Assembly: GCA_016647705.1 (NCBI GenBank)
Contig: CM028335.1
Coordinates: 8,838,818-8,902,817, forward strand
DNA from: Eucommia ulmoides
Lineage: Eukaryota > Streptophyta > Magnoliopsida > Garryales > Eucommiaceae
Length of the DNA stretch: 64,000 nt
Direction: 5' to 3'
Shown piece by piece: positions 1 through 64,000 of the stretch. The position numbers and the translations under genes are program-made. How positions within the stretch are numbered: the first letter of the stretch is position 1; each line of letters starts with the position of its first letter. The notes under the pieces are model-generated. The model ran no database searches, was not told the DNA's origin, and saw only the letters and a list, made by a program, of their open reading frames with translations.

Positions 1-642
1 AAACCTTAAAAGGGTAAAGAACTCTTGGTTAAGTCCTATTCAAGTTTCTCTTTCTCCTGCTCAAAGATAGACTCTGAATCAATTTTTTTTTGGAATTTGG
101 CCTAACCAGTGAAATCTTAAACTTTGGGGGTCGCTTATGCTTGCAGAAGATGTTAGGCACTCCAAGTTACCTGTTCGAAAATTGTATCTTTGTTTGGATA
201 ACCTTTTAAATTAAAACGAATCCAAGATATTTTTAATTTAGTTAAAAGTGATACTCCATTTACTTGCTTTTTATTAAAAAGAATTTAAAACTAAAATAAA
301 AGTCAAATGTCCCCCTTTTAGACCGTCTACCAATTATGAATGGAATCGACAAATTACCCCCTAGGTGGTTGATTTTTTATTTTAGTTTAGGTCGCTTTGG
401 CAAACAAAAATATTATATGTATACATAAATTCCTCAGCGGAGATAAGGAGAAAAAAAGTAAAAAGTAAAATATACTTAAATAAAAAAAAAAAATTATGTG
501 ATTCTTATTATGAAAATATCAATTTTTGAGAAATATCCTTATTATCAAGAAATCTTTTTATTTTTTAAGATCCATATTATGAAGATTTTTTTTTTCATTT
601 TTTAAGAGAGTAAAAAAAATAAATAAATTTGGGAATTCTTAT
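1..642. other. AT-rich intergenic stretch, no gene seen
   Basis: Long A and T runs and no open frame of useful length. No terminal repeat, TATA plus coding start, or protein motif was recognised. Confidence 0.5.
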
Positions 643-701
643 TGTTGGCCCAATGATCTACCTAAGAAGGGGGGTGAATTAGGTAGTTATAAAATTAAAA
701 C

Positions 702-2895
702 TGTTGGCCTAGTGGAATACCCAAGAGGGGGGGTGAATTGGGTAATTTAAAATATCAGAGAGAAACTACTTTAATAAATCAATTAATTAATTCTAATCCT
801 AAATTAATTATTATTTTTATATCACAGCGGAATTATCAAATCAACTAGGTGCACACCAAACAACAATAATAAAATAAAGATTGCAGCACACCAAAAATTT
901 ATACTAGTTCACCAAACTACTCTTGGTTAATCCAGTTCTTCGAGCCCATAGAGAGTCGCACCCACTAATACTCAATATCCCTTTAAAGGTAGGAACCAAA
1001 CCCTCACAACGATTATTTTACAAGCTCATAATCAACCTTTACCAAAATCATTTTCATAGGCTAAAGAAGAACCTCTACTTTTTACAGGCTAATGAATAAC
1101 CTAATTCTTTTTAGTACAAAGGCAAAAGAATCAAAAGCTCATCAATACTCTAAATATCCTTTTACCCGGTAAGGATTGAACCGTTGCAAAATTTACACAA
1201 ATAAATTCTATCCACGAAGAATTACTACCTTAATCTCTTTACAAGAAGAGACTAAACCCGACTACCCTCTGATTAAATACACCCAATAGTATTTAATCCG
1301 TCACTCAACTTACCAATAAAAATTAACAAGTGATTTTTCTCATTCGGAACTTCTACCTCCCCAAATAAATTAAAACTCAATTAATATCCCAAAACTAGTG
1401 ATAGAAAACGTGAAATACTCAAAATCTGATTTTTAACAAAAGATGAGTATCACGTAATTTAGCACGTAATCAGATTTAAGAAATTATTTATAAAATATTT
1501 TCTTCAATAAAAATCATAAACAAATTCTAAAGATAAATTTTCAAAATTAAACAAGCAATACAATATCGAAAGTAATTGGAAAGATCTCACTCGGGATCCA
1601 CCGAAAAAATAATTAGAACATAGTTACTTCAGATCCGATAGCAGCAATGATTAATAGCCAATGATTCTTAAGATCATCTTTTAGAATATCTCTCACAAAA
1701 TCTCAGTATGATATCTCTTAGAATATCTCAATATGATCTCTTAATATTTTAATCTCACTTCTACTTGTTAATGATATATGAAAAACGCAGGTTTATATAT
1801 AAGGGATATAAATAAGCTCTCTAACGGCTAGTTTCCATGTATCATGACACTTAATTTCTCTCTTAGACCCCTTATATCATTATGACTTCATTTAGTTCAA
1901 TTCACTTAATTACAGCTTTTAAATCTCTTAATTAAGTTCTCCAAATATTTCTCAATCTCAATTAAATAGAATAGAAATAATTTTATATACCAAATTGAGA
2001 AACATTCATACTTAATGAACCAAATCAATAGGAATTAAATAATAGGTGTAGCATAATCTTGAATATCATAAAATCCCTAAAATCTCTCACAAATCCCAAC
2101 CAAAACCGGTTACTTTTAGATATGAATTCGGAATCATCAATATCCTGAAACTGCGTTATTAATCGACCGACCAGTCGACCGCTCGATTTAGGATGTAGCC
2201 AAGTCAAAGATTCTGTGCCCATCGGTCGACCTATATTTCGACTAAAAGATTCAGAGAGTTCCATTTTTCTTCACCGGTCGACCTACCTCTCGACATAGAG
2301 ATACAGAGAGTTTTTTTTTTCTCTTGACCGGTTGACTTACCTGTCGACTTAGAGATTCAGAGAGTTTACCTGCTTTGTCCGGTCGACTTACTAGTCAACT
2401 GAGAGATATAGAGAGTTTGCCTTATACGCTTCGGTCGACTTACCACTCGACTTAAGGATACTGGATATCTTTTCTAAATTCGTTTTTAACTCATTCTCAT
2501 TTACGTTTTCGCCCCTCTAACAATTTTCTTTTCTTAATTAGCTCCACTAAATATTTAAATTCAATTTTAATTCATTATAAATATTTCTTTTGCAATCACA
2601 CATAGGAGCAAATAATTTGGCTAATTAGGATCCTATTAAAAACACACATATTCATAAAAATTATTTAAAAATCTTTTTGTGTCGTGTGTGATCCTAATTG
2701 GGATATTAAGAGTTGAAATTTAAATCTGAGTTGTTTTGCCTATGTTCTTCAAATTCTTCAACCTCTTAATCCTTCATCATCTTTATCATCAAATCTTCAT
2801 CATTCAGAACTAATAAATTGAAATACTTAAACAAACCATTAGTCCCATAAAAAACATTAACGTTTTAATTGTCCATCAAAATCTTAGGATCAACA
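702..2895 (-). mobile_element. Solo LTR of the same copia family, nested in an LTR
   Basis: A complete LTR of about 2.19 kb beginning TGTTGGCCTAGTGG and ending CTTAGGATCAACA. It is flanked by aaaac (697-701) and aaaat (2896-2900), a 5-bp target duplication with one change. The uninterrupted host sequence is visible at 8471 onward, where attaaaac runs straight into aaattataac. No internal region is present, so this is a product of LTR-LTR recombination. A TATA-like stretch on the minus strand (1792-1803) lies just upstream of a conserved CTGCG block. Confidence 0.92.
2150..2460 (-). repeat. Tandem GTCGAC-containing units inside the LTR
   Basis: About five imperfect units of roughly 60 bp. Each has paired gtcgac or close variants, followed by agagattcagagag. 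Equivalent arrays occur in every long LTR copy of the family here (about 10020-10260, 13590-13890, 32120-32360, 37850-38130, 40750-40990). On the LTR sense strand they lie a few hundred bases from the LTR start, in the U3 part. Confidence 0.8.
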
Positions 2896-3879
2896 AAAAT
2901 AAATTATAACACTTGAAAATTCAAATAATTAATTTTATCCTAAATTAATTATTATATTTTATAGCAGGGATATCTGTTATTTAAACGAGGTGCACACCTA
3001 AATAGTAGAAAATAAATAAAGTAAAATTACAGCACACCACGATGTATACAAGTTCACTAAGTTACTCTTGGCTAATCCAGTTCTTCGAGCCCTATGGAGA
3101 GTTGCACCCACTAAACCACTATGATTCCTAATTGGGATACATTAAGAGTAAAAATTAACCTGAGTTGTTTTCACCTAGATTCTTCAAAATATTAGATCTC
3201 TTAATGCTCATCTCTTTGTCAGTCTCTTTGTATCCTTAACATCCTTAACCATTTCTTCATGATAATATCATCAATAGAACTTTCACACTGAAACACTTAA
3301 TAAACTAGTTAGTTCCACAAAAAAAATCAATACTTAATTGTCCATCAAAATTTTAGGATCAACAATCTCCTCGTTTTTATGATGAAAATTAACTTTGATG
3401 TTTTTGTCAAAATAAAATGTAACCACACTCCTCCTAAATCCGAGGATGAATTTTTTAACTCATTAAAGCACAATCATGAAGAATAATTTAAAAAAAAAAA
3501 CATAATATATTCAACAAAGCACGACTATGGTTTCCCCTTTATAGATTTTCAACACACATCAACAAATTCTCTCCATTTGTTATCTCAAAAAGCGGGAAAG
3601 AGAAACTACACATCACACCTACTCTAGGCAAACATCATTATGCCTAGCAATATCCAAACTACGAATGATTTTTACAAACTGATCTTCCGCTAAAGGTTTG
3701 GTAAAAATATCAGCAAGTTGGTCGGAGGTATTAATATATTCAATAACAACGTCCTCTTTTCTAAATGTAATCAAGAATAAAATGATGTCTAATCTCTATG
3801 TGCTTAATTCGCGAGTGTTGTGTAGGATTCTTACTTAGACAAATAACACTTTTATCATCACAATAGATTAGGACTTCCT

Positions 3880-5412
3880 CCATACGTATTCCAAAATCAT
3901 TCAACTGTTACTTAATATATAAAATTTGAGATCAACAATTACCAGCTGCCATATACTCAACCTCAGTAGTAGATAAGGCTATCGAATTTGGTTTCTAGCT
4001 TTACCAAAAAACCAAGGCATGTCTTAACAAATGACATGACCCACTTGTGTTTTTTCGCTCAACTTTGCAACCAGCAAAATCAGCGTTAGAGTAACTTATT
4101 ACCGTAATCCTACATCGGTTGTCCCATTTAAATATAAAAAAATTCGTTTAACCACAGTCAAGTGCGATTCTTTAGGATAAGACTGAAATATAGCACATAA
4201 ACAAACACTATACATAATGTCAGCTTTACTAGCAGTTAAATACAACAAGCTACCAATCATACCTCGATACAAATTTTCATTTACATTTTTGTCCGTATTA
4301 TCTTTGTCTATCTTTGTAGCTATTGCCATGGGAGTTTTGTACTCTTTAACGCCATCCAGTCCGTATTTTTTTAGCAGCTCCTTTGTGTATTTAACTTAGT
4401 TTATGAATATCCCTTCTTTAGTTTGCTTAGTTTGCAACCCAAGAAAGAAATTCAACTCTCCCATGATGCTCATTTCAAATTCAACCTACATTATCTTGGC
4501 AAACTCTTGGTAAAGATCCTCATTAGTAGATCCAAATATAATATCATCAACATAAATTTATATGAATAAGATATCAGAATCAGTTTGCTTAACAAATAGT
4601 GTTATATCACTAAGACCCCTTCGAAAACTATTTTCTATAAAATATCGACTAAGTCTCTCATACTAAGCTCTAGGAGCTTGTTTGAGTCCATACAAAGCCT
4701 TACGAAATTTAAACACGTGAGCGGAAAAGTGATCACTTTCAAATCCCGGGGGTTGTTCCACATAATTTTCTTCTACTAGGAACCCATTCAAAAATGCACT
4801 CTTAACATCCATTTAATATAGCTTAAAATTATGTGAGCATGCAAAAGCAAGTAGCATCCTAATAGCTTCTAATCTAGCCACATGAGCATAAGTTTCATCA
4901 TAATCAATTTCTTCCTCTTGATTATAGCCCCGTGCAACTAATCTTGGTTTGTTTCTAATTACTATACCAGATTCATCATTTTATTTCGAAAATTGCATTT
5001 TTTTAACAATAACTGGATAAAAATCTGTCGTAGGAATTGGAGACCATACATTGTTTTGTTTAAATTGAACTAACTCATCTTGTATTGCGAAAATCCAAGA
5101 TTCATTAATTAACACCTCATTTACATTCTTAGGCTCAATTTGAGATAAAAAAAAAAAAAAAAGATTAATAATATCTCTGAGAGAGGAACAATTACTTACA
5201 TCTATATCAAAATTACCGATGATTTTCTTTACTGAGTGTCCAAGTACTTTCTTTACAGTTCGTGGTAACGTCGAATCCTCTCCATTAAGATCCTCGTTTT
5301 GACGTTCTTTTGTCAAGTTATCGCCTTGGTTATGGTTATTTGAAATACCTGCATCATCATCATCCAAAACCTTTCTCGACAAAAAATAGATCAGCTTCCT
5401 AAAAAACAACAT
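3880..5412 (-). pseudogene. copia reverse transcriptase-RNase H remnant (element 1)
   Basis: The 3' half of pol, broken into several frames. At 4981-5412 the frame ends with the block just before RT (ESWIFAIQDELVQFKQNNVW). Near 4532-4560 the minus strand encodes the RT catalytic box YVDDIIFG, but a TAA stands two codons upstream where element 2 has CAA. At 4099-4329 the frame encodes the segment joining RT and RNase H (YRGMIGSLLYLTASKADIMY). Near 3952-3978 the RNase H motif STTEVEY is seen, with V where A is usual. Reverse transcriptase and RNase H would copy element RNA to DNA; this copy cannot. Confidence 0.85.
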
Positions 5413-5599
5413 GCATAGACTCCCTAACTACTAATGTACGTTTGATATAAACTCTATAAGCCTTACTATTGGTAGCATATCCAAGAAAAATTCCATAATC
5501 AGATTTAGCATCAAATTTACATAGATTATCCTTATCATTCAAAATGAAACCTTTACAACCAAATGCTTTAAAGTAGGGTATGTTAAAAGTCTTACCATT

Positions 5600-6881
5600 C
5601 TAGATTTCATACAGAGTTTTATTAAACCCTCTAGGAATTGATATCCTATTTACCACATGGTAAGCGGTACTTACTGTTTCGGCCCAAAAGTAAGTTAGTA
5701 AACGATTTTCACTAAGCATCGTTTTGACCATCACTTGAAGCGTCTTGTTGTGAGTATAACCATGCTCATCACAATAATTGATTACATCATCATTTTTAAA
5801 CTCTTTAAATCTGTCACTACAAATATTAATAATAGAGCATTGTTTCTCATTTTGAATACGTTTACAAAATTTAGAAAATACAGAAGCAACTTCGCTCTTC
5901 TTTGTAAGGAAGGACACCCAAGTAAATCTAGAGTAGTCATCTACTATTACAAATGCATAAAATTTACCTTCAAGACCAGCAATAGAATTATGACCAAATA
6001 AATGAAGATGTAACATTTCAAGACATCTAGATGTGGACGTGTGAATATTTTTATTAAACGATGATCTAGAAGTGGACGTGTGCGTCTTTTTTTTTTTTTT
6101 TACAAAATTTAGAAAATACAGAAGCGGCTTTGCTCTTCTTTGTAAGGAAGAACACCGAAGTAAATCTAGAATAATCATCTACTATTACAAATGCATAAAA
6201 TTGACCTCCAAGACAAGCAATGGAATTATGACCAAATAAATCAAGATGCAAAATTTCAAGACATCTAGACGTGGACGTGTGCATCGTTTTCTTAAACAAT
6301 GATCTAGATTGCTTGCTTAACTGATATGCATCACATACTTTATCTTTCACAAATTTTAAATTAGGTAGGTCACGTTCGAGACTCTTCTTAGCTAATTTTG
6401 AAATCAATTCCAGACTAGCATGCCCAAGTCTCATATGCCATAACCAGCTATTTTCAGATAAATCATTCAAACAAGATAAACTTTGAGAAGTAAAATTATC
6501 AAATGAATGTGTATAAACATTTTCAAAATATGATGCAACTAATAAGATACTACTATCATGCTCATTCTTAATTATGTATCTATCATGATTAAACACAAAA
6601 TTATGACATTTATCACATAATTGACTTATACTAAGTAAGTTATGTTTAAGACAATCAACTAATAAGAAATATTTGATTATAGTAGTACCATTACCGATAT
6701 TATCTTTACCGATAATTTTACCCTTAACGTTGTCTCCAAATGTCACATGACCTCCATCTTTAGGTGTTAAAGATATAAATTTTGATTTATCTCCCGTCAT
6801 GTGCCGAGGACAACTACTGTCCAGGAACCATTTGTCATTTCCAATTGATGCTTTTAGAATGACATGCAATGAGTACCTCAA
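5600..6881 (-). pseudogene. copia protease-integrase remnant (element 1)
   Basis: The minus-strand frame 6881-6066 starts with the aspartic protease region. Its active-site DSG reads DSS (FLDSSCPRHMTGDKSKF). The GAG-pre-integrase zinc finger follows (LWHMRLGH, then CDAY, where the second Cys of CxxC has become Tyr). The integrase core start is next (VIVDDYSRFT). The frame 6178-5600 repeats the integrase start and goes on to SDRFKEF, but the segment with the PQQNG motif and catalytic Glu is deleted. The reading jumps from EHGYTHN to LQVMVKTML. The element is inactive at protease, zinc finger and integrase. Confidence 0.88.
5864..6340 (-). repeat. 238-bp tandem duplication inside the integrase
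   Basis: The block starting acaaaatttagaaaatacag occurs at 5864 and again at 6102, offset 238 bp. Both copies encode the HTSTSRCLE to VFSKFCK stretch of integrase with many point differences. A poly(T) run marks the junction near 6088-6101. Both copies have drifted, so the duplication is not recent. Confidence 0.85.
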
Positions 6882-8400
6882 ATAGTTCCTAAGTGGTACC
6901 TAGTGTAAGTTGGTCTGATCTTGTTAGTCGGGACAATTTTAGTTCCTTTTGAAATCCAAATTTGTCTGTAGTTAGATATTTTAGCAAAACATCTTTGAAC
7001 AGTATGCCCGACAATATTACATTTGAAACATATAACAAGACCCCTAGTTTCAGAAAAGAATTTATGAAAATGTTTTTGCTTAAGATTTTTCTGAAATTCA
7101 ATACCGGCCTTATCAAAAATACCACGTGAACTTCCCAACAGTATTTTTAAGTTATTCTCATCGCCGGTGAATTTCAGAACTATTGAATGTAAATCTGACA
7201 TCTAGGATTTCAATTCAATGTTTTCAGATTCATAGTCCATTACTTGCTTGTTTAATGAGTTAATTGTACTTTGAAGGGCATTTATTTTAGAATACTAGTT
7301 TTTATAATCATGCATAAATTCTTGATATATATCAAACAATTCATCAAAATCTAAAGGACAAGAGCTTAAACATTTAGTTACCTCATCACTAGTGGCATTA
7401 GCGCAAGCATGGACGATTCTTCACTTTCTGATTTTTTTGAACTACTTAATTCGATATCATCCCCAGTAGCTTTCATGAATTTTTTCTTACTTTTTTTTCC
7501 ATTTCTTTTTCTACTTTTTTTGCTTCTATTTTTTCTTATCCTTCTTCAGTTTGAGACAATCGGTTTGAAAATAATTAGTCTTGTGACAGTTGTAACATTC
7601 CATATTGTTCATGTTGAAATTCCTATTTTCACGGAATGTACATCGAGTCATCCCTCTGAAATTCTTCGTGAGAAGCGGCACATCTTTTTCTTGATCACTG
7701 TCGAGACTCGCATCATCACTGTCATCATCTTCTTTAGATTTTTGAACCTTTAGTTCGAAGTATTTATTTTTGCTATTCTCAGTGTCATTCTCATATCCTC
7801 GAATTGTCATTTCATGCGTCATTAGGTTTCCAATGAGGTCATTAATTTCGTATTTTGTGAGATCCTTAGCTTCCTCAATCATGGTGACCTTCGGCTCCCA
7901 CACTTTAGTTAAAGATCTCATAATCTTTCAAACTTTGTCTTCCGTGGAGTACGGCTTTCTGAGTTAGCTCAAATGGTTACAAATGTTATTGAATCGAGTG
8001 TACATCTTTTGAATCGATTCTGCTTCCCATTCTGAACAATTTAAAGTGGCGAATTAAGGCATTGATTTTTGACTACTTCACTTAACTTGTCCTTTCATGG
8101 GTAACCTACAATTTGTCCCACATTTTATTCGCTGATCTACAACATGAAACCATGGAATATTCATTAGAATCTAAAGAGAAAAATAAAATATTAATAGCCT
8201 GAGAAATTATAGAAAGCTTCTGCTTATCAGAAGCGGTGAACTGCTATTTCTTCTTGACAACTTCATTTTCCTTAGGAACAAATGGATCATCCTTGATTGC
8301 TAGCCACACGTATAATTTGTGGCTTGAAGGAATATAATCTTTCTGTCTCTCCAGAATGCATAATTTTCACCTGCAAATAAAGGTAGTCAGTGCATAGACT
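6878..8400 (-). pseudogene. copia gag remnant with two zinc-knuckle blocks (element 1)
   Basis: Two broken gag frames. At 7921-7526 an acidic, coiled-coil-like stretch ends in CYNCHKTNYFQTDC, a CCHC knuckle whose His has become Tyr, followed by lysine-rich LKKDKKK. At 7201-6878 a second knuckle, CFKCNIVGHTVQRC, is intact (CX2CX4HX4C). Two spaced knuckles are typical of SIRE/Maximus gag. The 5' part of gag (7922 to about 8400) is full of stops. Confidence 0.8.
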
Positions 8401-8457
8401 GCTTCCTAGCTAGTGTGCCATGTGATCTTTGTTAGCTAGTGTATCAAGCTAAACCAA

Positions 8458-8468
8458 CTCTGATATCA
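8458..8468 (-). promoter_or_regulatory. Primer binding site of element 1 (initiator tRNA-Met type)
   Basis: The minus strand reads TGATATCAGAG directly inside the LTR at 8471. This is one base from TGGTATCAGAG, the complement of the plant initiator tRNA-Met 3' end that most copia elements use. Confidence 0.8.
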
Positions 8469-8470
8469 AT

Positions 8471-11400
8471 TGTTGGCCCAGTGATCTACCTAAAGGGTGG
8501 GTAAATTGGGTAGTTATAAAATTAAAACAAATTATAACACTTGAAAATTCAAATAATTAATTTTATCCTAAATTAATTATTATCTTTTGTAGCAGCAGAT
8601 ATGTGTTATTTAAACTAGGTTCACACTCAAACAACAGAAAATAAATAAAGTAAAATTGTAGCGCACCACAATGTATACTGGTTCACTAAGTTACTTTTGG
8701 CTAATCTAGTCGTTCGAGCCCCACGGAGAGTCACACCCACTAAACCAGTATAATTCTTTTAAGCAGGTAGTAACCAAACTCTTACAACGTTTCTTTTCAT
8801 AGGCTCAGAATCAACCTTTACAATTCTCTTTTTTCAGACTAAGAAAGAACCTCTATGTTTTTCACAAGGTAAAGATTAACCTAATTATTTTGTACTTAGG
8901 TTAGTAATCAAACCTCATAAGAAATCACTCCAGGTATCCTTTTCACCGATAAGGATGGAACCGTTACAAATTCATTCAAATTAATTCTATTCAGAAAGAA
9001 TTAACACCTATTTCTTTTCACAAAAAAAAAAAGTAACATAATATTTTTGTACTTTAGGAAAATATCAGACATCATCTCTTTACCGGAAGATATTGAAACC
9101 CAAGTACCCTTGATTAGATATTTCTAATAATATCTAATCTGTACACAACTTACTAATTACACAAAATTGATAAGTTTTTTCCATTCGGAGCTTCTATCAC
9201 CTCAGATTAATTTAAAATCGATTAATGCCTCGATAAATACTAGAGATAGATATAAAGTGAGAATTTTAAAATCTAATTTTAAAAAATAAATGGGTAGAAA
9301 ATAGTTTAACATGTAATCAAATTTTTACCAAAAATCATTTTAAAATAATTTCAAGCAATTTAACGTTCAGAAAATAATTTCCTAAAGATTAAAAACTCCA
9401 AGAAATAATAATAAAAAAAATAAAATAGAAAATAAAATCACAAGCTTGGAAAGATCTCACCAGGATACTACCGAATGAATGAAAATTGAATCGTAATGAA
9501 ACTTGAGATCAATGATTGCAACAATTTCCGCACAATACTTCAAGAACTTTTCTCAAAGATAATCTCACAATACTCTCTCAGTATTGTTGATCCTAAGATT
9601 TTGATGAACAATTAAAGGTTGATGTTTTTGGTGGAACTAATGGTTTTATTAAGTATTTCAATTTATTAGTTCCATAGATGAATATATGATGACAAGTAAT
9701 GAATGCAAGCTAAAAAGACTGAAAAAGACGATGGGCATTAAGAGACCGAAGATTTTGAAGAATCTAAGGAAAAACAATTCAGGTTAATTTTTACTCTTAA
9801 TGTATCCCGATTAGGATCACACACGACGCAAAATATTTTTAAATTTATATGTGTTTTGATAGGATCTTAATCAGTAAAATTATCTGCTCCTATGTGTAAT
9901 TGAAAAAGAAATATTGATAATTAATTTAAGAATTTAGTAGAGCTAATTAAGAAAATAAATCAGTTAAAGGGGCAAAAACGTTGAAGAAAATGAATTAAAA
10001 ATAAATTTAGAAGAGGTTCCCAACATTGACAAGTCGATAGGTAAGTGGACCGGAGCATAGAAGAAGAAGTCTTTGAATTTTTCAGTTGACAAGTAGGTTG
10101 ACCTATGCTTAAAAGATGAACTCTCTAAATCGTCCGGTCGATAGAAGATGGTTAGGCGGTCGACCGATGGGCGAAGAAATTTTGTCTTGGCTAGTATCCT
10201 AAATCGAGCGGTCGACTTATGGGTGTTGGTCGGTCAACTGATGAGTCTGTTTCAGGTTTAGAGGATTTCGAGAATTATGATCAAATAGTAGCCGTTACTA
10301 GCTGTTTATGGTTTAGATATGCGAGATATCTTAGAGATCTGTACTTAATTGAGATATGGTCTATATATTTTATTATCCCTATTAATTTGTTCTATTTAAT
10401 TAAATGTTCTTTTAATTAAAGTGCTTTAATATTTTCTATTTTGATGAATTTCGATTTAAAAATGTTTAAGGACCAAAATGAGATTTTTCAAGAATATTTT
10501 TAGGTGAAAAAGATTTATTTTGATTATATATGATGTATAGGGTTTTGGGGATGTCATTTAATGACATAATATTTGAAAAGTAATTGTAATAATATATATT
10601 TGAAATTCCTATATTTAAATCTGTGAATTTTGAATTAAAATATTGCTATTTTGGTGGAGAATATTTTGAGCCTAAAATATGGGAGAGATTTAAGGGATTT
10701 TATTTTGATCTTACAATTTAGTCCATATATTTAAATATAATTCTTTCTATACTTTCATTGATTAAGATCAAATTATTTTGGGAACTAAATTGAGAGCTTT
10801 AGAAGTTATATTATTCGTTAAATATAGCCATTATAAATCTATATGATATATGAGGTCCATATGTGTCATTTATTGACATAACATTTGAAAATTAGTCGTT
10901 GGAGATCTAGTTTGAGAGCTATTAAAAGAGACCTGCGGATTTCACATAAGATACACACAATATTAAGAACTATTAAGTTCTTAAGCTTTTCTAAGAGTTA
11001 TCATTCTGATATTATAATAAAAAATATTGTGAGATTATTCTGGAGTTAAAGTTCTTGAGTTAAAGTGCTAATTTATTTGGTGTTACCAATCTGAGTTGTC
11101 TAATGATCTGTTTTGCAATCTATTGGTGTTTTCCTGGTGAGATCATTCCAAACTTATTATTTAATTGAGTATTTGATTATTATTACTTTCTTGGTGAATT
11201 GATCTTTTTAAGAAATCGTTTTTGAACTTTAGAAGTATAAAAATCTTTTAAAACGATTTGTGTATTAATCTGATTACGTGCTTTATTGTGCTACATGCAT
11301 TCTTTATTATAATTAGATTTTGTTTCCTTACTCTATTTTTATCACTAGTATCAAGACATTAATTGAGTATTAATTAATTTGAGATGGTAGAAGCTTCGAG

Positions 11401-12147
11401 TAGGAAGAACTTATCAATTTTTGTAATTGATGAGTTGCGTGCAAATTAGATACTATTGGGAATGTCTAATTAGAGGTAGCTAGTTTCAATCTCTTCAAGT
11501 AAAGAGATTGAGATTTTGATCTTTCCCTAGAATATAAAAAAATTAGGTGTTAATTCTTCCTAAATTAAATTGTTTTGTGAGAATTTTGTAACGGTTCAAT
11601 CCTTACCGGGTAAAAGGATATTTGGAGTGTTTGAGAGGTTTTAATTATTTAGTCTTAGTTTAAAAAGAATTAGGTTATTCTTGAACCTGTAAAAAGTAGA
11701 GGTTATTCCTGAGTCTGAGAAAATGAATTTGTAAATGTTGATTCTAAGCCTGCGAAAAGAATCATTGTGAGGGTTTGGTTCCTACCTATAAAGGAATCTT
11801 GAGATTAGTGAGTGTGAATCTCTGTGGGGCTCGGAGGATTAGATTAGTCAAAAGTAACTTGGTGAACCAGGATACATCGGTGTGTATTGTATTGTTTATT
11901 TTCTTTATTTTATCTTATGTTGTTTGGGTGTGCACCTAGAGCTTATTACATTTATCCGTTGCTATAAAGATAATAATTAATTTTAAAATAAAATTAATTA
12001 TTTAATTTTTAAAGTGTTATTATTTGGATTAATTTTTAATACCACCCAATTCACCTCCCTCTTAGGCACCTCAATGGGTCAACAAGTATGATTTCAGAAT
12101 AATAACTCTAAAAAATCTCAGGAACTGAATAACTTTTGATTGAATTG
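8471..12147 (-). mobile_element. 5' LTR of element 1, interrupted and truncated
   Basis: The host LTR is 8471-9584 plus 12085-12147. It starts TGTTGGCCCAGTGATC. It is interrupted by the plus-strand solo LTR 9585-12084. After 58 further bases it is cut by the LTR of element 2 at 12148. The rest of this LTR is not seen further right, so part was lost or displaced by later insertions. Confidence 0.85.
9585..12084 (+). mobile_element. Solo LTR (plus strand) nested in the 5' LTR of element 1
   Basis: A 2.5-kb LTR starting TGTTGATCCTAAGATTTT and ending CAATGGGTCAACA. It has a perfect 5-bp target duplication agtat at 9580-9584 and 12085-12089. It lies in opposite orientation to its host LTR. The GTCGAC array is at about 10020-10260. 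The usual TATA just upstream of GACCTGCGGATTTCA has decayed to attaaaag near 10922. Confidence 0.92.
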
Positions 12148-14301
12148 TGTTGGCCCAGTGAGCTACCCAAGGGGGGGGAGGGTGAATTGGGAAGATAAAA
12201 ATTTAATCAAACTAAAATACTTTAAATAATTAATTTTTATCCTAAAATAATTATTATCTTTATTTAGCAGCGGAAATATATTATCAACAAGGTGCACACC
12301 AAACAACACAAAAATAAATAATTTAAAGATTGCAGCACACTAGAAATTTATACTGCTTCACCAAGTTATTCTTGACTAATCCAGTCTCCCGAGCTCCACG
12401 GAGAGTCGCACCCACTATACTCAAGATTCTTTTAAAAGTAGGAACTAAACCCTCACAATGATTATTTTTGCAGGATAAGAATCCACCTTTACAATTCATT
12501 TTCATAGGCTTAGGAATAATTTTATCATTTTTAGAGGCTAAAGATTAACCTAATTATTTTTATACATTAGGCTCAAGAATCAAAACCTCACTAAACACTC
12601 CAAATATCATTTTCCTGGTAAGGATTGAACCCTTACAAAATCACTCAAACTAATTCTATAAAGGAAAAATTAATACCTCAATCTCTTTATCAGAAGAGAC
12701 TGAAACCAACTACCATTTAATTATACACTCCCAGTAGTATGTAATCTGACTCTCAACTCACCAATTACAAATTGATAAGCGATTTTTCCACTCAGAGTTT
12801 CTACCACCTTAGATAAATTTAAACTCAATTAATGTCTCGGTACTAGTAATAGAAAAGTGAGATTTTCAAAATTTGACTTCAAATAAAATACGTAGCACGT
12901 AATTTAGCACATGATCAGATTTCTTCAAGAAATTATTTCAAAAATAATATTTCAATAAAAATTCAGAAAATAATTTCAAAGATAAAATTCCAAATAAATA
13001 ACAGTAAGATCAAACAATAATGAATAACAAGTGATTTGGAATGATCTCACCAGGAATCTACCGAATAAATGACAATAAGCAAATCAACTTCAAGTCGGTG
13101 ACTGGAACAATAATTTCTCAAAAATATCACAATCTTTCAATATGATAACTCTTAGAAAGAACGAAAGCTGAATAACTCAGAATAATTCTCTTGATATGTG
13201 TCTTAAATGTGAAAAATACAAGTCTATTTATAAGGAAATAAAACAAGTCTTCCAATAGCTAGTTCCTACAAATCATGACACTTAATGACTCTAATAGACC
13301 CTATATATCATAATGATACATTTCTGGTATAATAACTTAAAAATATCTTTTAAATATTCAATTAAATCCCTCAAATTTTTATACAAACTCAATTAGATAA
13401 GATCGAAAGAATTTCATATATCAAATTGAGAAATATAAAAAATATTTAAACCATATCTATAGGAATAATTAAATATTAATAAAAATAGCTCAAACATGTT
13501 AGATCCCTAAGATATCTCATGAATCTTAACCATAAAACGGCTAATAATGGCTACTTTTTGCATCAAAACCCTAAAATATTCAAATCCTAAAACTGTCCAT
13601 CAGTCAACTGGTAAACATCCATTAGTCAACTGAACGATTCAAGACATAGCCCAAGCCAAATTCTATTCGCCCATCAGTCGACCGCTCATCCTACTCCTGT
13701 TGACCGGATGATTCAGAGAGTTTCATAAGTCGACCTATTTGTCGACCTAACGATTTAGAGACTTTCTATTTTAGCCACAGGTCTACCTACCGATTTAGGA
13801 AGTTCAAACTATAAGCCCAGGTCGGCCTATAAGTCAACCGAGAGATTCAACAACTTTATCTAATAAGCATTGGTTAACCTACCTGCCGATTGATTAATGC
13901 TGGAACATCTCTTCCAATTTCTCAATAAGCTCCACTAACTTTTTAAATTTCATTTTAATCAATTATCTTTTTTACTTTTTCAATTACATATAGAAGAATT
14001 TAACTAATTAGAACCCTATAAAAATACACATAATTTTAAAAAATATTTTGTGTTGTGTGTGATCCCAGTCGGGATACATTAAGAGTCAAAATTTAACCTG
14101 AGTTGTTTCCCTAGGTTATTCAAATTCTTCAATCTTCTAACCTTTTGATGTTCATCATCTTTGTCTTTAACTTTAGCATCCATTTAGCTTTTGTCATAAT
14201 ATTTTCATCACTAGAATGAATAAACTGAAACATTCAATCAAATCGTTAGTTCCTAAAAAAATATCAACATTTAATTGTCTATCAAAATCTTAGGATCAAC
14301 A
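12148..14301 (-). mobile_element. 3' LTR of element 2
   Basis: A 2154-bp LTR from TGTTGGCCCAGTGAGC to CTTAGGATCAACA, followed by aatctccccatttttt, which is the PPT on the minus strand. It contains the GTCGAC array (about 13590-13890) and a TATA-like run at 13225-13234 in promoter position. Confidence 0.9.
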
Positions 14302-14766
14302 ATCTCCCCATTTTTTATGATGACAATTAATTTAGTGTTTTTGTCAGAGTAATATGTAACCACACTCCCCTTAAATTCGAGGACGGGTTTTATATTAATG
14401 AAGATGATCATAAGATTTTCAACAAAGCACAATTTTATTTTTTAAAAAAAAAAAATGAACTCCCCCTAAAGATATTTATCAAAGTAATTCAAGCTCACCC
14501 TTAAAATATTTAAAAAAAAAAAAAAAAACATCAGTAACTACTCCCGCTTTGTCATTTCAAAAAGTAGGGAAGGAGAACAACAAATAAACACTACTCTAGG
14601 CACACATCATTATGCTTAGCCATATCTAAACCACAAATGATTTTCACAAACTGATTTTCCGTTAATGGTTTGGTAAAAATATCAGCAAGCTGGTCGGAGG
14701 TATCCATATATTCAATAACAACGTCCCTTTCCTGAATGTGATCACGAATAAAGTGATGTCTAATCT

Positions 14767-15069
14767 CTATGTGCTTAGTTCGTGAGTGTTGTGTAGGATT
14801 CTTAGATAAATAACACTTTTATTATCACAATAAATCGGGACCTCCTTTATACAAATTCCAAAATCATTTAACTGCTGCTTAATATATAAAATTTGAGCAC
14901 AACAGTTACCAGTTTCCATATACTCAGCCTCAGTAGTGGATAAGGCTATCAAATTCTGTTTCACACTTGACCAAGAAACCAATACATGTCCTAACAAATG
15001 ACATGATCCACTTGTGCTTTTTTTATCAACTTTGCAACCGGCAAAATCAACGTCGGAGTAACTTATCAA
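14767..15069 (-). pseudogene. copia RNase H domain (element 2)
   Basis: One open frame of 100 residues covering most of RNase H. It has YSDVDFAGC (catalytic Asp region, normally DADWAGC), KSTSGSCHLLG, ALSTTEAEY with the catalytic Glu, and IYCDNKSVI with the catalytic Asp. It is the best preserved domain of element 2, but it is not joined in frame to RT. Confidence 0.88.
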
Positions 15070-15366
15070 TTTAAAATCACTTCCCCTAGGATACCGTAAT
15101 CATAGGTCAGTCGTCCTCTTTAAGTATAGAAAAATTCACTTTACCACAGTCAAGTGCGATGATATTTTAGGATAAGATTGAAATCTAGCACATAAACAAA
15201 CACTTTACATAATGTCAGGTCTACTAGCAGTTAAATATAACAGACTACCAATCATACCTCAATACATTTTTTCATTAAGACTTTTGCCCGTATCATCTTT
15301 GTCTATCTTTGTAGCCGTTGCCATGGGATTTTTTTATTCTTTAGCATCATCCAAGCTTTCTTTCTT

Positions 15367-16403
15367 TTACAACTCTTTAGTGTATTTAGCTTGGTTTATG
15401 AATATCTTTTCTTTGTTTTGCTTAATTTGTAACCCAAGAAAAAAATTCAGTTCGCCCATCATGCTCATCTCAAATTCGTCATGCATTATCTTAGCAAACT
15501 CTTGGTAAAGATCCTCATTAGTAGATTCAAAAATAATATCATCAACAAAAACTTGTACTAATAGGATATCAGAATCAGTTTGCTTAACAATTAGAGTTAT
15601 ATCACAAATACCTCTTCGAAAATCATTTTCGATCAAATATCGGCTAAGTCTCTCATACCAAGCTCTAGGAGTTTGTTTGTGCTCATACAAAGTCTTACAA
15701 AGTTTAAATACATAATCGGGAAATTTATCACTTTCAAATCTTGGGGGTTATTCCACATAAACGTTTTCCGCTAGAAACCCATTTAGAAATGCACTCATAA
15801 CATCCATTTGATATAACTTAAAATTACGTGAGCATTCAAAAGCGAGTAACATTCTAATTACTTCTAGTCTAGCCACAGGAGCATAGGTTTCGTCATAATC
15901 AATTCGTTCCTCTTGATTATAACCTTATGCTACTAATTTTGTTTTGTTTCTAATTACCATACTAGATTCATCATTTTTATTTCAAAAAATCCATTTTTTT
16001 TCCTAATAACTGGATAAAATTTCGACCTAGGAATTGGAGACCATACATTGTTTTGCTCAAATTGAACTAACTCATCTTGCATTGCGGAAATCCAAGATTC
16101 ATTAGTTAACGCCTCATTTATATTTTTAGGAATTTGAGATAAGAAAGAAAGATTAATTATATCTCTAAGAGAGGAACGAGTACTTACACCTTTTTCGAAG
16201 TTATTGATGATTTCTTTTACCGAATGTCCCGGTACTGTCTTTATAGAACGCGGTAAAGTCGAAGCCTTTTCCTTAACCTCTTCCTCTTTTTTAAGACTCC
16301 ATAGTTGCATTTTCACCTTGGTTTTGGTTATTTGGAATACTTGTATCATCATCATCCAAAACCTTTCTCGACAAAAATGGGTCAGCTTCCTCAAAAACAA
16401 CAT
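15367..16403 (-). pseudogene. copia reverse transcriptase remnant (element 2)
   Basis: The frame 15690-15367 contains QTPRAWYERLSRYL, the catalytic box FVDDIIF and LGLQIKQ, all diagnostic for copia RT. The frame 16403-15954 covers the linker before RT and its first block (ESWISAMQDELVQFEQNNVW). The part between (about 15690-15950) is in other frames with stops. Confidence 0.87.
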
Positions 16404-17423
16404 GCATAGTTTTTTCTACTACTAATGTACGTTTATTACAAACTCTATAGGCTTTACGGTTAGTAGCATATCCAAAGAAAATCCCATAATCAGATTTAGC
16501 ATCAAATTTACTAAGATTATCCTTGTCATTCAAAATAAAACATTTAAATCCAAATACTTTAAAATAGGAAATATTATGAGTCTTACTATTCCAGATTTGA
16601 ACCCTTTACGAATCAATACTTGATTCACCATATGGCAAGTTGTATTTACTGCTTCGGCCCAAAAGAATATAGGTAAACAATTTTCATTAAGCATCATTTT
16701 GGCCATCTCTTGAAGCGTTATGTTCTTCCATACTACACCATTTTGTTGTGGTGATCTTGGTGCAGAAATATTATGAGCATAACCATGCTCATCACAGTAA
16801 CTAATCACATCATCATTCCTAAACTCTTTTCCTCTGTCACTACGAATGTTAATAATAGAACATTGCTTCTCATTCTGAACAAGTTTACAAAATTTAACAA
16901 ATACAGAAACAACCTCACTTTTCTTAGCAATGAAAAATACACAGGTAAGTCTAGAATAATCATCAACTTTTATGAAAGCATAAAACTTACCACCAAGATT
17001 AGCAACAGAGTTTGGACCAAACAAATCAATATGCAATAATTCAAGACATCTAGATGTGGATGTGTGCAACTTTTTCTTAAATGATGATCTTGCCTACTTT
17101 CCTAATTGACATGCATTACATACTTTATCTTTCACAAATTTCAAATCAGGTAGGCCACGTACAAGATTATTCTTAGATAAATTATAAATTAAATCCATAT
17201 TAGAAGGCCCAAGTATCCTATGCCACAACCAACTATTTTCATATAAAGCAGTCAAACAAGATAAATTTTGAGAAGTAAAATCATTAAATGAGCAGGTATA
17301 AACATTCTCAAAACGTGATGCAACTAACAAGATACTATTATCATGATCATTCTTAATAATGCTTTGATCATGATCAAATATAACATTATAGCCCTCGTCA
17401 CATACTTGACTAATACTAAACAA
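16291..17423 (-). pseudogene. copia integrase with GAG-pre-integrase finger (element 2)
   Basis: The frame 17423-17094 carries the pre-integrase finger. It reads SWLWHRILGPSN, where the second zinc-ligand His (GH) is replaced by Pro, with CNACQLGK intact. The frame 17069-16530 holds the integrase core: KVDDYSRLT, NIRSDRGKEF and SPQQNGVVWKN. Usually the last block reads VVERKN; here E and R are replaced by one W, which removes the catalytic Glu of the DDE triad. The frame 16533-16291 holds the C-terminal GKDF-like region. Confidence 0.88.
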
Positions 17424-17440
17424 ATTAGATTTAAGAGCAT

Positions 17441-18801
17441 TGGTAACGGAATATTACGTCGCTACTTTCACTGCAAGTGTACGGATCAAGTTTTAGTATA
17501 GGGTTGGAAGAGTTAGGGTTGTCGTATTCACAGGGATTGGATTAGATTATCCTTGAGTATCGCGTTTGTCATAACTGGACTTTATTTAGGCGACATAAAT
17601 TATAGTTCTTATAATAATATACCAAACTAAGTTAATTAAACTAATTAAATTAATATACTAATATTGACGTTAATGGGAGTAAATTGCCTAGGGATTAACT
17701 TCGTCCACTTAAATGTGTTCATTTCAAATTAGTTTACATTAACGACATTCATCCTATCCGACAATCTCGATATCAAAATCTCACTCACTACCTCTCTCGA
17801 GTGTAAAGTGAATGAATATGTGACTTCGTGTCAACACCGAAGTCCCTCTCGAGTATCTATATGACACTTGGTCACATGAGTCTCTCCCCAACGTCACGAA
17901 TTGGACACTTTCTAACGCTCTCCCGGGTTATTAGATCGTCACGTTGTATTTAAACCCTAATCCAAATCCGGGGTTACCTCTCTCGAGTGTCAAATTTCGT
18001 ATTCTCAATATATCATAATAAGCATATAAACGTGGAATAACGGTAAACACAATCAAATCGACAAGAACAACCATTAACAAAACACGATTTTATACAAACA
18101 ACATTTTCATGAAGTCAATCGCTGCCTAGACAATATATATTTAGCTACACATGACCATAGCCCTATATACACTGAAATACAAGTTAAAAATATACAAAAC
18201 AACCAAAGGTTTAAGAAATATGAAGAGAAACAAAGGAAAAAACCATTATCTGAAGAATCGACGCTTCCACATCTGTGATTTCCACTCCAAGCTTGTTCCT
18301 TCTTCTTCAATTGGTGATCTCCTCCCTTTGGTTTGGCCTTGGAGCTCTCAAGACTCCCTAAAAAATGTGCTAAGTGTGTGGGAGAAAGAGGTAAAGAAAT
18401 AGGGATCCAAAATATCAAGAAAATATCCCAAAATATCAATTCTGTCTACTATCGGACCTGGAAATGCAGAGAGCATTTTGACAGCTGCGGCAGTGACAAC
18501 CTTTGGTATTTTGGCTGTAACGTTCTCGTCCAAACTTCAATTGAGGTGATTCAAAAACCTTTGGAAATCTAAGAAAAATATATACAACTTCCATGTTTTG
18601 TGTTTTTCTAACATCTAATTGAATCATTTTCAAAATTGGCCTTGACGTTACTACACCTGTACTGACTTTGCCTTTTTTCACCCATTTATTCAAAAACCTA
18701 TAAAAGAATACAAAAACACATTAAAATAACAAAAGTACTTGAAAAATACAAATATTTGAATCTAAAAGTCCTTGATTTGTTGGTAAATAAATCATTCATC
18801 A
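17441..18801 (-). mobile_element. Ty3/gypsy (Tat/Athila type) LTR, minus strand
   Basis: On the minus strand the segment runs from TGATGAATGATTTATT (at 18801) to TTCCGTTACCA (at 17441). Near its 3' end it has CCAATCCCTGTGAATACGAC and CACTTGCAGTG, text typical of the 3' end of Tat/Athila LTRs. Just upstream of the LTR (18802-18860, minus) is ACTTGAGGACAAGTAAACG, the usual sequence before the PPT in these elements. It interrupts copia element 2; agcat at 17436-17440 is the left target copy candidate. The exact ends are inferred from TG/CA. Confidence 0.7.
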
Positions 18802-20281
18802 AATGCCCACAAACTCAAACGTTTACTTGTCCTCAAGTAAAAACATATACACAAGAAAATAAACTAATACAACTAATTAACAGACACAAATACTAAAAAT
18901 GAATAAAAACACAAACAAAGGCATGCGAGTTTTAAATTCAACGAATCGGACCAAAATATTTTTCCTTAACAACCCCCAATCATATCGAGTTCAGGAGTAA
19001 AACGCACCATGTAATGTTCTAGAATTTTGACATTTAATAATGGTAAACGCTATTCTAGTTCCTTTCAAAAAGTGTGTGCGAAACTCAATAATATAACTAT
19101 CCAACAACCGGATTGGATTATCTACCAACGAAGCTCACGAATTAAATCGATATGGATTAGGATTTTCATACGCCTGAGTGGGTTCTACTCTCTACTAATG
19201 TAGGCTAAGCAGTTCATAAAGATCAATAGGACTTGGTTCAGTTTTTGGAAAATTTGGCTAAGGGTGTATCGGGAATGTAAAATAGGTTAATGTTGTTAAC
19301 TCGACGATACCCAAGGCACAACGCTTGGCACACTCACACTTGAGCCCCCATAGATAAATTTGAAACAACCTTGAACTAACATTTTAGAACGTCATACTCA
19401 CTTGTCAAAAGAAACAGAAATTGAAATATATTTACATATGTATTTTTTTTACATTAACTACACCCCCAAACTTATTCGATTTTACAATTTCACGGGCGTG
19501 GTTAAAACAAAAGAAAAATAACGAGTACTCGAATACCGAACCAATTAAAAGTTCGCCCTAAATCCAACCTCTTATTTCAAGTAGCATACACGAATGCTAA
19601 CTTGATTTCACACAAATTGTGCCTTTGATTTAGCGATATAGGTTTGGAAAAAGTTCAATTGGCGAGAGTATTTGTTACGTGTTTAGAATTGAAACGGCTT
19701 ATAGGCTTCAACAAGGTAACGAAAGATAAAAATATTATATGGTAAGTTTCAAAGGCTCAAGCGAATCAAATCAATGCCTAAATCATGTCTCCTTAACTAC
19801 CTTGCCTAGGATTTTGCCTCAAGTTTTCCCCAAATCAGATTCTAGAATCCTTAAATTGTGATGAATTTGGTTAATGGATAATTGGCCTCAAATCAATTGA
19901 ATAGATATACATTGAGTATACATGCTCGTGCAAATTAGGATCCACATTAACTTTCACCAAAACGACACGCCAAGCACACAGAACACACATGAATAAGCAT
20001 TACCCTTAACCTCGAAAAACAACTAGGAGATAATTTCATCATCGGGTAATGGCCCAAATGAACGCAAAACTCAGCATGCGACAACAACAACTACAAACTA
20101 AACACATTTACACTGGACAAATATGCACATAATAAAACAATAAAACATAACAAACAATACTAACACATACTAAACATACTAACATACTACACATCACTTC
20201 TGAACTTAAAATAGGCAATGTCCACAACGACCCATCAGTGATCCCAATGAAAGCATAAAGCATTCTAATGAAGACGGGGGT
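18802..20281 (-). mobile_element. Gypsy internal 3' noncoding region
   Basis: AT-rich DNA between the PPT side of the LTR and the CACTA element. No open frame was found. The minus-strand text GGACAAGTAAACG followed by TTTGTGGGCATT marks the 3' end of a Tat/Athila element. It continues at 24998 after removal of the CACTA insertion and one copy of its ggt target duplication. Confidence 0.6.
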
Positions 20282-20309
20282 CACTACAAGAAAAACAGGA
20301 TTTAGTTAC

Positions 20310-20720
20310 GAATTGTTTTGGCGACAACACAATAATGGTCGCCAAATGTGTCTATTGGCTACAAAATGAACAATCGTAACCAAATGTGACCTCATTTGGT
20401 GACAAAGTGCAATTTTGTAGCCATATGTTGTTAATAGGCGACAAAATTTTAAAATTCGTCGCTATTGGACCGATCAATTCTTGGCGCCAAACAAAAAAGA
20501 AAGAAATTTTTACCGCTAGCGTTTTGGCGACAGAAATATTTCGTCGCCAATGTAGCACGAGATATGTTTTTATTTAGCGAAGAATCACTTTCGTCGCGAT
20601 TAATTACCCTCGGCTATATCTGCGATAAAAGTGGTTTGTCGCCAAAAGTGGTTGCCTATATTTGACATTGGGCTACGAATGAGTTTCGTCGCCAATTATT
20701 TTCCCTTCCTACCATGATTT
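20310..20720. repeat. Left subterminal repeats of the CACTA element
   Basis: At least eight occurrences of ttggcgac, gtcgccaa or one-base variants in 410 bp, in both orientations. The matching right cluster lies at 24660-24970 and also has many ggctacgaa variants. These are probable transposase-binding sites. Confidence 0.85.
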
Positions 20721-20849
20721 TGGCGCCCACTTTCCCGCTTTTAGATTAGCTGGAAAAAAAATATTCTCTTTTTGTCTCCTGATACCCATCCCCAAACCCT
20801 TTAGTTCTCTCATCCCTCTTTCTCGATCTGATCCCTCTCTCTCATCGAC

Positions 20850-21380
20850 GACTTGGATCTCGATCTCATCCCTCTCTCTCTCTCTCTATCTCAGCCTTTC
20901 TCTAATCGATGACCTGGAAGCAAATCGCCAATGCCTAAACAACCTACATATTGAATCGGTGGCGGAGGAAGCCCTAATCGCAACGACGACGAAGGCGACG
21001 GTTGGGAAATCTCGAAGTTTCTCTCTCTCTCTCTCTCTCTCTCCATTGCGGTAACTTTCAACTTCATTTATGATTATTTGTTGTTTTGATTTCTAATTTT
21101 ATCCATGAACATCAAGAATCTCAGTCTCTCTCTTGATCTCATCCTTCTGTCTCGATCTTAGCCTCTCTCTAATCGACGACCTAGAACCAAATCGCCATTG
21201 CCTAAACAACCTAGAAATTGAATCGACGGTAGAGGAAGCCCTAATCGCAACGACGACGAAGGCGACGGCTGGGAAATCTCGGAGTTTCTCTCCCTCTCTC
21301 TTCGTTGCGGTAACTTTCGGCTTCATTTATGATTATTTGTTGTTTTGATTTCTAATTTTATCCATGAACATCAAGAATCT
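20850..21380 (+). repeat. 267-bp tandem duplication in the CACTA interior
   Basis: The block from gacct(g/a)gaa at 20911 recurs at 21178. Each copy holds a CT-microsatellite, a short stretch with aatcgcaacgacgacgaagg, ttgcggtaactttc and a shared tail ending catgaacatcaagaatct (to about 21120 and 21380). The layout resembles a duplicated 5' leader with first-exon end. Confidence 0.85.
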
Positions 21381-21959
21381 GTGGACATGCCAGTAGATGA
21401 AGTTGATTTTCAATTACAGTTGTTTAATTTGTGTTTTGGTTTCCAAACATCTAGATGATGCTCTGCCTGACCAAGTTGCCAAGTGAATTGCTCCACAGTG
21501 ACATAATCTGGTATGTAGATTGCTTGCTCCTTCCTTCACAACCTTTCTGTTTAGGTTTCTGTTCTGTTTTAGTTCTGTTCTGTTTAGGTTTCTATTCAAC
21601 ATTTCTGTTCTATTTTTGTTCTGTTTCGTTTCTGTTTCTGTAATGGCTATTTCTGCTGCTATTGTTAGATTGACTCAGATCCTTTCAACTATTGTTGTTA
21701 GTATCTATGTTTGGATTTGCTGCCTTTGTGCATTTTGTTGTATTTGATTGTTATATTCCCTCTTTGTTTGAGGACGTTGTTTTCTTAAAAATAAAATAAA
21801 AATAAATAACATCTTCATTTTCTGGAATTTATTAGCCATGATAAGCATTTTCTTTACCTATTATGTGTTTATTTAAAAAATTTCACTTACGTGTTCTGTT
21901 TGTTTCTTCTAGCTTTTACATCTTGATTCTCCCCTTGCCCAAGAAGATTGAAGGTTGGG

Positions 21960-23575
21960 GCCCATTTTGTTGTTTTTAATTTGCAAATTGTGTTATTTCT
22001 GTTGCTGCTGCTGTTTCGACGGTATTGAGTCATTGGTGATGATGATTCACGCTCCCTTGAGCAGATCTGAGCCATTGTTTGCCCTCACAGGTAACATTTT
22101 CTCTCAATTTTCTTGTGTTTCTGTTACTGCTGTTGTTTCGACGGTATTGAGTCGGTGATAATGATTCACGCTCCCTTGAGCAGATCTGAGCCATTGTTTG
22201 CCCTTACAGGTAAATTTGGTTTCTATTTCTATTTTAGTTTCCATTTCTGTTGCTGCTGTTGTTTCGACGGTATTGAGTCGTTAGTGATGATGATTCACGC
22301 TCCCTTGAGCAGATCTGAGCCATTGTTTGCCCTCATAGGTAACATTATTCACCCTAGTTCATTTTGTGTTTGCTGCCTGAGCGAAAACACTCAGAACTCT
22401 ATGGTTTGTTTCAAACTAATTTTTTTTATTTCATTTTTGAGTTTATATTGCTATATCTTGTCAGTCTCTCTCTCTCATTCACTTTGTGTGGCTTTATTGT
22501 GTGTCCTCCCTTCAGTGTATTGATTTTTTTGCTGTGATACTTATCTAACCACTTAACCATATTTAAGGCCCATGGAAGTAAAAAAATTTGACAAGAGTAT
22601 GGAATTATCACTCAATGCATTACCATTCAAAGGGTCAATAATCAATATCTAACAAATGTGCTTCTCAAAATCAATTCTAAGGTGTAATCCTGATAGTGTA
22701 ATGTGGTTTTTTGTGATTATGAATAATTGAATACCGTCTATTCTGTTGCTGCTGCTGTTGCTGTTTCCGTTTCTGTTGCTGCTTCTGTTTATGTTTGCTG
22801 TTGCTGTTTCTGTTTTGATGGTATTGAGTCGTTGATGATGATGATTCACACTCCCTTGAGCAGATCTGAGTTATTGTTTGCCCTCACAAGTAACATTTTA
22901 TCTCAATTTTCTTGTGTTTTTGTTGCTGCTGCTGTTTCGACGGTATTGAATCATTGGTGATGATGATTCACGCTCTCTTGAGCAGATCTGAGCCATTGTT
23001 TGCCCTCACAGGTAAATTTGGTTTTTGTTTCTGTTTCTATTTTGGTTTCTATTTTTGTTGCTGCTGCTATTTCGACGGTATTGAGTCGTTGGTGATGATG
23101 ATTCACGCTCCCTTGAGCATATCTGAGCCATTGTTTGCCCTCACAGGTAACATTGTTCACCCCAGTTCCTTTTGTGTTTGTTGCCTGAGCGAAAAAACTC
23201 AGAACTCTATGGTTTGTTTCAAACTGATATTTTTTATTTTATTTTTGAGTTTATATTGCTATATCTTGTTAGTCTCTCTCTCTCATTCACTTTGTGTGGC
23301 TTCATTGTGTGTCTTCCCTTCAGTGTATTGATTTTTTTGCTGTGATATTTATCTAACCACTGAATCATATTTAAGGCCCATGGAAGCAAAAAAAATTGAC
23401 AGAGTATGGAATTGTCACTCAATGCATTACCCCTCAAAGGGTTAATGATCAATATCTGACAAATGTGCTTCTCAAAATCAATGCTAAGGTATGATCCTAA
23501 TAGTGTAATGTGGTTTGTTTATGATTATGAATAATTGAATATCGTCTATTCTGTTGCTGTTGTTGTTGCTGTTGT
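21960..23575 (+). repeat. 808-bp tandem duplication of three ~90-bp subunits each
   Basis: A six-fold subunit (gtttcgacggtattgagtcg, then gatgattcacgctccc, then gagccattgtttgccctcac) starts near 22013, 22136, 22261, 22813, 22936 and 23073. Copies 1-3 and 4-6 sit in two 808-bp units that share a long tail (gtgtttg at 22366 and 23174). Most subunits end cacag|gtaa, a perfect splice-donor context. Cys-rich frames seen here (for example 22113-22523 and 22912-23331) come from tgctgctgctgt runs and are probably not proteins. Confidence 0.85.
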
Positions 23576-24994
23576 TGTTTCCGTTTCTGTTTGTTATTAC
23601 TGTTTCTGTTTCTATTTCTGTTTGTTGTTTGTTGTTTCTGTTTCTATTTGCTGTTTGTTGTTTCTGTTTGTTGTTTGTTGTTTCTATTTCTATTTGCTGT
23701 TTTTGTTTCTATTACCATCTCATCTCAGTCGGTTAATCTGCAAGCTAGGCGGTGGAGCTTCTTTGGCGTAGGGCAATTTTCAGTCGATGGCGTCATCAAG
23801 GATCAAATCTGAGTTTTCAGATCTTGTACTCCTCGATCTGAACGTCAGGTTGGTTTTGATTTGTTCTTGTTTTTCCCTAATTGATTTGGTGTTGGTTGGT
23901 TTGTTGGCTTGTTCCAGGTCGTCAATTGGGGGGCTGGTTCGTCAGGGGCTGGTTGCTTACTGGCGTTGTACACAGATTTTGCTTGATTTTTTGTTTTTCT
24001 GTTTTTCTCAAAGCTACTTGAAACATATAAAACAAACAGAAGAATTTTGCAGTTGCAAAAACAGAGAGTTTTGGTATATTTTTGCTACAATATATACAGG
24101 ATACAAGTTTATACTGAGTTAAGGCAGTGTTTGTTGATCATCTCTAAGTTTTGGTACATTTTTAAGTTGCTAATTTTTTAAGTTTTTGTTTCTTTGTTTC
24201 TGTTTCTGTGTTTTGGTTTTTGTTTCTCTGTTTGTGTTCACAGATTCATGTTTTGGGTTCAAGGTCATTCGGCACAACATTTTGGAAAATGGTAAGTCTA
24301 TTATTCTAATTCAATTTATACCTTGATGGTCAATTATTGTATGTGATATAGATGAAAATTCAATAATTGTAGGCTCAGGGTAGGATTGATCTACATCGGA
24401 TCACACATCAGAGGGCAAATAGGCAATGGATATCGTTTATCATCTATAGCTTGTTTCTTAGTTATCTTGTAATGATATTTCATAAGACATTTTATCTTTT
24501 TGGTCATATTAATGTTTAAGAATATTGGTATATTTTGACTATTTGATTTTTAATGCAATTGTATAATTTTGGTTACTTTTTGTTGATTGGTTGATGGCTA
24601 TAAATTGACATTCATAGTTTTAAGTAGAGTAATTTGCTACAAATTTTATTTTATAGCCAATGTATTTCTTGAAAAAAATTATTTATTTGCTACAAAAATA
24701 ATTTCGTCGCCAAAAGAATTCCCACCATTTTAGTTATTTTTTGGCGATGAAAATTTTCGTCGCCAAAAAATTTTTCCCCGTGATTTTTAATTACTCTTTG
24801 GCTACGAAATGATTTGTCGCGAAATAGTAGTCTTGCGTGACAAATTAACAATTCGTCGTTAAAAACCTTCTGCTATGGCACATAGGCTACGAAATTGGAA
24901 CAATATTTTTTTCGTCGCTAAAACGTTTTCGCTACGAAATTAGGACTTTAGCTACAAAAAAAATTTGTAGCCAAAACCCATTTTTCTTATAGTG

Positions 24995-25804
24995 GGTTTA
25001 GAACACGTACTTGGGAGGCAAGACAATCTTACCTCCGAATCAAGTCGGCGGTGATTGATTTAATTTATTTTTGACTTAGGTTGCCTCCCAAGAAGCACTT
25101 AGTTTATTATCCTCGGCTTGACATGGAGAACGGCTCGTCAAAGAGCGGCTTCTGTCCATAGTAAGTGTCATACAACACAACGTATGGGTCTTGATTCAGA
25201 ACATCCTCAAGACTGGCGAGATTTGGCATTAATCGACTCATACTCTCAACTTGATTCATTTTCGGATCTTCTGCTTGGTTGGCAATAGTGATCGTTGCTA
25301 GAAACATGGTAGGATAGGTAAGCCACATCGGATCCTCGTAAATGTGATCGTCTTGGATCAGGGGTGGCATCACCAATTGGATTTTAAACAGTGAAAAATC
25401 ACAACAGTCAACATATAATTCTTTATCGCCAATCCACAATTGGTTTATCTCAGAATAAGCATGATCGTCTTCGATCTCACCCAAGTTCCTCCCACTTTCA
25501 TTCGGTTCCTCACAGTGGCTTTCACATTCGAATGTGACTTGTGAATCTCTTAGTGCCACCGCTTCTGACTCGGCCTCAACATAGCAGATAAGCTAACCGA
25601 TTTGAGTCTGAAAAGATGTTATGATCGCATCGATTTTAGCGCAGAACATTTCAATATTGTCAAGACGATCCTCGTGCTCGTTGAGTCAGTCATTCATTTT
25701 CCTCAAGAAAATCTGAGTTTTCCCCATAATTGTGGCGAACACTTCTTCTAGGATAGAGGAAGACTCCACACGTAGGTCTGGGATGTCAATTCATGGCGCC
25801 AAAG
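24995..25804 (-). mobile_element. Gypsy internal segment right of the CACTA insertion
   Basis: On the minus strand an open frame (25559-25107) is followed by AAGTGCTTCTTGGGAGGCAA, a hallmark found after coding regions of Tat/Athila elements. 3' noncoding DNA follows and continues at 20281. At the right edge lies the palindrome TGGCGCCA (25794-25801), directly beside the LTR at 25805. The internal region without the CACTA would be only about 2.3 kb, so this looks like a non-autonomous or deleted element. Confidence 0.6.
25107..25559 (-). pseudogene. Tat/Athila-associated ORF of unknown function, 150 aa
   Basis: An uninterrupted minus-strand frame with no recognised domain. The product is acidic, with FECESHCEEPNESGRN near the start, a central LWIGDKELYVDCCDF stretch and the end LFDEPFSMSSRG. 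The region upstream on the minus strand (25800-25560) reads like gypsy gag-leader DNA with a coiled-coil-like NIEMFCAKIDAI. It could be a shortened gag-type ORF of a minus-strand element. It could also be the antisense ORF that some Tat elements carry before the 3' LTR, if the plus-strand LTR at 25805 belongs to the same element. Confidence 0.45.
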
Positions 25805-26331
25805 TGTTAGAACTATCTCCCAAGCTTTGGTGGCCTGATGGATAATTCTAACTCTAATAATCAAAATCCACCAATTCCTTCAATGACCAAAAGGCTTTGT
25901 TTGCGGTTAGGTTGTAGAAAGAGGTAGTATCGTTTCCTCATTCTATCCACATTCTAGTTATGGCTTGCAACTGATCGCACCACATTTTGTGTGATCTATT
26001 ACCACTAAATTAAATTTTGTTAATCTTTTAAATAAATTAAACTATTAGAAATTAAGTTATTTTATTTATTTTTGTAGATTTTTTAAAATGGAATAAAATG
26101 TTGTCAATTTGGAGCAAAACGGAGGAAAAACAAACAAACCGCATAGAATCGAATGCACGTATGAACAGTAGCCGCATGAATGAACAATAATTTCATGATT
26201 GATGAACAATAACTGTCCCTCTTGTCATTTTCGCTGAAATCCGCCACCCATGTCTTGTGAAATTTGCTCCCCACCTCATTAATTGTCTTGACCACTTTTC
26301 CCATAAAGACAACTTGGCACCACTTTTTTTC

Positions 26332-26334
<3 letters not shown>

Positions 26335-26379
<45 letters not shown>
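26335..26379. repeat. Poly(T) run of 45
   Basis: An uninterrupted T45 tract inside the gypsy LTR, preceded by ttttttcccc. Its true length is uncertain because such runs are hard to sequence. Confidence 0.9.
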
Positions 26380-26657
26380 CTTCTTTTAAGGCATGTTGGG
26401 AGAACGGGATTATTTAAAGGGGAGGAAGAAAAGCTTGGGGGCTTGATTTTGGATTCCAATTCTCAGTTCGGTTCGGTTGGGACCATCTCTTGCAAAAATA
26501 AAATAAAAAGAAAAGAAAAGCTCTTTGTCCAAGGTTGCCTTGGTGGTGCACATTGAGTAGTGCACTACCTATTTGTCCCTACTTTTTTCATGACCTTGAC
26601 AATATTAGCCGAAAAAAAATATTATTTCCCATGGAGCACGTGGAGCAATGACTCTCC

Positions 26658-26665
26658 TATAAATA
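26658..26665 (+). promoter_or_regulatory. TATA box of the gypsy LTR
   Basis: tataaata, preceded by gactctccta and followed by a purine-rich leader (ggagcgaagagagaagagc). It sits about half way into the LTR, the expected U3/R position. Confidence 0.65.
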
Positions 26666-27531
26666 CAGAGAGTTCGGCCAAGGAGGGGGAGCGAAGAGAG
26701 AAGAGCTTGAGCAAAAAATTCTAATTTTTCAGATTATCTTCTCAACATTTTGTTTAAGGGAGGAAGCATGGATTTGAAGTTAGTTGTATTGATATTTTAA
26801 AGGATCTCATCTGCAAAAATACCAGTACACAAAATAATGAGCGGCTAAATCCCTTTCAATGGATTAGAATTATGGTGAGATATTTTGTATTTATGTAATA
26901 TTATATTTTTCTATTTAATGTTGGATTTTGTGTAACAATTGTGTGATGAGGATTTGTGTTCTTAATTTGTTATTATTATGGTTGGATTTATTTTCAAAGT
27001 GTTCTTGTAAAGATTTTGATCTAGATCAGAACACTACTAAAATTGTTAGAACTAGTATATGTGGTCTATATTTAACGGTCACACAATCGTATTCTTGGGG
27101 ATCGATTATTGGTTTGGATGATTTATGCCTAGATGCTAATTCACCGTAGATTAGTGTAGTGTAGGAATTAAATATCGAAGATAAATCATACCAGAAAATA
27201 ACAATCCATATCTTTCTGAGTAGTCTTGACTTGTAGTTAGGAACACTCGTTTATACAAATATGAGTTAAATGGAAAATACAAGAAAAATATATATTTCAA
27301 AATAAGGATCAATAATTCCTAACCAGGTTTTCTATTTTATTTTATTTCTAGATTTAGTATTTTATTTATTAAAAATCAGAAAACCAATTTTCGCTTTCAT
27401 TTCGGAAAGAAAAATAATCAAAAATCGATGGTTACAAGACCGATATTTGTGGTTCGACACCCGTACTGAAATGCACTATACTACAATATTTTACACTTAT
27501 TTAAGGGTATTATTTTTTACTGATCAAATTT

Positions 27532-27552
27532 TGGCGCTGTTGCCAGGGATCG
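27532..27552 (+). promoter_or_regulatory. Primer binding site, tRNA-Asp type
   Basis: TGGCGCTGTTGCCAGGGATC matches the complement of the plant tRNA-Asp(GUC) 3' end with two changes (C to T at position 7, G to A at position 14). This primer is characteristic of Tat/Athila gypsy elements. Confidence 0.85.
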
Positions 27553-28820
27553 GTATCGCTAATTGTCGATTTTTTTTTAAATAAGAAAAAATATATTTTG
27601 GGAAAATATTTTTATGAAGAAGTTCCATTTTAAGTAGAAAATATTTTTTTGACGGCAATAAATCCTCTTAGAATATGAAAGCAGTTGGAAATCTTATTAT
27701 TAAGAAATTCATTTTGAAAACTAAAATCATAAGTTTAGGAAAAACCTTTTTTTGAAGAAATCTCTTCTTTTGAAAATAAAATTACTTTGAGGATCCTTGT
27801 TATGTAGAAATTTTTTTTAGAAAGTAAAATTAATTTTTAGAGAGAAAAAAAATCACTTTTTACGAAGAAAATCCTTAAGTAAAGGAGATCTAGTACATTG
27901 CCGCCAAAGTAAATGCCAAATTCATTGGAAGGAACTTAAGAAATTAAAGAGAAGGATTAATGACTTTTTCGGTCCCTCACAAATGTGCTCAGTGTTCATT
28001 TGGCCCCAAATTATTTGGTTATGGACACATTAAGTCCCTAACATTTTATTTTTTATTTCTATTTGGCCCGATTGTCAAATCTGTTAGATCAATGTTAACG
28101 GTCAATGTTATAGTAAAGGCATTTTGGTTATTTCATGTCTAAATTTAATTTCCCCTATTCAACCTATATGAATTAATTACGCTTTGCACCCCTACATTTC
28201 ATTTTACCTAAAACTAATTTAAGGGGTCAATTTAAAAAACCACCCAAACGTTAAAGGTAGAATGTGTTTTTCTACTTTCCATTCTACACCTTCATCTTCT
28301 CCACTTCTACTCCAACGATCAAAAGCCACCACTGCCACAATTGACAAGAACCACCAGCTGATCAACCAAGCCACTACTACACCCTCGTCTAATTATATAA
28401 GGATCATCTCTCTCTCTCACTCATTTTGTTGGTAGATATGCACTGTACAATCTGATGAGGAGGCATTTGGTCTGTTTTTCTCTTCTTCTTCTTTTTTCTC
28501 TCAAAAATTGAGATTGATAAAATGACCAACCTTGTTTTTCTTGCTTTTATGTGTTGTGTGCTTGCTTCTATTTTTCAATGTAAGAACAATAATAGCTTCA
28601 ATAACCCAAGATAGTTCAACAGAATGGGGATATGCTCTAAGTCCGACCTCAATAGTTAATTACCCAAAACTTTTATATAAATTAATATTTTTCTAGGAAA
28701 AAAAATTGTTTTGGATTTCTGACCCAATTAATTGATTTTAGATACATAATTTTAAGGTTCTGATTGATTTTCAATAAATGGTAATTGAAGCACTAGATCA
28801 AGCAAATCAAATTACCAAAC
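27553..28820. other. Gypsy leader remnant, then unassigned DNA
   Basis: 27553-27900 is AT-rich with repeated gaagaa..cctttt phrases and probably belongs to the internal leader of the gypsy element. From about 27955 a different composition begins (tttttcggtccctcacaaatg, then aagtccctaac), resembling the edge of a non-autonomous DNA transposon. No partner end was identified with confidence. 28380-28440 holds a CT-microsatellite. No coding region was recognised. Confidence 0.4.
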
Positions 28821-28824
28821 ACAA

Positions 28825-29060
28825 TCAAAAGCTTGTGAATTTCATCACAACTTCTATTACCTCTAACAAGGCGTGCTTGGACAGTTCACCGGGAAGCACC
28901 AGTCCTACCGCCATCTGGATTTCCCTCGTCGTGATCGTCGGCTTCTTGTTGTACCTTAAGAGTCTGGACGACTTTTGCATAAGCTTCTTGACTATATCAT
29001 TGATGACAATGTTCATGATTCCCTGGTTTTGCTCTCGATCAAACGGTCATGATTCGAGAC
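28825..29060 (-). pseudogene. Histone H2B C-terminal fragment
   Basis: The minus-strand frame 29016-28825 (63 aa) reads as the C-terminal half of histone H2B. Diagnostic blocks are [14 protein letters not shown] (loop L2 to helix alpha-3), [11 protein letters not shown] (alpha-C start) and the final MKFTSF plus stop (usually TKFTSS). H2B forms the H2A-H2B dimer of the nucleosome. Just upstream, near 29025-29060, the DNA still resembles the preceding H2B codons (atcgagagcaaaacc versus a typical ctcgagcaaggcc) but is shifted by one base. The N-terminal tail, alpha-1 and most of alpha-2 are missing. Substitutions inside the fold (for example [16 protein letters not shown]) also speak for a pseudogene. 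The longer plus-strand frame over it (28778-29134) is a shadow. Confidence 0.88.
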
Positions 29061-31259
29061 CGACACCATCGGAGCCCTTTGGGGCTATGGTCATAATGTT
29101 GGCTAAGGAGTTCACTACCTTTTTAGAGTTTTAAAGTTGCAAAAATCTCTTACTAATTTCCCTTTAAACTTTTTTACTTTTCAAGAGCAAAACGATCGAC
29201 TTGCAATTGTTTTAATTATGTTTGATATTTTTTTAGTGTTATTATTAACAGGCCACACTGTGGCTTATTTCTTGCATGGTGTCAGGCAAAGTTGCTAGCC
29301 TCCCTTTCCCCACCTCGTAAATTTCCCAACACCCATTCCACCCATTGATTTCTCCAACCCCCTATTTTTAAATCTTATAAAATAAAATTAAAATTAAAAT
29401 CTAATATATTTAATTTCTATAAAAATATTTTTATTAATCTTTAGAAAATGTTTAATTCGATCAATTTTGGACACAAATAGGGTATCCTATGTGCATTATT
29501 CTCAAGACGAATGAAAGGATGAATTTTTATTAGTGACTCCTAGAATGTGCAAACACATTTAATTGACAATAAGAATTTCATGGAATTATGTTGAGAATCT
29601 CCATCACTATGTCTTCTAGAACATGACAAATCATTGTTAGTCCACTTGTGTCATCTTCAAAAAGTAAGGAAAAAAACAAAGATTAATAATATAAAATATT
29701 AAGAAATACCAAATAAATTAGGTTGAGAATTAGGGGAACATAATTGTTCTTTTAAAGGAAGATGATAATCAACATTGCTCAATATTTTTTTTCACGTACC
29801 TAGTGGCTGAGCTATGTAAAGCACAGAGGTTATTCAAGCCCCCTTAATTTTTGAGGATTTCACTTTTATCCTTATATATATATCTTTCTTAATCAATTTA
29901 TTAATTTACCACTACATGTATCATTTTTTTGATGCTATGGATTAGATGAGCCTCATGTCTAGTATAATATATTAGGCCAATAAGTTGGGACATATGTATA
30001 ATAATTACAAACAGAACACATTTGATGCATGAATGAATGATAAAAATATAAAAATAACTTATTCACTTTATTCGTTAATTAACTAAATAGATATTGCTAT
30101 AGGTATCTCCAATATTTGTTCATTAAATAGATAAAATAGTATCTACACTACATTAGATATTTTGGTGAAATTACACATGAACTCTTCATCTTGCTCTTAA
30201 TCGTCACTTGTTGTTACTTGATTATCGCAAATTCTACTAGAAGACAAAATCTAAAAACCTTCTCTAACAAAATTTGTCAAACACCTTTAGAGCAATGTGA
30301 AACCTTATCCAATTACTCCTATTCGTCACTAGAGATAAACGAAGTTAAATATCTAGATTAAGCGAATGATTTGTAGAAAACAGGATCATTAAAACAGAGG
30401 AAGAAGATTTTAACTTAATCTCGAATTTAATTGCAACCAAACAGAGCCTAAAAAGATAGATGTTCAATGGAGAGAGTAGAGATTGTCGACTTGTCTGAGT
30501 GACAAAGCTTCATATTTAGACAAGATTCCACATACCTTTCATAATCTCAGTACCCAAGAAATCAAACAAGAATGCAGACAATGTAATGAAAAGATGCCCA
30601 CCCAACAAATTACTAAGATGGTACTTTTCTGGTTCAGCTATTAATACGCTAGAGTTTGTTAATCCTCTTCCTCTTGTTAGCTCAAAACTTCTCTCTACTG
30701 ACGAATCTCAAACCACAACCCATGAAGAATTTACTGCTAATTTATTTGAGGCAACTAATTTGTAAGTTCCATGCACATTTCTACGGCGAAAGGGCGACCA
30801 CGAGGTAGAGAATAAGCACGACAAATTAAAACAATTTTGATGAAATTTGTTAAAAAATGAGCTCAAAAAACATCCAATTGAAAAAAACCATATAAATCAT
30901 TTTTACCTATTTCCATCTCCGTTCGTCAGTGTTAAGGTTCAGATCTGCTTTTTGTCGGTGTTAGGGTTCGCGGCGGTTGTTCGGCATCGGAGTCTGGTTT
31001 AGATCAGGCGACAAGGAGTGAGCGAGAGACGGGTGAGGGCAGACGTGAAAAAATCGGTGGTTCATTGGCTGAGAGAGCGAGCGAGAGAGAAAGAGAGAGA
31101 TGCGATTGAGAGAGTGAGGGAGAAAATATTACCAGGGGGCTGTTACAGGAGTGGAATCACAATGATGGTGGCACGACGACGTGCGGGGCTCGAGAGAGAT
31201 GGATGGGGAGAGAGAGAGAGAGAGAGATGGGGTAGGGAAGGGGTATAATCACATACATT
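29061..31259. other. Intergenic, no gene recognised
   Basis: AT-rich DNA without convincing coding frames. 30900-31245 is GC-richer and changes into a GA-rich low-complexity tract (gagagagcgagcgagagagaaa and similar). The frame over it (31018-31248) is Arg/Glu repeat sequence and not taken as a gene. Confidence 0.4.
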
Positions 31260-31487
31260 GGGTTAAATACATTTTACCCCCTGTAGGTATAGTATAATTA
31301 ACCCTATACATTTTCCATTTGATTGTCACTTGAAAATAAGAAGGGTAAATTCGACAATTTATATTTTTCGTCAACAGAATTACAGTTGCACTTTAGTCCA
31401 ACAACCACATGGGGTAAGTGGCAACCAAAATCGCACAGGGATAAAGTGTCAACGGGCCAAACCACATGAGGTAAATGTAATTAACCT
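31260..31487. mobile_element. MITE-like inverted-repeat element
   Basis: The left end gggttaaatacattttaccc pairs with the right end aggtaaatgtaattaacctt as imperfect inverted repeats. The inside has repeated phrases such as acatg(g/a)ggtaa. About 230 bp, no coding. The superfamily cannot be told; target copies are not clear. Confidence 0.45.
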
Positions 31488-31655
31488 TTTCTAAATAGTT
31501 AACAATATTTTACTTAATATTGACTATAGTATGAAAATAAAAATTCTATAACTAATTAATATTAACTCGATAAATTGAATGTACTTGATGTTAACTGAAA
31601 GACTAAAACTTAAAACAACTAAAGCATGGAGGATAAATAAATAAATAAATAAGTG

Positions 31656-34116
31656 TATTGATCTTAAGATTTTGATGAACAATTAAATGTTCATATTTTT
31701 TGTAGAACTAATGTGTTTATTGAGTGTTCCAATTTAAAGAGTTCCAAACAGTTCGTGAAGAATTTGTAAAGGATGCAAAAACAATAGAGAAATGACAACA
31801 TCATGAAGAAGTTGTGAAGAATGCAAAGATGGATATTAAGAGATTGAAGATTCCGAAAAATCTAGGTAGAAACAACTCTAATATATTTTTACTCTTAATG
31901 TATCTCGATTAGTATCACACACGACACAAAATATTTTTTACATTTATATGTGTTTTTAGGATCCTAATTAATGAAATTATTTGCTCTTTTGTGTTATTGA
32001 AAAAGAAATAAAGAAAATTGACTAAAATTGAATTTAAGAAGTTAGTGGAGCTAACCGAGAAAAGAAATCGGTTAAAGGAGCAAAAACGTCGAAGAAAATA
32101 ATTAAGGAGAAGAGTTCCAACATATGCAGTCGACAGGTAGGTCAACTTAGGCTTAAAATATGAACTCTCTGTATTTGTAGGTCGACTTATAAAAGATAAG
32201 TGAACTAACTAAATCTATCGGTCGACAGATAGAAATGAGGCGACCGACCGATGGGCTAATATATTTTGGCTTGAGAAGCTCTCTATATCGTTCGGTCGAC
32301 AGACAGTGAATTACTGGTTGACTTATGGACATTGGTCAGTCGACTGATGGGTTGGTTTCAGGTTTCGTGGAATTTCAGGATTTTATTCAAAACTAACCTT
32401 TAACTAGCCATTATTTGGTTACATGATTAAGAGATTTTAGGGATATGAATATCCTTAAAATATGATACTTTTATTTGAATATCTATATATATTTGGTACA
32501 TGAAATTATAATGTTTTTCAAATCGGTCATTTTAATACTTCCTATCTTATTAATTTGGGTTTGAAAGTTCTTGAGGGACTAAATTGAATGTTTTGAAAGT
32601 TATAATTAAGTCAAATATATCTAAAATGAAATATAATGATATATAGGGTCTATAAATAGTTTTTAGATACTTATCATTTGAAAACTAACCGTTGGAAGAC
32701 TTATTTCAAATCCCTATATATAGACCTGCGGATTTCATATTTTAAACACCATATCAAGAATTATTCAGTTTATAAGTTTTTATAAGAGTCATCATTCTGA
32801 TTTTATTTTGAGAGATAAAATTGTGAGATCAATTATTGAGGAGTTCTTGAGATAAAGCTTTGATTGTGTAAGCGTTACCGAGTTGAGATATCTAGTATTT
32901 CTGTCTATAATTCTTCGGTGTTATTCGGGTGAGATCTTTCCAAGATATTAATCTTTATTGCATATCTATCTTTCTATATTTGCTTGGTTGATAAGATATT
33001 GATAAAATCGTTTTTGAACTTTAAATCGCATAAAAATATTTTAAAACGATTTTTGGTGAAAAACTAATTACATACTTATTTGTGTGATATTCATATTTAT
33101 TATAATATGAATATGATAAATAAAAGATTTTTATATTTTCTTGATAAAAGTGTTCCAAACATATTCTTAATTGAGTTCATTGCTATCATTGCATTCTTAG
33201 TTAATTGATCGTTGAGCAATCATTTTTGAACTTTAAAAACATAAAAATCTTTTAAAACAATTTATGTGATAATTTGATTACGTGCTCAATTTTGTGCTAC
33301 CCGCATTATTTTTATAATCAAATTTTGGTTACCTCACTTAATTCTATCACTAGTAATTATCAGGACATTAATTAAGTTTAAATTGATTTGAGATTGTTGG
33401 AGCTCCGAGTGGTAAGAACTTTTCAATTTTTTGTATTGGTGAGTAGAGTGATGAATTAAATACTATTGAGAGTATTTAATCAATATGTAGTTTCAGTCTC
33501 TTCCTATAAAGAGATTGAGGTAATAATTCTTCCTTGATAGAATTTGTGAGTGATTTTGTAACGGCTTAATTCTTACCAGGTAAAATGATATTTGGAGCTT
33601 TTTGTGAGATTTTGATTCTTTAGCCTAACGGATAAAAAGAATTAGGTTATTCTTGAACCTGTAAAAGTAAAGGTTATTTTTGAGTCTTGGAAAAGGAAAC
33701 TGTAAAAGTTATTCTTGAGTTTGTAAAAAGTAGAGGTTGTTCCAGAGCCTTGGAAAAGGAAATTGTAAAGGTTAATTATGAGCCTGTAAAAAGAATTATT
33801 GTGAGAGTTTGGTTCCTACCTTTAAAGAAATCTTGAGTTTAGTGGGTGCGATTCTCCGTGGAACTCGAGGGGACTGGATTAGCCAAGAGTAACTTAGTGA
33901 ACCAGTATAAATTTTTGGTGTGCTGCAATATTTATATTGTTTATATTTTTCTGTTTGATTGTGCACCTAGTTGATAACACGTATATCTACTGCAATAAAT
34001 ATAATTGTTTGAATTTTAGGATAAAATTAATTGTTTGAATTTTTGAAGTGATATTTTCTGATAATTTTTTTTATTACCCAATTAACCCATCTCTTGGGTA
34101 GCTCACTGGGCTAACA
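31656..34116 (+). mobile_element. 5' LTR of element 3
   Basis: Ends AGCTCACTGGGCTAACA, directly before the PBS. It carries the GTCGAC array (about 32120-32360), a good TATA box and an internal duplication: the block with cgtttttgaactttaaa occurs near 33010 and again near 33225. The same duplication is in the 3' LTR, and only one copy is in the solo LTR 9585-12084, so it marks a subfamily. Confidence 0.9.
32714..32723 (+). promoter_or_regulatory. LTR promoter TATA box
   Basis: ctatatatag, immediately followed by acctgcggatttcat. The same pair (TATA, then CTGCGGATTTCA-like) is at 38483-38492 in the 3' LTR and, reversed, at 1792-1803. The conserved CTGCG block is the probable start-site region. 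Confidence 0.65.
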
Positions 34117-34118
34117 AT

Positions 34119-34130
34119 TGGTATCAAATC
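34119..34130 (+). promoter_or_regulatory. Primer binding site of element 3 (initiator tRNA-Met type)
   Basis: tggtatcaaatc, two bases after the LTR end. It agrees with the initiator tRNA-Met complement TGGTATCAGAGC in 10 of 12 positions. Confidence 0.85.
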
Positions 34131-34186
34131 TGATTTTAGCGCGATTAGGCTTAATATCCTAGCTAAACCGATCATGTGCACACACC

Positions 34187-34974
34187 ATGGATGATGTGTT
34201 TTGTGTATCATCTTTTGATAGTGATAAATGCATGTATGATAATGTGGTTTTTAATTCTTGTGATTCTTGTGGTAGTGATGGAGATGATGATAATGAAAAT
34301 TTTCATATTGTTATGGAAAAATTACCTTATTTTACACTACTTTTTGCTAAAGAGAGTTTGAACTTAAAAAGAAAAATTGCTTATTTTGAAAATGGTGAAA
34401 AAGGTGTCCGAAAATTTGAAGTGCATTTGGATGATTATTGTGGTACAAAAGAATTTTTGGATGTTATTTTTTATATTAATAATTTGATCTCTAAAGTGGA
34501 TTCTCTTGAAAATGAAAACAGAGTTTTAAAAAAATAATTTTGAGATGATTTCTAAGCAAAGGTCAGATCTTGATTCAAAAATTGATTTACTTAAGAAAAA
34601 ATTTTAAAAAATCAAAATCCGACCTTAAGTCTGTTTCGAGAGATTCTGAAAATGAATTTTCTAGACAAAGTAGATATGCTTCATTATCTCATCCTTTATC
34701 ACAAGCCAGTGATGGTTATGTGCCTATTGTTAGAAATGATTTCTGTTTTACGTCTCGTGCTTTCTATGATAAATCGAATTTGAGATGTTATTATTGCAAT
34801 AGGGTTGGGTATTTTAAAGTATCATGTCCGTTTTGGAACCCTAAATTTATATCTAACAAAGACGGATCCAAAATAAAATGGATACCAAAGAGAATTGTTG
34901 AATTGTCTTGTGTAGAATTACATAGAAGTGGATCTGAAGAAATAAACAAAGAAGTTATATCAAAACCAAAATAG
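34187..34974 (+). pseudogene. copia gag remnant of element 3
   Basis: Two frames. At 34187-34537 the frame starts MDDVFCVSSFDSDKC and runs through an acidic stretch to a coiled coil (NNLISKVDSLENENRVLKK). At 34570-34974 it ends with the zinc-knuckle region CYYCNRVGYFKVSC, in which the His ligand has become Tyr. The following KIKWIPKRIVELSC is the usual block before the protease. A stop and a frameshift separate the parts (34537-34570). Confidence 0.8.
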
Positions 34975-37118
34975 GAAGTCATCAAAGATTCACAAGTGAT
35001 TCATACAAAGCGAAAAGATGCACCAAAGACAAAATATGAAGTTGCAAAGAAGCCACAAGAGAAATGTGCAAAGAAAAAAATTGTACAAAAGCCGATATGA
35101 GACATCACTAAGAAGCCACAAACGATACATGCAAAAGGAATCATTAATGAATCAAATGGCAAAAATCAAAGGAAAAGAAGATACAGACAGGGTAAAATGA
35201 ATCATGCACCCAAAAAAGTCATGAGTACAAATGAGGTAAAAAGTAAAGTCGCCCCGAAAGATATAAAAGGTACTGCTAACTCTATGCATTTTAAATTTAT
35301 TAAATTTGTTAAAGAGGGAGAGTCCTAACTTGCCAAATAGGTAAGTTGGTGATGGTTTCTAAAACCTATTTTCAATGGTGTGTTTTTCTATTGTCTTAGA
35401 AGCATTATATGGTGATTATGAAAATCACATTTAATTAAGGGTTATTAACATGTCTTTATATACTTATATCAAGTAGTGATCATGTATTAATTTTAAAGCA
35501 TGTTATGTGATTTAGAAGATTAATTGAGTGTTTCTGATATCACTAAATAATGCTAATTACTTGTTACATATGCATCTTAGTAAGATTATTTGTATAATGT
35601 GCTCTTATTCATGAATACATATTTTATACAAATAAGTTGGATTGAGCTGAGTTTTTATATTTCTTGATGCATGATATTTTATGTTGAGGTGATTAAATGA
35701 TAAAGAATGACTTATTTGATTTGAATTGCTCATAACCTTGATTATATGTTTAAGTGGATTTTTATTGTTAGCTAATATTGATAGATTAATTAAATCTGAG
35801 TTATATCTTGCCAAATCAGTTTTTAGCATGATCTTATTTGACTGACCTAACGTATGAATTTAAGCATATCATGATTGGTATCACTTTATGAAATCACGGT
35901 ATTCTATTTTTTTATATACCATATATGCGATCATTTGAATATTCATGGCGTATCAATCTGTATTTAGTGATTCAAATTAATATTCTTGTGCACATGAATA
36001 TATTTATGGATATCAGGTATCTTGCTATATACACGATAATCTGTTTTTCTCATACGTTTCATGTCTTCCGATTTTTAAATGCTTATGCTTATGAAGGGAT
36101 CTAGAATGATATGAGATAATATCGTTATTAATTAAGATATGATTTATGTTTTTGGGCGTTAATGATTATAAGAAGCGTGTTACTTGAGATAACTTCATTA
36201 ATTAATAGGATTACTTGGAATTGATTAATAATCATACATGTTGATGAGAATAATTGATAAATATATTTTCATTTGATTTTTATTAATGATCTTCTTCCAA
36301 ACATGTTCCAAAGAGTTTCAAGTTATAAGATTACTCAAGGAGAAACAAATATTCATACCGAAACTCAAAGTTGAGTCAAGAATAAGAACGAGGTTGATTT
36401 AAGGAGATAATTTATTAGAGTTGAATCTTCATTCAATTAAATGGTAAAATAATCTCATTCTTGCATAAATATGAGAGAAATTTAAGTATCATCCTTTGAT
36501 TATTTGCCTATGCTATATGAGATTTTCTAAAAGTCATATTTAAAATATACAAAATATCTTGTATCAACCCATAACTTTTTTATCATTGAGTTATTTGTTA
36601 ATTTGCCAAATCTCTAAATAGGTATAGCATGAGTTATTTGTTAATGATTATTGTTGAAAAATAGAGCTGAAATTTTTATGAAATAAGTATGCATTATATT
36701 GATAGCTTCATAAATTATCATTGAGAAATGCTTCCTATTTTAGTGCATTAAAGATCACATATTTTAGTATAAAGGGAAGACATTATTTGATATCATTAGT
36801 AAGACATGTGGACTTAACTAAAATTATATAATTACATGCTATATTGTTAAAATAGTTTGATTGCCTTAAGTTTACTCTCCTAAGCATGAATTTGTTTGTT
36901 TAAAATTATATATGGGGAGAATTGTTCATAAGAGGGGCAATATTATGTTATGTTTAAATTAAAAAAGATGATATTGAAGATTTTGAATAACTTGTTGATA
37001 TACTCACTAAATCTCTAGTGGAAAATAAAAGTTCATGACATTTGCCTAAAGTAGTGATATTCTTGGTTCCCTTTCCCCATTTTTTTTTTTTTTTTTGAGA
37101 TGAAAAATGGGGAGAATT
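34975..37118 (+). other. Filler replacing pol, with the last pol codons at its end
   Basis: No protease, integrase or RT sequence is found between gag and the 3' end. 34975-35330 is Lys-rich low-complexity DNA (repeats of aagaagccacaa). 35340-36950 is AT-rich DNA with no frame and no resemblance to elements 1 and 2. At 36991-37038 the plus strand encodes LVDILTKSLVEN, the conserved last block of copia pol after RNase H. So pol was removed almost completely and unrelated sequence stands in its place. Confidence 0.7.
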
Positions 37119-37230
37119 TATTAATGTTTTGTTGAATATCTTAAAGGGGAGCTTGAATTGTTTTGTTGAATATCTTAAGGGAGAGATTGAATTGTTTTGT
37201 TAAATATTTTAAGGGGGAGTTAGAGTTATT
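37119..37230 (+). repeat. Three ~44-bp units with PPT-like purine runs
   Basis: Units built of ttgttttgttgaatatctta followed by aaggggagcttgaa, aagggagagattgaa and aagggggagttagag. Each ends in a G-rich purine run resembling a polypurine tract. Confidence 0.7.
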
Positions 37231-37365
37231 TATCATTTTGGAGTTTGTGTTTAGTTGAGAATTCTTCATGATTATACTTTATTGAGTTAAAAACCAATCC
37301 TCAAATTTAGGGGGAGCGCGGTTACATTATTGTTTTGAAGAAAACATCAAAGTTAATTGTCATCA

Positions 37366-37381
37366 TAAAAAATGGGGAGAT
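37366..37381 (+). promoter_or_regulatory. Polypurine tract of element 3
   Basis: aaaaaatggggagat directly before the 3' LTR start TGTTGATCC at 37382. This is the usual plus-strand priming site. The same phrase in reverse stands next to the 3' LTRs of elements 1 and 2. Confidence 0.8.
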
Positions 37382-40300
37382 TGTTGATCCTAAAATTTTG
37401 ATGAACAATTAAATGTTGATATTTTTTGTAGAACTAATGTGTTTATTGAGTGTTCCATTTTATAGAGTTCCAGACAATATCGTGAAGAATTTGTAAAGGA
37501 TGTAGAGACAATGCAGAGATGACAACATCATGAAGAAGTTGTGAAGAATGCAGAGATAAATACTAAGAGATCAAAGATTCTGAAGAATCTAGGTGAAAAC
37601 AACTATAATATATTTTTACTCTTAATGTATCCTGATTAAGATCACACACGACACAAAATATTTTTCAAATTTATGTGTGTTTTTAGGATCCTAATTAGTG
37701 AAATTATTTGCTCCTTTGTGTTATTGAAAAAGAAATAAAGAAAATTGATTAAAATTGAATTTAAGAAGTGAATGGAGCTAACCGAGAAAAGAAATCGGTT
37801 AAAGGGGCGAAAACATCGAAGAAAATAATTAAAGAGAAGAGTTCCAGAATGGGCAGTCAACAAGTAGGTCGACATACGGTTAAAAGATAAACTCTCTGTA
37901 TCTCTAGGTCAACTTATAGGTTGACTTATGAAAGATAAGTTAACTCGCTGAATCAACCGGTCGACAGATGGAGATGGGGCGATCGACCGATGGGCTAATA
38001 GATTTTGGCTTGAGAAGCTCTCTGTATCATTCAGTCGACAGATGGGCAACAAATGTTTGGCTTAGGCTACAACCTAAATCGGGCGGTCGACTTATGGTCG
38101 TTAGTCAGTCGACTGATAGGTTAGTTTCAGGTTTTGTGAAATTTCGAGATTTGATCCAAAATTAACCATTAACTAGGTGTTGTTTGGTTACATGATTGAG
38201 AGATTTTAGGGATATGGATATCCTTAAAATATGATACTCTTATTTGAATATCTATATATATTTGGTATATGAAATTATAATATTTTTCAAATCGGTCCTT
38301 TTAATACTTCCTATCTCATTGATTTGGGTTTGAAAATTCTTGAGGGACTAAATTGAATGTTTTGAAAGCTATAATTAAGTTAAATATATCAAAAATGAAA
38401 TATAATTATATATGGGGTCTATAAATACTTTTTAGATACTTATTATTTGAAAACTAATTGTTAGAGGGCTTATTTCAAATCCCTATATATAGATTTGCAG
38501 ATTTCATATTTGAGACATCATATCAAGAATTATTCAGTTTATAAGCTTTTATAAGAGTCATCATTCTAATTTTATTTTAGGAGATAAAATTATGAGATCA
38601 ATTATTGAGTATTTCTTGAGATAAAGCGTTGATTGTGTAAGTGTCACCGAGTTGAGTTGTCTAGCGTTTATGTCTATAATTCTTCGGTATTATTCGGGTG
38701 AGATTTTTTTAAGCTATTAATCTTTATTGCATATCTATCTCTCTATATTTGCTTGGTTGATAAGATATTGATAAAATCGTTTTTGAATTTTAAATCACAT
38801 AATATATTTTAAAACGATTTTTGGTGAAAATTTGATTACATACTTATTTGTCTGATATTCATATTTATCATAATCAGATTTTTATATTTTCTTGATAAAA
38901 GTGTTCCAAGCATATTCTTAATTGAGTTCATTGCTATTATTGCTTGCTTGGTTAATTGATCATTGAGAAATCATTTTTGAACTTTAAAACCATAATAATC
39001 TTTTAAAACGAATTGTGTGATAATTTGATTACGTGCTCAATTTTGTGCTACCTGTATTATTTTTATAATCAAATTTTGGTTACCTCACTTAATTCTATTA
39101 CTAGTAATTATCAGGACATTAATTAAGTTTAAATTGATTTGAGGTAGTCGAAACTCCGAGTGGAAAAAACTTATTAATTTTTTGTATTGGTGAGTAGAAT
39201 GGCGGGTTAAATACTATTGGAATTATTTAATCAAAGGGTAGCTGGTTTTAGTCTCTTTCTATAAAGAGATTGAGACAATAATTCTTTTTTGATAGAATTT
39301 GTTGGCCTAGTAGAATACCCAAGAGGGTGGGTGAATTGGGTAATTAAAAAATATCAGAATAAAATTCAATAAATCAAATAATTAATTTTAAGCCTAAATT
39401 AATTATTATCTTTATAACACAGCGGAATAATATAATCAACTAGGTGTACACACAAATAACAAAAATAACAAAGTAAATATAACAACACATAAAAGATTTA
39501 TACTGGTTCACCAAGCTACTCTTGGCTAATCTAGTCCCCCGAGCTCTACGGAGGTCGCACCCACTAAAACCAAGTTGCCTTTAAAGGTAGGAACCAAACT
39601 CGCACACCGATTTTTTTACAGACTCAGAATCAAGCTTTACAGTATTATTTTCTCAGGTTAAGGAAGAACCTCTACTTTTTACAGGCTAAAGAATAACCTA
39701 ATTATTTTTAACACTAAGGCACAAGAATCAAAATCTCTCAAAGCACTCCAACTATCATTTTTCATAGGTAAGGATGGAACCTTTAAAAATCACTCAAATC
39801 GCAATTCTTATCCAAGAAGAATCACTACCTCAATCTCTTTACAGGAAGAGACTGAAACCTGACTACATTTGATTAAATACCCCCGACAGTATTTAATCCG
39901 TCACAACTCACCAATAAAAAAACTGATAAGAAATAAATCTTACTCGGAGCTTCTACCCCCCCTCCCCCCAAGATAAATAATAACTCAATTAATATCCCAA
40001 CTAGTGATAGAAAAATGTGAGATAGAAAAATATGATTTTAACAAGATATGGGTAGCAAATTGGAGCATGTGATCAGATTTAAGAAATTGTTTGTAAAAAT
40101 ATTTTCTTCAAAAAATTAAAAACAATTTCTAAGATCAATTTCCAAACAATAATCAAATAATGCAATGAAAGAATAATTGGAAAGTTTTCACCCGGAATCC
40201 ATAGAAAGAATGAGTAGAACAATATAACTTCAAATCCGGTAATAGCAATGATCAGTAATTGATTCTCTTAGAAAAGTTCACTCAATTCTTAATAAGATAT

Positions 40301-41973
40301 CTCTTAGAAAAGCTCACTCAACGATATATTCTGATCTCTCTTGATAATGATTGATTTCTCTCTCATTAATGCTATAAGAAATTCGCAGGTCTATTTAAAA
40401 GAGTATGAAATCAGTCTTCTAACAGCTAGTTTATATGTGTTATGACAATTAATAACACTTATAGACCCCTTATATTATAATGACTTCATTTAGGTTCAAT
40501 TTCAATTAAAAATAACTTAAAAATCTCTCAATTAAACCTCTCAAAGTATTTCTCAATCTTAATTAATAAGAATATAATCTATTTCAAGTACTAAATTGAG
40601 AAATATTAATATTTAATGAACCATATTCATAGGATTTAATTAATATGTTAACCATGTCTTAAATATAGAGAATATCCTCGAAATCTCTCTCAAATCCCAA
40701 CCAAAAACAACTATTTTTGGATTTAATCTTGGATAAAACAGTATCCTAAAATAGCTCGTTCGGTCGACTGACTAGTCGACTGGGAGATTCAGGATGTAGC
40801 CCAAGCTATTCAACGGTCGACTTGTAGATTCATAGAATTTAGCACTTCTTCAACGGTCGACCTATCAATCGACTTGTAGATTCAAAGAGTTCAGCACTTC
40901 TTGGCCTGTCGACCTTTCGGTCGAGTTAGAGATACAAGTTCTTTCAACTTCTTTGTCTGGTTGACTCATTAATCAACTGCTATCTTCTGAATCTCTGTTC
41001 TGAACTCGTTTTTAACTTATTATTTTTTATGTTATCGCCCCTTAAACCATTTTCTCTTCTAAATTAGCTCCACTAATATTCTTCTATTCCATTTTAGTCA
41101 TTAAAAATTATCTCTTTTCAAATCACATAAGAGCAAATAATTTCACCTAATCAAAACACACATAAATATTAAAACCTTTTGTGCAATGTGTGTGTTCCTA
41201 ATTGGGATATTAAGAGTTAAGATTCTTTTTCCTAATTTCTTCAAACTCTTAAATCTTCAATATCTTCAAAATCATTGTTTAGCATTAATTTATTTTGTAT
41301 CCTCATCACTGGAACTTAAATCACTAAAACACTCAATTGAAACATTAGTTCCACCAAAATATCAACACTTAATTGTTCATCAAAATCTTAGGATCAACAG
41401 AATTTGTAAGTGATTTTGTAATGGTTCAATCCTTTCCGGGTAAAAGGATATTTGGAGCGTTTGTGAGGTTTTGATTCTTTAACCTAACGGATAAAAAGAA
41501 TTAGGTTATTCTTGAACTTATAAAAAATAGAGGTTATTTCTGAGTCTTGAAAAAGAAAATTGTAAATATTATTCTTGAGTCTGTAAAAAGTAGAGGTTAT
41601 TCTAGAGTCTTAGAAAAAGAAATTGTAAATGTTGATTTTAAGTTTGAAAAAAGAATCATTGTGAGGGTTTGATTCCTACCTTTAAAGGAATCTTAAATTT
41701 AATGGGTGCGACTCCCCATGGGGCTCGAGGGACTGGATTAGCCAAGAGTAGCATGGTGAACCAGTATAAATTTCTGGTGTGCTGCAATATTTATATTGTT
41801 TATATTTTGCTGTTTGGTTTTGCACCTAGTTGATAACACGTATATCCGCTACTATAAAAATAATAATTAATTGTAGGATAAAATTAATTGTTTGAATTTT
41901 TGAAATGCTATTTTCTGATAAATGTTTTTACTACTCAATTCACCCTCCTCTTGGGTAATTCACTTAGCTAACA
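37382..41973 (+). mobile_element. 3' LTR of element 3, interrupted
   Basis: The host parts are 37382-39299 and 41405-41973. It starts TGTTGATCCTAAAATTTT and ends TTCACTTAGCTAACA. The TATA box at 38483-38492 is intact. The nested solo LTR 39300-41399 splits it at gatagaatt|tgtaagtg. Confidence 0.92.
39300..41399 (-). mobile_element. Solo LTR nested in the 3' LTR of element 3
   Basis: A 2.1-kb minus-strand LTR from TGTTGGCCTAGTAG to CTTAGGATCAACA with a perfect target duplication gaatt (39295-39299 and 41400-41404). Its left end is closest to the solo LTR 702-2895 (TGTTGGCCTAGTGG), suggesting a common subfamily. Confidence 0.93.
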
Positions 41974-41978
41974 AAGTG

Positions 41979-44189
41979 GATAATCAACTAATTTCTCATT
42001 CAACAAAACTTTTTAGTAGATATTTGTGTTATTTAGTTTATCAACAAAATAATGGAGGACAATGGAGCTAGGGAGTTAAAACAGTTTATTGCCAATAATG
42101 TAATTTTTTTTTCCATTTTTTTAAAATTTTATCTCTATTGAATAACATTGCAAAAAAATTTATAGTTGAATTTCTTTCACTAATTCGTGTTTGAATTTAT
42201 ACAATAACCCTAGGCTCGTTTAACAGTTTGAAACTTTACCTCATATATTCTTTGAAGTAAAAGACGCTCATTCAAAATTCCATTACCTATAACAAAACAT
42301 TTTATTAACGTCTAACTGTTGACATTGAAAAACTGGCTACAATACACGACTCAATCTTACCTCTGTTAAACAGTGAACATGTGCAAGAACCTAAATATAC
42401 TTTCTATAAGCCAAATACATAATGAATAATGTTATTGCTACAATTAAATTTTACATCTCATTCATCCATACTGTGTACTACTATATTATAAGTTTATATT
42501 AAAGGACTATATATTAGGAAAAGAAATTATTGTTTGTCGGTGGTCATTTTAGGATTATCTAAATCTCATGCATTTGACCATTACAAGACTAAAATGTCGA
42601 TAATAAATATATGACACAACTACATATAAATAAATATATTAAATAAATAGGTTTATTATATAGCTATTCAATTGTGTCAAACTCCAATATTTACTAATCG
42701 ATATTAGTTTCTAAGATTTAAACAATATGTATGTGTATACAATTACATGTGCCCGCGCGTGCACACTCACGTATATATATATGTCTGTGTGTGTGTGAAA
42801 GCTTGATCGGATATAAGTAGTTTTATAATGTAGCAACCTGCATGCTTGTAATATATAGGAATATGTGAAAACATTGACCATTAATTTTCACATATTTTAA
42901 GGACAAATTTGTAATTTTATGTATGCAAATGAATAGTAAAGCAAGCCTGACTTTATATAATATGTATAGATATTGTTGGTGTCTAAAAATGGTTAACACT
43001 TCGAGTTGGTCCGGTCAGAGTACACATGAATTTTCTTGATGAAGTGGTGATGTTGTAGTTTGAGTTCGGAGGTTGTAGGTAGGAGATTGGGTTCTTTGAG
43101 CATTCCAGGATCCACAGTCGATCTTTTTGCAAATCCGAGTTGAAGTCCAGAGGGGCTGAAATCTAGAGAGCAAAGTCCAAAACTGATACCTACACAAGGA
43201 CCCACCGGGTTGTGTCAGATAAAGTCCATTTCCTAACCCATCAGGGTTGTGTCTGGTAAAGTCTCTTTCCTGATGTAGTAGGATGTCTCTGGTTTGAGAG
43301 CTCTTGTCAGACAACTCTGATCAGGTCTTTGCCCTAAGCTTGGCAAGATCATGAGAGGATTGCTGCCAGGATGACCGAGCAGAGGTGGCTCAGGAGCTCA
43401 GCTTAATTCCCGTAGGCATTCTTGTTGATGATGACAAAGCACAGGTAGCTCGTGAGCTCGAGCTCGGCAGATTTGGTTGACTTAGTGCTGATAAGTTTGG
43501 CCAACCTGAAAGGATCTTCACGTTGAGGAGCTCCGAGCACGAGTCTCTCGAAGCTCAGCCATGATCACATGAGTCTACTTTTGACAACTGCAGAGCAGGG
43601 ATAGCTCGACAGGGCACTGGTTAGTGAAATCCAGATGGGGCTCCCTTTGGTGATTGCCTTGCAGTGGTAGCTCGACAGGGCGCAAGTTGGCAAAATCCAG
43701 ATGGGGCTCACCGGGTCCTGAGGTCGAAGCTCGGCCATGTTTAAAATCTAGTGGAATTTTTATTGAAAACTAAAGTTCAACGAAAAGTATTTTTCTACAT
43801 ATATATAAATAAAGTTAGGATAGTTTTGGAGTGGCTTATATATATATATATATATATATTATTTTTAAAATTTTTTTGACATGACTTTGATTTAGGAATT
43901 CTTAGAAATGTGTTTTTTAAAACTAGTCCCAAAAACATCCTTATATTATTTTTTTTCATATAAAATTTAATAATATTTCTTTACAAAACGATTATATTGT
44001 GTTATTAAATTTAGTTTTCTAATTTTAAGTGAGTAGAAATAAACAAAAAAATAAATAAAAAAAATAGGTCAATTTCATAATAAAAACGAGAAAATATGGC
44101 TAAAAAAAATAGGATTTCTCCTATGCATGCAAATTGGTAAGTGGGTGACCCTCTATCTATACCCTCTAGGGCCACTACCCATGGCTTAG
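41979..44189. other. Intergenic; unassigned GC-richer repeat at 42974-43745
   Basis: 41979-42970 is AT-rich without genes; a tg/ta microsatellite lies at 42770-42800. At 42974 the composition changes abruptly. From there to about 43745 the DNA is GC-richer, starts tgttggtgtctaaaaatgg and holds paired phrases: gggttgtgtc twice near 43208 and 43247, and tagctcgacagggc at 43602 and 43668 (66 bp apart). This may be an LTR or element fragment; no protein was recognised. The rest is AT-rich, with a TA run at 43838-43858. Confidence 0.4.
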
Positions 44190-44197
44190 ATTGATAT

Positions 44198-44821
44198 TAG
44201 GGTTGACAAAACAGGTATTTATACGATGACACCACACGAGACCGACACGAAATTATCAGGTCTAGGTTTTGCTTATCAAGTATCGGGTCGTTATCGTGTT
44301 AGACCCGATAACCCGATAAGAAATAGTGCAGGTTATCAGGTTGACCTGATAATCCAATAGGTTACATGATAAGACACGAAAAGAATTTCGTGTATTCAGA
44401 TTACATGATAACCTGAGATCTAATAGGTTACCTGTTAATTTAATAAATTATTTTTACACCCCTAAATTATCAAATATTATAATTTAGTACCTAATATATA
44501 TATTCACATTTCCCTAACCCTACTCATTTAGTCAACTTAACAGGTTAATAGGTCATTAACGTGTAATGGGTAGGTTAGTGGGTAATGGAAACCTATTAGG
44601 TCTTATCGTGTCGTGTTTACCTGATAAGTTTCGTGTCATCGTGTGACACGAAAAATTATCTTGTTGTGTCGTGTTGACACGATAATTTTCGTGTCGTGTT
44701 CGTGTTTGGGTAGTCTGACACGATATGCTTATCGTGTCGTGTTCATATTTAGGTCTGATCATGTTTCGTGTTATCGTGTAATGACCTATTACACGACCTG
44801 TTACCTGTTTTATCAGCCCTA
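44198..44821 (+). mobile_element. hAT-type MITE, copy A
   Basis: Ends TAGGGTTGACAAAACAGG and, reversed, TAGGGCTGATAAAACAGG form terminal inverted repeats. They are flanked by a perfect 8-bp target duplication attgatat (44190-44197 and 44822-44829), the hAT length. The interior is full of cgtgt / acacg and ttatcgtg palindromic phrases and has no coding capacity. Copy B is at 61862-62449, inverted. Confidence 0.9.
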
Positions 44822-44932
44822 ATTGATATATGCATGCAATTTATGGAATGAAATTGATAGGTTTGAATCTGTTCCCTCTCGGGTGACCCTCTACACTCTA
44901 CCCGAACCCGACGGAATCTCCAACCCAATCAC

Positions 44933-46130
44933 TAGGGATGGTCATGGGCTTGGGGGGCCGCCCGGCCCGCCAAGCCCGTCCACTTTTTTTTAGGGCTTAG
45001 GTTTGTATTTTGAGCCCGTGGGCTGGGCTTGGACTTGAAAATAAAGGCCCGATAAATTTTAGGGCCGGGCTTGGGCCTGACTATTTTTTCTTAGGGCCGG
45101 CCCGGCCCGGCCCGATCATTTTATAAAATTTAATATAATTTATATATATATATATAATAATAAAAAAAAAAAAGCTGTCATGCACTCTTCCTTCTCAAGT
45201 CCACTTCACTCCTCCCAAGACTTCACTTCTCGAGACACACACTGTTTTTTTGGTTTTTGGACAAGAGAGAATACACTCTTTCTTGGGTATTTTGGTTTTT
45301 GGACAAGAGAGAACAATCATTCATCACGTCGAGCGAAGCTCTGGCCAGCCTCTCCGGCTCCAAGACCGGCCGCACGCCCAAGGATAAACGCGTCGTCAGG
45401 GACGAAACGATAGAGGATGACCTCTGGTGGGGAAAGTAAGTCTCTCTCTCCTCTCCCTCTCTCTCCGTAATCGCTCTTTCATTTACTTCTCTTCGCCATG
45501 GCAGGGGTTCGCCCAACATTGAGATGGACAAGCATACTTTCATGGTGAACCGGGAAAGAGCCGTCGATTACTTCACTGCCATTCGTCCGGCTTCAACTCT
45601 TCCGTTCATCTTCATCACTACCGCTGTCGTCTGCCTGCAGCCTTGCCTCGCCGCTACCGTCGATTGATGCTTTGCGATCGATCGCTGCTCACTCTTCGGC
45701 CTTCGTTGCTTCCGCTTCTCTTCGCTACCGTCATCGATCGCTGCTTCGCCGTCTTTTGATGCTCATTGTTCACCGTTTGGGCCTCTCTTCGTTGTTTCTC
45801 TTCGCCGTGAGCCTTGCCTCGTCAATTGCCGCTGCGACGGATGTCAGATAATTACATATTGATAAGTTCATATTTCAGATTCATATATCATTGTTTAACA
45901 AGCCCTAGATTTAAACGATTCCTATTTCATATTCCTATCTCATTGTTTATTATTTTGTATTATGTTAGAGGGCCGGGCTTGGACTTGAATATTTTTTATA
46001 GGACCGGGCTTGGGCATAAAAATAGAGCCCGATCATAGGGCCGGGCCGGGCTCGGGCCCAGTAAATTTTTGTAATATCTTAGGTAAAGCCCAGCCCGAAT
46101 CCAGCCCAGCCCGGCCCATGAACATCCCTA
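44933..46130 (+). mobile_element. Non-autonomous hAT element carrying gene fragments (Pack-hAT)
   Basis: Ends TAGGGATGGTCATGGGC and, reversed, TAGGGATGTTCATGGGC; perfect 8-bp target duplication ccaatcac (44925-44932 and 46131-46138). Both subterminal zones are rich in ggcccg / cgggcc / gggcttgg repeats. The interior (45180-45850) is GC-rich foreign DNA, including a two-exon PEP carboxykinase fragment and an unidentified CG-rich piece (45575-45840). No transposase is present. Confidence 0.93.
45323..45571 (+). pseudogene. Captured PEP carboxykinase fragment (two exons, one intron)
   Basis: Exon part 1 (45323-45435) encodes [31 protein letters not shown] and LWWGK. Exon part 2 (from 45505) encodes [20 protein letters not shown] then DY. 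This is the N-terminal domain of plant ATP-dependent PEP carboxykinase, which decarboxylates oxaloacetate to PEP in gluconeogenesis. Between them is a 69-bp intron with gtaagt donor and ccatggcag acceptor in the right phase (the Lys codon is split AA|G). Homology stops after VDY. The substrate and metal-binding domains are absent, so no enzyme activity is expected. Retention of the intron shows capture from genomic DNA, not by reverse transcription. A doubled phrase (ttggtttttggacaagagag at about 45250 and 45290) lies just upstream. Confidence 0.88.
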
Positions 46131-46191
46131 CCAATCACTAGTAATTTACCGGAACTCCCCCAAATCCATGGTATATTATGAAAAGACCCCT

Positions 46192-46357
46192 CTATATATA
46201 ATAAACATTTCCTCTCCGATTCTCATTCTATCGTTCGCTCTCAGAACCCTAAACCCTGAACTCCCCTGACACTCTCATCTACTTCGTATCCCAGATTGCA
46301 ATGGCCAAAGAGCAATCGTTGCTTGCCGACGCAATCTGATCGGATTTTCATCTCGCG
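46192..46357 (+). other. Possible orphan promoter and first exon, unknown gene
   Basis: A TATA-like tatatataataaa at 46193 is followed by a pyrimidine-rich leader and an ATG at 46301 (MAKEQSLLADAI, then stop). A good splice donor cgc|gtaagt lies at 46357. It looks like the 5' end of a housekeeping-type gene, but no downstream exon was found and I do not recognise the peptide. DNA at 46440-46620, rich in acccgaacccg phrases, is probably another repeat. Confidence 0.3.
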
Positions 46358-46760
46358 TAAGTACTTTTGATTGAGTTTTCTTAATCTGTTCAATTTTGCC
46401 TTTGATTTATTGCATTTGATTTTTTCGCCGGTGAGTTTACAGCCCTAGCTGCTTGCCTGAACCCTAAAAAAATCGAAAAAAGAAACCGATACTGACCCGA
46501 ATGCGCCCGAACCCGTTCGAGTGTTCGGTAATCCCGGTCGGGTTCGGGCTGATTTTGACCCAATATTATTTTTCGGTATCGACCCGTGCAGAACCGATAA
46601 CCCGTATGCATGCTTAACCTGAGACATGAGAGTTCCAGCACCTCTCGACCATGAAAGTATATAGATAAAAACATCTTAAACAATTGAAAATGGCAAAAAT
46701 TAGCGAGTGAGAAATTAAGTTTTAATAATGCTTCTGAGTTCTTCTTCTTCTTCTTCCCCC

Positions 46761-46768
46761 TATAAATA
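46761..46768 (+). promoter_or_regulatory. TATA box of the RNase T2 gene
   Basis: tataaata, 46 bases before the ATG at 46814, preceded by a ttcttc microsatellite. The same ttcttcttcttgctccttgc phrase recurs downstream within the signal-peptide codons. Confidence 0.6.
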
Positions 46769-46813
46769 GAGCTTCTTCTTCTTCTTGCTCCTTGCAAAGA
46801 ATACACTCTCAAA

Positions 46814-48105
46814 ATGACTTCCCTGTTCTTCTTCTTCTTGCTCCTTGCATCCTTGCTTCAAGTGGTGTTGTATGCTATGATGTCCCATTATTGTCCAATA
46901 CCTCTGACTCCACCATTGCCACCTATGCTGGCCTACCATTACAACCATTTTCAACTTGTCAAAACATGGATTTCTGCTTTCTGTCATCTGAATCAATGGA
47001 ACGGAAGCCTCACTCTCATTCCTAATTTCACTACGCACGGCATGTGGCCGGCAGATTCTCGCGGCGTAAAATACAAGATTTTTCTAAGTTGGTAAGTGCT
47101 ATTATGATTTTTGCCTCTCTTAAAATCAGTTCAATTCAATTTCTTCTGGGTTAGCAGTTGTCAATTTTTTTCTAATTTGGTAACTGATATTCTCCTGTTC
47201 TTCTTCCTCCTTGCTTTCACGGATGTACTTTTTAAGTAATAGTTTTATGGATGATTTCCAACAATTGATGATCTTATTCATGTTTGAAATTGTTGAAAAA
47301 TCAACACTTGAGGCCCTAAACTGAAAATAAAGATGTAATACAAGGGTAAAAATGTAGTCTTTCAGAATTATTTAAAAAAACTAAGTCAACATAAATCTAT
47401 GATTTACCTTAAAGGTATAATATTCCAGTCATAGAAAAATAAACAAATTATATAAATCTCAAGAGAATAAATTGATAAAAATAATTATTAAAGTATAGAA
47501 TATGAATTCGTGAAATTTGTGGTTGAAATTGTTGAAATCATCACTTGGTGTACTAAAGTAAAAACAAAGGTAAAGTTAAATGGAAAAAAATTTAGTTTTA
47601 TAAATATATCTCTTCAAATATTTTGTAATATTGTTTTCTTCTCTCTCTTGAAATGCACAGCTTTCGCATGAAACTTTGCCTGGCCTTCTTGAAAAAGCTT
47701 GGCCATCGATTCGAGCTAATTTTGAGGGGAAGGATTTCTGGAAACATGAATGGGAAAAACATGGGATTTGTTCGGCTCAGAAGCTGGACTGCGTAACCTA
47801 TTTTCAAATGGTGCTCTACCAAACAAACAAGCGGGATTTGTTGGATATATTGATGAGAGCCCATATTACGCCGCGGAATGACGTGGCTTATCGAAAGGTA
47901 GATATTCGGGCCACCATCCAACGGGTGACCGGGATGGATGTACGTCTCATGTAAATCCTTTGAAACCAGCAACGCGACGCATGTTTTGTTATACGAGATT
48001 TTCTTGTGCGTTGATTTCAATGGAATCAGTGACATATCTTGTCCGGCAGCCGCGACTTCTGGGAGAGGTTGCGGAGGGAAAGCTATCATCTTCCTTCCCT
48101 CCTAG
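46814..48105 (+). pseudogene. RNase T2 family gene, S-RNase-like architecture, damaged
   Basis: RNase T2 enzymes are secreted endoribonucleases cutting RNA via 2',3'-cyclic phosphates; S-RNases are the pistil determinants of gametophytic self-incompatibility. Exon 1 (46814-47091) encodes a hydrophobic signal peptide (LFFFFLLLASLL), the C1-like HFQLVKTW and active site CAS I NFTTHGMWP with catalytic His. A single intron (gtaagt at 47092, gcacag ending 47660) lies between CAS I and CAS II, where S-RNases have theirs. Exon 2 encodes LPGLLEKAWPSI, CAS II FWKHEWEKHGICS with His, Glu, Lys and His intact, and a Cys-rich tail (YEIFLCVDFNGISDISC) ending at TAG 48103. Three defects are visible. The obvious splice junction is out of phase. 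A stop at 47952 precedes the tail, which continues in another frame. The second Cys of the first disulphide is missing (FCHLNQW). An unusual splice site could rescue the first. Total homology is about 240 codons. Confidence 0.85.
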
Positions 48106-49855
48106 TTAATTAGAAATTAATAATTATATATATGCTCTGGATTATGTAGAAAATAAATATTAGAACTTAATCGATGGTTTGTTGTACTAAATTAGAACTT
48201 AATCGATGGTGGGTTCTTAACTTGTTCAACTCTGGATTATGTAGAAAATATAATATATGTTAATATGTTGTTCTCTGTTCTTATGTGCATGTGTTTAATT
48301 GGTTCCCCTGTTTGAAGAAAATATATTATATGAAGAAAATATTATATAAGCGACCGCGCGGTGGTCTCTCTGTTTGTGATTTCCCCCTCTCTCCACGAGC
48401 TGATATCCAAGCCATGCTGCCGCTGTGACACATGGCATTTCAATCTAATTTTTTTTCCCTAAGTTGATTTTCGTGAATTTAAAAAAAAAAAATATCCAAG
48501 TTAAAATAGAAAGTCCCAAGGTTCGCGAATCAATTTAAGTTCTAAAATTGTAATTGAAAATTTTAAGGGCTAAATTAAAATTTTAAAATAATGAATTAAA
48601 ATTACTGGATTTCAATTAATGTTTCGAAAGTCCAATAAAGTTGAAGTATATCAAATTAAGGATTTTAAATCATAATTGGACTCTTTTGAATGTCGATTGA
48701 AAATTCATTACAATTGAAGAAGTTTTAAGACTAAATTAAAATATTTAAAAATTAATTTTGGCATTGAGGTTCAAAATTAAACTTTCAAAAGGTTTAATTA
48801 ATATCATACCAAGTTCAACGGAAGTTATGTAATTCCCTTTAGATTTTGAGTAGACTAATTGGATCAATTCTTCAACTTGGAAAGTATAGGAACTTAATTG
48901 GAATTTCTAACAATAAAAAGGGTCAATTGAGGCTCCAATAATTAGAGTCTTCGAGAATAAAATCAATTTTAGAAACAATCGAATCGATCTCCAATTGAGA
49001 TTCCAAAAGTCAATGAAAATTCTAGGGCTAAAATTGAAATTTTGCAAAAAAAAATTGACTTTCAATTTAGTTTGATCAAATTGGAAAAAAAAATTAAAGG
49101 GTCTCATTCTCAAATGGGTAAAGGCATTTTCTAAAACAAATGTATTATTTGCAAATTAAAAAAATATAATATTTTTTTCCTCGTATTCCTGCTGTTATTT
49201 GGCTTATTTTTAAAGTCTTAAAAAAAGATAGGCTTATTTTTTATGTTGCCAAAAATCCCTTGCACGTGCAAAGAGTTTCTCACGTGCTAAAAACCTTCAC
49301 CACTTCCTTCTTTAACCTGTAGAACTTATTAGTTCTTGAGGAGAACACCGGTGTGGTGTTGGCCGAAAAATCTCCGGCATGAGAATAAGTAAGTCTGTTT
49401 ATGATGAAAGCTCAAACACTAGAATCAATCATAAAAATAACATGTTGATACATTCCCTTTATATAGACTTTCTCAGATTATGTTGTTTCGTTGGTGATGA
49501 TGCCTTTTCCATGACCCTTTCTTGTTAACATGGGATATGGCAACAATCTTCTCCCATTAAACATAGGATGTAGCGGTAATTTCGTAACTGATGTACGGTT
49601 AGTCAGTTGAAACATTCCTCATGCATGATGGACATGGAGGTTATGGGCTGACCTATTCTTAGCCTTGTTACCATGAGTTCTGATGACCTATTGTTGGGCC
49701 TTTTTGCGAGGTCTGCTTTGTTTAGGTATTGGGTCGTTACGGCTTCTTCCCTGGTGGGCTGGTATATTCAGCCTAGAATGGCTATCGGGTTGGTTATTCC
49801 AAGTCGGATTATTAACCCGATCTGACCCACCAAAGCCCTCAAGCCTTCAATAGTC
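48106..49855. other. Intergenic; AT-rich repeat-like DNA
   Basis: 48480-49100 has recurring phrases (aattgaaattttaa, ctaaattaaaattt, tcaattgaggctcc) typical of old gypsy LTR DNA, but no ends were found. 49330-49850 has a more mixed composition and leads into the transposon-type ORF at 49856. No host gene was recognised. Confidence 0.4.
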
Positions 49856-52334
49856 ATGGGCATGAGTTTTTCCCATATCATTTCCCTTCTTGACTTTCAT
49901 GACGATTCAGAAAAGAGAGATGAAGATCACCTCTCTTATTCGTATAAGTTCTTGTCTTTTTCCAATCTTTTGATTATGTTGTTTGTTCGCATTATTCTTT
50001 TGATTTTTGTTGCTCTATTTGAAATGTCGTTGAGTCCATCAAACAGTCTGACTGAGGTTGGTTCGTCGTTGAACCCCTTATGGAGCAAGTGACGACTGCC
50101 CATGCTTCTCAGTCCATCAATTTCTCAGTTAACTAGGGAAATCATGGTGCGAGTTATGTCCCAAAGGAATGACTTGATCCATTCTAAGAACAGTATGGTA
50201 TTCATTCGTTCATTTCTATCAGGGTTCCATCCGAAGACGAATGTCCGTATAGTACCGAAGAGGATGAAATATGCCTCTTTGTGTGGATATTCGAATATGG
50301 ACTCACACTTCCTTTCAATCCTTTATTTCACAATCTTTTTCGTTAATTAGAGATTACTCCTACCCAATTAACCCCCAATAGCTTCCGTTAGATCATGGGA
50401 ACCATTTCTCTTTCTCGAGTGCGTAATGTTCTCCTTACTGTAGATATGATTAGGATTATTAGTTCCCTCAAATTTCTTTCTGAACTTAGAAGATTGTATT
50501 ATTCCATCATTAAGAGGTTTTCATTTCTTACTGAATTTTTTGCTGCGGTGAGAGGAGATTGGCCAAGACAGTACCTCTTCTTCAAGGGTAATTAAGAGTT
50601 TTCTCCTAATGAAATAGGGTAGTCTCCAGTTGTGTTGAAGCATTTTAACTTTCTAAGTAATTTTCCTTTACTTATGCTTCATTTGCAATTGAATTTATGA
50701 ATTTTGCTACAATGGTCTTGATGTCTTCTTGGGTTGTCTTATGTAAGTGAAGAAGCCTGCAAAAGTCTTCGTCTTCCATCCAAGGTTGAGAATGAATTAA
50801 GGAGGCTGCTAGTTCCAAAAAGAAAGTCCTACAAGGTTCTTGGTTCCCACCATTTTATTCTGCCAACAATGGATGAGTCCAAATTGAACCGCCTGGAAGA
50901 GTTACAAATCAGGAAGAAGATGATGAGGCCTGCTAAGATACTCTTTGGTCTATCTAGGCAGTCAACACCTCAACTTGCTGCCTAGGTTGCTACCAGACCT
51001 TCAGTTCCTCCTATTGTTTAACCAATTGTCTGCTAGGCCTGCAGTTTAGCCTACTGTTCAGCCTGCTACAGTTTGACTAGTGGTCGCTCATCCTTATCTC
51101 ATTCTTTTTGAAGATTCTGACTCTGATGAAGTTTCTCAACCGTTGAGCAGACATAGACATGGGATTGTCTCTGTGCCGATTCCTTCAGCCCAAGTTCCAA
51201 TTCCCACAGAGATTCAGGGGTTGGAACTTGTCACCCGTGCAGCTGGGGTCTCTGTTCACCGCGCTACAGAGCATGTTTCATCAAGCAAGCAACCACTTTC
51301 CCCTACAACAATAGCTTCCAGTCAGGGGATGTCTATTTCACTAAGCAACCGTGGTATATCTCGTGAGCAAATGTGCCACTTTTTAAAGGAGATAGGCCCC
51401 TCAATTCCTAACTGCTAGAAGATCTTCCACAACGCCATCAAGACCTTTTCGAGTGGTCTTGGGAGAAGAGTTGGGCCAAGATTGGGAGTCGTAGCAGGGC
51501 TGAGCTCTTCAAGACCCTTGTCTGTGCACTCCTTCAAGTAATTTCCCTTATTTTCAATAAGTTTTGGATTTCTTGAGTTGTTGCGTTGGTTTTTGATTAG
51601 TTACCACTATTTTATAGAGCATCCATATCTCATCTACGTTGGTAGGAAGCTCTAATAATGTGATTGAGCATGCATCAGTTAACTGAATTCAGTCGCTTGG
51701 AAGAGGACCTTCGTGTTCTTCAAGAACATAAAGTCCCTTTTGAGACCGACTTGGCACTAACGAGGTCATCTCAAGGGAAGTTTGAAATTGAGTTGTGCGC
51801 TGCCAATGCTCAACATGAAGTATTGCGGAAGAGTAACGAGATGTTCTTTACTGAATGCAGTAGGTTTCAAGAAGAAAACTATGCTCTGAGGAAAAAGAGC
51901 TTTGCTTTGAAGAAAGAGATCTCTGTTCTGAAGGGAGAGGTCAGCTCAATACGGTCAGTGGTAAATCTCCTAAGGACTGAATTTTAAGCCAGGGACGCTA
52001 CCCTCCAGGCCAAAGAGGTTGTTCTTCAGGCCAAAGAAGATGCCCTCCAACGCCTAAAAAACAAGAAGAGTTAAATCTCAGTTGAATCGAACCAGGAGCA
52101 GCTGAGGTCTGCCAACCAAGCGCAGGCGGTGAAAAGGCTAATAGTAGAAATGGCGGCAAGGGCAAAGGAGAATGAAGAGACGATCAACCAATTTTGCGTA
52201 GAATTTAACTCTAGGTCAAAGAACATTTAATTGGGGGGCTATTGCTACTACCAAGTGTTAAGTGAACACCCAGAGGTTGATTTCTCCTTCCTATAGACTG
52301 AGCTGGAGGAAGAAGTAGAAGGAGAAGGTGTTGA

Positions 52335-52569
52335 GAGTTGTTTACTAAATAAATATTTTTTAAAAAAAATTTACTGACAGTAAGCCACTTTTATCTTATT
52401 TACCAAAGGCGAGAATTCCAGCCTTGTGAAGGCCGGGATAAAAAAAAAAAAAATTATTTTTATTTTTATTTTTTTGATCCCGGCCTTGTGAAGGCTAGGA
52501 TAAAAATAAAATAAAAATTTAAAGGTGTTTTGATCTCGGCCTTGTGAAGGCCGGGATCAACCAAAAAAT

Positions 52570-52633
<64 letters not shown>

Positions 52634-54416
52634 TTATTTTTTTGGCCCAATAAATTTTTAAAGTTTTTGGTAACTTTGAGTTGATTAACGGTAGTCTATC
52701 GATATTTTAAATAAATTTAATTTTTTTGTGCATAAATTACGTTCAAAACACTCCATAATACTTTTTACAATACTAAAAACGGATAAGTGGATGAATTTTT
52801 AAAAAATCGCCAAAGTTGACCATATGAGCTATTTTGATAACGACAGAATTTTTTTCGACAATTTAAAATTAATAAAAGATTGTATGTCCGTAACAGAAAT
52901 GAACCAAATTTTTTGTATATAAAGTATGTTCATAACACTACATAACAAAACTTAGAATACTAAAAATGGACTAGTGAATAATTTTTAAATAATCGTCAAA
53001 GTTGGTCGGATGAGTTGTTTCGATGACGATGCACTTTTTTTTTAAAACTTTGAGTTAACAAAAAATGGTCGTCTATCCGTAACAAAAATGAACCTGATTT
53101 TTTTGTAGACAAACTACGTTCATAACGCTAAATAATAAAATCGAGAATACCAAAAACGGATTAGTAAATATATCGTGTTGAGAGAAGAGAAAACTTATGT
53201 AAAATAATAGAAAAAGTTTGGATTGACATAACTTGGTGCTCGGTAGTCTGTTTGGGGCGATTTGTTTTTTGATTTCAGGTATTTTTTCGAGATCTAGATG
53301 TGACAAACTACTGTAGGCGGTTTGGTACAGTATTTTTTCAAATAAAGTCCGTTTTCATCTTCAATTTTGGATTTGAAGTGTTGGGTGACTAAATTTGTAA
53401 TAATCGTCGCGAGTGTGCATCTTGTCCTGTTGGTAAAATTGAAATCTTTAAAAGCTAGAGTGATGACTCAGATCAGACCCAACTTTAAAAAAAAAAAAAT
53501 CGCCCCCAACGGACCACTGAGCGCAAAGTTATATCTATCCAAACTTTAAAGAACAATATAGTATTTTTGAAACGTTGAAAAATAATAAAATGTTGTAGCA
53601 ATAATCATTATTTAAAAATTATTCACTAATCCGTTTTTTGTATTCTCGATTTTATTATTTAGCGTTATGAACGTAGTTTGTCTATAAAAAAATCAGGTTC
53701 ATTTCTATTACGGATAGACAACAATTTTTTGTTAACTCAAAATTTTCAAAAAATTGTATCGTCATCGAAATAACTCATCTGACAAATTTTGACGATTATT
53801 TAAAAATTATTTACTAGTCCGTTTTTAGTGTTCTAAGTTTTGTTATGTAGTGTTATGAACATACTTTATATACAAAAAATTTGGTTTATTTCTTTTACGG
53901 ACATGCAATCTTTTGTTAATTCTAAATTGTCGAAAAATATTCTGCCGTTATCAAAACAGCTCATGTGGTTAACTTTGGCGATTTTTTTAAAATTCATCCA
54001 CTTGTCCGTTTTTAGTGTTGTAAAAGAATTATGAAGTGTTTTGACCGTAATTTATGTAAAAAAAATTAGATTTATTTAAAATATCGATAGACCACCGTTA
54101 ATTAACTCAAAGTTGCTGAAAATTTTAAAAATTTATTGGACAAAATATATATATATATATATATATATTTTGTGTTGGTTGATCCCGACCTTCACAAGGC
54201 CGGGATCAAAACACCTTTTAAAAAAAATAAAATAAAAAAATTGATCCCGGCCTTGTGAAGGCTGGATAAAAAAACCTTAAAATATTTTATTTATTTATTT
54301 ATTTTTTTAATCCCGACCTTCACAAAGTCGGAATTCTCGCCTTTCGTAAATAAGATAAAAGTAACATACTATCAGTAATTTTTTATTAAAAAAAATATTT
54401 ATTTAGTAAACAACTC
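52335..54416. mobile_element. Foldback element 1 (Mutator-like), 2.1 kb
   Basis: Nearly the whole element is one inverted repeat. The left end gagttgtttactaaataaat pairs with the right end atttatttagtaaacaactc. The arms continue inward through the same order of blocks to about 53275 and 53495, leaving a loop of about 220 bp. A 10-bp target duplication with one mismatch (aaggtgttga 52325-52334, aaagtgttga 54417-54426) points to the Mutator superfamily. The outer arm parts carry repeated ggccttgtgaaggccgggat blocks, themselves near-palindromes, next to TA microsatellites (52571-52628 and 54147-54168). No coding was found. Confidence 0.9.
52735..53165. repeat. ~180-bp tandem units in the foldback arm
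   Basis: The phrase gttcataacactacataac recurs as gttcaaaacactccataat (52740), gttcataacactacat (about 52929) and gttcataacgctaaat (about 53109), spaced about 180-190 bp. Each is followed by a block with aaaacggat(t)ag, tcgccaaagttg and a poly(A/T) run. The right arm (53600-54110) has the same units inverted. Confidence 0.75.
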
Positions 54417-54568
54417 AAAGTGTTGATGCTGAAGGAGGAGCACATTGTACTGGTGGTGAAGTACTTCCATCAGAAACCCTCACATTAGACCCCACAAATA
54501 TCTCCAATTTGCATTTCAGACCATCGTCAACAGCACTCTCTTCATCGCCCTAAGCTCCTCCACCCACC

Positions 54569-55602
54569 ATGAATCACCTCCACCGCCACCACCATCGACC
54601 GCCGTCCGTTGACCACCGCACCACCGCCGGATTCTTCGACAGGCCACGTCAATCTTCACCTCCCACCTCTTCATCGTTCTCTTCCTCTCTTTTCTCGTCC
54701 TCACCTTCCGCTCCAACGTGGAGAACGGCACCCTTTACCTCACTTCCTTCATCGACCGCAATCCGTCCCTCAGATCCCTCCTCTCCCGCGTTGAAATTTC
54801 TGGCCGGACCCACCTCCAACAGCACAGCCAGAGCCGCCACCTCCGCCCCCCCCTTCTTCATCTCTCCCGCATCGGCACCGTCGACGACGACTTCTTCTCC
54901 GGAGACGACGAAACCGCTCTTTTTTCGGTTCAAACCCCAAACCCCAACCCAACAGAACATTCGTGGTGCGTGAATGATCTGTTGGGCAAATACAGATCCT
55001 TTTCCGGCACCATTTGGGACGATTTAAATTTAGGGCTGAAATGTCTATCCGGCTTCATTCTCATGAAATGGGCAGTGAGAGACGCACTCACACAGCTGCT
55101 GGGCATTTGGTTCTTCGGCGAAATCGAGGATCAATACGCATTCTTCAAGATCTTCGTGAGTTTAAAGCTGATGCCATTATCCATTGCTTCTCCATGGATT
55201 CGAGGATTCAAGAGGGAGAGCGCAGGATTTCTATTCTCCTGGTTCTTGTTCGATTATTTAGTTGCCTTCATTTTTGCAGTCGATGCTTGGGTTTCAATCG
55301 TCGATTCCAGGAAGAGCGGGAGAGAAGTTCTAAAAGAAGGCTGTCATTTGCTGTCGACATTGTTGAATCCTGCCATTAACATCAAGTGCTTGGAAGGAGT
55401 TGTTTGTGGGTCATTGATGAGATTATTACTGAGTGGATTGTTTGGAAAATTGTTTGCCTCCGCCTTTCAATCGGTAATGGAGGTTTATTTCATGGTGGCA
55501 TGGCTCGTGTTCTACTTAGCTGCAAGATACAAGGAGGCTGCATCTACTGGGAGGACATTCGGATCGAGAGAATTGGAGGGCTTTCTTGAAGGTTTTAGAT
55601 GA
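54569..55602 (+). CDS. Multi-pass membrane protein of unknown function, N-terminal frameshift
   Basis: An intron-less, GC-richer gene. The long frame (from about 54613 to stop 55600-55602) encodes ATSIFTSHLFIVLFLSFLVL (first membrane segment) then TFRSNVENGTLYLTSFIDRN. A variable hydrophilic stretch follows with the acidic TVDDDFFSGDDE. The C-terminal half has several membrane segments (GFLFSWFLFDYLVAFIFAVD; LLLSGLFGKLFASA; VMEVYFMVAWLVFYLAARY). The frame has no ATG near its start; TGA at 54610 closes it. The best ATG (54569, MNHLHRHHHRPPSVDHRTT) is in another frame, so a one-base shift lies between about 54613 and 54640. This is either a mutation or a sequence error in a C-rich stretch. The overall look matches a conserved, uncharacterised plant membrane-protein family. 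It is the best-preserved host gene in the window. Confidence 0.65.
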
Positions 55603-57893
55603 TATTGAATGTGATGTGCTTTGATTTTGAACAAAAGAGAGAAATTCAACACTGCCACAGTTCAATGAAAAATCACCAGCAAGGTGAAAGGTGTTGTATG
55701 TACTTCTTTTTAATCAAGGGAATGCTTGATGTGTGTATACTTTGTTTCTTGTGTGTGTGTGTTTCTGTGTCTTGCTGCCTTAATATTGTGATTTTTAGCT
55801 AATTGATGGTAGTTTTATGAGGTTAGTTTGTAAAAATCAGCTGCAATAATGGTGAGATATATTCTTCTTTAATTCATTGTTTTCATTTTTCCGTCTTTGA
55901 TTTGGGATTGTAATGACTTGCCTCTGGCTTTGCTCTTTTATTCATTCACTACGGGTAAATATCTTCGATCTAGAACTGTTCAGCCTTTGTTGCTGCTAGC
56001 TCTGCCACTGGGTTGACTTAAACTACTGCCATTATTTGGTACTCACCCTCCACTGGAACTCTTAACGATCTATCTCGAATGAGGGAAAGAGGCCTATATC
56101 CTATCCATGCCAAGTTCCATATCTGGTATTTTGAATGTGTTAAGCAACGATTCCCCAGTCGGTCAATCTGCGAGTCCAAAATCTCTGGAATTCATTTCTC
56201 TCTGGGGGTGGCTTGATGTTATAGTGTAGCCTGTAACAGAATTATATGGACACAAATCTATGGACCAAAACAAAATGATTAACTTCTTCATTGGGGCCTA
56301 TGGGTATCCACCCTCTTCAATAGAAGGAAGGGTTCGGGCTATTGAGAATTTGCGACCCCATAGGTCAAAATGTGAGAACTCTGGTTTTGGATTAAGGTAG
56401 TGTTTGAGAACATAGAATTGAAGTTGCGGAATTGAAATTAGAAATGAACTCAGATACTGTTTGGTTTTTGGAATTGGAGCCTCGGAATTGGTATTAGAAA
56501 CGAAAGTGCATAAAAATCTAAAAATCTGCAGTATTCATCACGTAAATTTTACGAGTTCTACATGTGTACATTTTTAATTCTATTTCCGATACGGTCTCTT
56601 TTAGTTTTTATTTTCTTTTTTAATTTTCTTCAGATTATTATTAAAATTATTTAAAAAAAAAAAAGAAGAAGAGGGTTTTTATTAGATTAAAAAATAAATG
56701 ATGCAGAACATTGTGCTTGTTAGGAACACTAGTGTAACGATTTTATTTCATCTCAACCCTTAACTCGTAAACATAATTATACATACTTTTACTCAAGAGG
56801 TATTAGTCTGACTGGCAATGAGAGGTACCCATTTTCTTGTCAATCGGGGTTTGATTATCCTGAGGAGCAATCCGAAAATTAAATCATGAAGTTAATCTTG
56901 AATGCACCTGTAGGGGTTGTTCCTTTAAAATCGTCCGGTGAGATAATTAGTTGAGGTGCGCATAAATTGACCCGTACACACTTTACCATATATATATATA
57001 TATATATATATATAAAGAATTATACACACTTTTTAGATTAAATTATTTGAAATAATTATATAATCTCAGTTAAAAAAAAAAAGCGTTAGTTCAAATAGAG
57101 AGGGAAGACATGGGCCGATGCTGGGCTTAGACTGTCAAGGATCCTATTTTTGTGTTTTGGGGAGGACCCAATAGTTATTTCCTTTGAAGGCGCAACACAA
57201 AAGTGAAAAGGATTTAGTAAAAACAAATAAAGCAAAGCATCCAAATGGTTGGTGGGATGAAAAAAGAGAAAAATAAAATAAAATAAGAGGATAATATTTT
57301 TAGTTATTGTGAAAATTATTTTTTTTCTAATATTATTCGGTCAGAAAAGAAAAATAAAAGGAGAAAAAATGGTACACTTTAATATAATTTACTATTTTAT
57401 CCTCATATATTATAAAATAAATTAAAAATCAAGGGTATAATTGTGATTTAAACCTGGCACACATCCCATCCATTTGAAATACTAAGAATATTCTCTACCA
57501 TTTTCATAACAATTGAGACACCCTTATTTTTTCAGTTTGGCTATCTAAGACATTCCATAACATATTTTTGTAAAAAATACACTTGCCACACAATAGATTT
57601 TTTATTTTTTATTTTCTAATTTTTACATTTTCTCTCTGTTGTTTTCTACACTTTTTTTTTTTTTTTTTTCTTATATTCAATATTTTTTATTGTATTTTTT
57701 TATATTTATTTTCATTTTGTATGAAGAAAATAGAAAAATAGAATTTAAAAAAAATATAGAATTAAAAAAAGGGAAAAATAAAACAACAAAATATTTTTTG
57801 TTTTTAAATTTAAAGTTTTCCTATTTTTGTTTCGTTTTTGTTTTTGTTTTATATTATTCACTTTCTAGTTTTTTATTTTAATTTTTTTCATAC

Positions 57894-57904
<11 letters not shown>
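55603..57904. other. Intergenic; no gene recognised
   Basis: 55603-55870 is probably the 3' UTR of the membrane-protein gene (TG-rich, ending aataatggtgagatat). 56395-56520 (gtgtttgagaacatagaattg, tgtttggtttttggaattgg) resembles the edge of a common non-autonomous DNA transposon. A TA run lies at 56990-57014, and poly(T)- and poly(A)-rich DNA fills 57600-57880. No supported coding region. Confidence 0.4.
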
Positions 57905-57964
<60 letters not shown>

Positions 57965-58585
57965 AACCAAAAAAATATCATTTAAAAACTTAATTTCTGA
58001 AAACAATAGGGGTGAAACTTATTTACAAGGCTGAAGTAAAACGCACTTTCGATTTGCGTTTTTCTAAAAACGCATTTGCGAAATGCGGATTCAACGGGCG
58101 GGAAGTCGAGGTGAAAACGCAAAAGGGATTTGCGTTTCTTTAAAAACGCATTTCCCTTTTGCGCTTTCCAAAACAGAAAAAAAAAAAAATAAAATAAAAA
58201 TTAATAGTGTGAAAAATGCAGAACCATTTTGTATTTTTCAAAAAAAAAAAAGAGTAAGCTTGTGTCACTGCAGTGCGTTTTTTTTTTTTTTTTCAAGAGT
58301 GCAGTGCGGTTTTGCCATGCATTTTTTTTTTCAAGAGCGTTCTTGTTTTTTTTTTTTTTTTTTCAAGAGCGTTTTGCTTTTTTTCACCATTTTCCCACCG
58401 TTTTCTTCATTCATATTTAGCTTAGAAGAACCATTTTGTGATTAGTGTGAAATGATTCCAAAAAAAACGAAAATAATATATGCATTTTTTTTTTTAAAAA
58501 ATTATACTAATTGAAATGAAAATAAAATTACATGTGAATATATAATACATTTCTGCAAATTATAATATATGTCGTCATTGGGTTT

Positions 58586-58975
58586 CTATGTACCACACCC
58601 CCTACGTTTGATGTTTCTCCGTTGCCGTCGTAAAGGAAGTGGAAGTTCTTCGGTGTTATCTGTTTGAAGATGATCAACTTGAGTAATGTGTCCCAAGTCC
58701 ATAGTAGATGGAGATGTTGGTTCCTCCACGATGGGCAACAAATGTTCATCATTTCGCTCCCATGGTACCGGCGACACGCGTCTTTGAATTCCTCTGGGTA
58801 CACCATGTGTCACACTAGGAACAGATATTGAGCTCGATGATGGAGCATCCATTATCGAGGTGACAAATGTGTTACCCACTGACAATCCGCAGGTAGATGG
58901 TCCGGCACTGGCGTCGTCATCTAATGGCGGATTTCCTACGCGTTCCTGTCCCGAACTCGGCATCTGGTGTGGCAA
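58586..58975 (-). pseudogene. Plant-mobile-domain-like protein tail, left arm
   Basis: A minus-strand frame of 129 aa starting MPHQMPSSG, with DDDASAGPSTCG, MDAPSSSSISVPSVTHGVPR, WERNDEHLLPIVEEPT and the end LPLRRQRRNIKRRGCGT plus stop. The Ser/Pro-rich linker and the final RRRGCGT-like tail resemble C-termini of transposon-associated plant mobile domain proteins (often labelled PP7 long form homologues). The mobile domain itself is absent. Compared with the right arm it lacks about 16 codons (MDNFFSDYDTELDVSY). Confidence 0.5.
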
Positions 58976-59308
58976 CTGCCGACGAGAGGCACGAGAATAA
59001 ATATCGTGCGATAAGTGTGTAACCCGTTCAAAATCTCTTGGTTATCGATAGATGGTCCGACACTGGCGTTGTTATGCAACGGCAGATCTCTTACGCATTC
59101 CTATCCCGGACTCGGCATTTGGTGTGGCAACTGCCGATGATAGGCACGGGAGCAAATGTCGTGCGATAAGTGTGTAACCCGTTTAAGACAACCAGGAGAT
59201 TTTGAACGGGTTACACACTTATCGCACGATATTTGTTCTCGTGCCTATCGTCGGCAGTTGCCACACTAGATGCCGAGTCCGGGATAGGAACGCGTAGGAG
59301 ATCCGCCG

Positions 59309-59755
59309 TTGGATGACGACGCCAGTGCCGGACCATCTACCTACGGGATGGATAATTTCTTTTCAGATTATGATACCGAACTGGATGTCAGTTACGGATT
59401 GTCAGTGGGTGACACATTTGTCACCCGGATGATGGATGCTCCATCATCGAGCTCAGTATCTGTTCCTAGTATGACACATGGTATACCCAGAGGAATTCAA
59501 AGACGCGTGTCGCCGGTACCATGGAGCGAAATGATTAACATTTGTTACCCATCGTGGAGGAACCAACATATCCATCTACTATGGACTTGGGACACATTAC
59601 TCAAGTTGATCATCTTCAGACAGATGACACCGAAGAACTTCCACTTCCTTTACGGCGGCAACGGAGAAACATCAAACGTAGGGGGTGTGGTACATAGAAA
59701 CCCAATGACGACATGTATTATAATTTGTAGAAATATATTATATATTCACATGTAA
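59309..59755 (+). pseudogene. Plant-mobile-domain-like protein tail, right arm
   Basis: Mirror copy of 58586-58975: MDDDASAGPSTYGMDNFFSD, then LSVGDTFVTRMMDAPSSSS, then RRVSPVPW. A one-base loss near 59522 (tggagcgaaatg against tgggagcgaaatg in the left arm) shifts the frame. The RRQRRNIKRRGCGT tail is therefore only in another frame (to about 59697), and the long open frame after it is an artefact. Confidence 0.5.
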
Positions 59756-60388
59756 TTTTATTTTCATTTCAATTAGTGTAATTTGTTTTTTAAAAAAAAC
59801 GCATATATTATTTTTGTTTTTTTTGGAATCATTTTACACTAATCACAAAATGGTTCTTCTAAGCCAAATATGAATAAGGAAAACGGTGGAAAAATGGCCA
59901 AAAAAAGCAAAACGCTCTTGAAAAAAAAAAGAAAAAACGCTCTTGAAAAAAAATAAAAATGCATGGCAAAACCGCACTGCACTCTTGAAAAAAAAAAATG
60001 CATGGCAAAACCGCATTGCGCTCTTGAAAAAAAAAAAAGAAAAACGCACTGCAGTGACACATGCTTACTCTTTTTTTTTTTTTTTGAAAAACGCAGAACG
60101 TTTCTGCGTTTTTAAAAAACGCAGATGCTTTCAGCGTTTTTCACACTGTTAATTTTTTTTTTTGGAAAACGCAAAAGGGAAATGCGTTTTTAAAGAAACG
60201 AAAATGCCTTTTGCGTTTTCACCTCGACTTCCCGCTCGTTGAATCCGCATTTCGCAAATGCGTTTTTAGAAAAACGCAAATCGAAAGTGCGTTTTACTTC
60301 AACCTTGTAAATAAGTTTTACCCCTTTTCAGAAATTAAGTTTTTAAATGATATTTTTTTGGTTAAGAACTCTCTCTCTCTCTCTATAT

Positions 60389-61861
60389 ACAAAATATAGA
60401 ACAAAAGATAAAAAAATATAAACCCAAAAGGAAAGAAGGAGAGAGTTGAAAATAGAAAATAAAATCAAACAAAAAAAATTATAAAAGAATTTTTTTTTGT
60501 AACGTTTCAGGTATTATGAAAGAGTAATTCTATATGTATACTATTTTTTCTAGATATACACGACCAATATAAAAATAAATCTAAATGATTTTGAAATTAC
60601 TATTTTATCCTTTTTATATATTTTTTTTAATACTTTGTTTTCTAAAACATTCACTAACCCCCTTCTCCCTACCATTCAGTCCCCCAACCTCCGGTCCATG
60701 ATTGTGTTTCTCAGCCCCTATCACGTCCTCTTCTTCCTCATCCTTTTCCTCTTCTTCATCATCACCATCATCATCATCATCATCATCATCTTCTTCTTTT
60801 TCTTCTTTATTATTATTTTTTCTCTCCTTATATACAGAGACGGAGCGGGGGAGAGGGATAGAGAGAGACAGAAAATGAGAGAAGAAGAGGAAGAAAAGGA
60901 GAAGTTGGGGAACGAGTAATCACATGGAGAAGACAAGGCCGATGTGTTGTGTGTGGGGGGGGAGGGAGGACCGGGGAGGTTGTTAGAGGATTTAGAGGTG
61001 TTTGTGATATATATATGTTAATATTATGTATATGGTCTTTGGCCAACTAGATTAACCAAATCATAATACTACAAGAGAAACCTTAGTCACTTTCTATATA
61101 AACTCTTTGTATTTGTTTGTAAAATATATTTTTCTCATATATCAATACAAATGCTCCATGTTTTCCCAATATTCTGTCTCACAATTTTCGCAACCTTAAT
61201 TTTTTCAAGCTTCTGTGCGTCACTGCCCACAACTCTCAGTTTCACCATTACAAACCAACACTGCATTTATTGGTACCATCAACCTTGTTTTGTAAATACA
61301 AGTTCAATGGCATCAAAATAACCACAATCAGACACCAAACGCATTGTCATGCACCACCGTCAGTGCCACTGCCGTTGTTACCTTCATTGAGGTCTACCGG
61401 ATTATGTTTCGGTCTTCTGATCAAATTTGAATGGCAATGCATCTACCTATACATTAAGTATAATGCGCTGAAGTACAAATTTTCCCTCTTTTAATTTCAC
61501 TTTTAGTGGGGAAAAGGTGCTACAAGAGTTGGAAATTTACAAAAAGAACATTGACACATAAAAGCCAAAAAAACAAAAATCTAGAACGCGACTAACATCA
61601 TTTGAATGGCTCAAAATATATCAATGTAATTCAATTTAGAGAAAAATAATAATGTATCCAAATTAAAGAAAAAATAGCAGAATTTTCTTTAAGAAATATA
61701 CTAAATATTTGAGGGAGAAGTCAAATAAAAATTGAAAACAAATTTCTTTTTTGTATCGTCATTTAAATAAAAACAAATGAATCAAATTAAAACGGATTCC
61801 GAAGAAAACAAATCTTGAACAATCTAAGTCCAAATATTGAATTCTCAATCCGAGTTTACTC
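60389..61861. other. Intergenic with microsatellites, no gene recognised
   Basis: Contains a tca/atc microsatellite at 60760-60800, a purine-rich leader-like tract (60835-60915) and a G-run at 60954-60962. The short Ser/Pro or Met-run frames over these tracts are compositional. 61610-61715 is one half of a direct repeat whose other copy is at 63877-63983. Confidence 0.4.
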
Positions 61862-62449
61862 TAGGACTAGCAATTCGTGTAACGGGTCGTGTAACGATAA
61901 CACGATAAGAGCAAACATGAACACGACACGATAAACATATCGTGTCAGACTACCCAAACACAAACACGACAAGAAAATTATTGTGTCAACACAACATAAC
62001 ACGATAATATTTCGTGTCACACAAAAACACAAAACCTGTTAGGTAAACACGACACAATAAGATTAACTGATAAATTTCCATTACATATTAATCTATCCAT
62101 TACATGTTAACGACATGTTAAGTTGACAACATGTTAACAAAATTTATTTACAAAAAAATAATAATTATAATATTGGATAATTTGGGGGTGTAAAAATAAT
62201 TTATTAAATTAACGGGTAACCTATTAGATCTCAGGTTATCGTGTAACCTGAATACACGAAATTATTATCGTGTCTTATCGTGTAACCTATCGGGTTATGA
62301 GGTCAATCTGATAACCTGCACTATTTCTTATCGTGTTATCAGAACTGACACGATAACGACCCGATACCTGATAAGCAAAATCTAGATCTGATAATTTCGT
62401 ATCAGTCTCGTGTCGTGTCATCGTGTAAATGCCCATTTTGCCAGCCCTA
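61862..62449 (-). mobile_element. hAT-type MITE, copy B
   Basis: Same element as 44198-44821 in inverse orientation. The right end reversed reads TAGGGCTGGCAAAATGGGC and continues cattta(c)acgatgacac like copy A. Target duplication gtttactc / atttactc (61854-61861, 62450-62457), seven of eight matching. The right target copy overlaps the stop codon of the F-box pseudogene, so the MITE landed at its 3' end. Confidence 0.88.
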
Positions 62450-62451
62450 AT

Positions 62452-63230
62452 TTACTCCATTGATTGGAACATGTCTCTCTTTGTATTTAATAATATTGCA
62501 TATTTTAAATCCCATGTAATAATCTTCCCATGACTAAAGAACACTAATTTTGCCATAATAATGGAGTCATACCAAACCAAATTATCAAAAGTTTCAAGGA
62601 CAAATTGATAATCTTTCCAAAATCCAAGAAATATGTGTGGTTCTACACAATCTATAATTGCATGAATTTTTGCCCAACACTCATCTTCTTTCATTACCCA
62701 TATAGGAGATATCTCTGAGATTTGTCATTGGAAAAGAGCAATGGATTCATTGGCTTGTAAGGGTGGTAGCCGATGGTGGTACCTCTAGAAACTCCTCCCC
62801 ATATCAAATGTCAAAATATAAAGACCATCGTGGTGTCCAACCAATTCCAACCAATAATAAACACCCTCAACATACCTATTCAATGTAGATTGATACGTCA
62901 TACTGATTGAAGGAAAATCAAACCTAAAGTGTCTCCAAGAGTCACAATAGTGTTTGTACACCGAAAGAAGGAAAGGCATTGTCGCAGAGTTGGTTGTGAA
63001 TTTCCCTATCATCCCAAAAGAATTGAACCAAGACAACCTTATATAAAATACTAGATGGGTCTATTCCAAACCCGAAGTCAGAAGAGAGTAAATCCATGTA
63101 TGAGGTTGCATCATGATGTGGTGAGGAAGGGGGAAGGGGCTTAAACTTAGTTGGATTCCAAAATGCCAAATGATAAAGTTATTGATGACACATAATAAGT
63201 CGTTTAAGGGAACAATGACACAGGAACACG
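62452..63230 (-). pseudogene. F-box protein with FBA domain, SLF-like, broken
   Basis: Minus-strand frames together give the F-box-associated (FBA) substrate-binding region. From 63169: LAFWNPTKFKPLPPSSPHHD and FGFGIDPSSILYKVVLVQFF. After a frameshift near 62985: VYKHYCDSWRHF, RYVEGVYYWLE and YILTFDMGRSF, then a stop. From 62720: IWVMKEDECWAKIHAI, FLGFWKDYQFV and LVWYDS, ending MFQSME plus stop. Phrases such as ALWNP..FKPLPPS, DFGFG...DYKVV, SWR, IWVMKE..CW.K and LGFWK are shared with S-locus F-box (SLF/SFB) proteins and relatives, the pollen-side SCF subunits that recognise S-RNases. A frameshift near 63175 joins to LLCVINNFI; no F-box motif is visible upstream. At least two frameshifts and two stops make it a pseudogene. 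Confidence 0.82.
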
Positions 63231-64000
63231 AGATCATATTTCAATTGTAAGTTATATATCGAACAATTATGATAGGTTAAAATCCAACATACCCCATCAA
63301 AGATATTATAATTTCTCTAGATTTATCACCTAAATTTTAATTTGTATATAAAAGTTCGGGCTCTTATTATATATTCTTTTATTTTTCGTTTTTTTCCTAT
63401 ATAGAGAAACTTATTTTTCAATTGTTTTTATCATTTATGTTATATATTTTCAATTTCTTTCCTATTTATAGAGTGATTTGTTTTTTTTTACTTCTTATCA
63501 ATTTTGTTGTGAATACTTAATAATATTTTATTTAATATTGACAGTAATATCCAATGCAAATTCTACGTCAAGTTAACTTGATAAATTTAATATAATTGAT
63601 GTTAAATAAAAAACTAGAAAATTAGAATGACTAAAAAATAAAAAGAGCAAATTGTGGACAAATTTTTTTTGTGACTGGACGTGTTTCTTATGAGTCTTAA
63701 ATAATCTTTCAAAGCTTTTCTACCCCGGTTTTGTTCATTTGTTCAATGATGAATTCATGAATTAACCCTACCCCGGTTTAACATTTTGCTGCTTTAAGGT
63801 AATGCATTAACCCTATCCTGGTTTAACATTTTTGGAGCAATATATTTCAACAGAATCTATGAAATATTGTTAACCTCTCAAAATATAAAGATTTAATTCA
63901 ATTTGAGGAAATATAATATTAATGTGTCCAAATTAAAGAAAACATGCTAGAATTCTCTACAAATAAATATACTAAATACTGTGGGACAATTATTTATCAT
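63231..64000. other. AT-rich flank with a direct-repeat copy
   Basis: No coding found. 63745-63830 holds a short tandem phrase (attaaccctaccccggttta, and again attaaccctatcctggttta). 63877-63983 is the second copy of the block at 61610-61715 (shared cca aattaaagaaa and atactaaata). 63520-63650 resembles 31490-31620 (ttaatattgac...gataaatt...ttgatgttaa), suggesting a dispersed repeat. Confidence 0.45.

Follow-up and report, generated by a model that had tools for sequence, protein, structure and literature searches.

The stretch of DNA analysed here (the window: 64,000 nucleotides of Eucommia ulmoides, C11:8838818-8902817 in a searched genome of 946.7 Mb in 391 contigs) carries two genes of interest. 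The first is a T2 RNase pseudogene with a single intron, and the second, about 14 kb away on the opposite strand and converging on it, is the remnant of an F-box-associated (FBA) gene (Table 1). The contig C11 is most likely chromosome 11 of the species. In the RNase, both active-site motifs are present, namely CAS I (FTTHGMWP) and CAS II (FWKHEWEKHGIC), with the intron separating them. Exon 2 matches the Pfam Ribonuclease_T2 model above its cut-off (E 4.3e-20) and exon 1 below it (E 4.7e-4, 20.7 bits against a cut-off of 26); among solved structures, the top-scoring relative of exon 1 is the S-RNase SF11. A stop codon (TAA, 47952-47954) closes the frame of exon 2, and the C-terminal tail (47953-48102) continues in a shifted frame, where it resembles RNase NGR3 (E 0.0013). 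Relative to its intact paralogues, the window copy has lost 28 bp at the 3' end of exon 1 and 2 bp ahead of the tail. Its pieces have a pI of 8.25, and other ways of cutting them give 8.81-9.35.

Table 1. Features of the window between its positions 46,761 and 63,240.
Feature	Position	Strand	Remarks
TATA-like box (TATAAATA)	46761..46768	+	putative, read from the letters; ~46 bp 5' of the RNase ATG
T2 RNase pseudogene, one intron	46814..48102	+	
T2 RNase pseudogene, exon 1 (signal peptide, CAS I)	46814..47091	+	ATG at 46814
RNase single intron, between CAS I and CAS II	47092..47660	+	GTAAGT ... CACAG
T2 RNase pseudogene, exon 2 (CAS II with HEW)	47661..48102	+	2-bp deletion
Large inverted-repeat element	52353..54396	.	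between RNase and FBA remnant
Open frame of DUF7813	54613..55599	+	plant family of unknown function; E 9e-144
Large inverted-repeat element	57944..60384	.	between RNase and FBA remnant
FBA pseudogene remnant	62455..63240 (ends approximate)	-	NCBIfam F_box_assoc_1

Several stops and no fewer than two frame changes interrupt the FBA remnant. When these breaks are bridged with X, its translation matches NCBIfam F_box_assoc_1 with E 3.4e-10 (1.1e-6 for the first half), and it has no Pfam match either in pieces or read through. We looked for an N-terminal F-box in this remnant and found none, the FBA part being all that is kept. Likewise, no F-box-associated Pfam match was obtained from the 68 open reading frames scanned of the 150 listed (at least 50 aa) between 43 and 64 kb of the window. 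A first-pass annotation had read this segment as an RNase T2 gene with one intron between CAS I and CAS II, facing an FBA-type gene with phrases shared with S-locus F-box proteins (IWVMKE, LGFWK, WNP..FKPLPPS), both apparently inactivated. Our results bear this out: the intron placement is seen in the window copy and in intact paralogues, the phrases occur in the minus-strand remnant, the strands are convergent, and deletions with a frameshift in the one gene and frame changes with stops in the other make both inactive. The same annotation had the two genes separated by transposons, which is true of the two large inverted-repeat elements but leaves out the open DUF7813 frame that also lies between them.

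Both genes have numerous relatives nearby. Exon 2 of the RNase has 37 matches in the genome, nine of them on C11, and seven of these nine (window included) lie at C11:8.81-9.87 Mb, the other six being 66-99% identical to the window copy; further C11 copies are found outside this main cluster at 5.39 and 13.97 Mb. Eight C11 loci were extracted, and an intact two-exon frame was seen in two of them: L003, at 5.39 Mb, and L005, at 8.81 Mb, the latter being the one copy of the main cluster seen intact, about 77 kb from the window RNase. The dN/dS between these two is 0.59, and the closest solved structures to an intact C11 RNase are the S-like RNases NGR3, LE and NW. Elsewhere, exon 1 of L004 and of L006 contains a stop, L007 lacks the ATG, the splice acceptor and part of exon 2, and L008 is interrupted by stops. 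The copy L002 (C11:9.054 Mb), whose exon 2 is 99% identical to that of the window, shares with it both the 28-bp and the 2-bp deletion; thus, the dead gene itself was duplicated.

The FBA remnant, in turn, has 66 matching rows in the genome, which fall into about 18 places at C11:8.80-9.93 Mb (window included; merged by eye), with more on C11 at 5.45-5.49, 7.85, 13.95 and 20.70 Mb and others on C4, C1, C17, C10 and C15. Eight C11 copies were translated. Those at 8.947 and 9.844 Mb are uninterrupted along the full gene (stop-to-stop lengths of 391 and 389 aa, respectively), and a third, at 5.493 Mb, is open over 362 aa; the remaining five (8.822, 5.456, 9.347, 9.064 and 20.698 Mb) are broken. 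The nearest open copy on C11 is about 46 kb from the window remnant. The paralogue at 8.947 Mb combines an F-box (Pfam, E 1.2e-9) with an F-box-associated region (F_box_assoc_1, 81.2 bits), with no match to Pfam FBA. The search along the contig for intact SLF copies that the first-pass annotation had proposed yields open F-box genes at 8.947 and 9.844 Mb, but with no in-frame ATG ahead of the F-box; the open C11 genes likely have a further 5' exon, which was not found. Among the three open copies dN/dS is 0.31-0.47. When the PDB was searched for a solved SLF relative, a C11 F-box protein returned two F-box stretches (E 0.08) and a chance match, and a C51 one returned none.

We then asked how often the two families lie together in this genome. 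T2 RNase clusters cover 0.6% of it, and 30 of the 100 listed F_box_assoc_1 rows lie within 100 kb of such a cluster where 0.6 would be expected, so a chance neighbourhood can be rejected. Of these 30 rows, thirteen lie on C51, an unplaced scaffold of 1,075,000 bases, and the main C11 cluster contributes eight. Five do not reach the curated cut-off, and rows of this kind make up the whole of the C8 and C11:13.97 Mb links. Of the 47 F-box clusters, 7 are in contact with an RNase cluster, against a mean of 0.37 and a maximum of 4 in 2000 random layouts drawn on a line without contig ends. The T2 and F_box_assoc_1 counts are lower bounds in which the best candidates were scored and tandem-duplicated neighbours are not independent. 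Seen from the RNase side, an F_box_assoc_1 row lies no more than 100 kb from 7 of 17 clusters (C11 has three of these, and the others are on C51, C15, C4 and C8). C4 holds a pair about 1 kb apart, made of an RNase and an F-box gene from the C11-type clades, each with a stop inside. The other ten clusters have none at that distance among the matches listed, and these include the largest array (C17:1.6-2.08 Mb, 24 rows); RNases therefore multiply also without F-boxes.

The linkage of RNase and F-box-associated genes seen here is the architecture of an S- or S-like locus, as had been proposed for the window pair, and it is carried by the C11 cluster together with its recurrence elsewhere in the genome. 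Such an arrangement might also arise if the two families had no S-locus history and had come together in one duplicating tract, for instance a defence or storage RNase cluster, with the likeness to an S-locus being convergent. The C17 array with no F-boxes among the matches listed would suit this, as would the statement, in the part of PMC5598434 available to us, that F-box genes are also common within 2 Mb of class I and II T2 genes, and the clustering of Eucommia class III RNases mainly with the nectar proteins Phy3/Phy4 of Petunia in the accessible portion of PMC7994793. The class of the C11 RNases, which is unsettled, leaves room for it too. Yet RNases and F-box genes lie together at C51, C15, C4 and C11 alike, far more often than in random layouts, and we regard convergence as unlikely.

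By gene structure, the C11 RNases would fit class III, having one intron, no pattern 4 and a basic pI (criteria as given in the available parts of PMC5598434, PMC4438004 and PMC4451870). S-RNases carry either one or two introns and have them at the S-RNase position; in the intact C11 genes, a phase-0 intron between CAS I and CAS II corresponds to that position according to the alignment and to the phase that the excerpted PMC5598434 gives for position 5. Where pattern 4 ([CG]P[QLRSTIK][DGIKNPSTVY]...) would lie, the C11 proteins read WPSIRANFEGK or WPSIKANYKTK; CPSNDG and CPSSDS occupy the place in two class I genes from this genome (all by eye). The pI values of the intact copies (8.35 for L005, 8.52 for L003) fall in the S-RNase range of 8-10. 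One trait departs from the S-RNase trend: HEW stands before C3 in the window copy and in six of the seven other C11 copies cut out, L008 having RES. According to the accessible text of PMC3120821, HEW is usual in S-like RNases and its absence is a trend of S-RNases that is not absolute, 7 of 36 putative Coffea S-alleles having it.

Phylogenetic trees place the C11 RNases less firmly. In a T2 tree of 16 rows, they form a group with copies from C4, C1 and C8 (85/91), a separate clade unites the five class I rows (96/94), and the C51 RNase is placed with SF11, an S-RNase of Nicotiana (84/82). In a smaller tree of 11 rows, the side that holds everything outside class I has a support of only 74/88. 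The C11 copies stand apart from SF11 in the best trees, which are limited by long branches and by SF11 being the sole S-RNase, the Pyrus S3-RNase (1iqq) having been left out and no class II row included. Constraining C11 without C4 to join either SF11 and C51 or class I is strongly rejected (p 9e-5 and 6e-5), and this carries little information because such tests part C11 from its near relative C4. For the F-box genes, an 18-row tree unites the C11 copies with those of C1 and C17 and a single one of C4 (98/96) and sets the C51 type apart as a separate clade (100/99). The union of C11, C51, C4 and C10 genes to the exclusion of three other FBA genes has a support of only 81/81, in a tree with long branches and no reference SLF.

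Scaffold C51 itself carries three RNases, 96.8-98.6% identical to one another and without HEW, and among the matches listed it accounts for 14 of 100 for F_box_assoc_1 and 9 of 18 for FBA_1. Of the 14, thirteen show 81-98% identity to the C51 query row, and six are free of stops in the matched stretch. The dN/dS of three of these F-box copies (0.53-1.24, with few changes) gives no sign of strong constraint. Partial or broken remnants only 33-62% identical to the query F-box are also present, from which we infer that other F-box types once existed there. A decayed relative of C51 lies at C15:5.27-5.35 Mb, with RNase pieces at 44-63% identity and an F-box gene at 77% with six stops. Canonical multi-SLF S-loci combine one S-RNase with F-box genes of several types; C51, in contrast, has three RNases and one F-box type that has multiplied and whose members may resemble SLFs. 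As its three RNases group with the Nicotiana S-RNase and lie among 14 F-box-associated genes, C51 fits an S-locus better than C11 does, as a candidate.

This bears on whether the C11 cluster could be the S-locus of this species, possibly a relict one, with the window as a dead tract inside it. An RNase and many F-box genes, some of them open, spread over more than 1 Mb would agree with this, as would the single intron, the basic pI and the absence of pattern 4; in an 11-row T2 tree with one S-RNase and long branches, C11, C4 and C17 can be constrained with SF11 and C51 without rejection (p 0.25). In the same tree, and under the same limits, the constraint of C11 and C4 alone with SF11 and C51 has a p of 0.046, and the presence of HEW, the seven RNase copies within 1.1 Mb and the better fit of C51 also speak against it, so that we consider this decidedly improbable. 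If any S-locus remains, it is more likely C51 than C11. The suggestion of a possible S-locus segment in the window hence had the right kind of neighbourhood, with RNase and F-box genes linked, but probably not the locus; its variant of a decayed duplicate agrees with two dead copies lying within a multiplied RNase/F-box cluster.

Taken together, the window pair is probably a decayed part of an S-like RNase/F-box locus on C11, in which both gene families have been duplicated many times. Several results weigh against this reading. The trees leave the class of the C11 RNases unsettled, the constraint of C11 and C4 with class I not being rejected (p 0.061) in the 11-row tree (long branches, no class II row). 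The S-like identity of the solved structures closest to the intact copy, though offset by the SF11 match of exon 1, and the RNase clusters with no F_box_assoc_1 row listed nearby also count against it. A common S-locus origin is also put in question by the C11 and C51 F-boxes, which are mostly about 30% identical and joined at 81/81 only. The C11 arrangement would have come about by duplication from an ancestral RNase/F-box S-locus, in which the RNase would destroy pollen-tube RNA and SCF(F-box) ligases would remove non-self RNase. In a dioecious lineage, extra RNase/F-box loci would be free to multiply and decay, and the open C11 genes may keep a related enzyme and ligase chemistry for another purpose.

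The accessible parts of PMC7994793 and PMC10102601 describe Eucommia ulmoides as dioecious, and in the former, a survey of its T2 genes, the class III members are set aside as non-S-RNases because of this. A term search of the survey text found F-box, SLF and S-locus all absent. None of the papers listed by our literature searches describes an S-locus or S-like locus in Eucommia, and in the available portion of PMC11018665 both mentions of Eucommia concern a reference gene. Tentatively, and as something possible rather than probable, a dioecious tree, to which self-incompatibility would be of no evident use, may still carry an S-locus in C51, beside the decayed relative on C15 and the RNase/F-box loci on C11 and C4, either recently lost or retained and re-used where such a system would be expected to have disappeared. 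Relict S-loci serve to reconstruct the loss of self-incompatibility, and a dioecious genome with several RNase/F-box loci, of which C51 has open genes on the RNase and on the F-box side, would make decay versus re-use after the separation of the sexes testable. The window is one dead copy in this wider picture, and C51 in a dioecious plant is of more interest.

Among known systems, the S-RNase/SLF S-locus of Solanaceae, Plantaginaceae and Rosaceae resembles C11 in the linkage of the two families, the single intron between CAS I and CAS II, the basic protein and the absence of pattern 4. The C11 locus differs from it in an RNase that stands apart from SF11 in the trees (which is not decisive), in HEW, in several similar RNases per haplotype—the assembly being haploid (PMC7603500, accessible part)—and in belonging to a dioecious species. 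The Eucommia class III non-S T2 RNases (EURNS), as portrayed in the portion of PMC7994793 available, are similar to the C11 copies in having two exons, a class III-like character and an expanded family. For Antirrhinum, the available text of PMC8774079 describes an S-like locus made up of one S-like RNase together with two S-like SLFs, of which one is a pseudogene. What this type-1 S-like locus on chromosome 7 has in common with C11 is the linkage of a T2 RNase with class III structure to FBA F-box genes, of which some are dead, and in both genomes a richer RNase/F-box locus lies elsewhere. The C11 locus is the larger, with seven RNases and about 18 F-box places against one RNase and two F-box genes in Antirrhinum, and its membership in the class III and SLF clades is putative.

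Around the window's convergent pseudogene pair, a T2 RNase and an F-box-associated remnant, the C11 contig of Eucommia ulmoides carries further F-box-related sequences (table). The dead copy directly past the window edge stands in tandem with the window's F-box remnant, with a DNA identity of 79%. The open gene lying before the C11 cluster (the RNase and F-box copies at C11:8.80-9.93 Mb, the window's pair included) shows 44% identity to the type found on the unplaced scaffold C51, from which the cluster copies are more distant. The two tandem arrays in the window sit inside a direct repeat some 830 bp long. Its parts are 90% alike, and each of them contains an open frame of roughly 140 aa.

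Features on C11, in the window and on C51
Feature	Position	Strand	Remark
F-box-associated gene, 295 aa open	C11:8603344-8604000	-	~200 kb before C11 cluster
Second dead F-box copy	C11:8902989-8903728	-	directly beyond window edge
DUF7813 open frame	window 54613-55599	+	between RNase and F-box pseudogenes
Copia-type retrotransposon pieces	window 6066-6899, 15367-15747, 16530-17093	-	GAG-pre-integrase, RVT_2, integrase
Tandem arrays, units 119 and 135 bp	window 21995-22351 and 22799-23154	+	
T2 RNases of C51	112, 533, 831 kb		scaffold 1,075,000 bp

Elsewhere, at least 24 T2 RNase matches form an array at C17:1.6-2.08 Mb; among the 100 genome matches listed for the F-box-associated model F_box_assoc_1, none falls within 100 kb of it. 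Decayed relatives of both the RNase and the F-box genes of the C51 type occur at C15:5.27-5.35 Mb, which is perhaps the place of C51 in the genome or else a decayed duplicate of it.

Judged by its sequence, C51 is the best candidate S-locus seen in this genome. Its three RNases are nearly identical to each other on sequence comparison, the profile search of the genome places at least 14 F-box-associated genes around them, and their tree partner is the Nicotiana SF11-RNase, the sole S-RNase in the trees.
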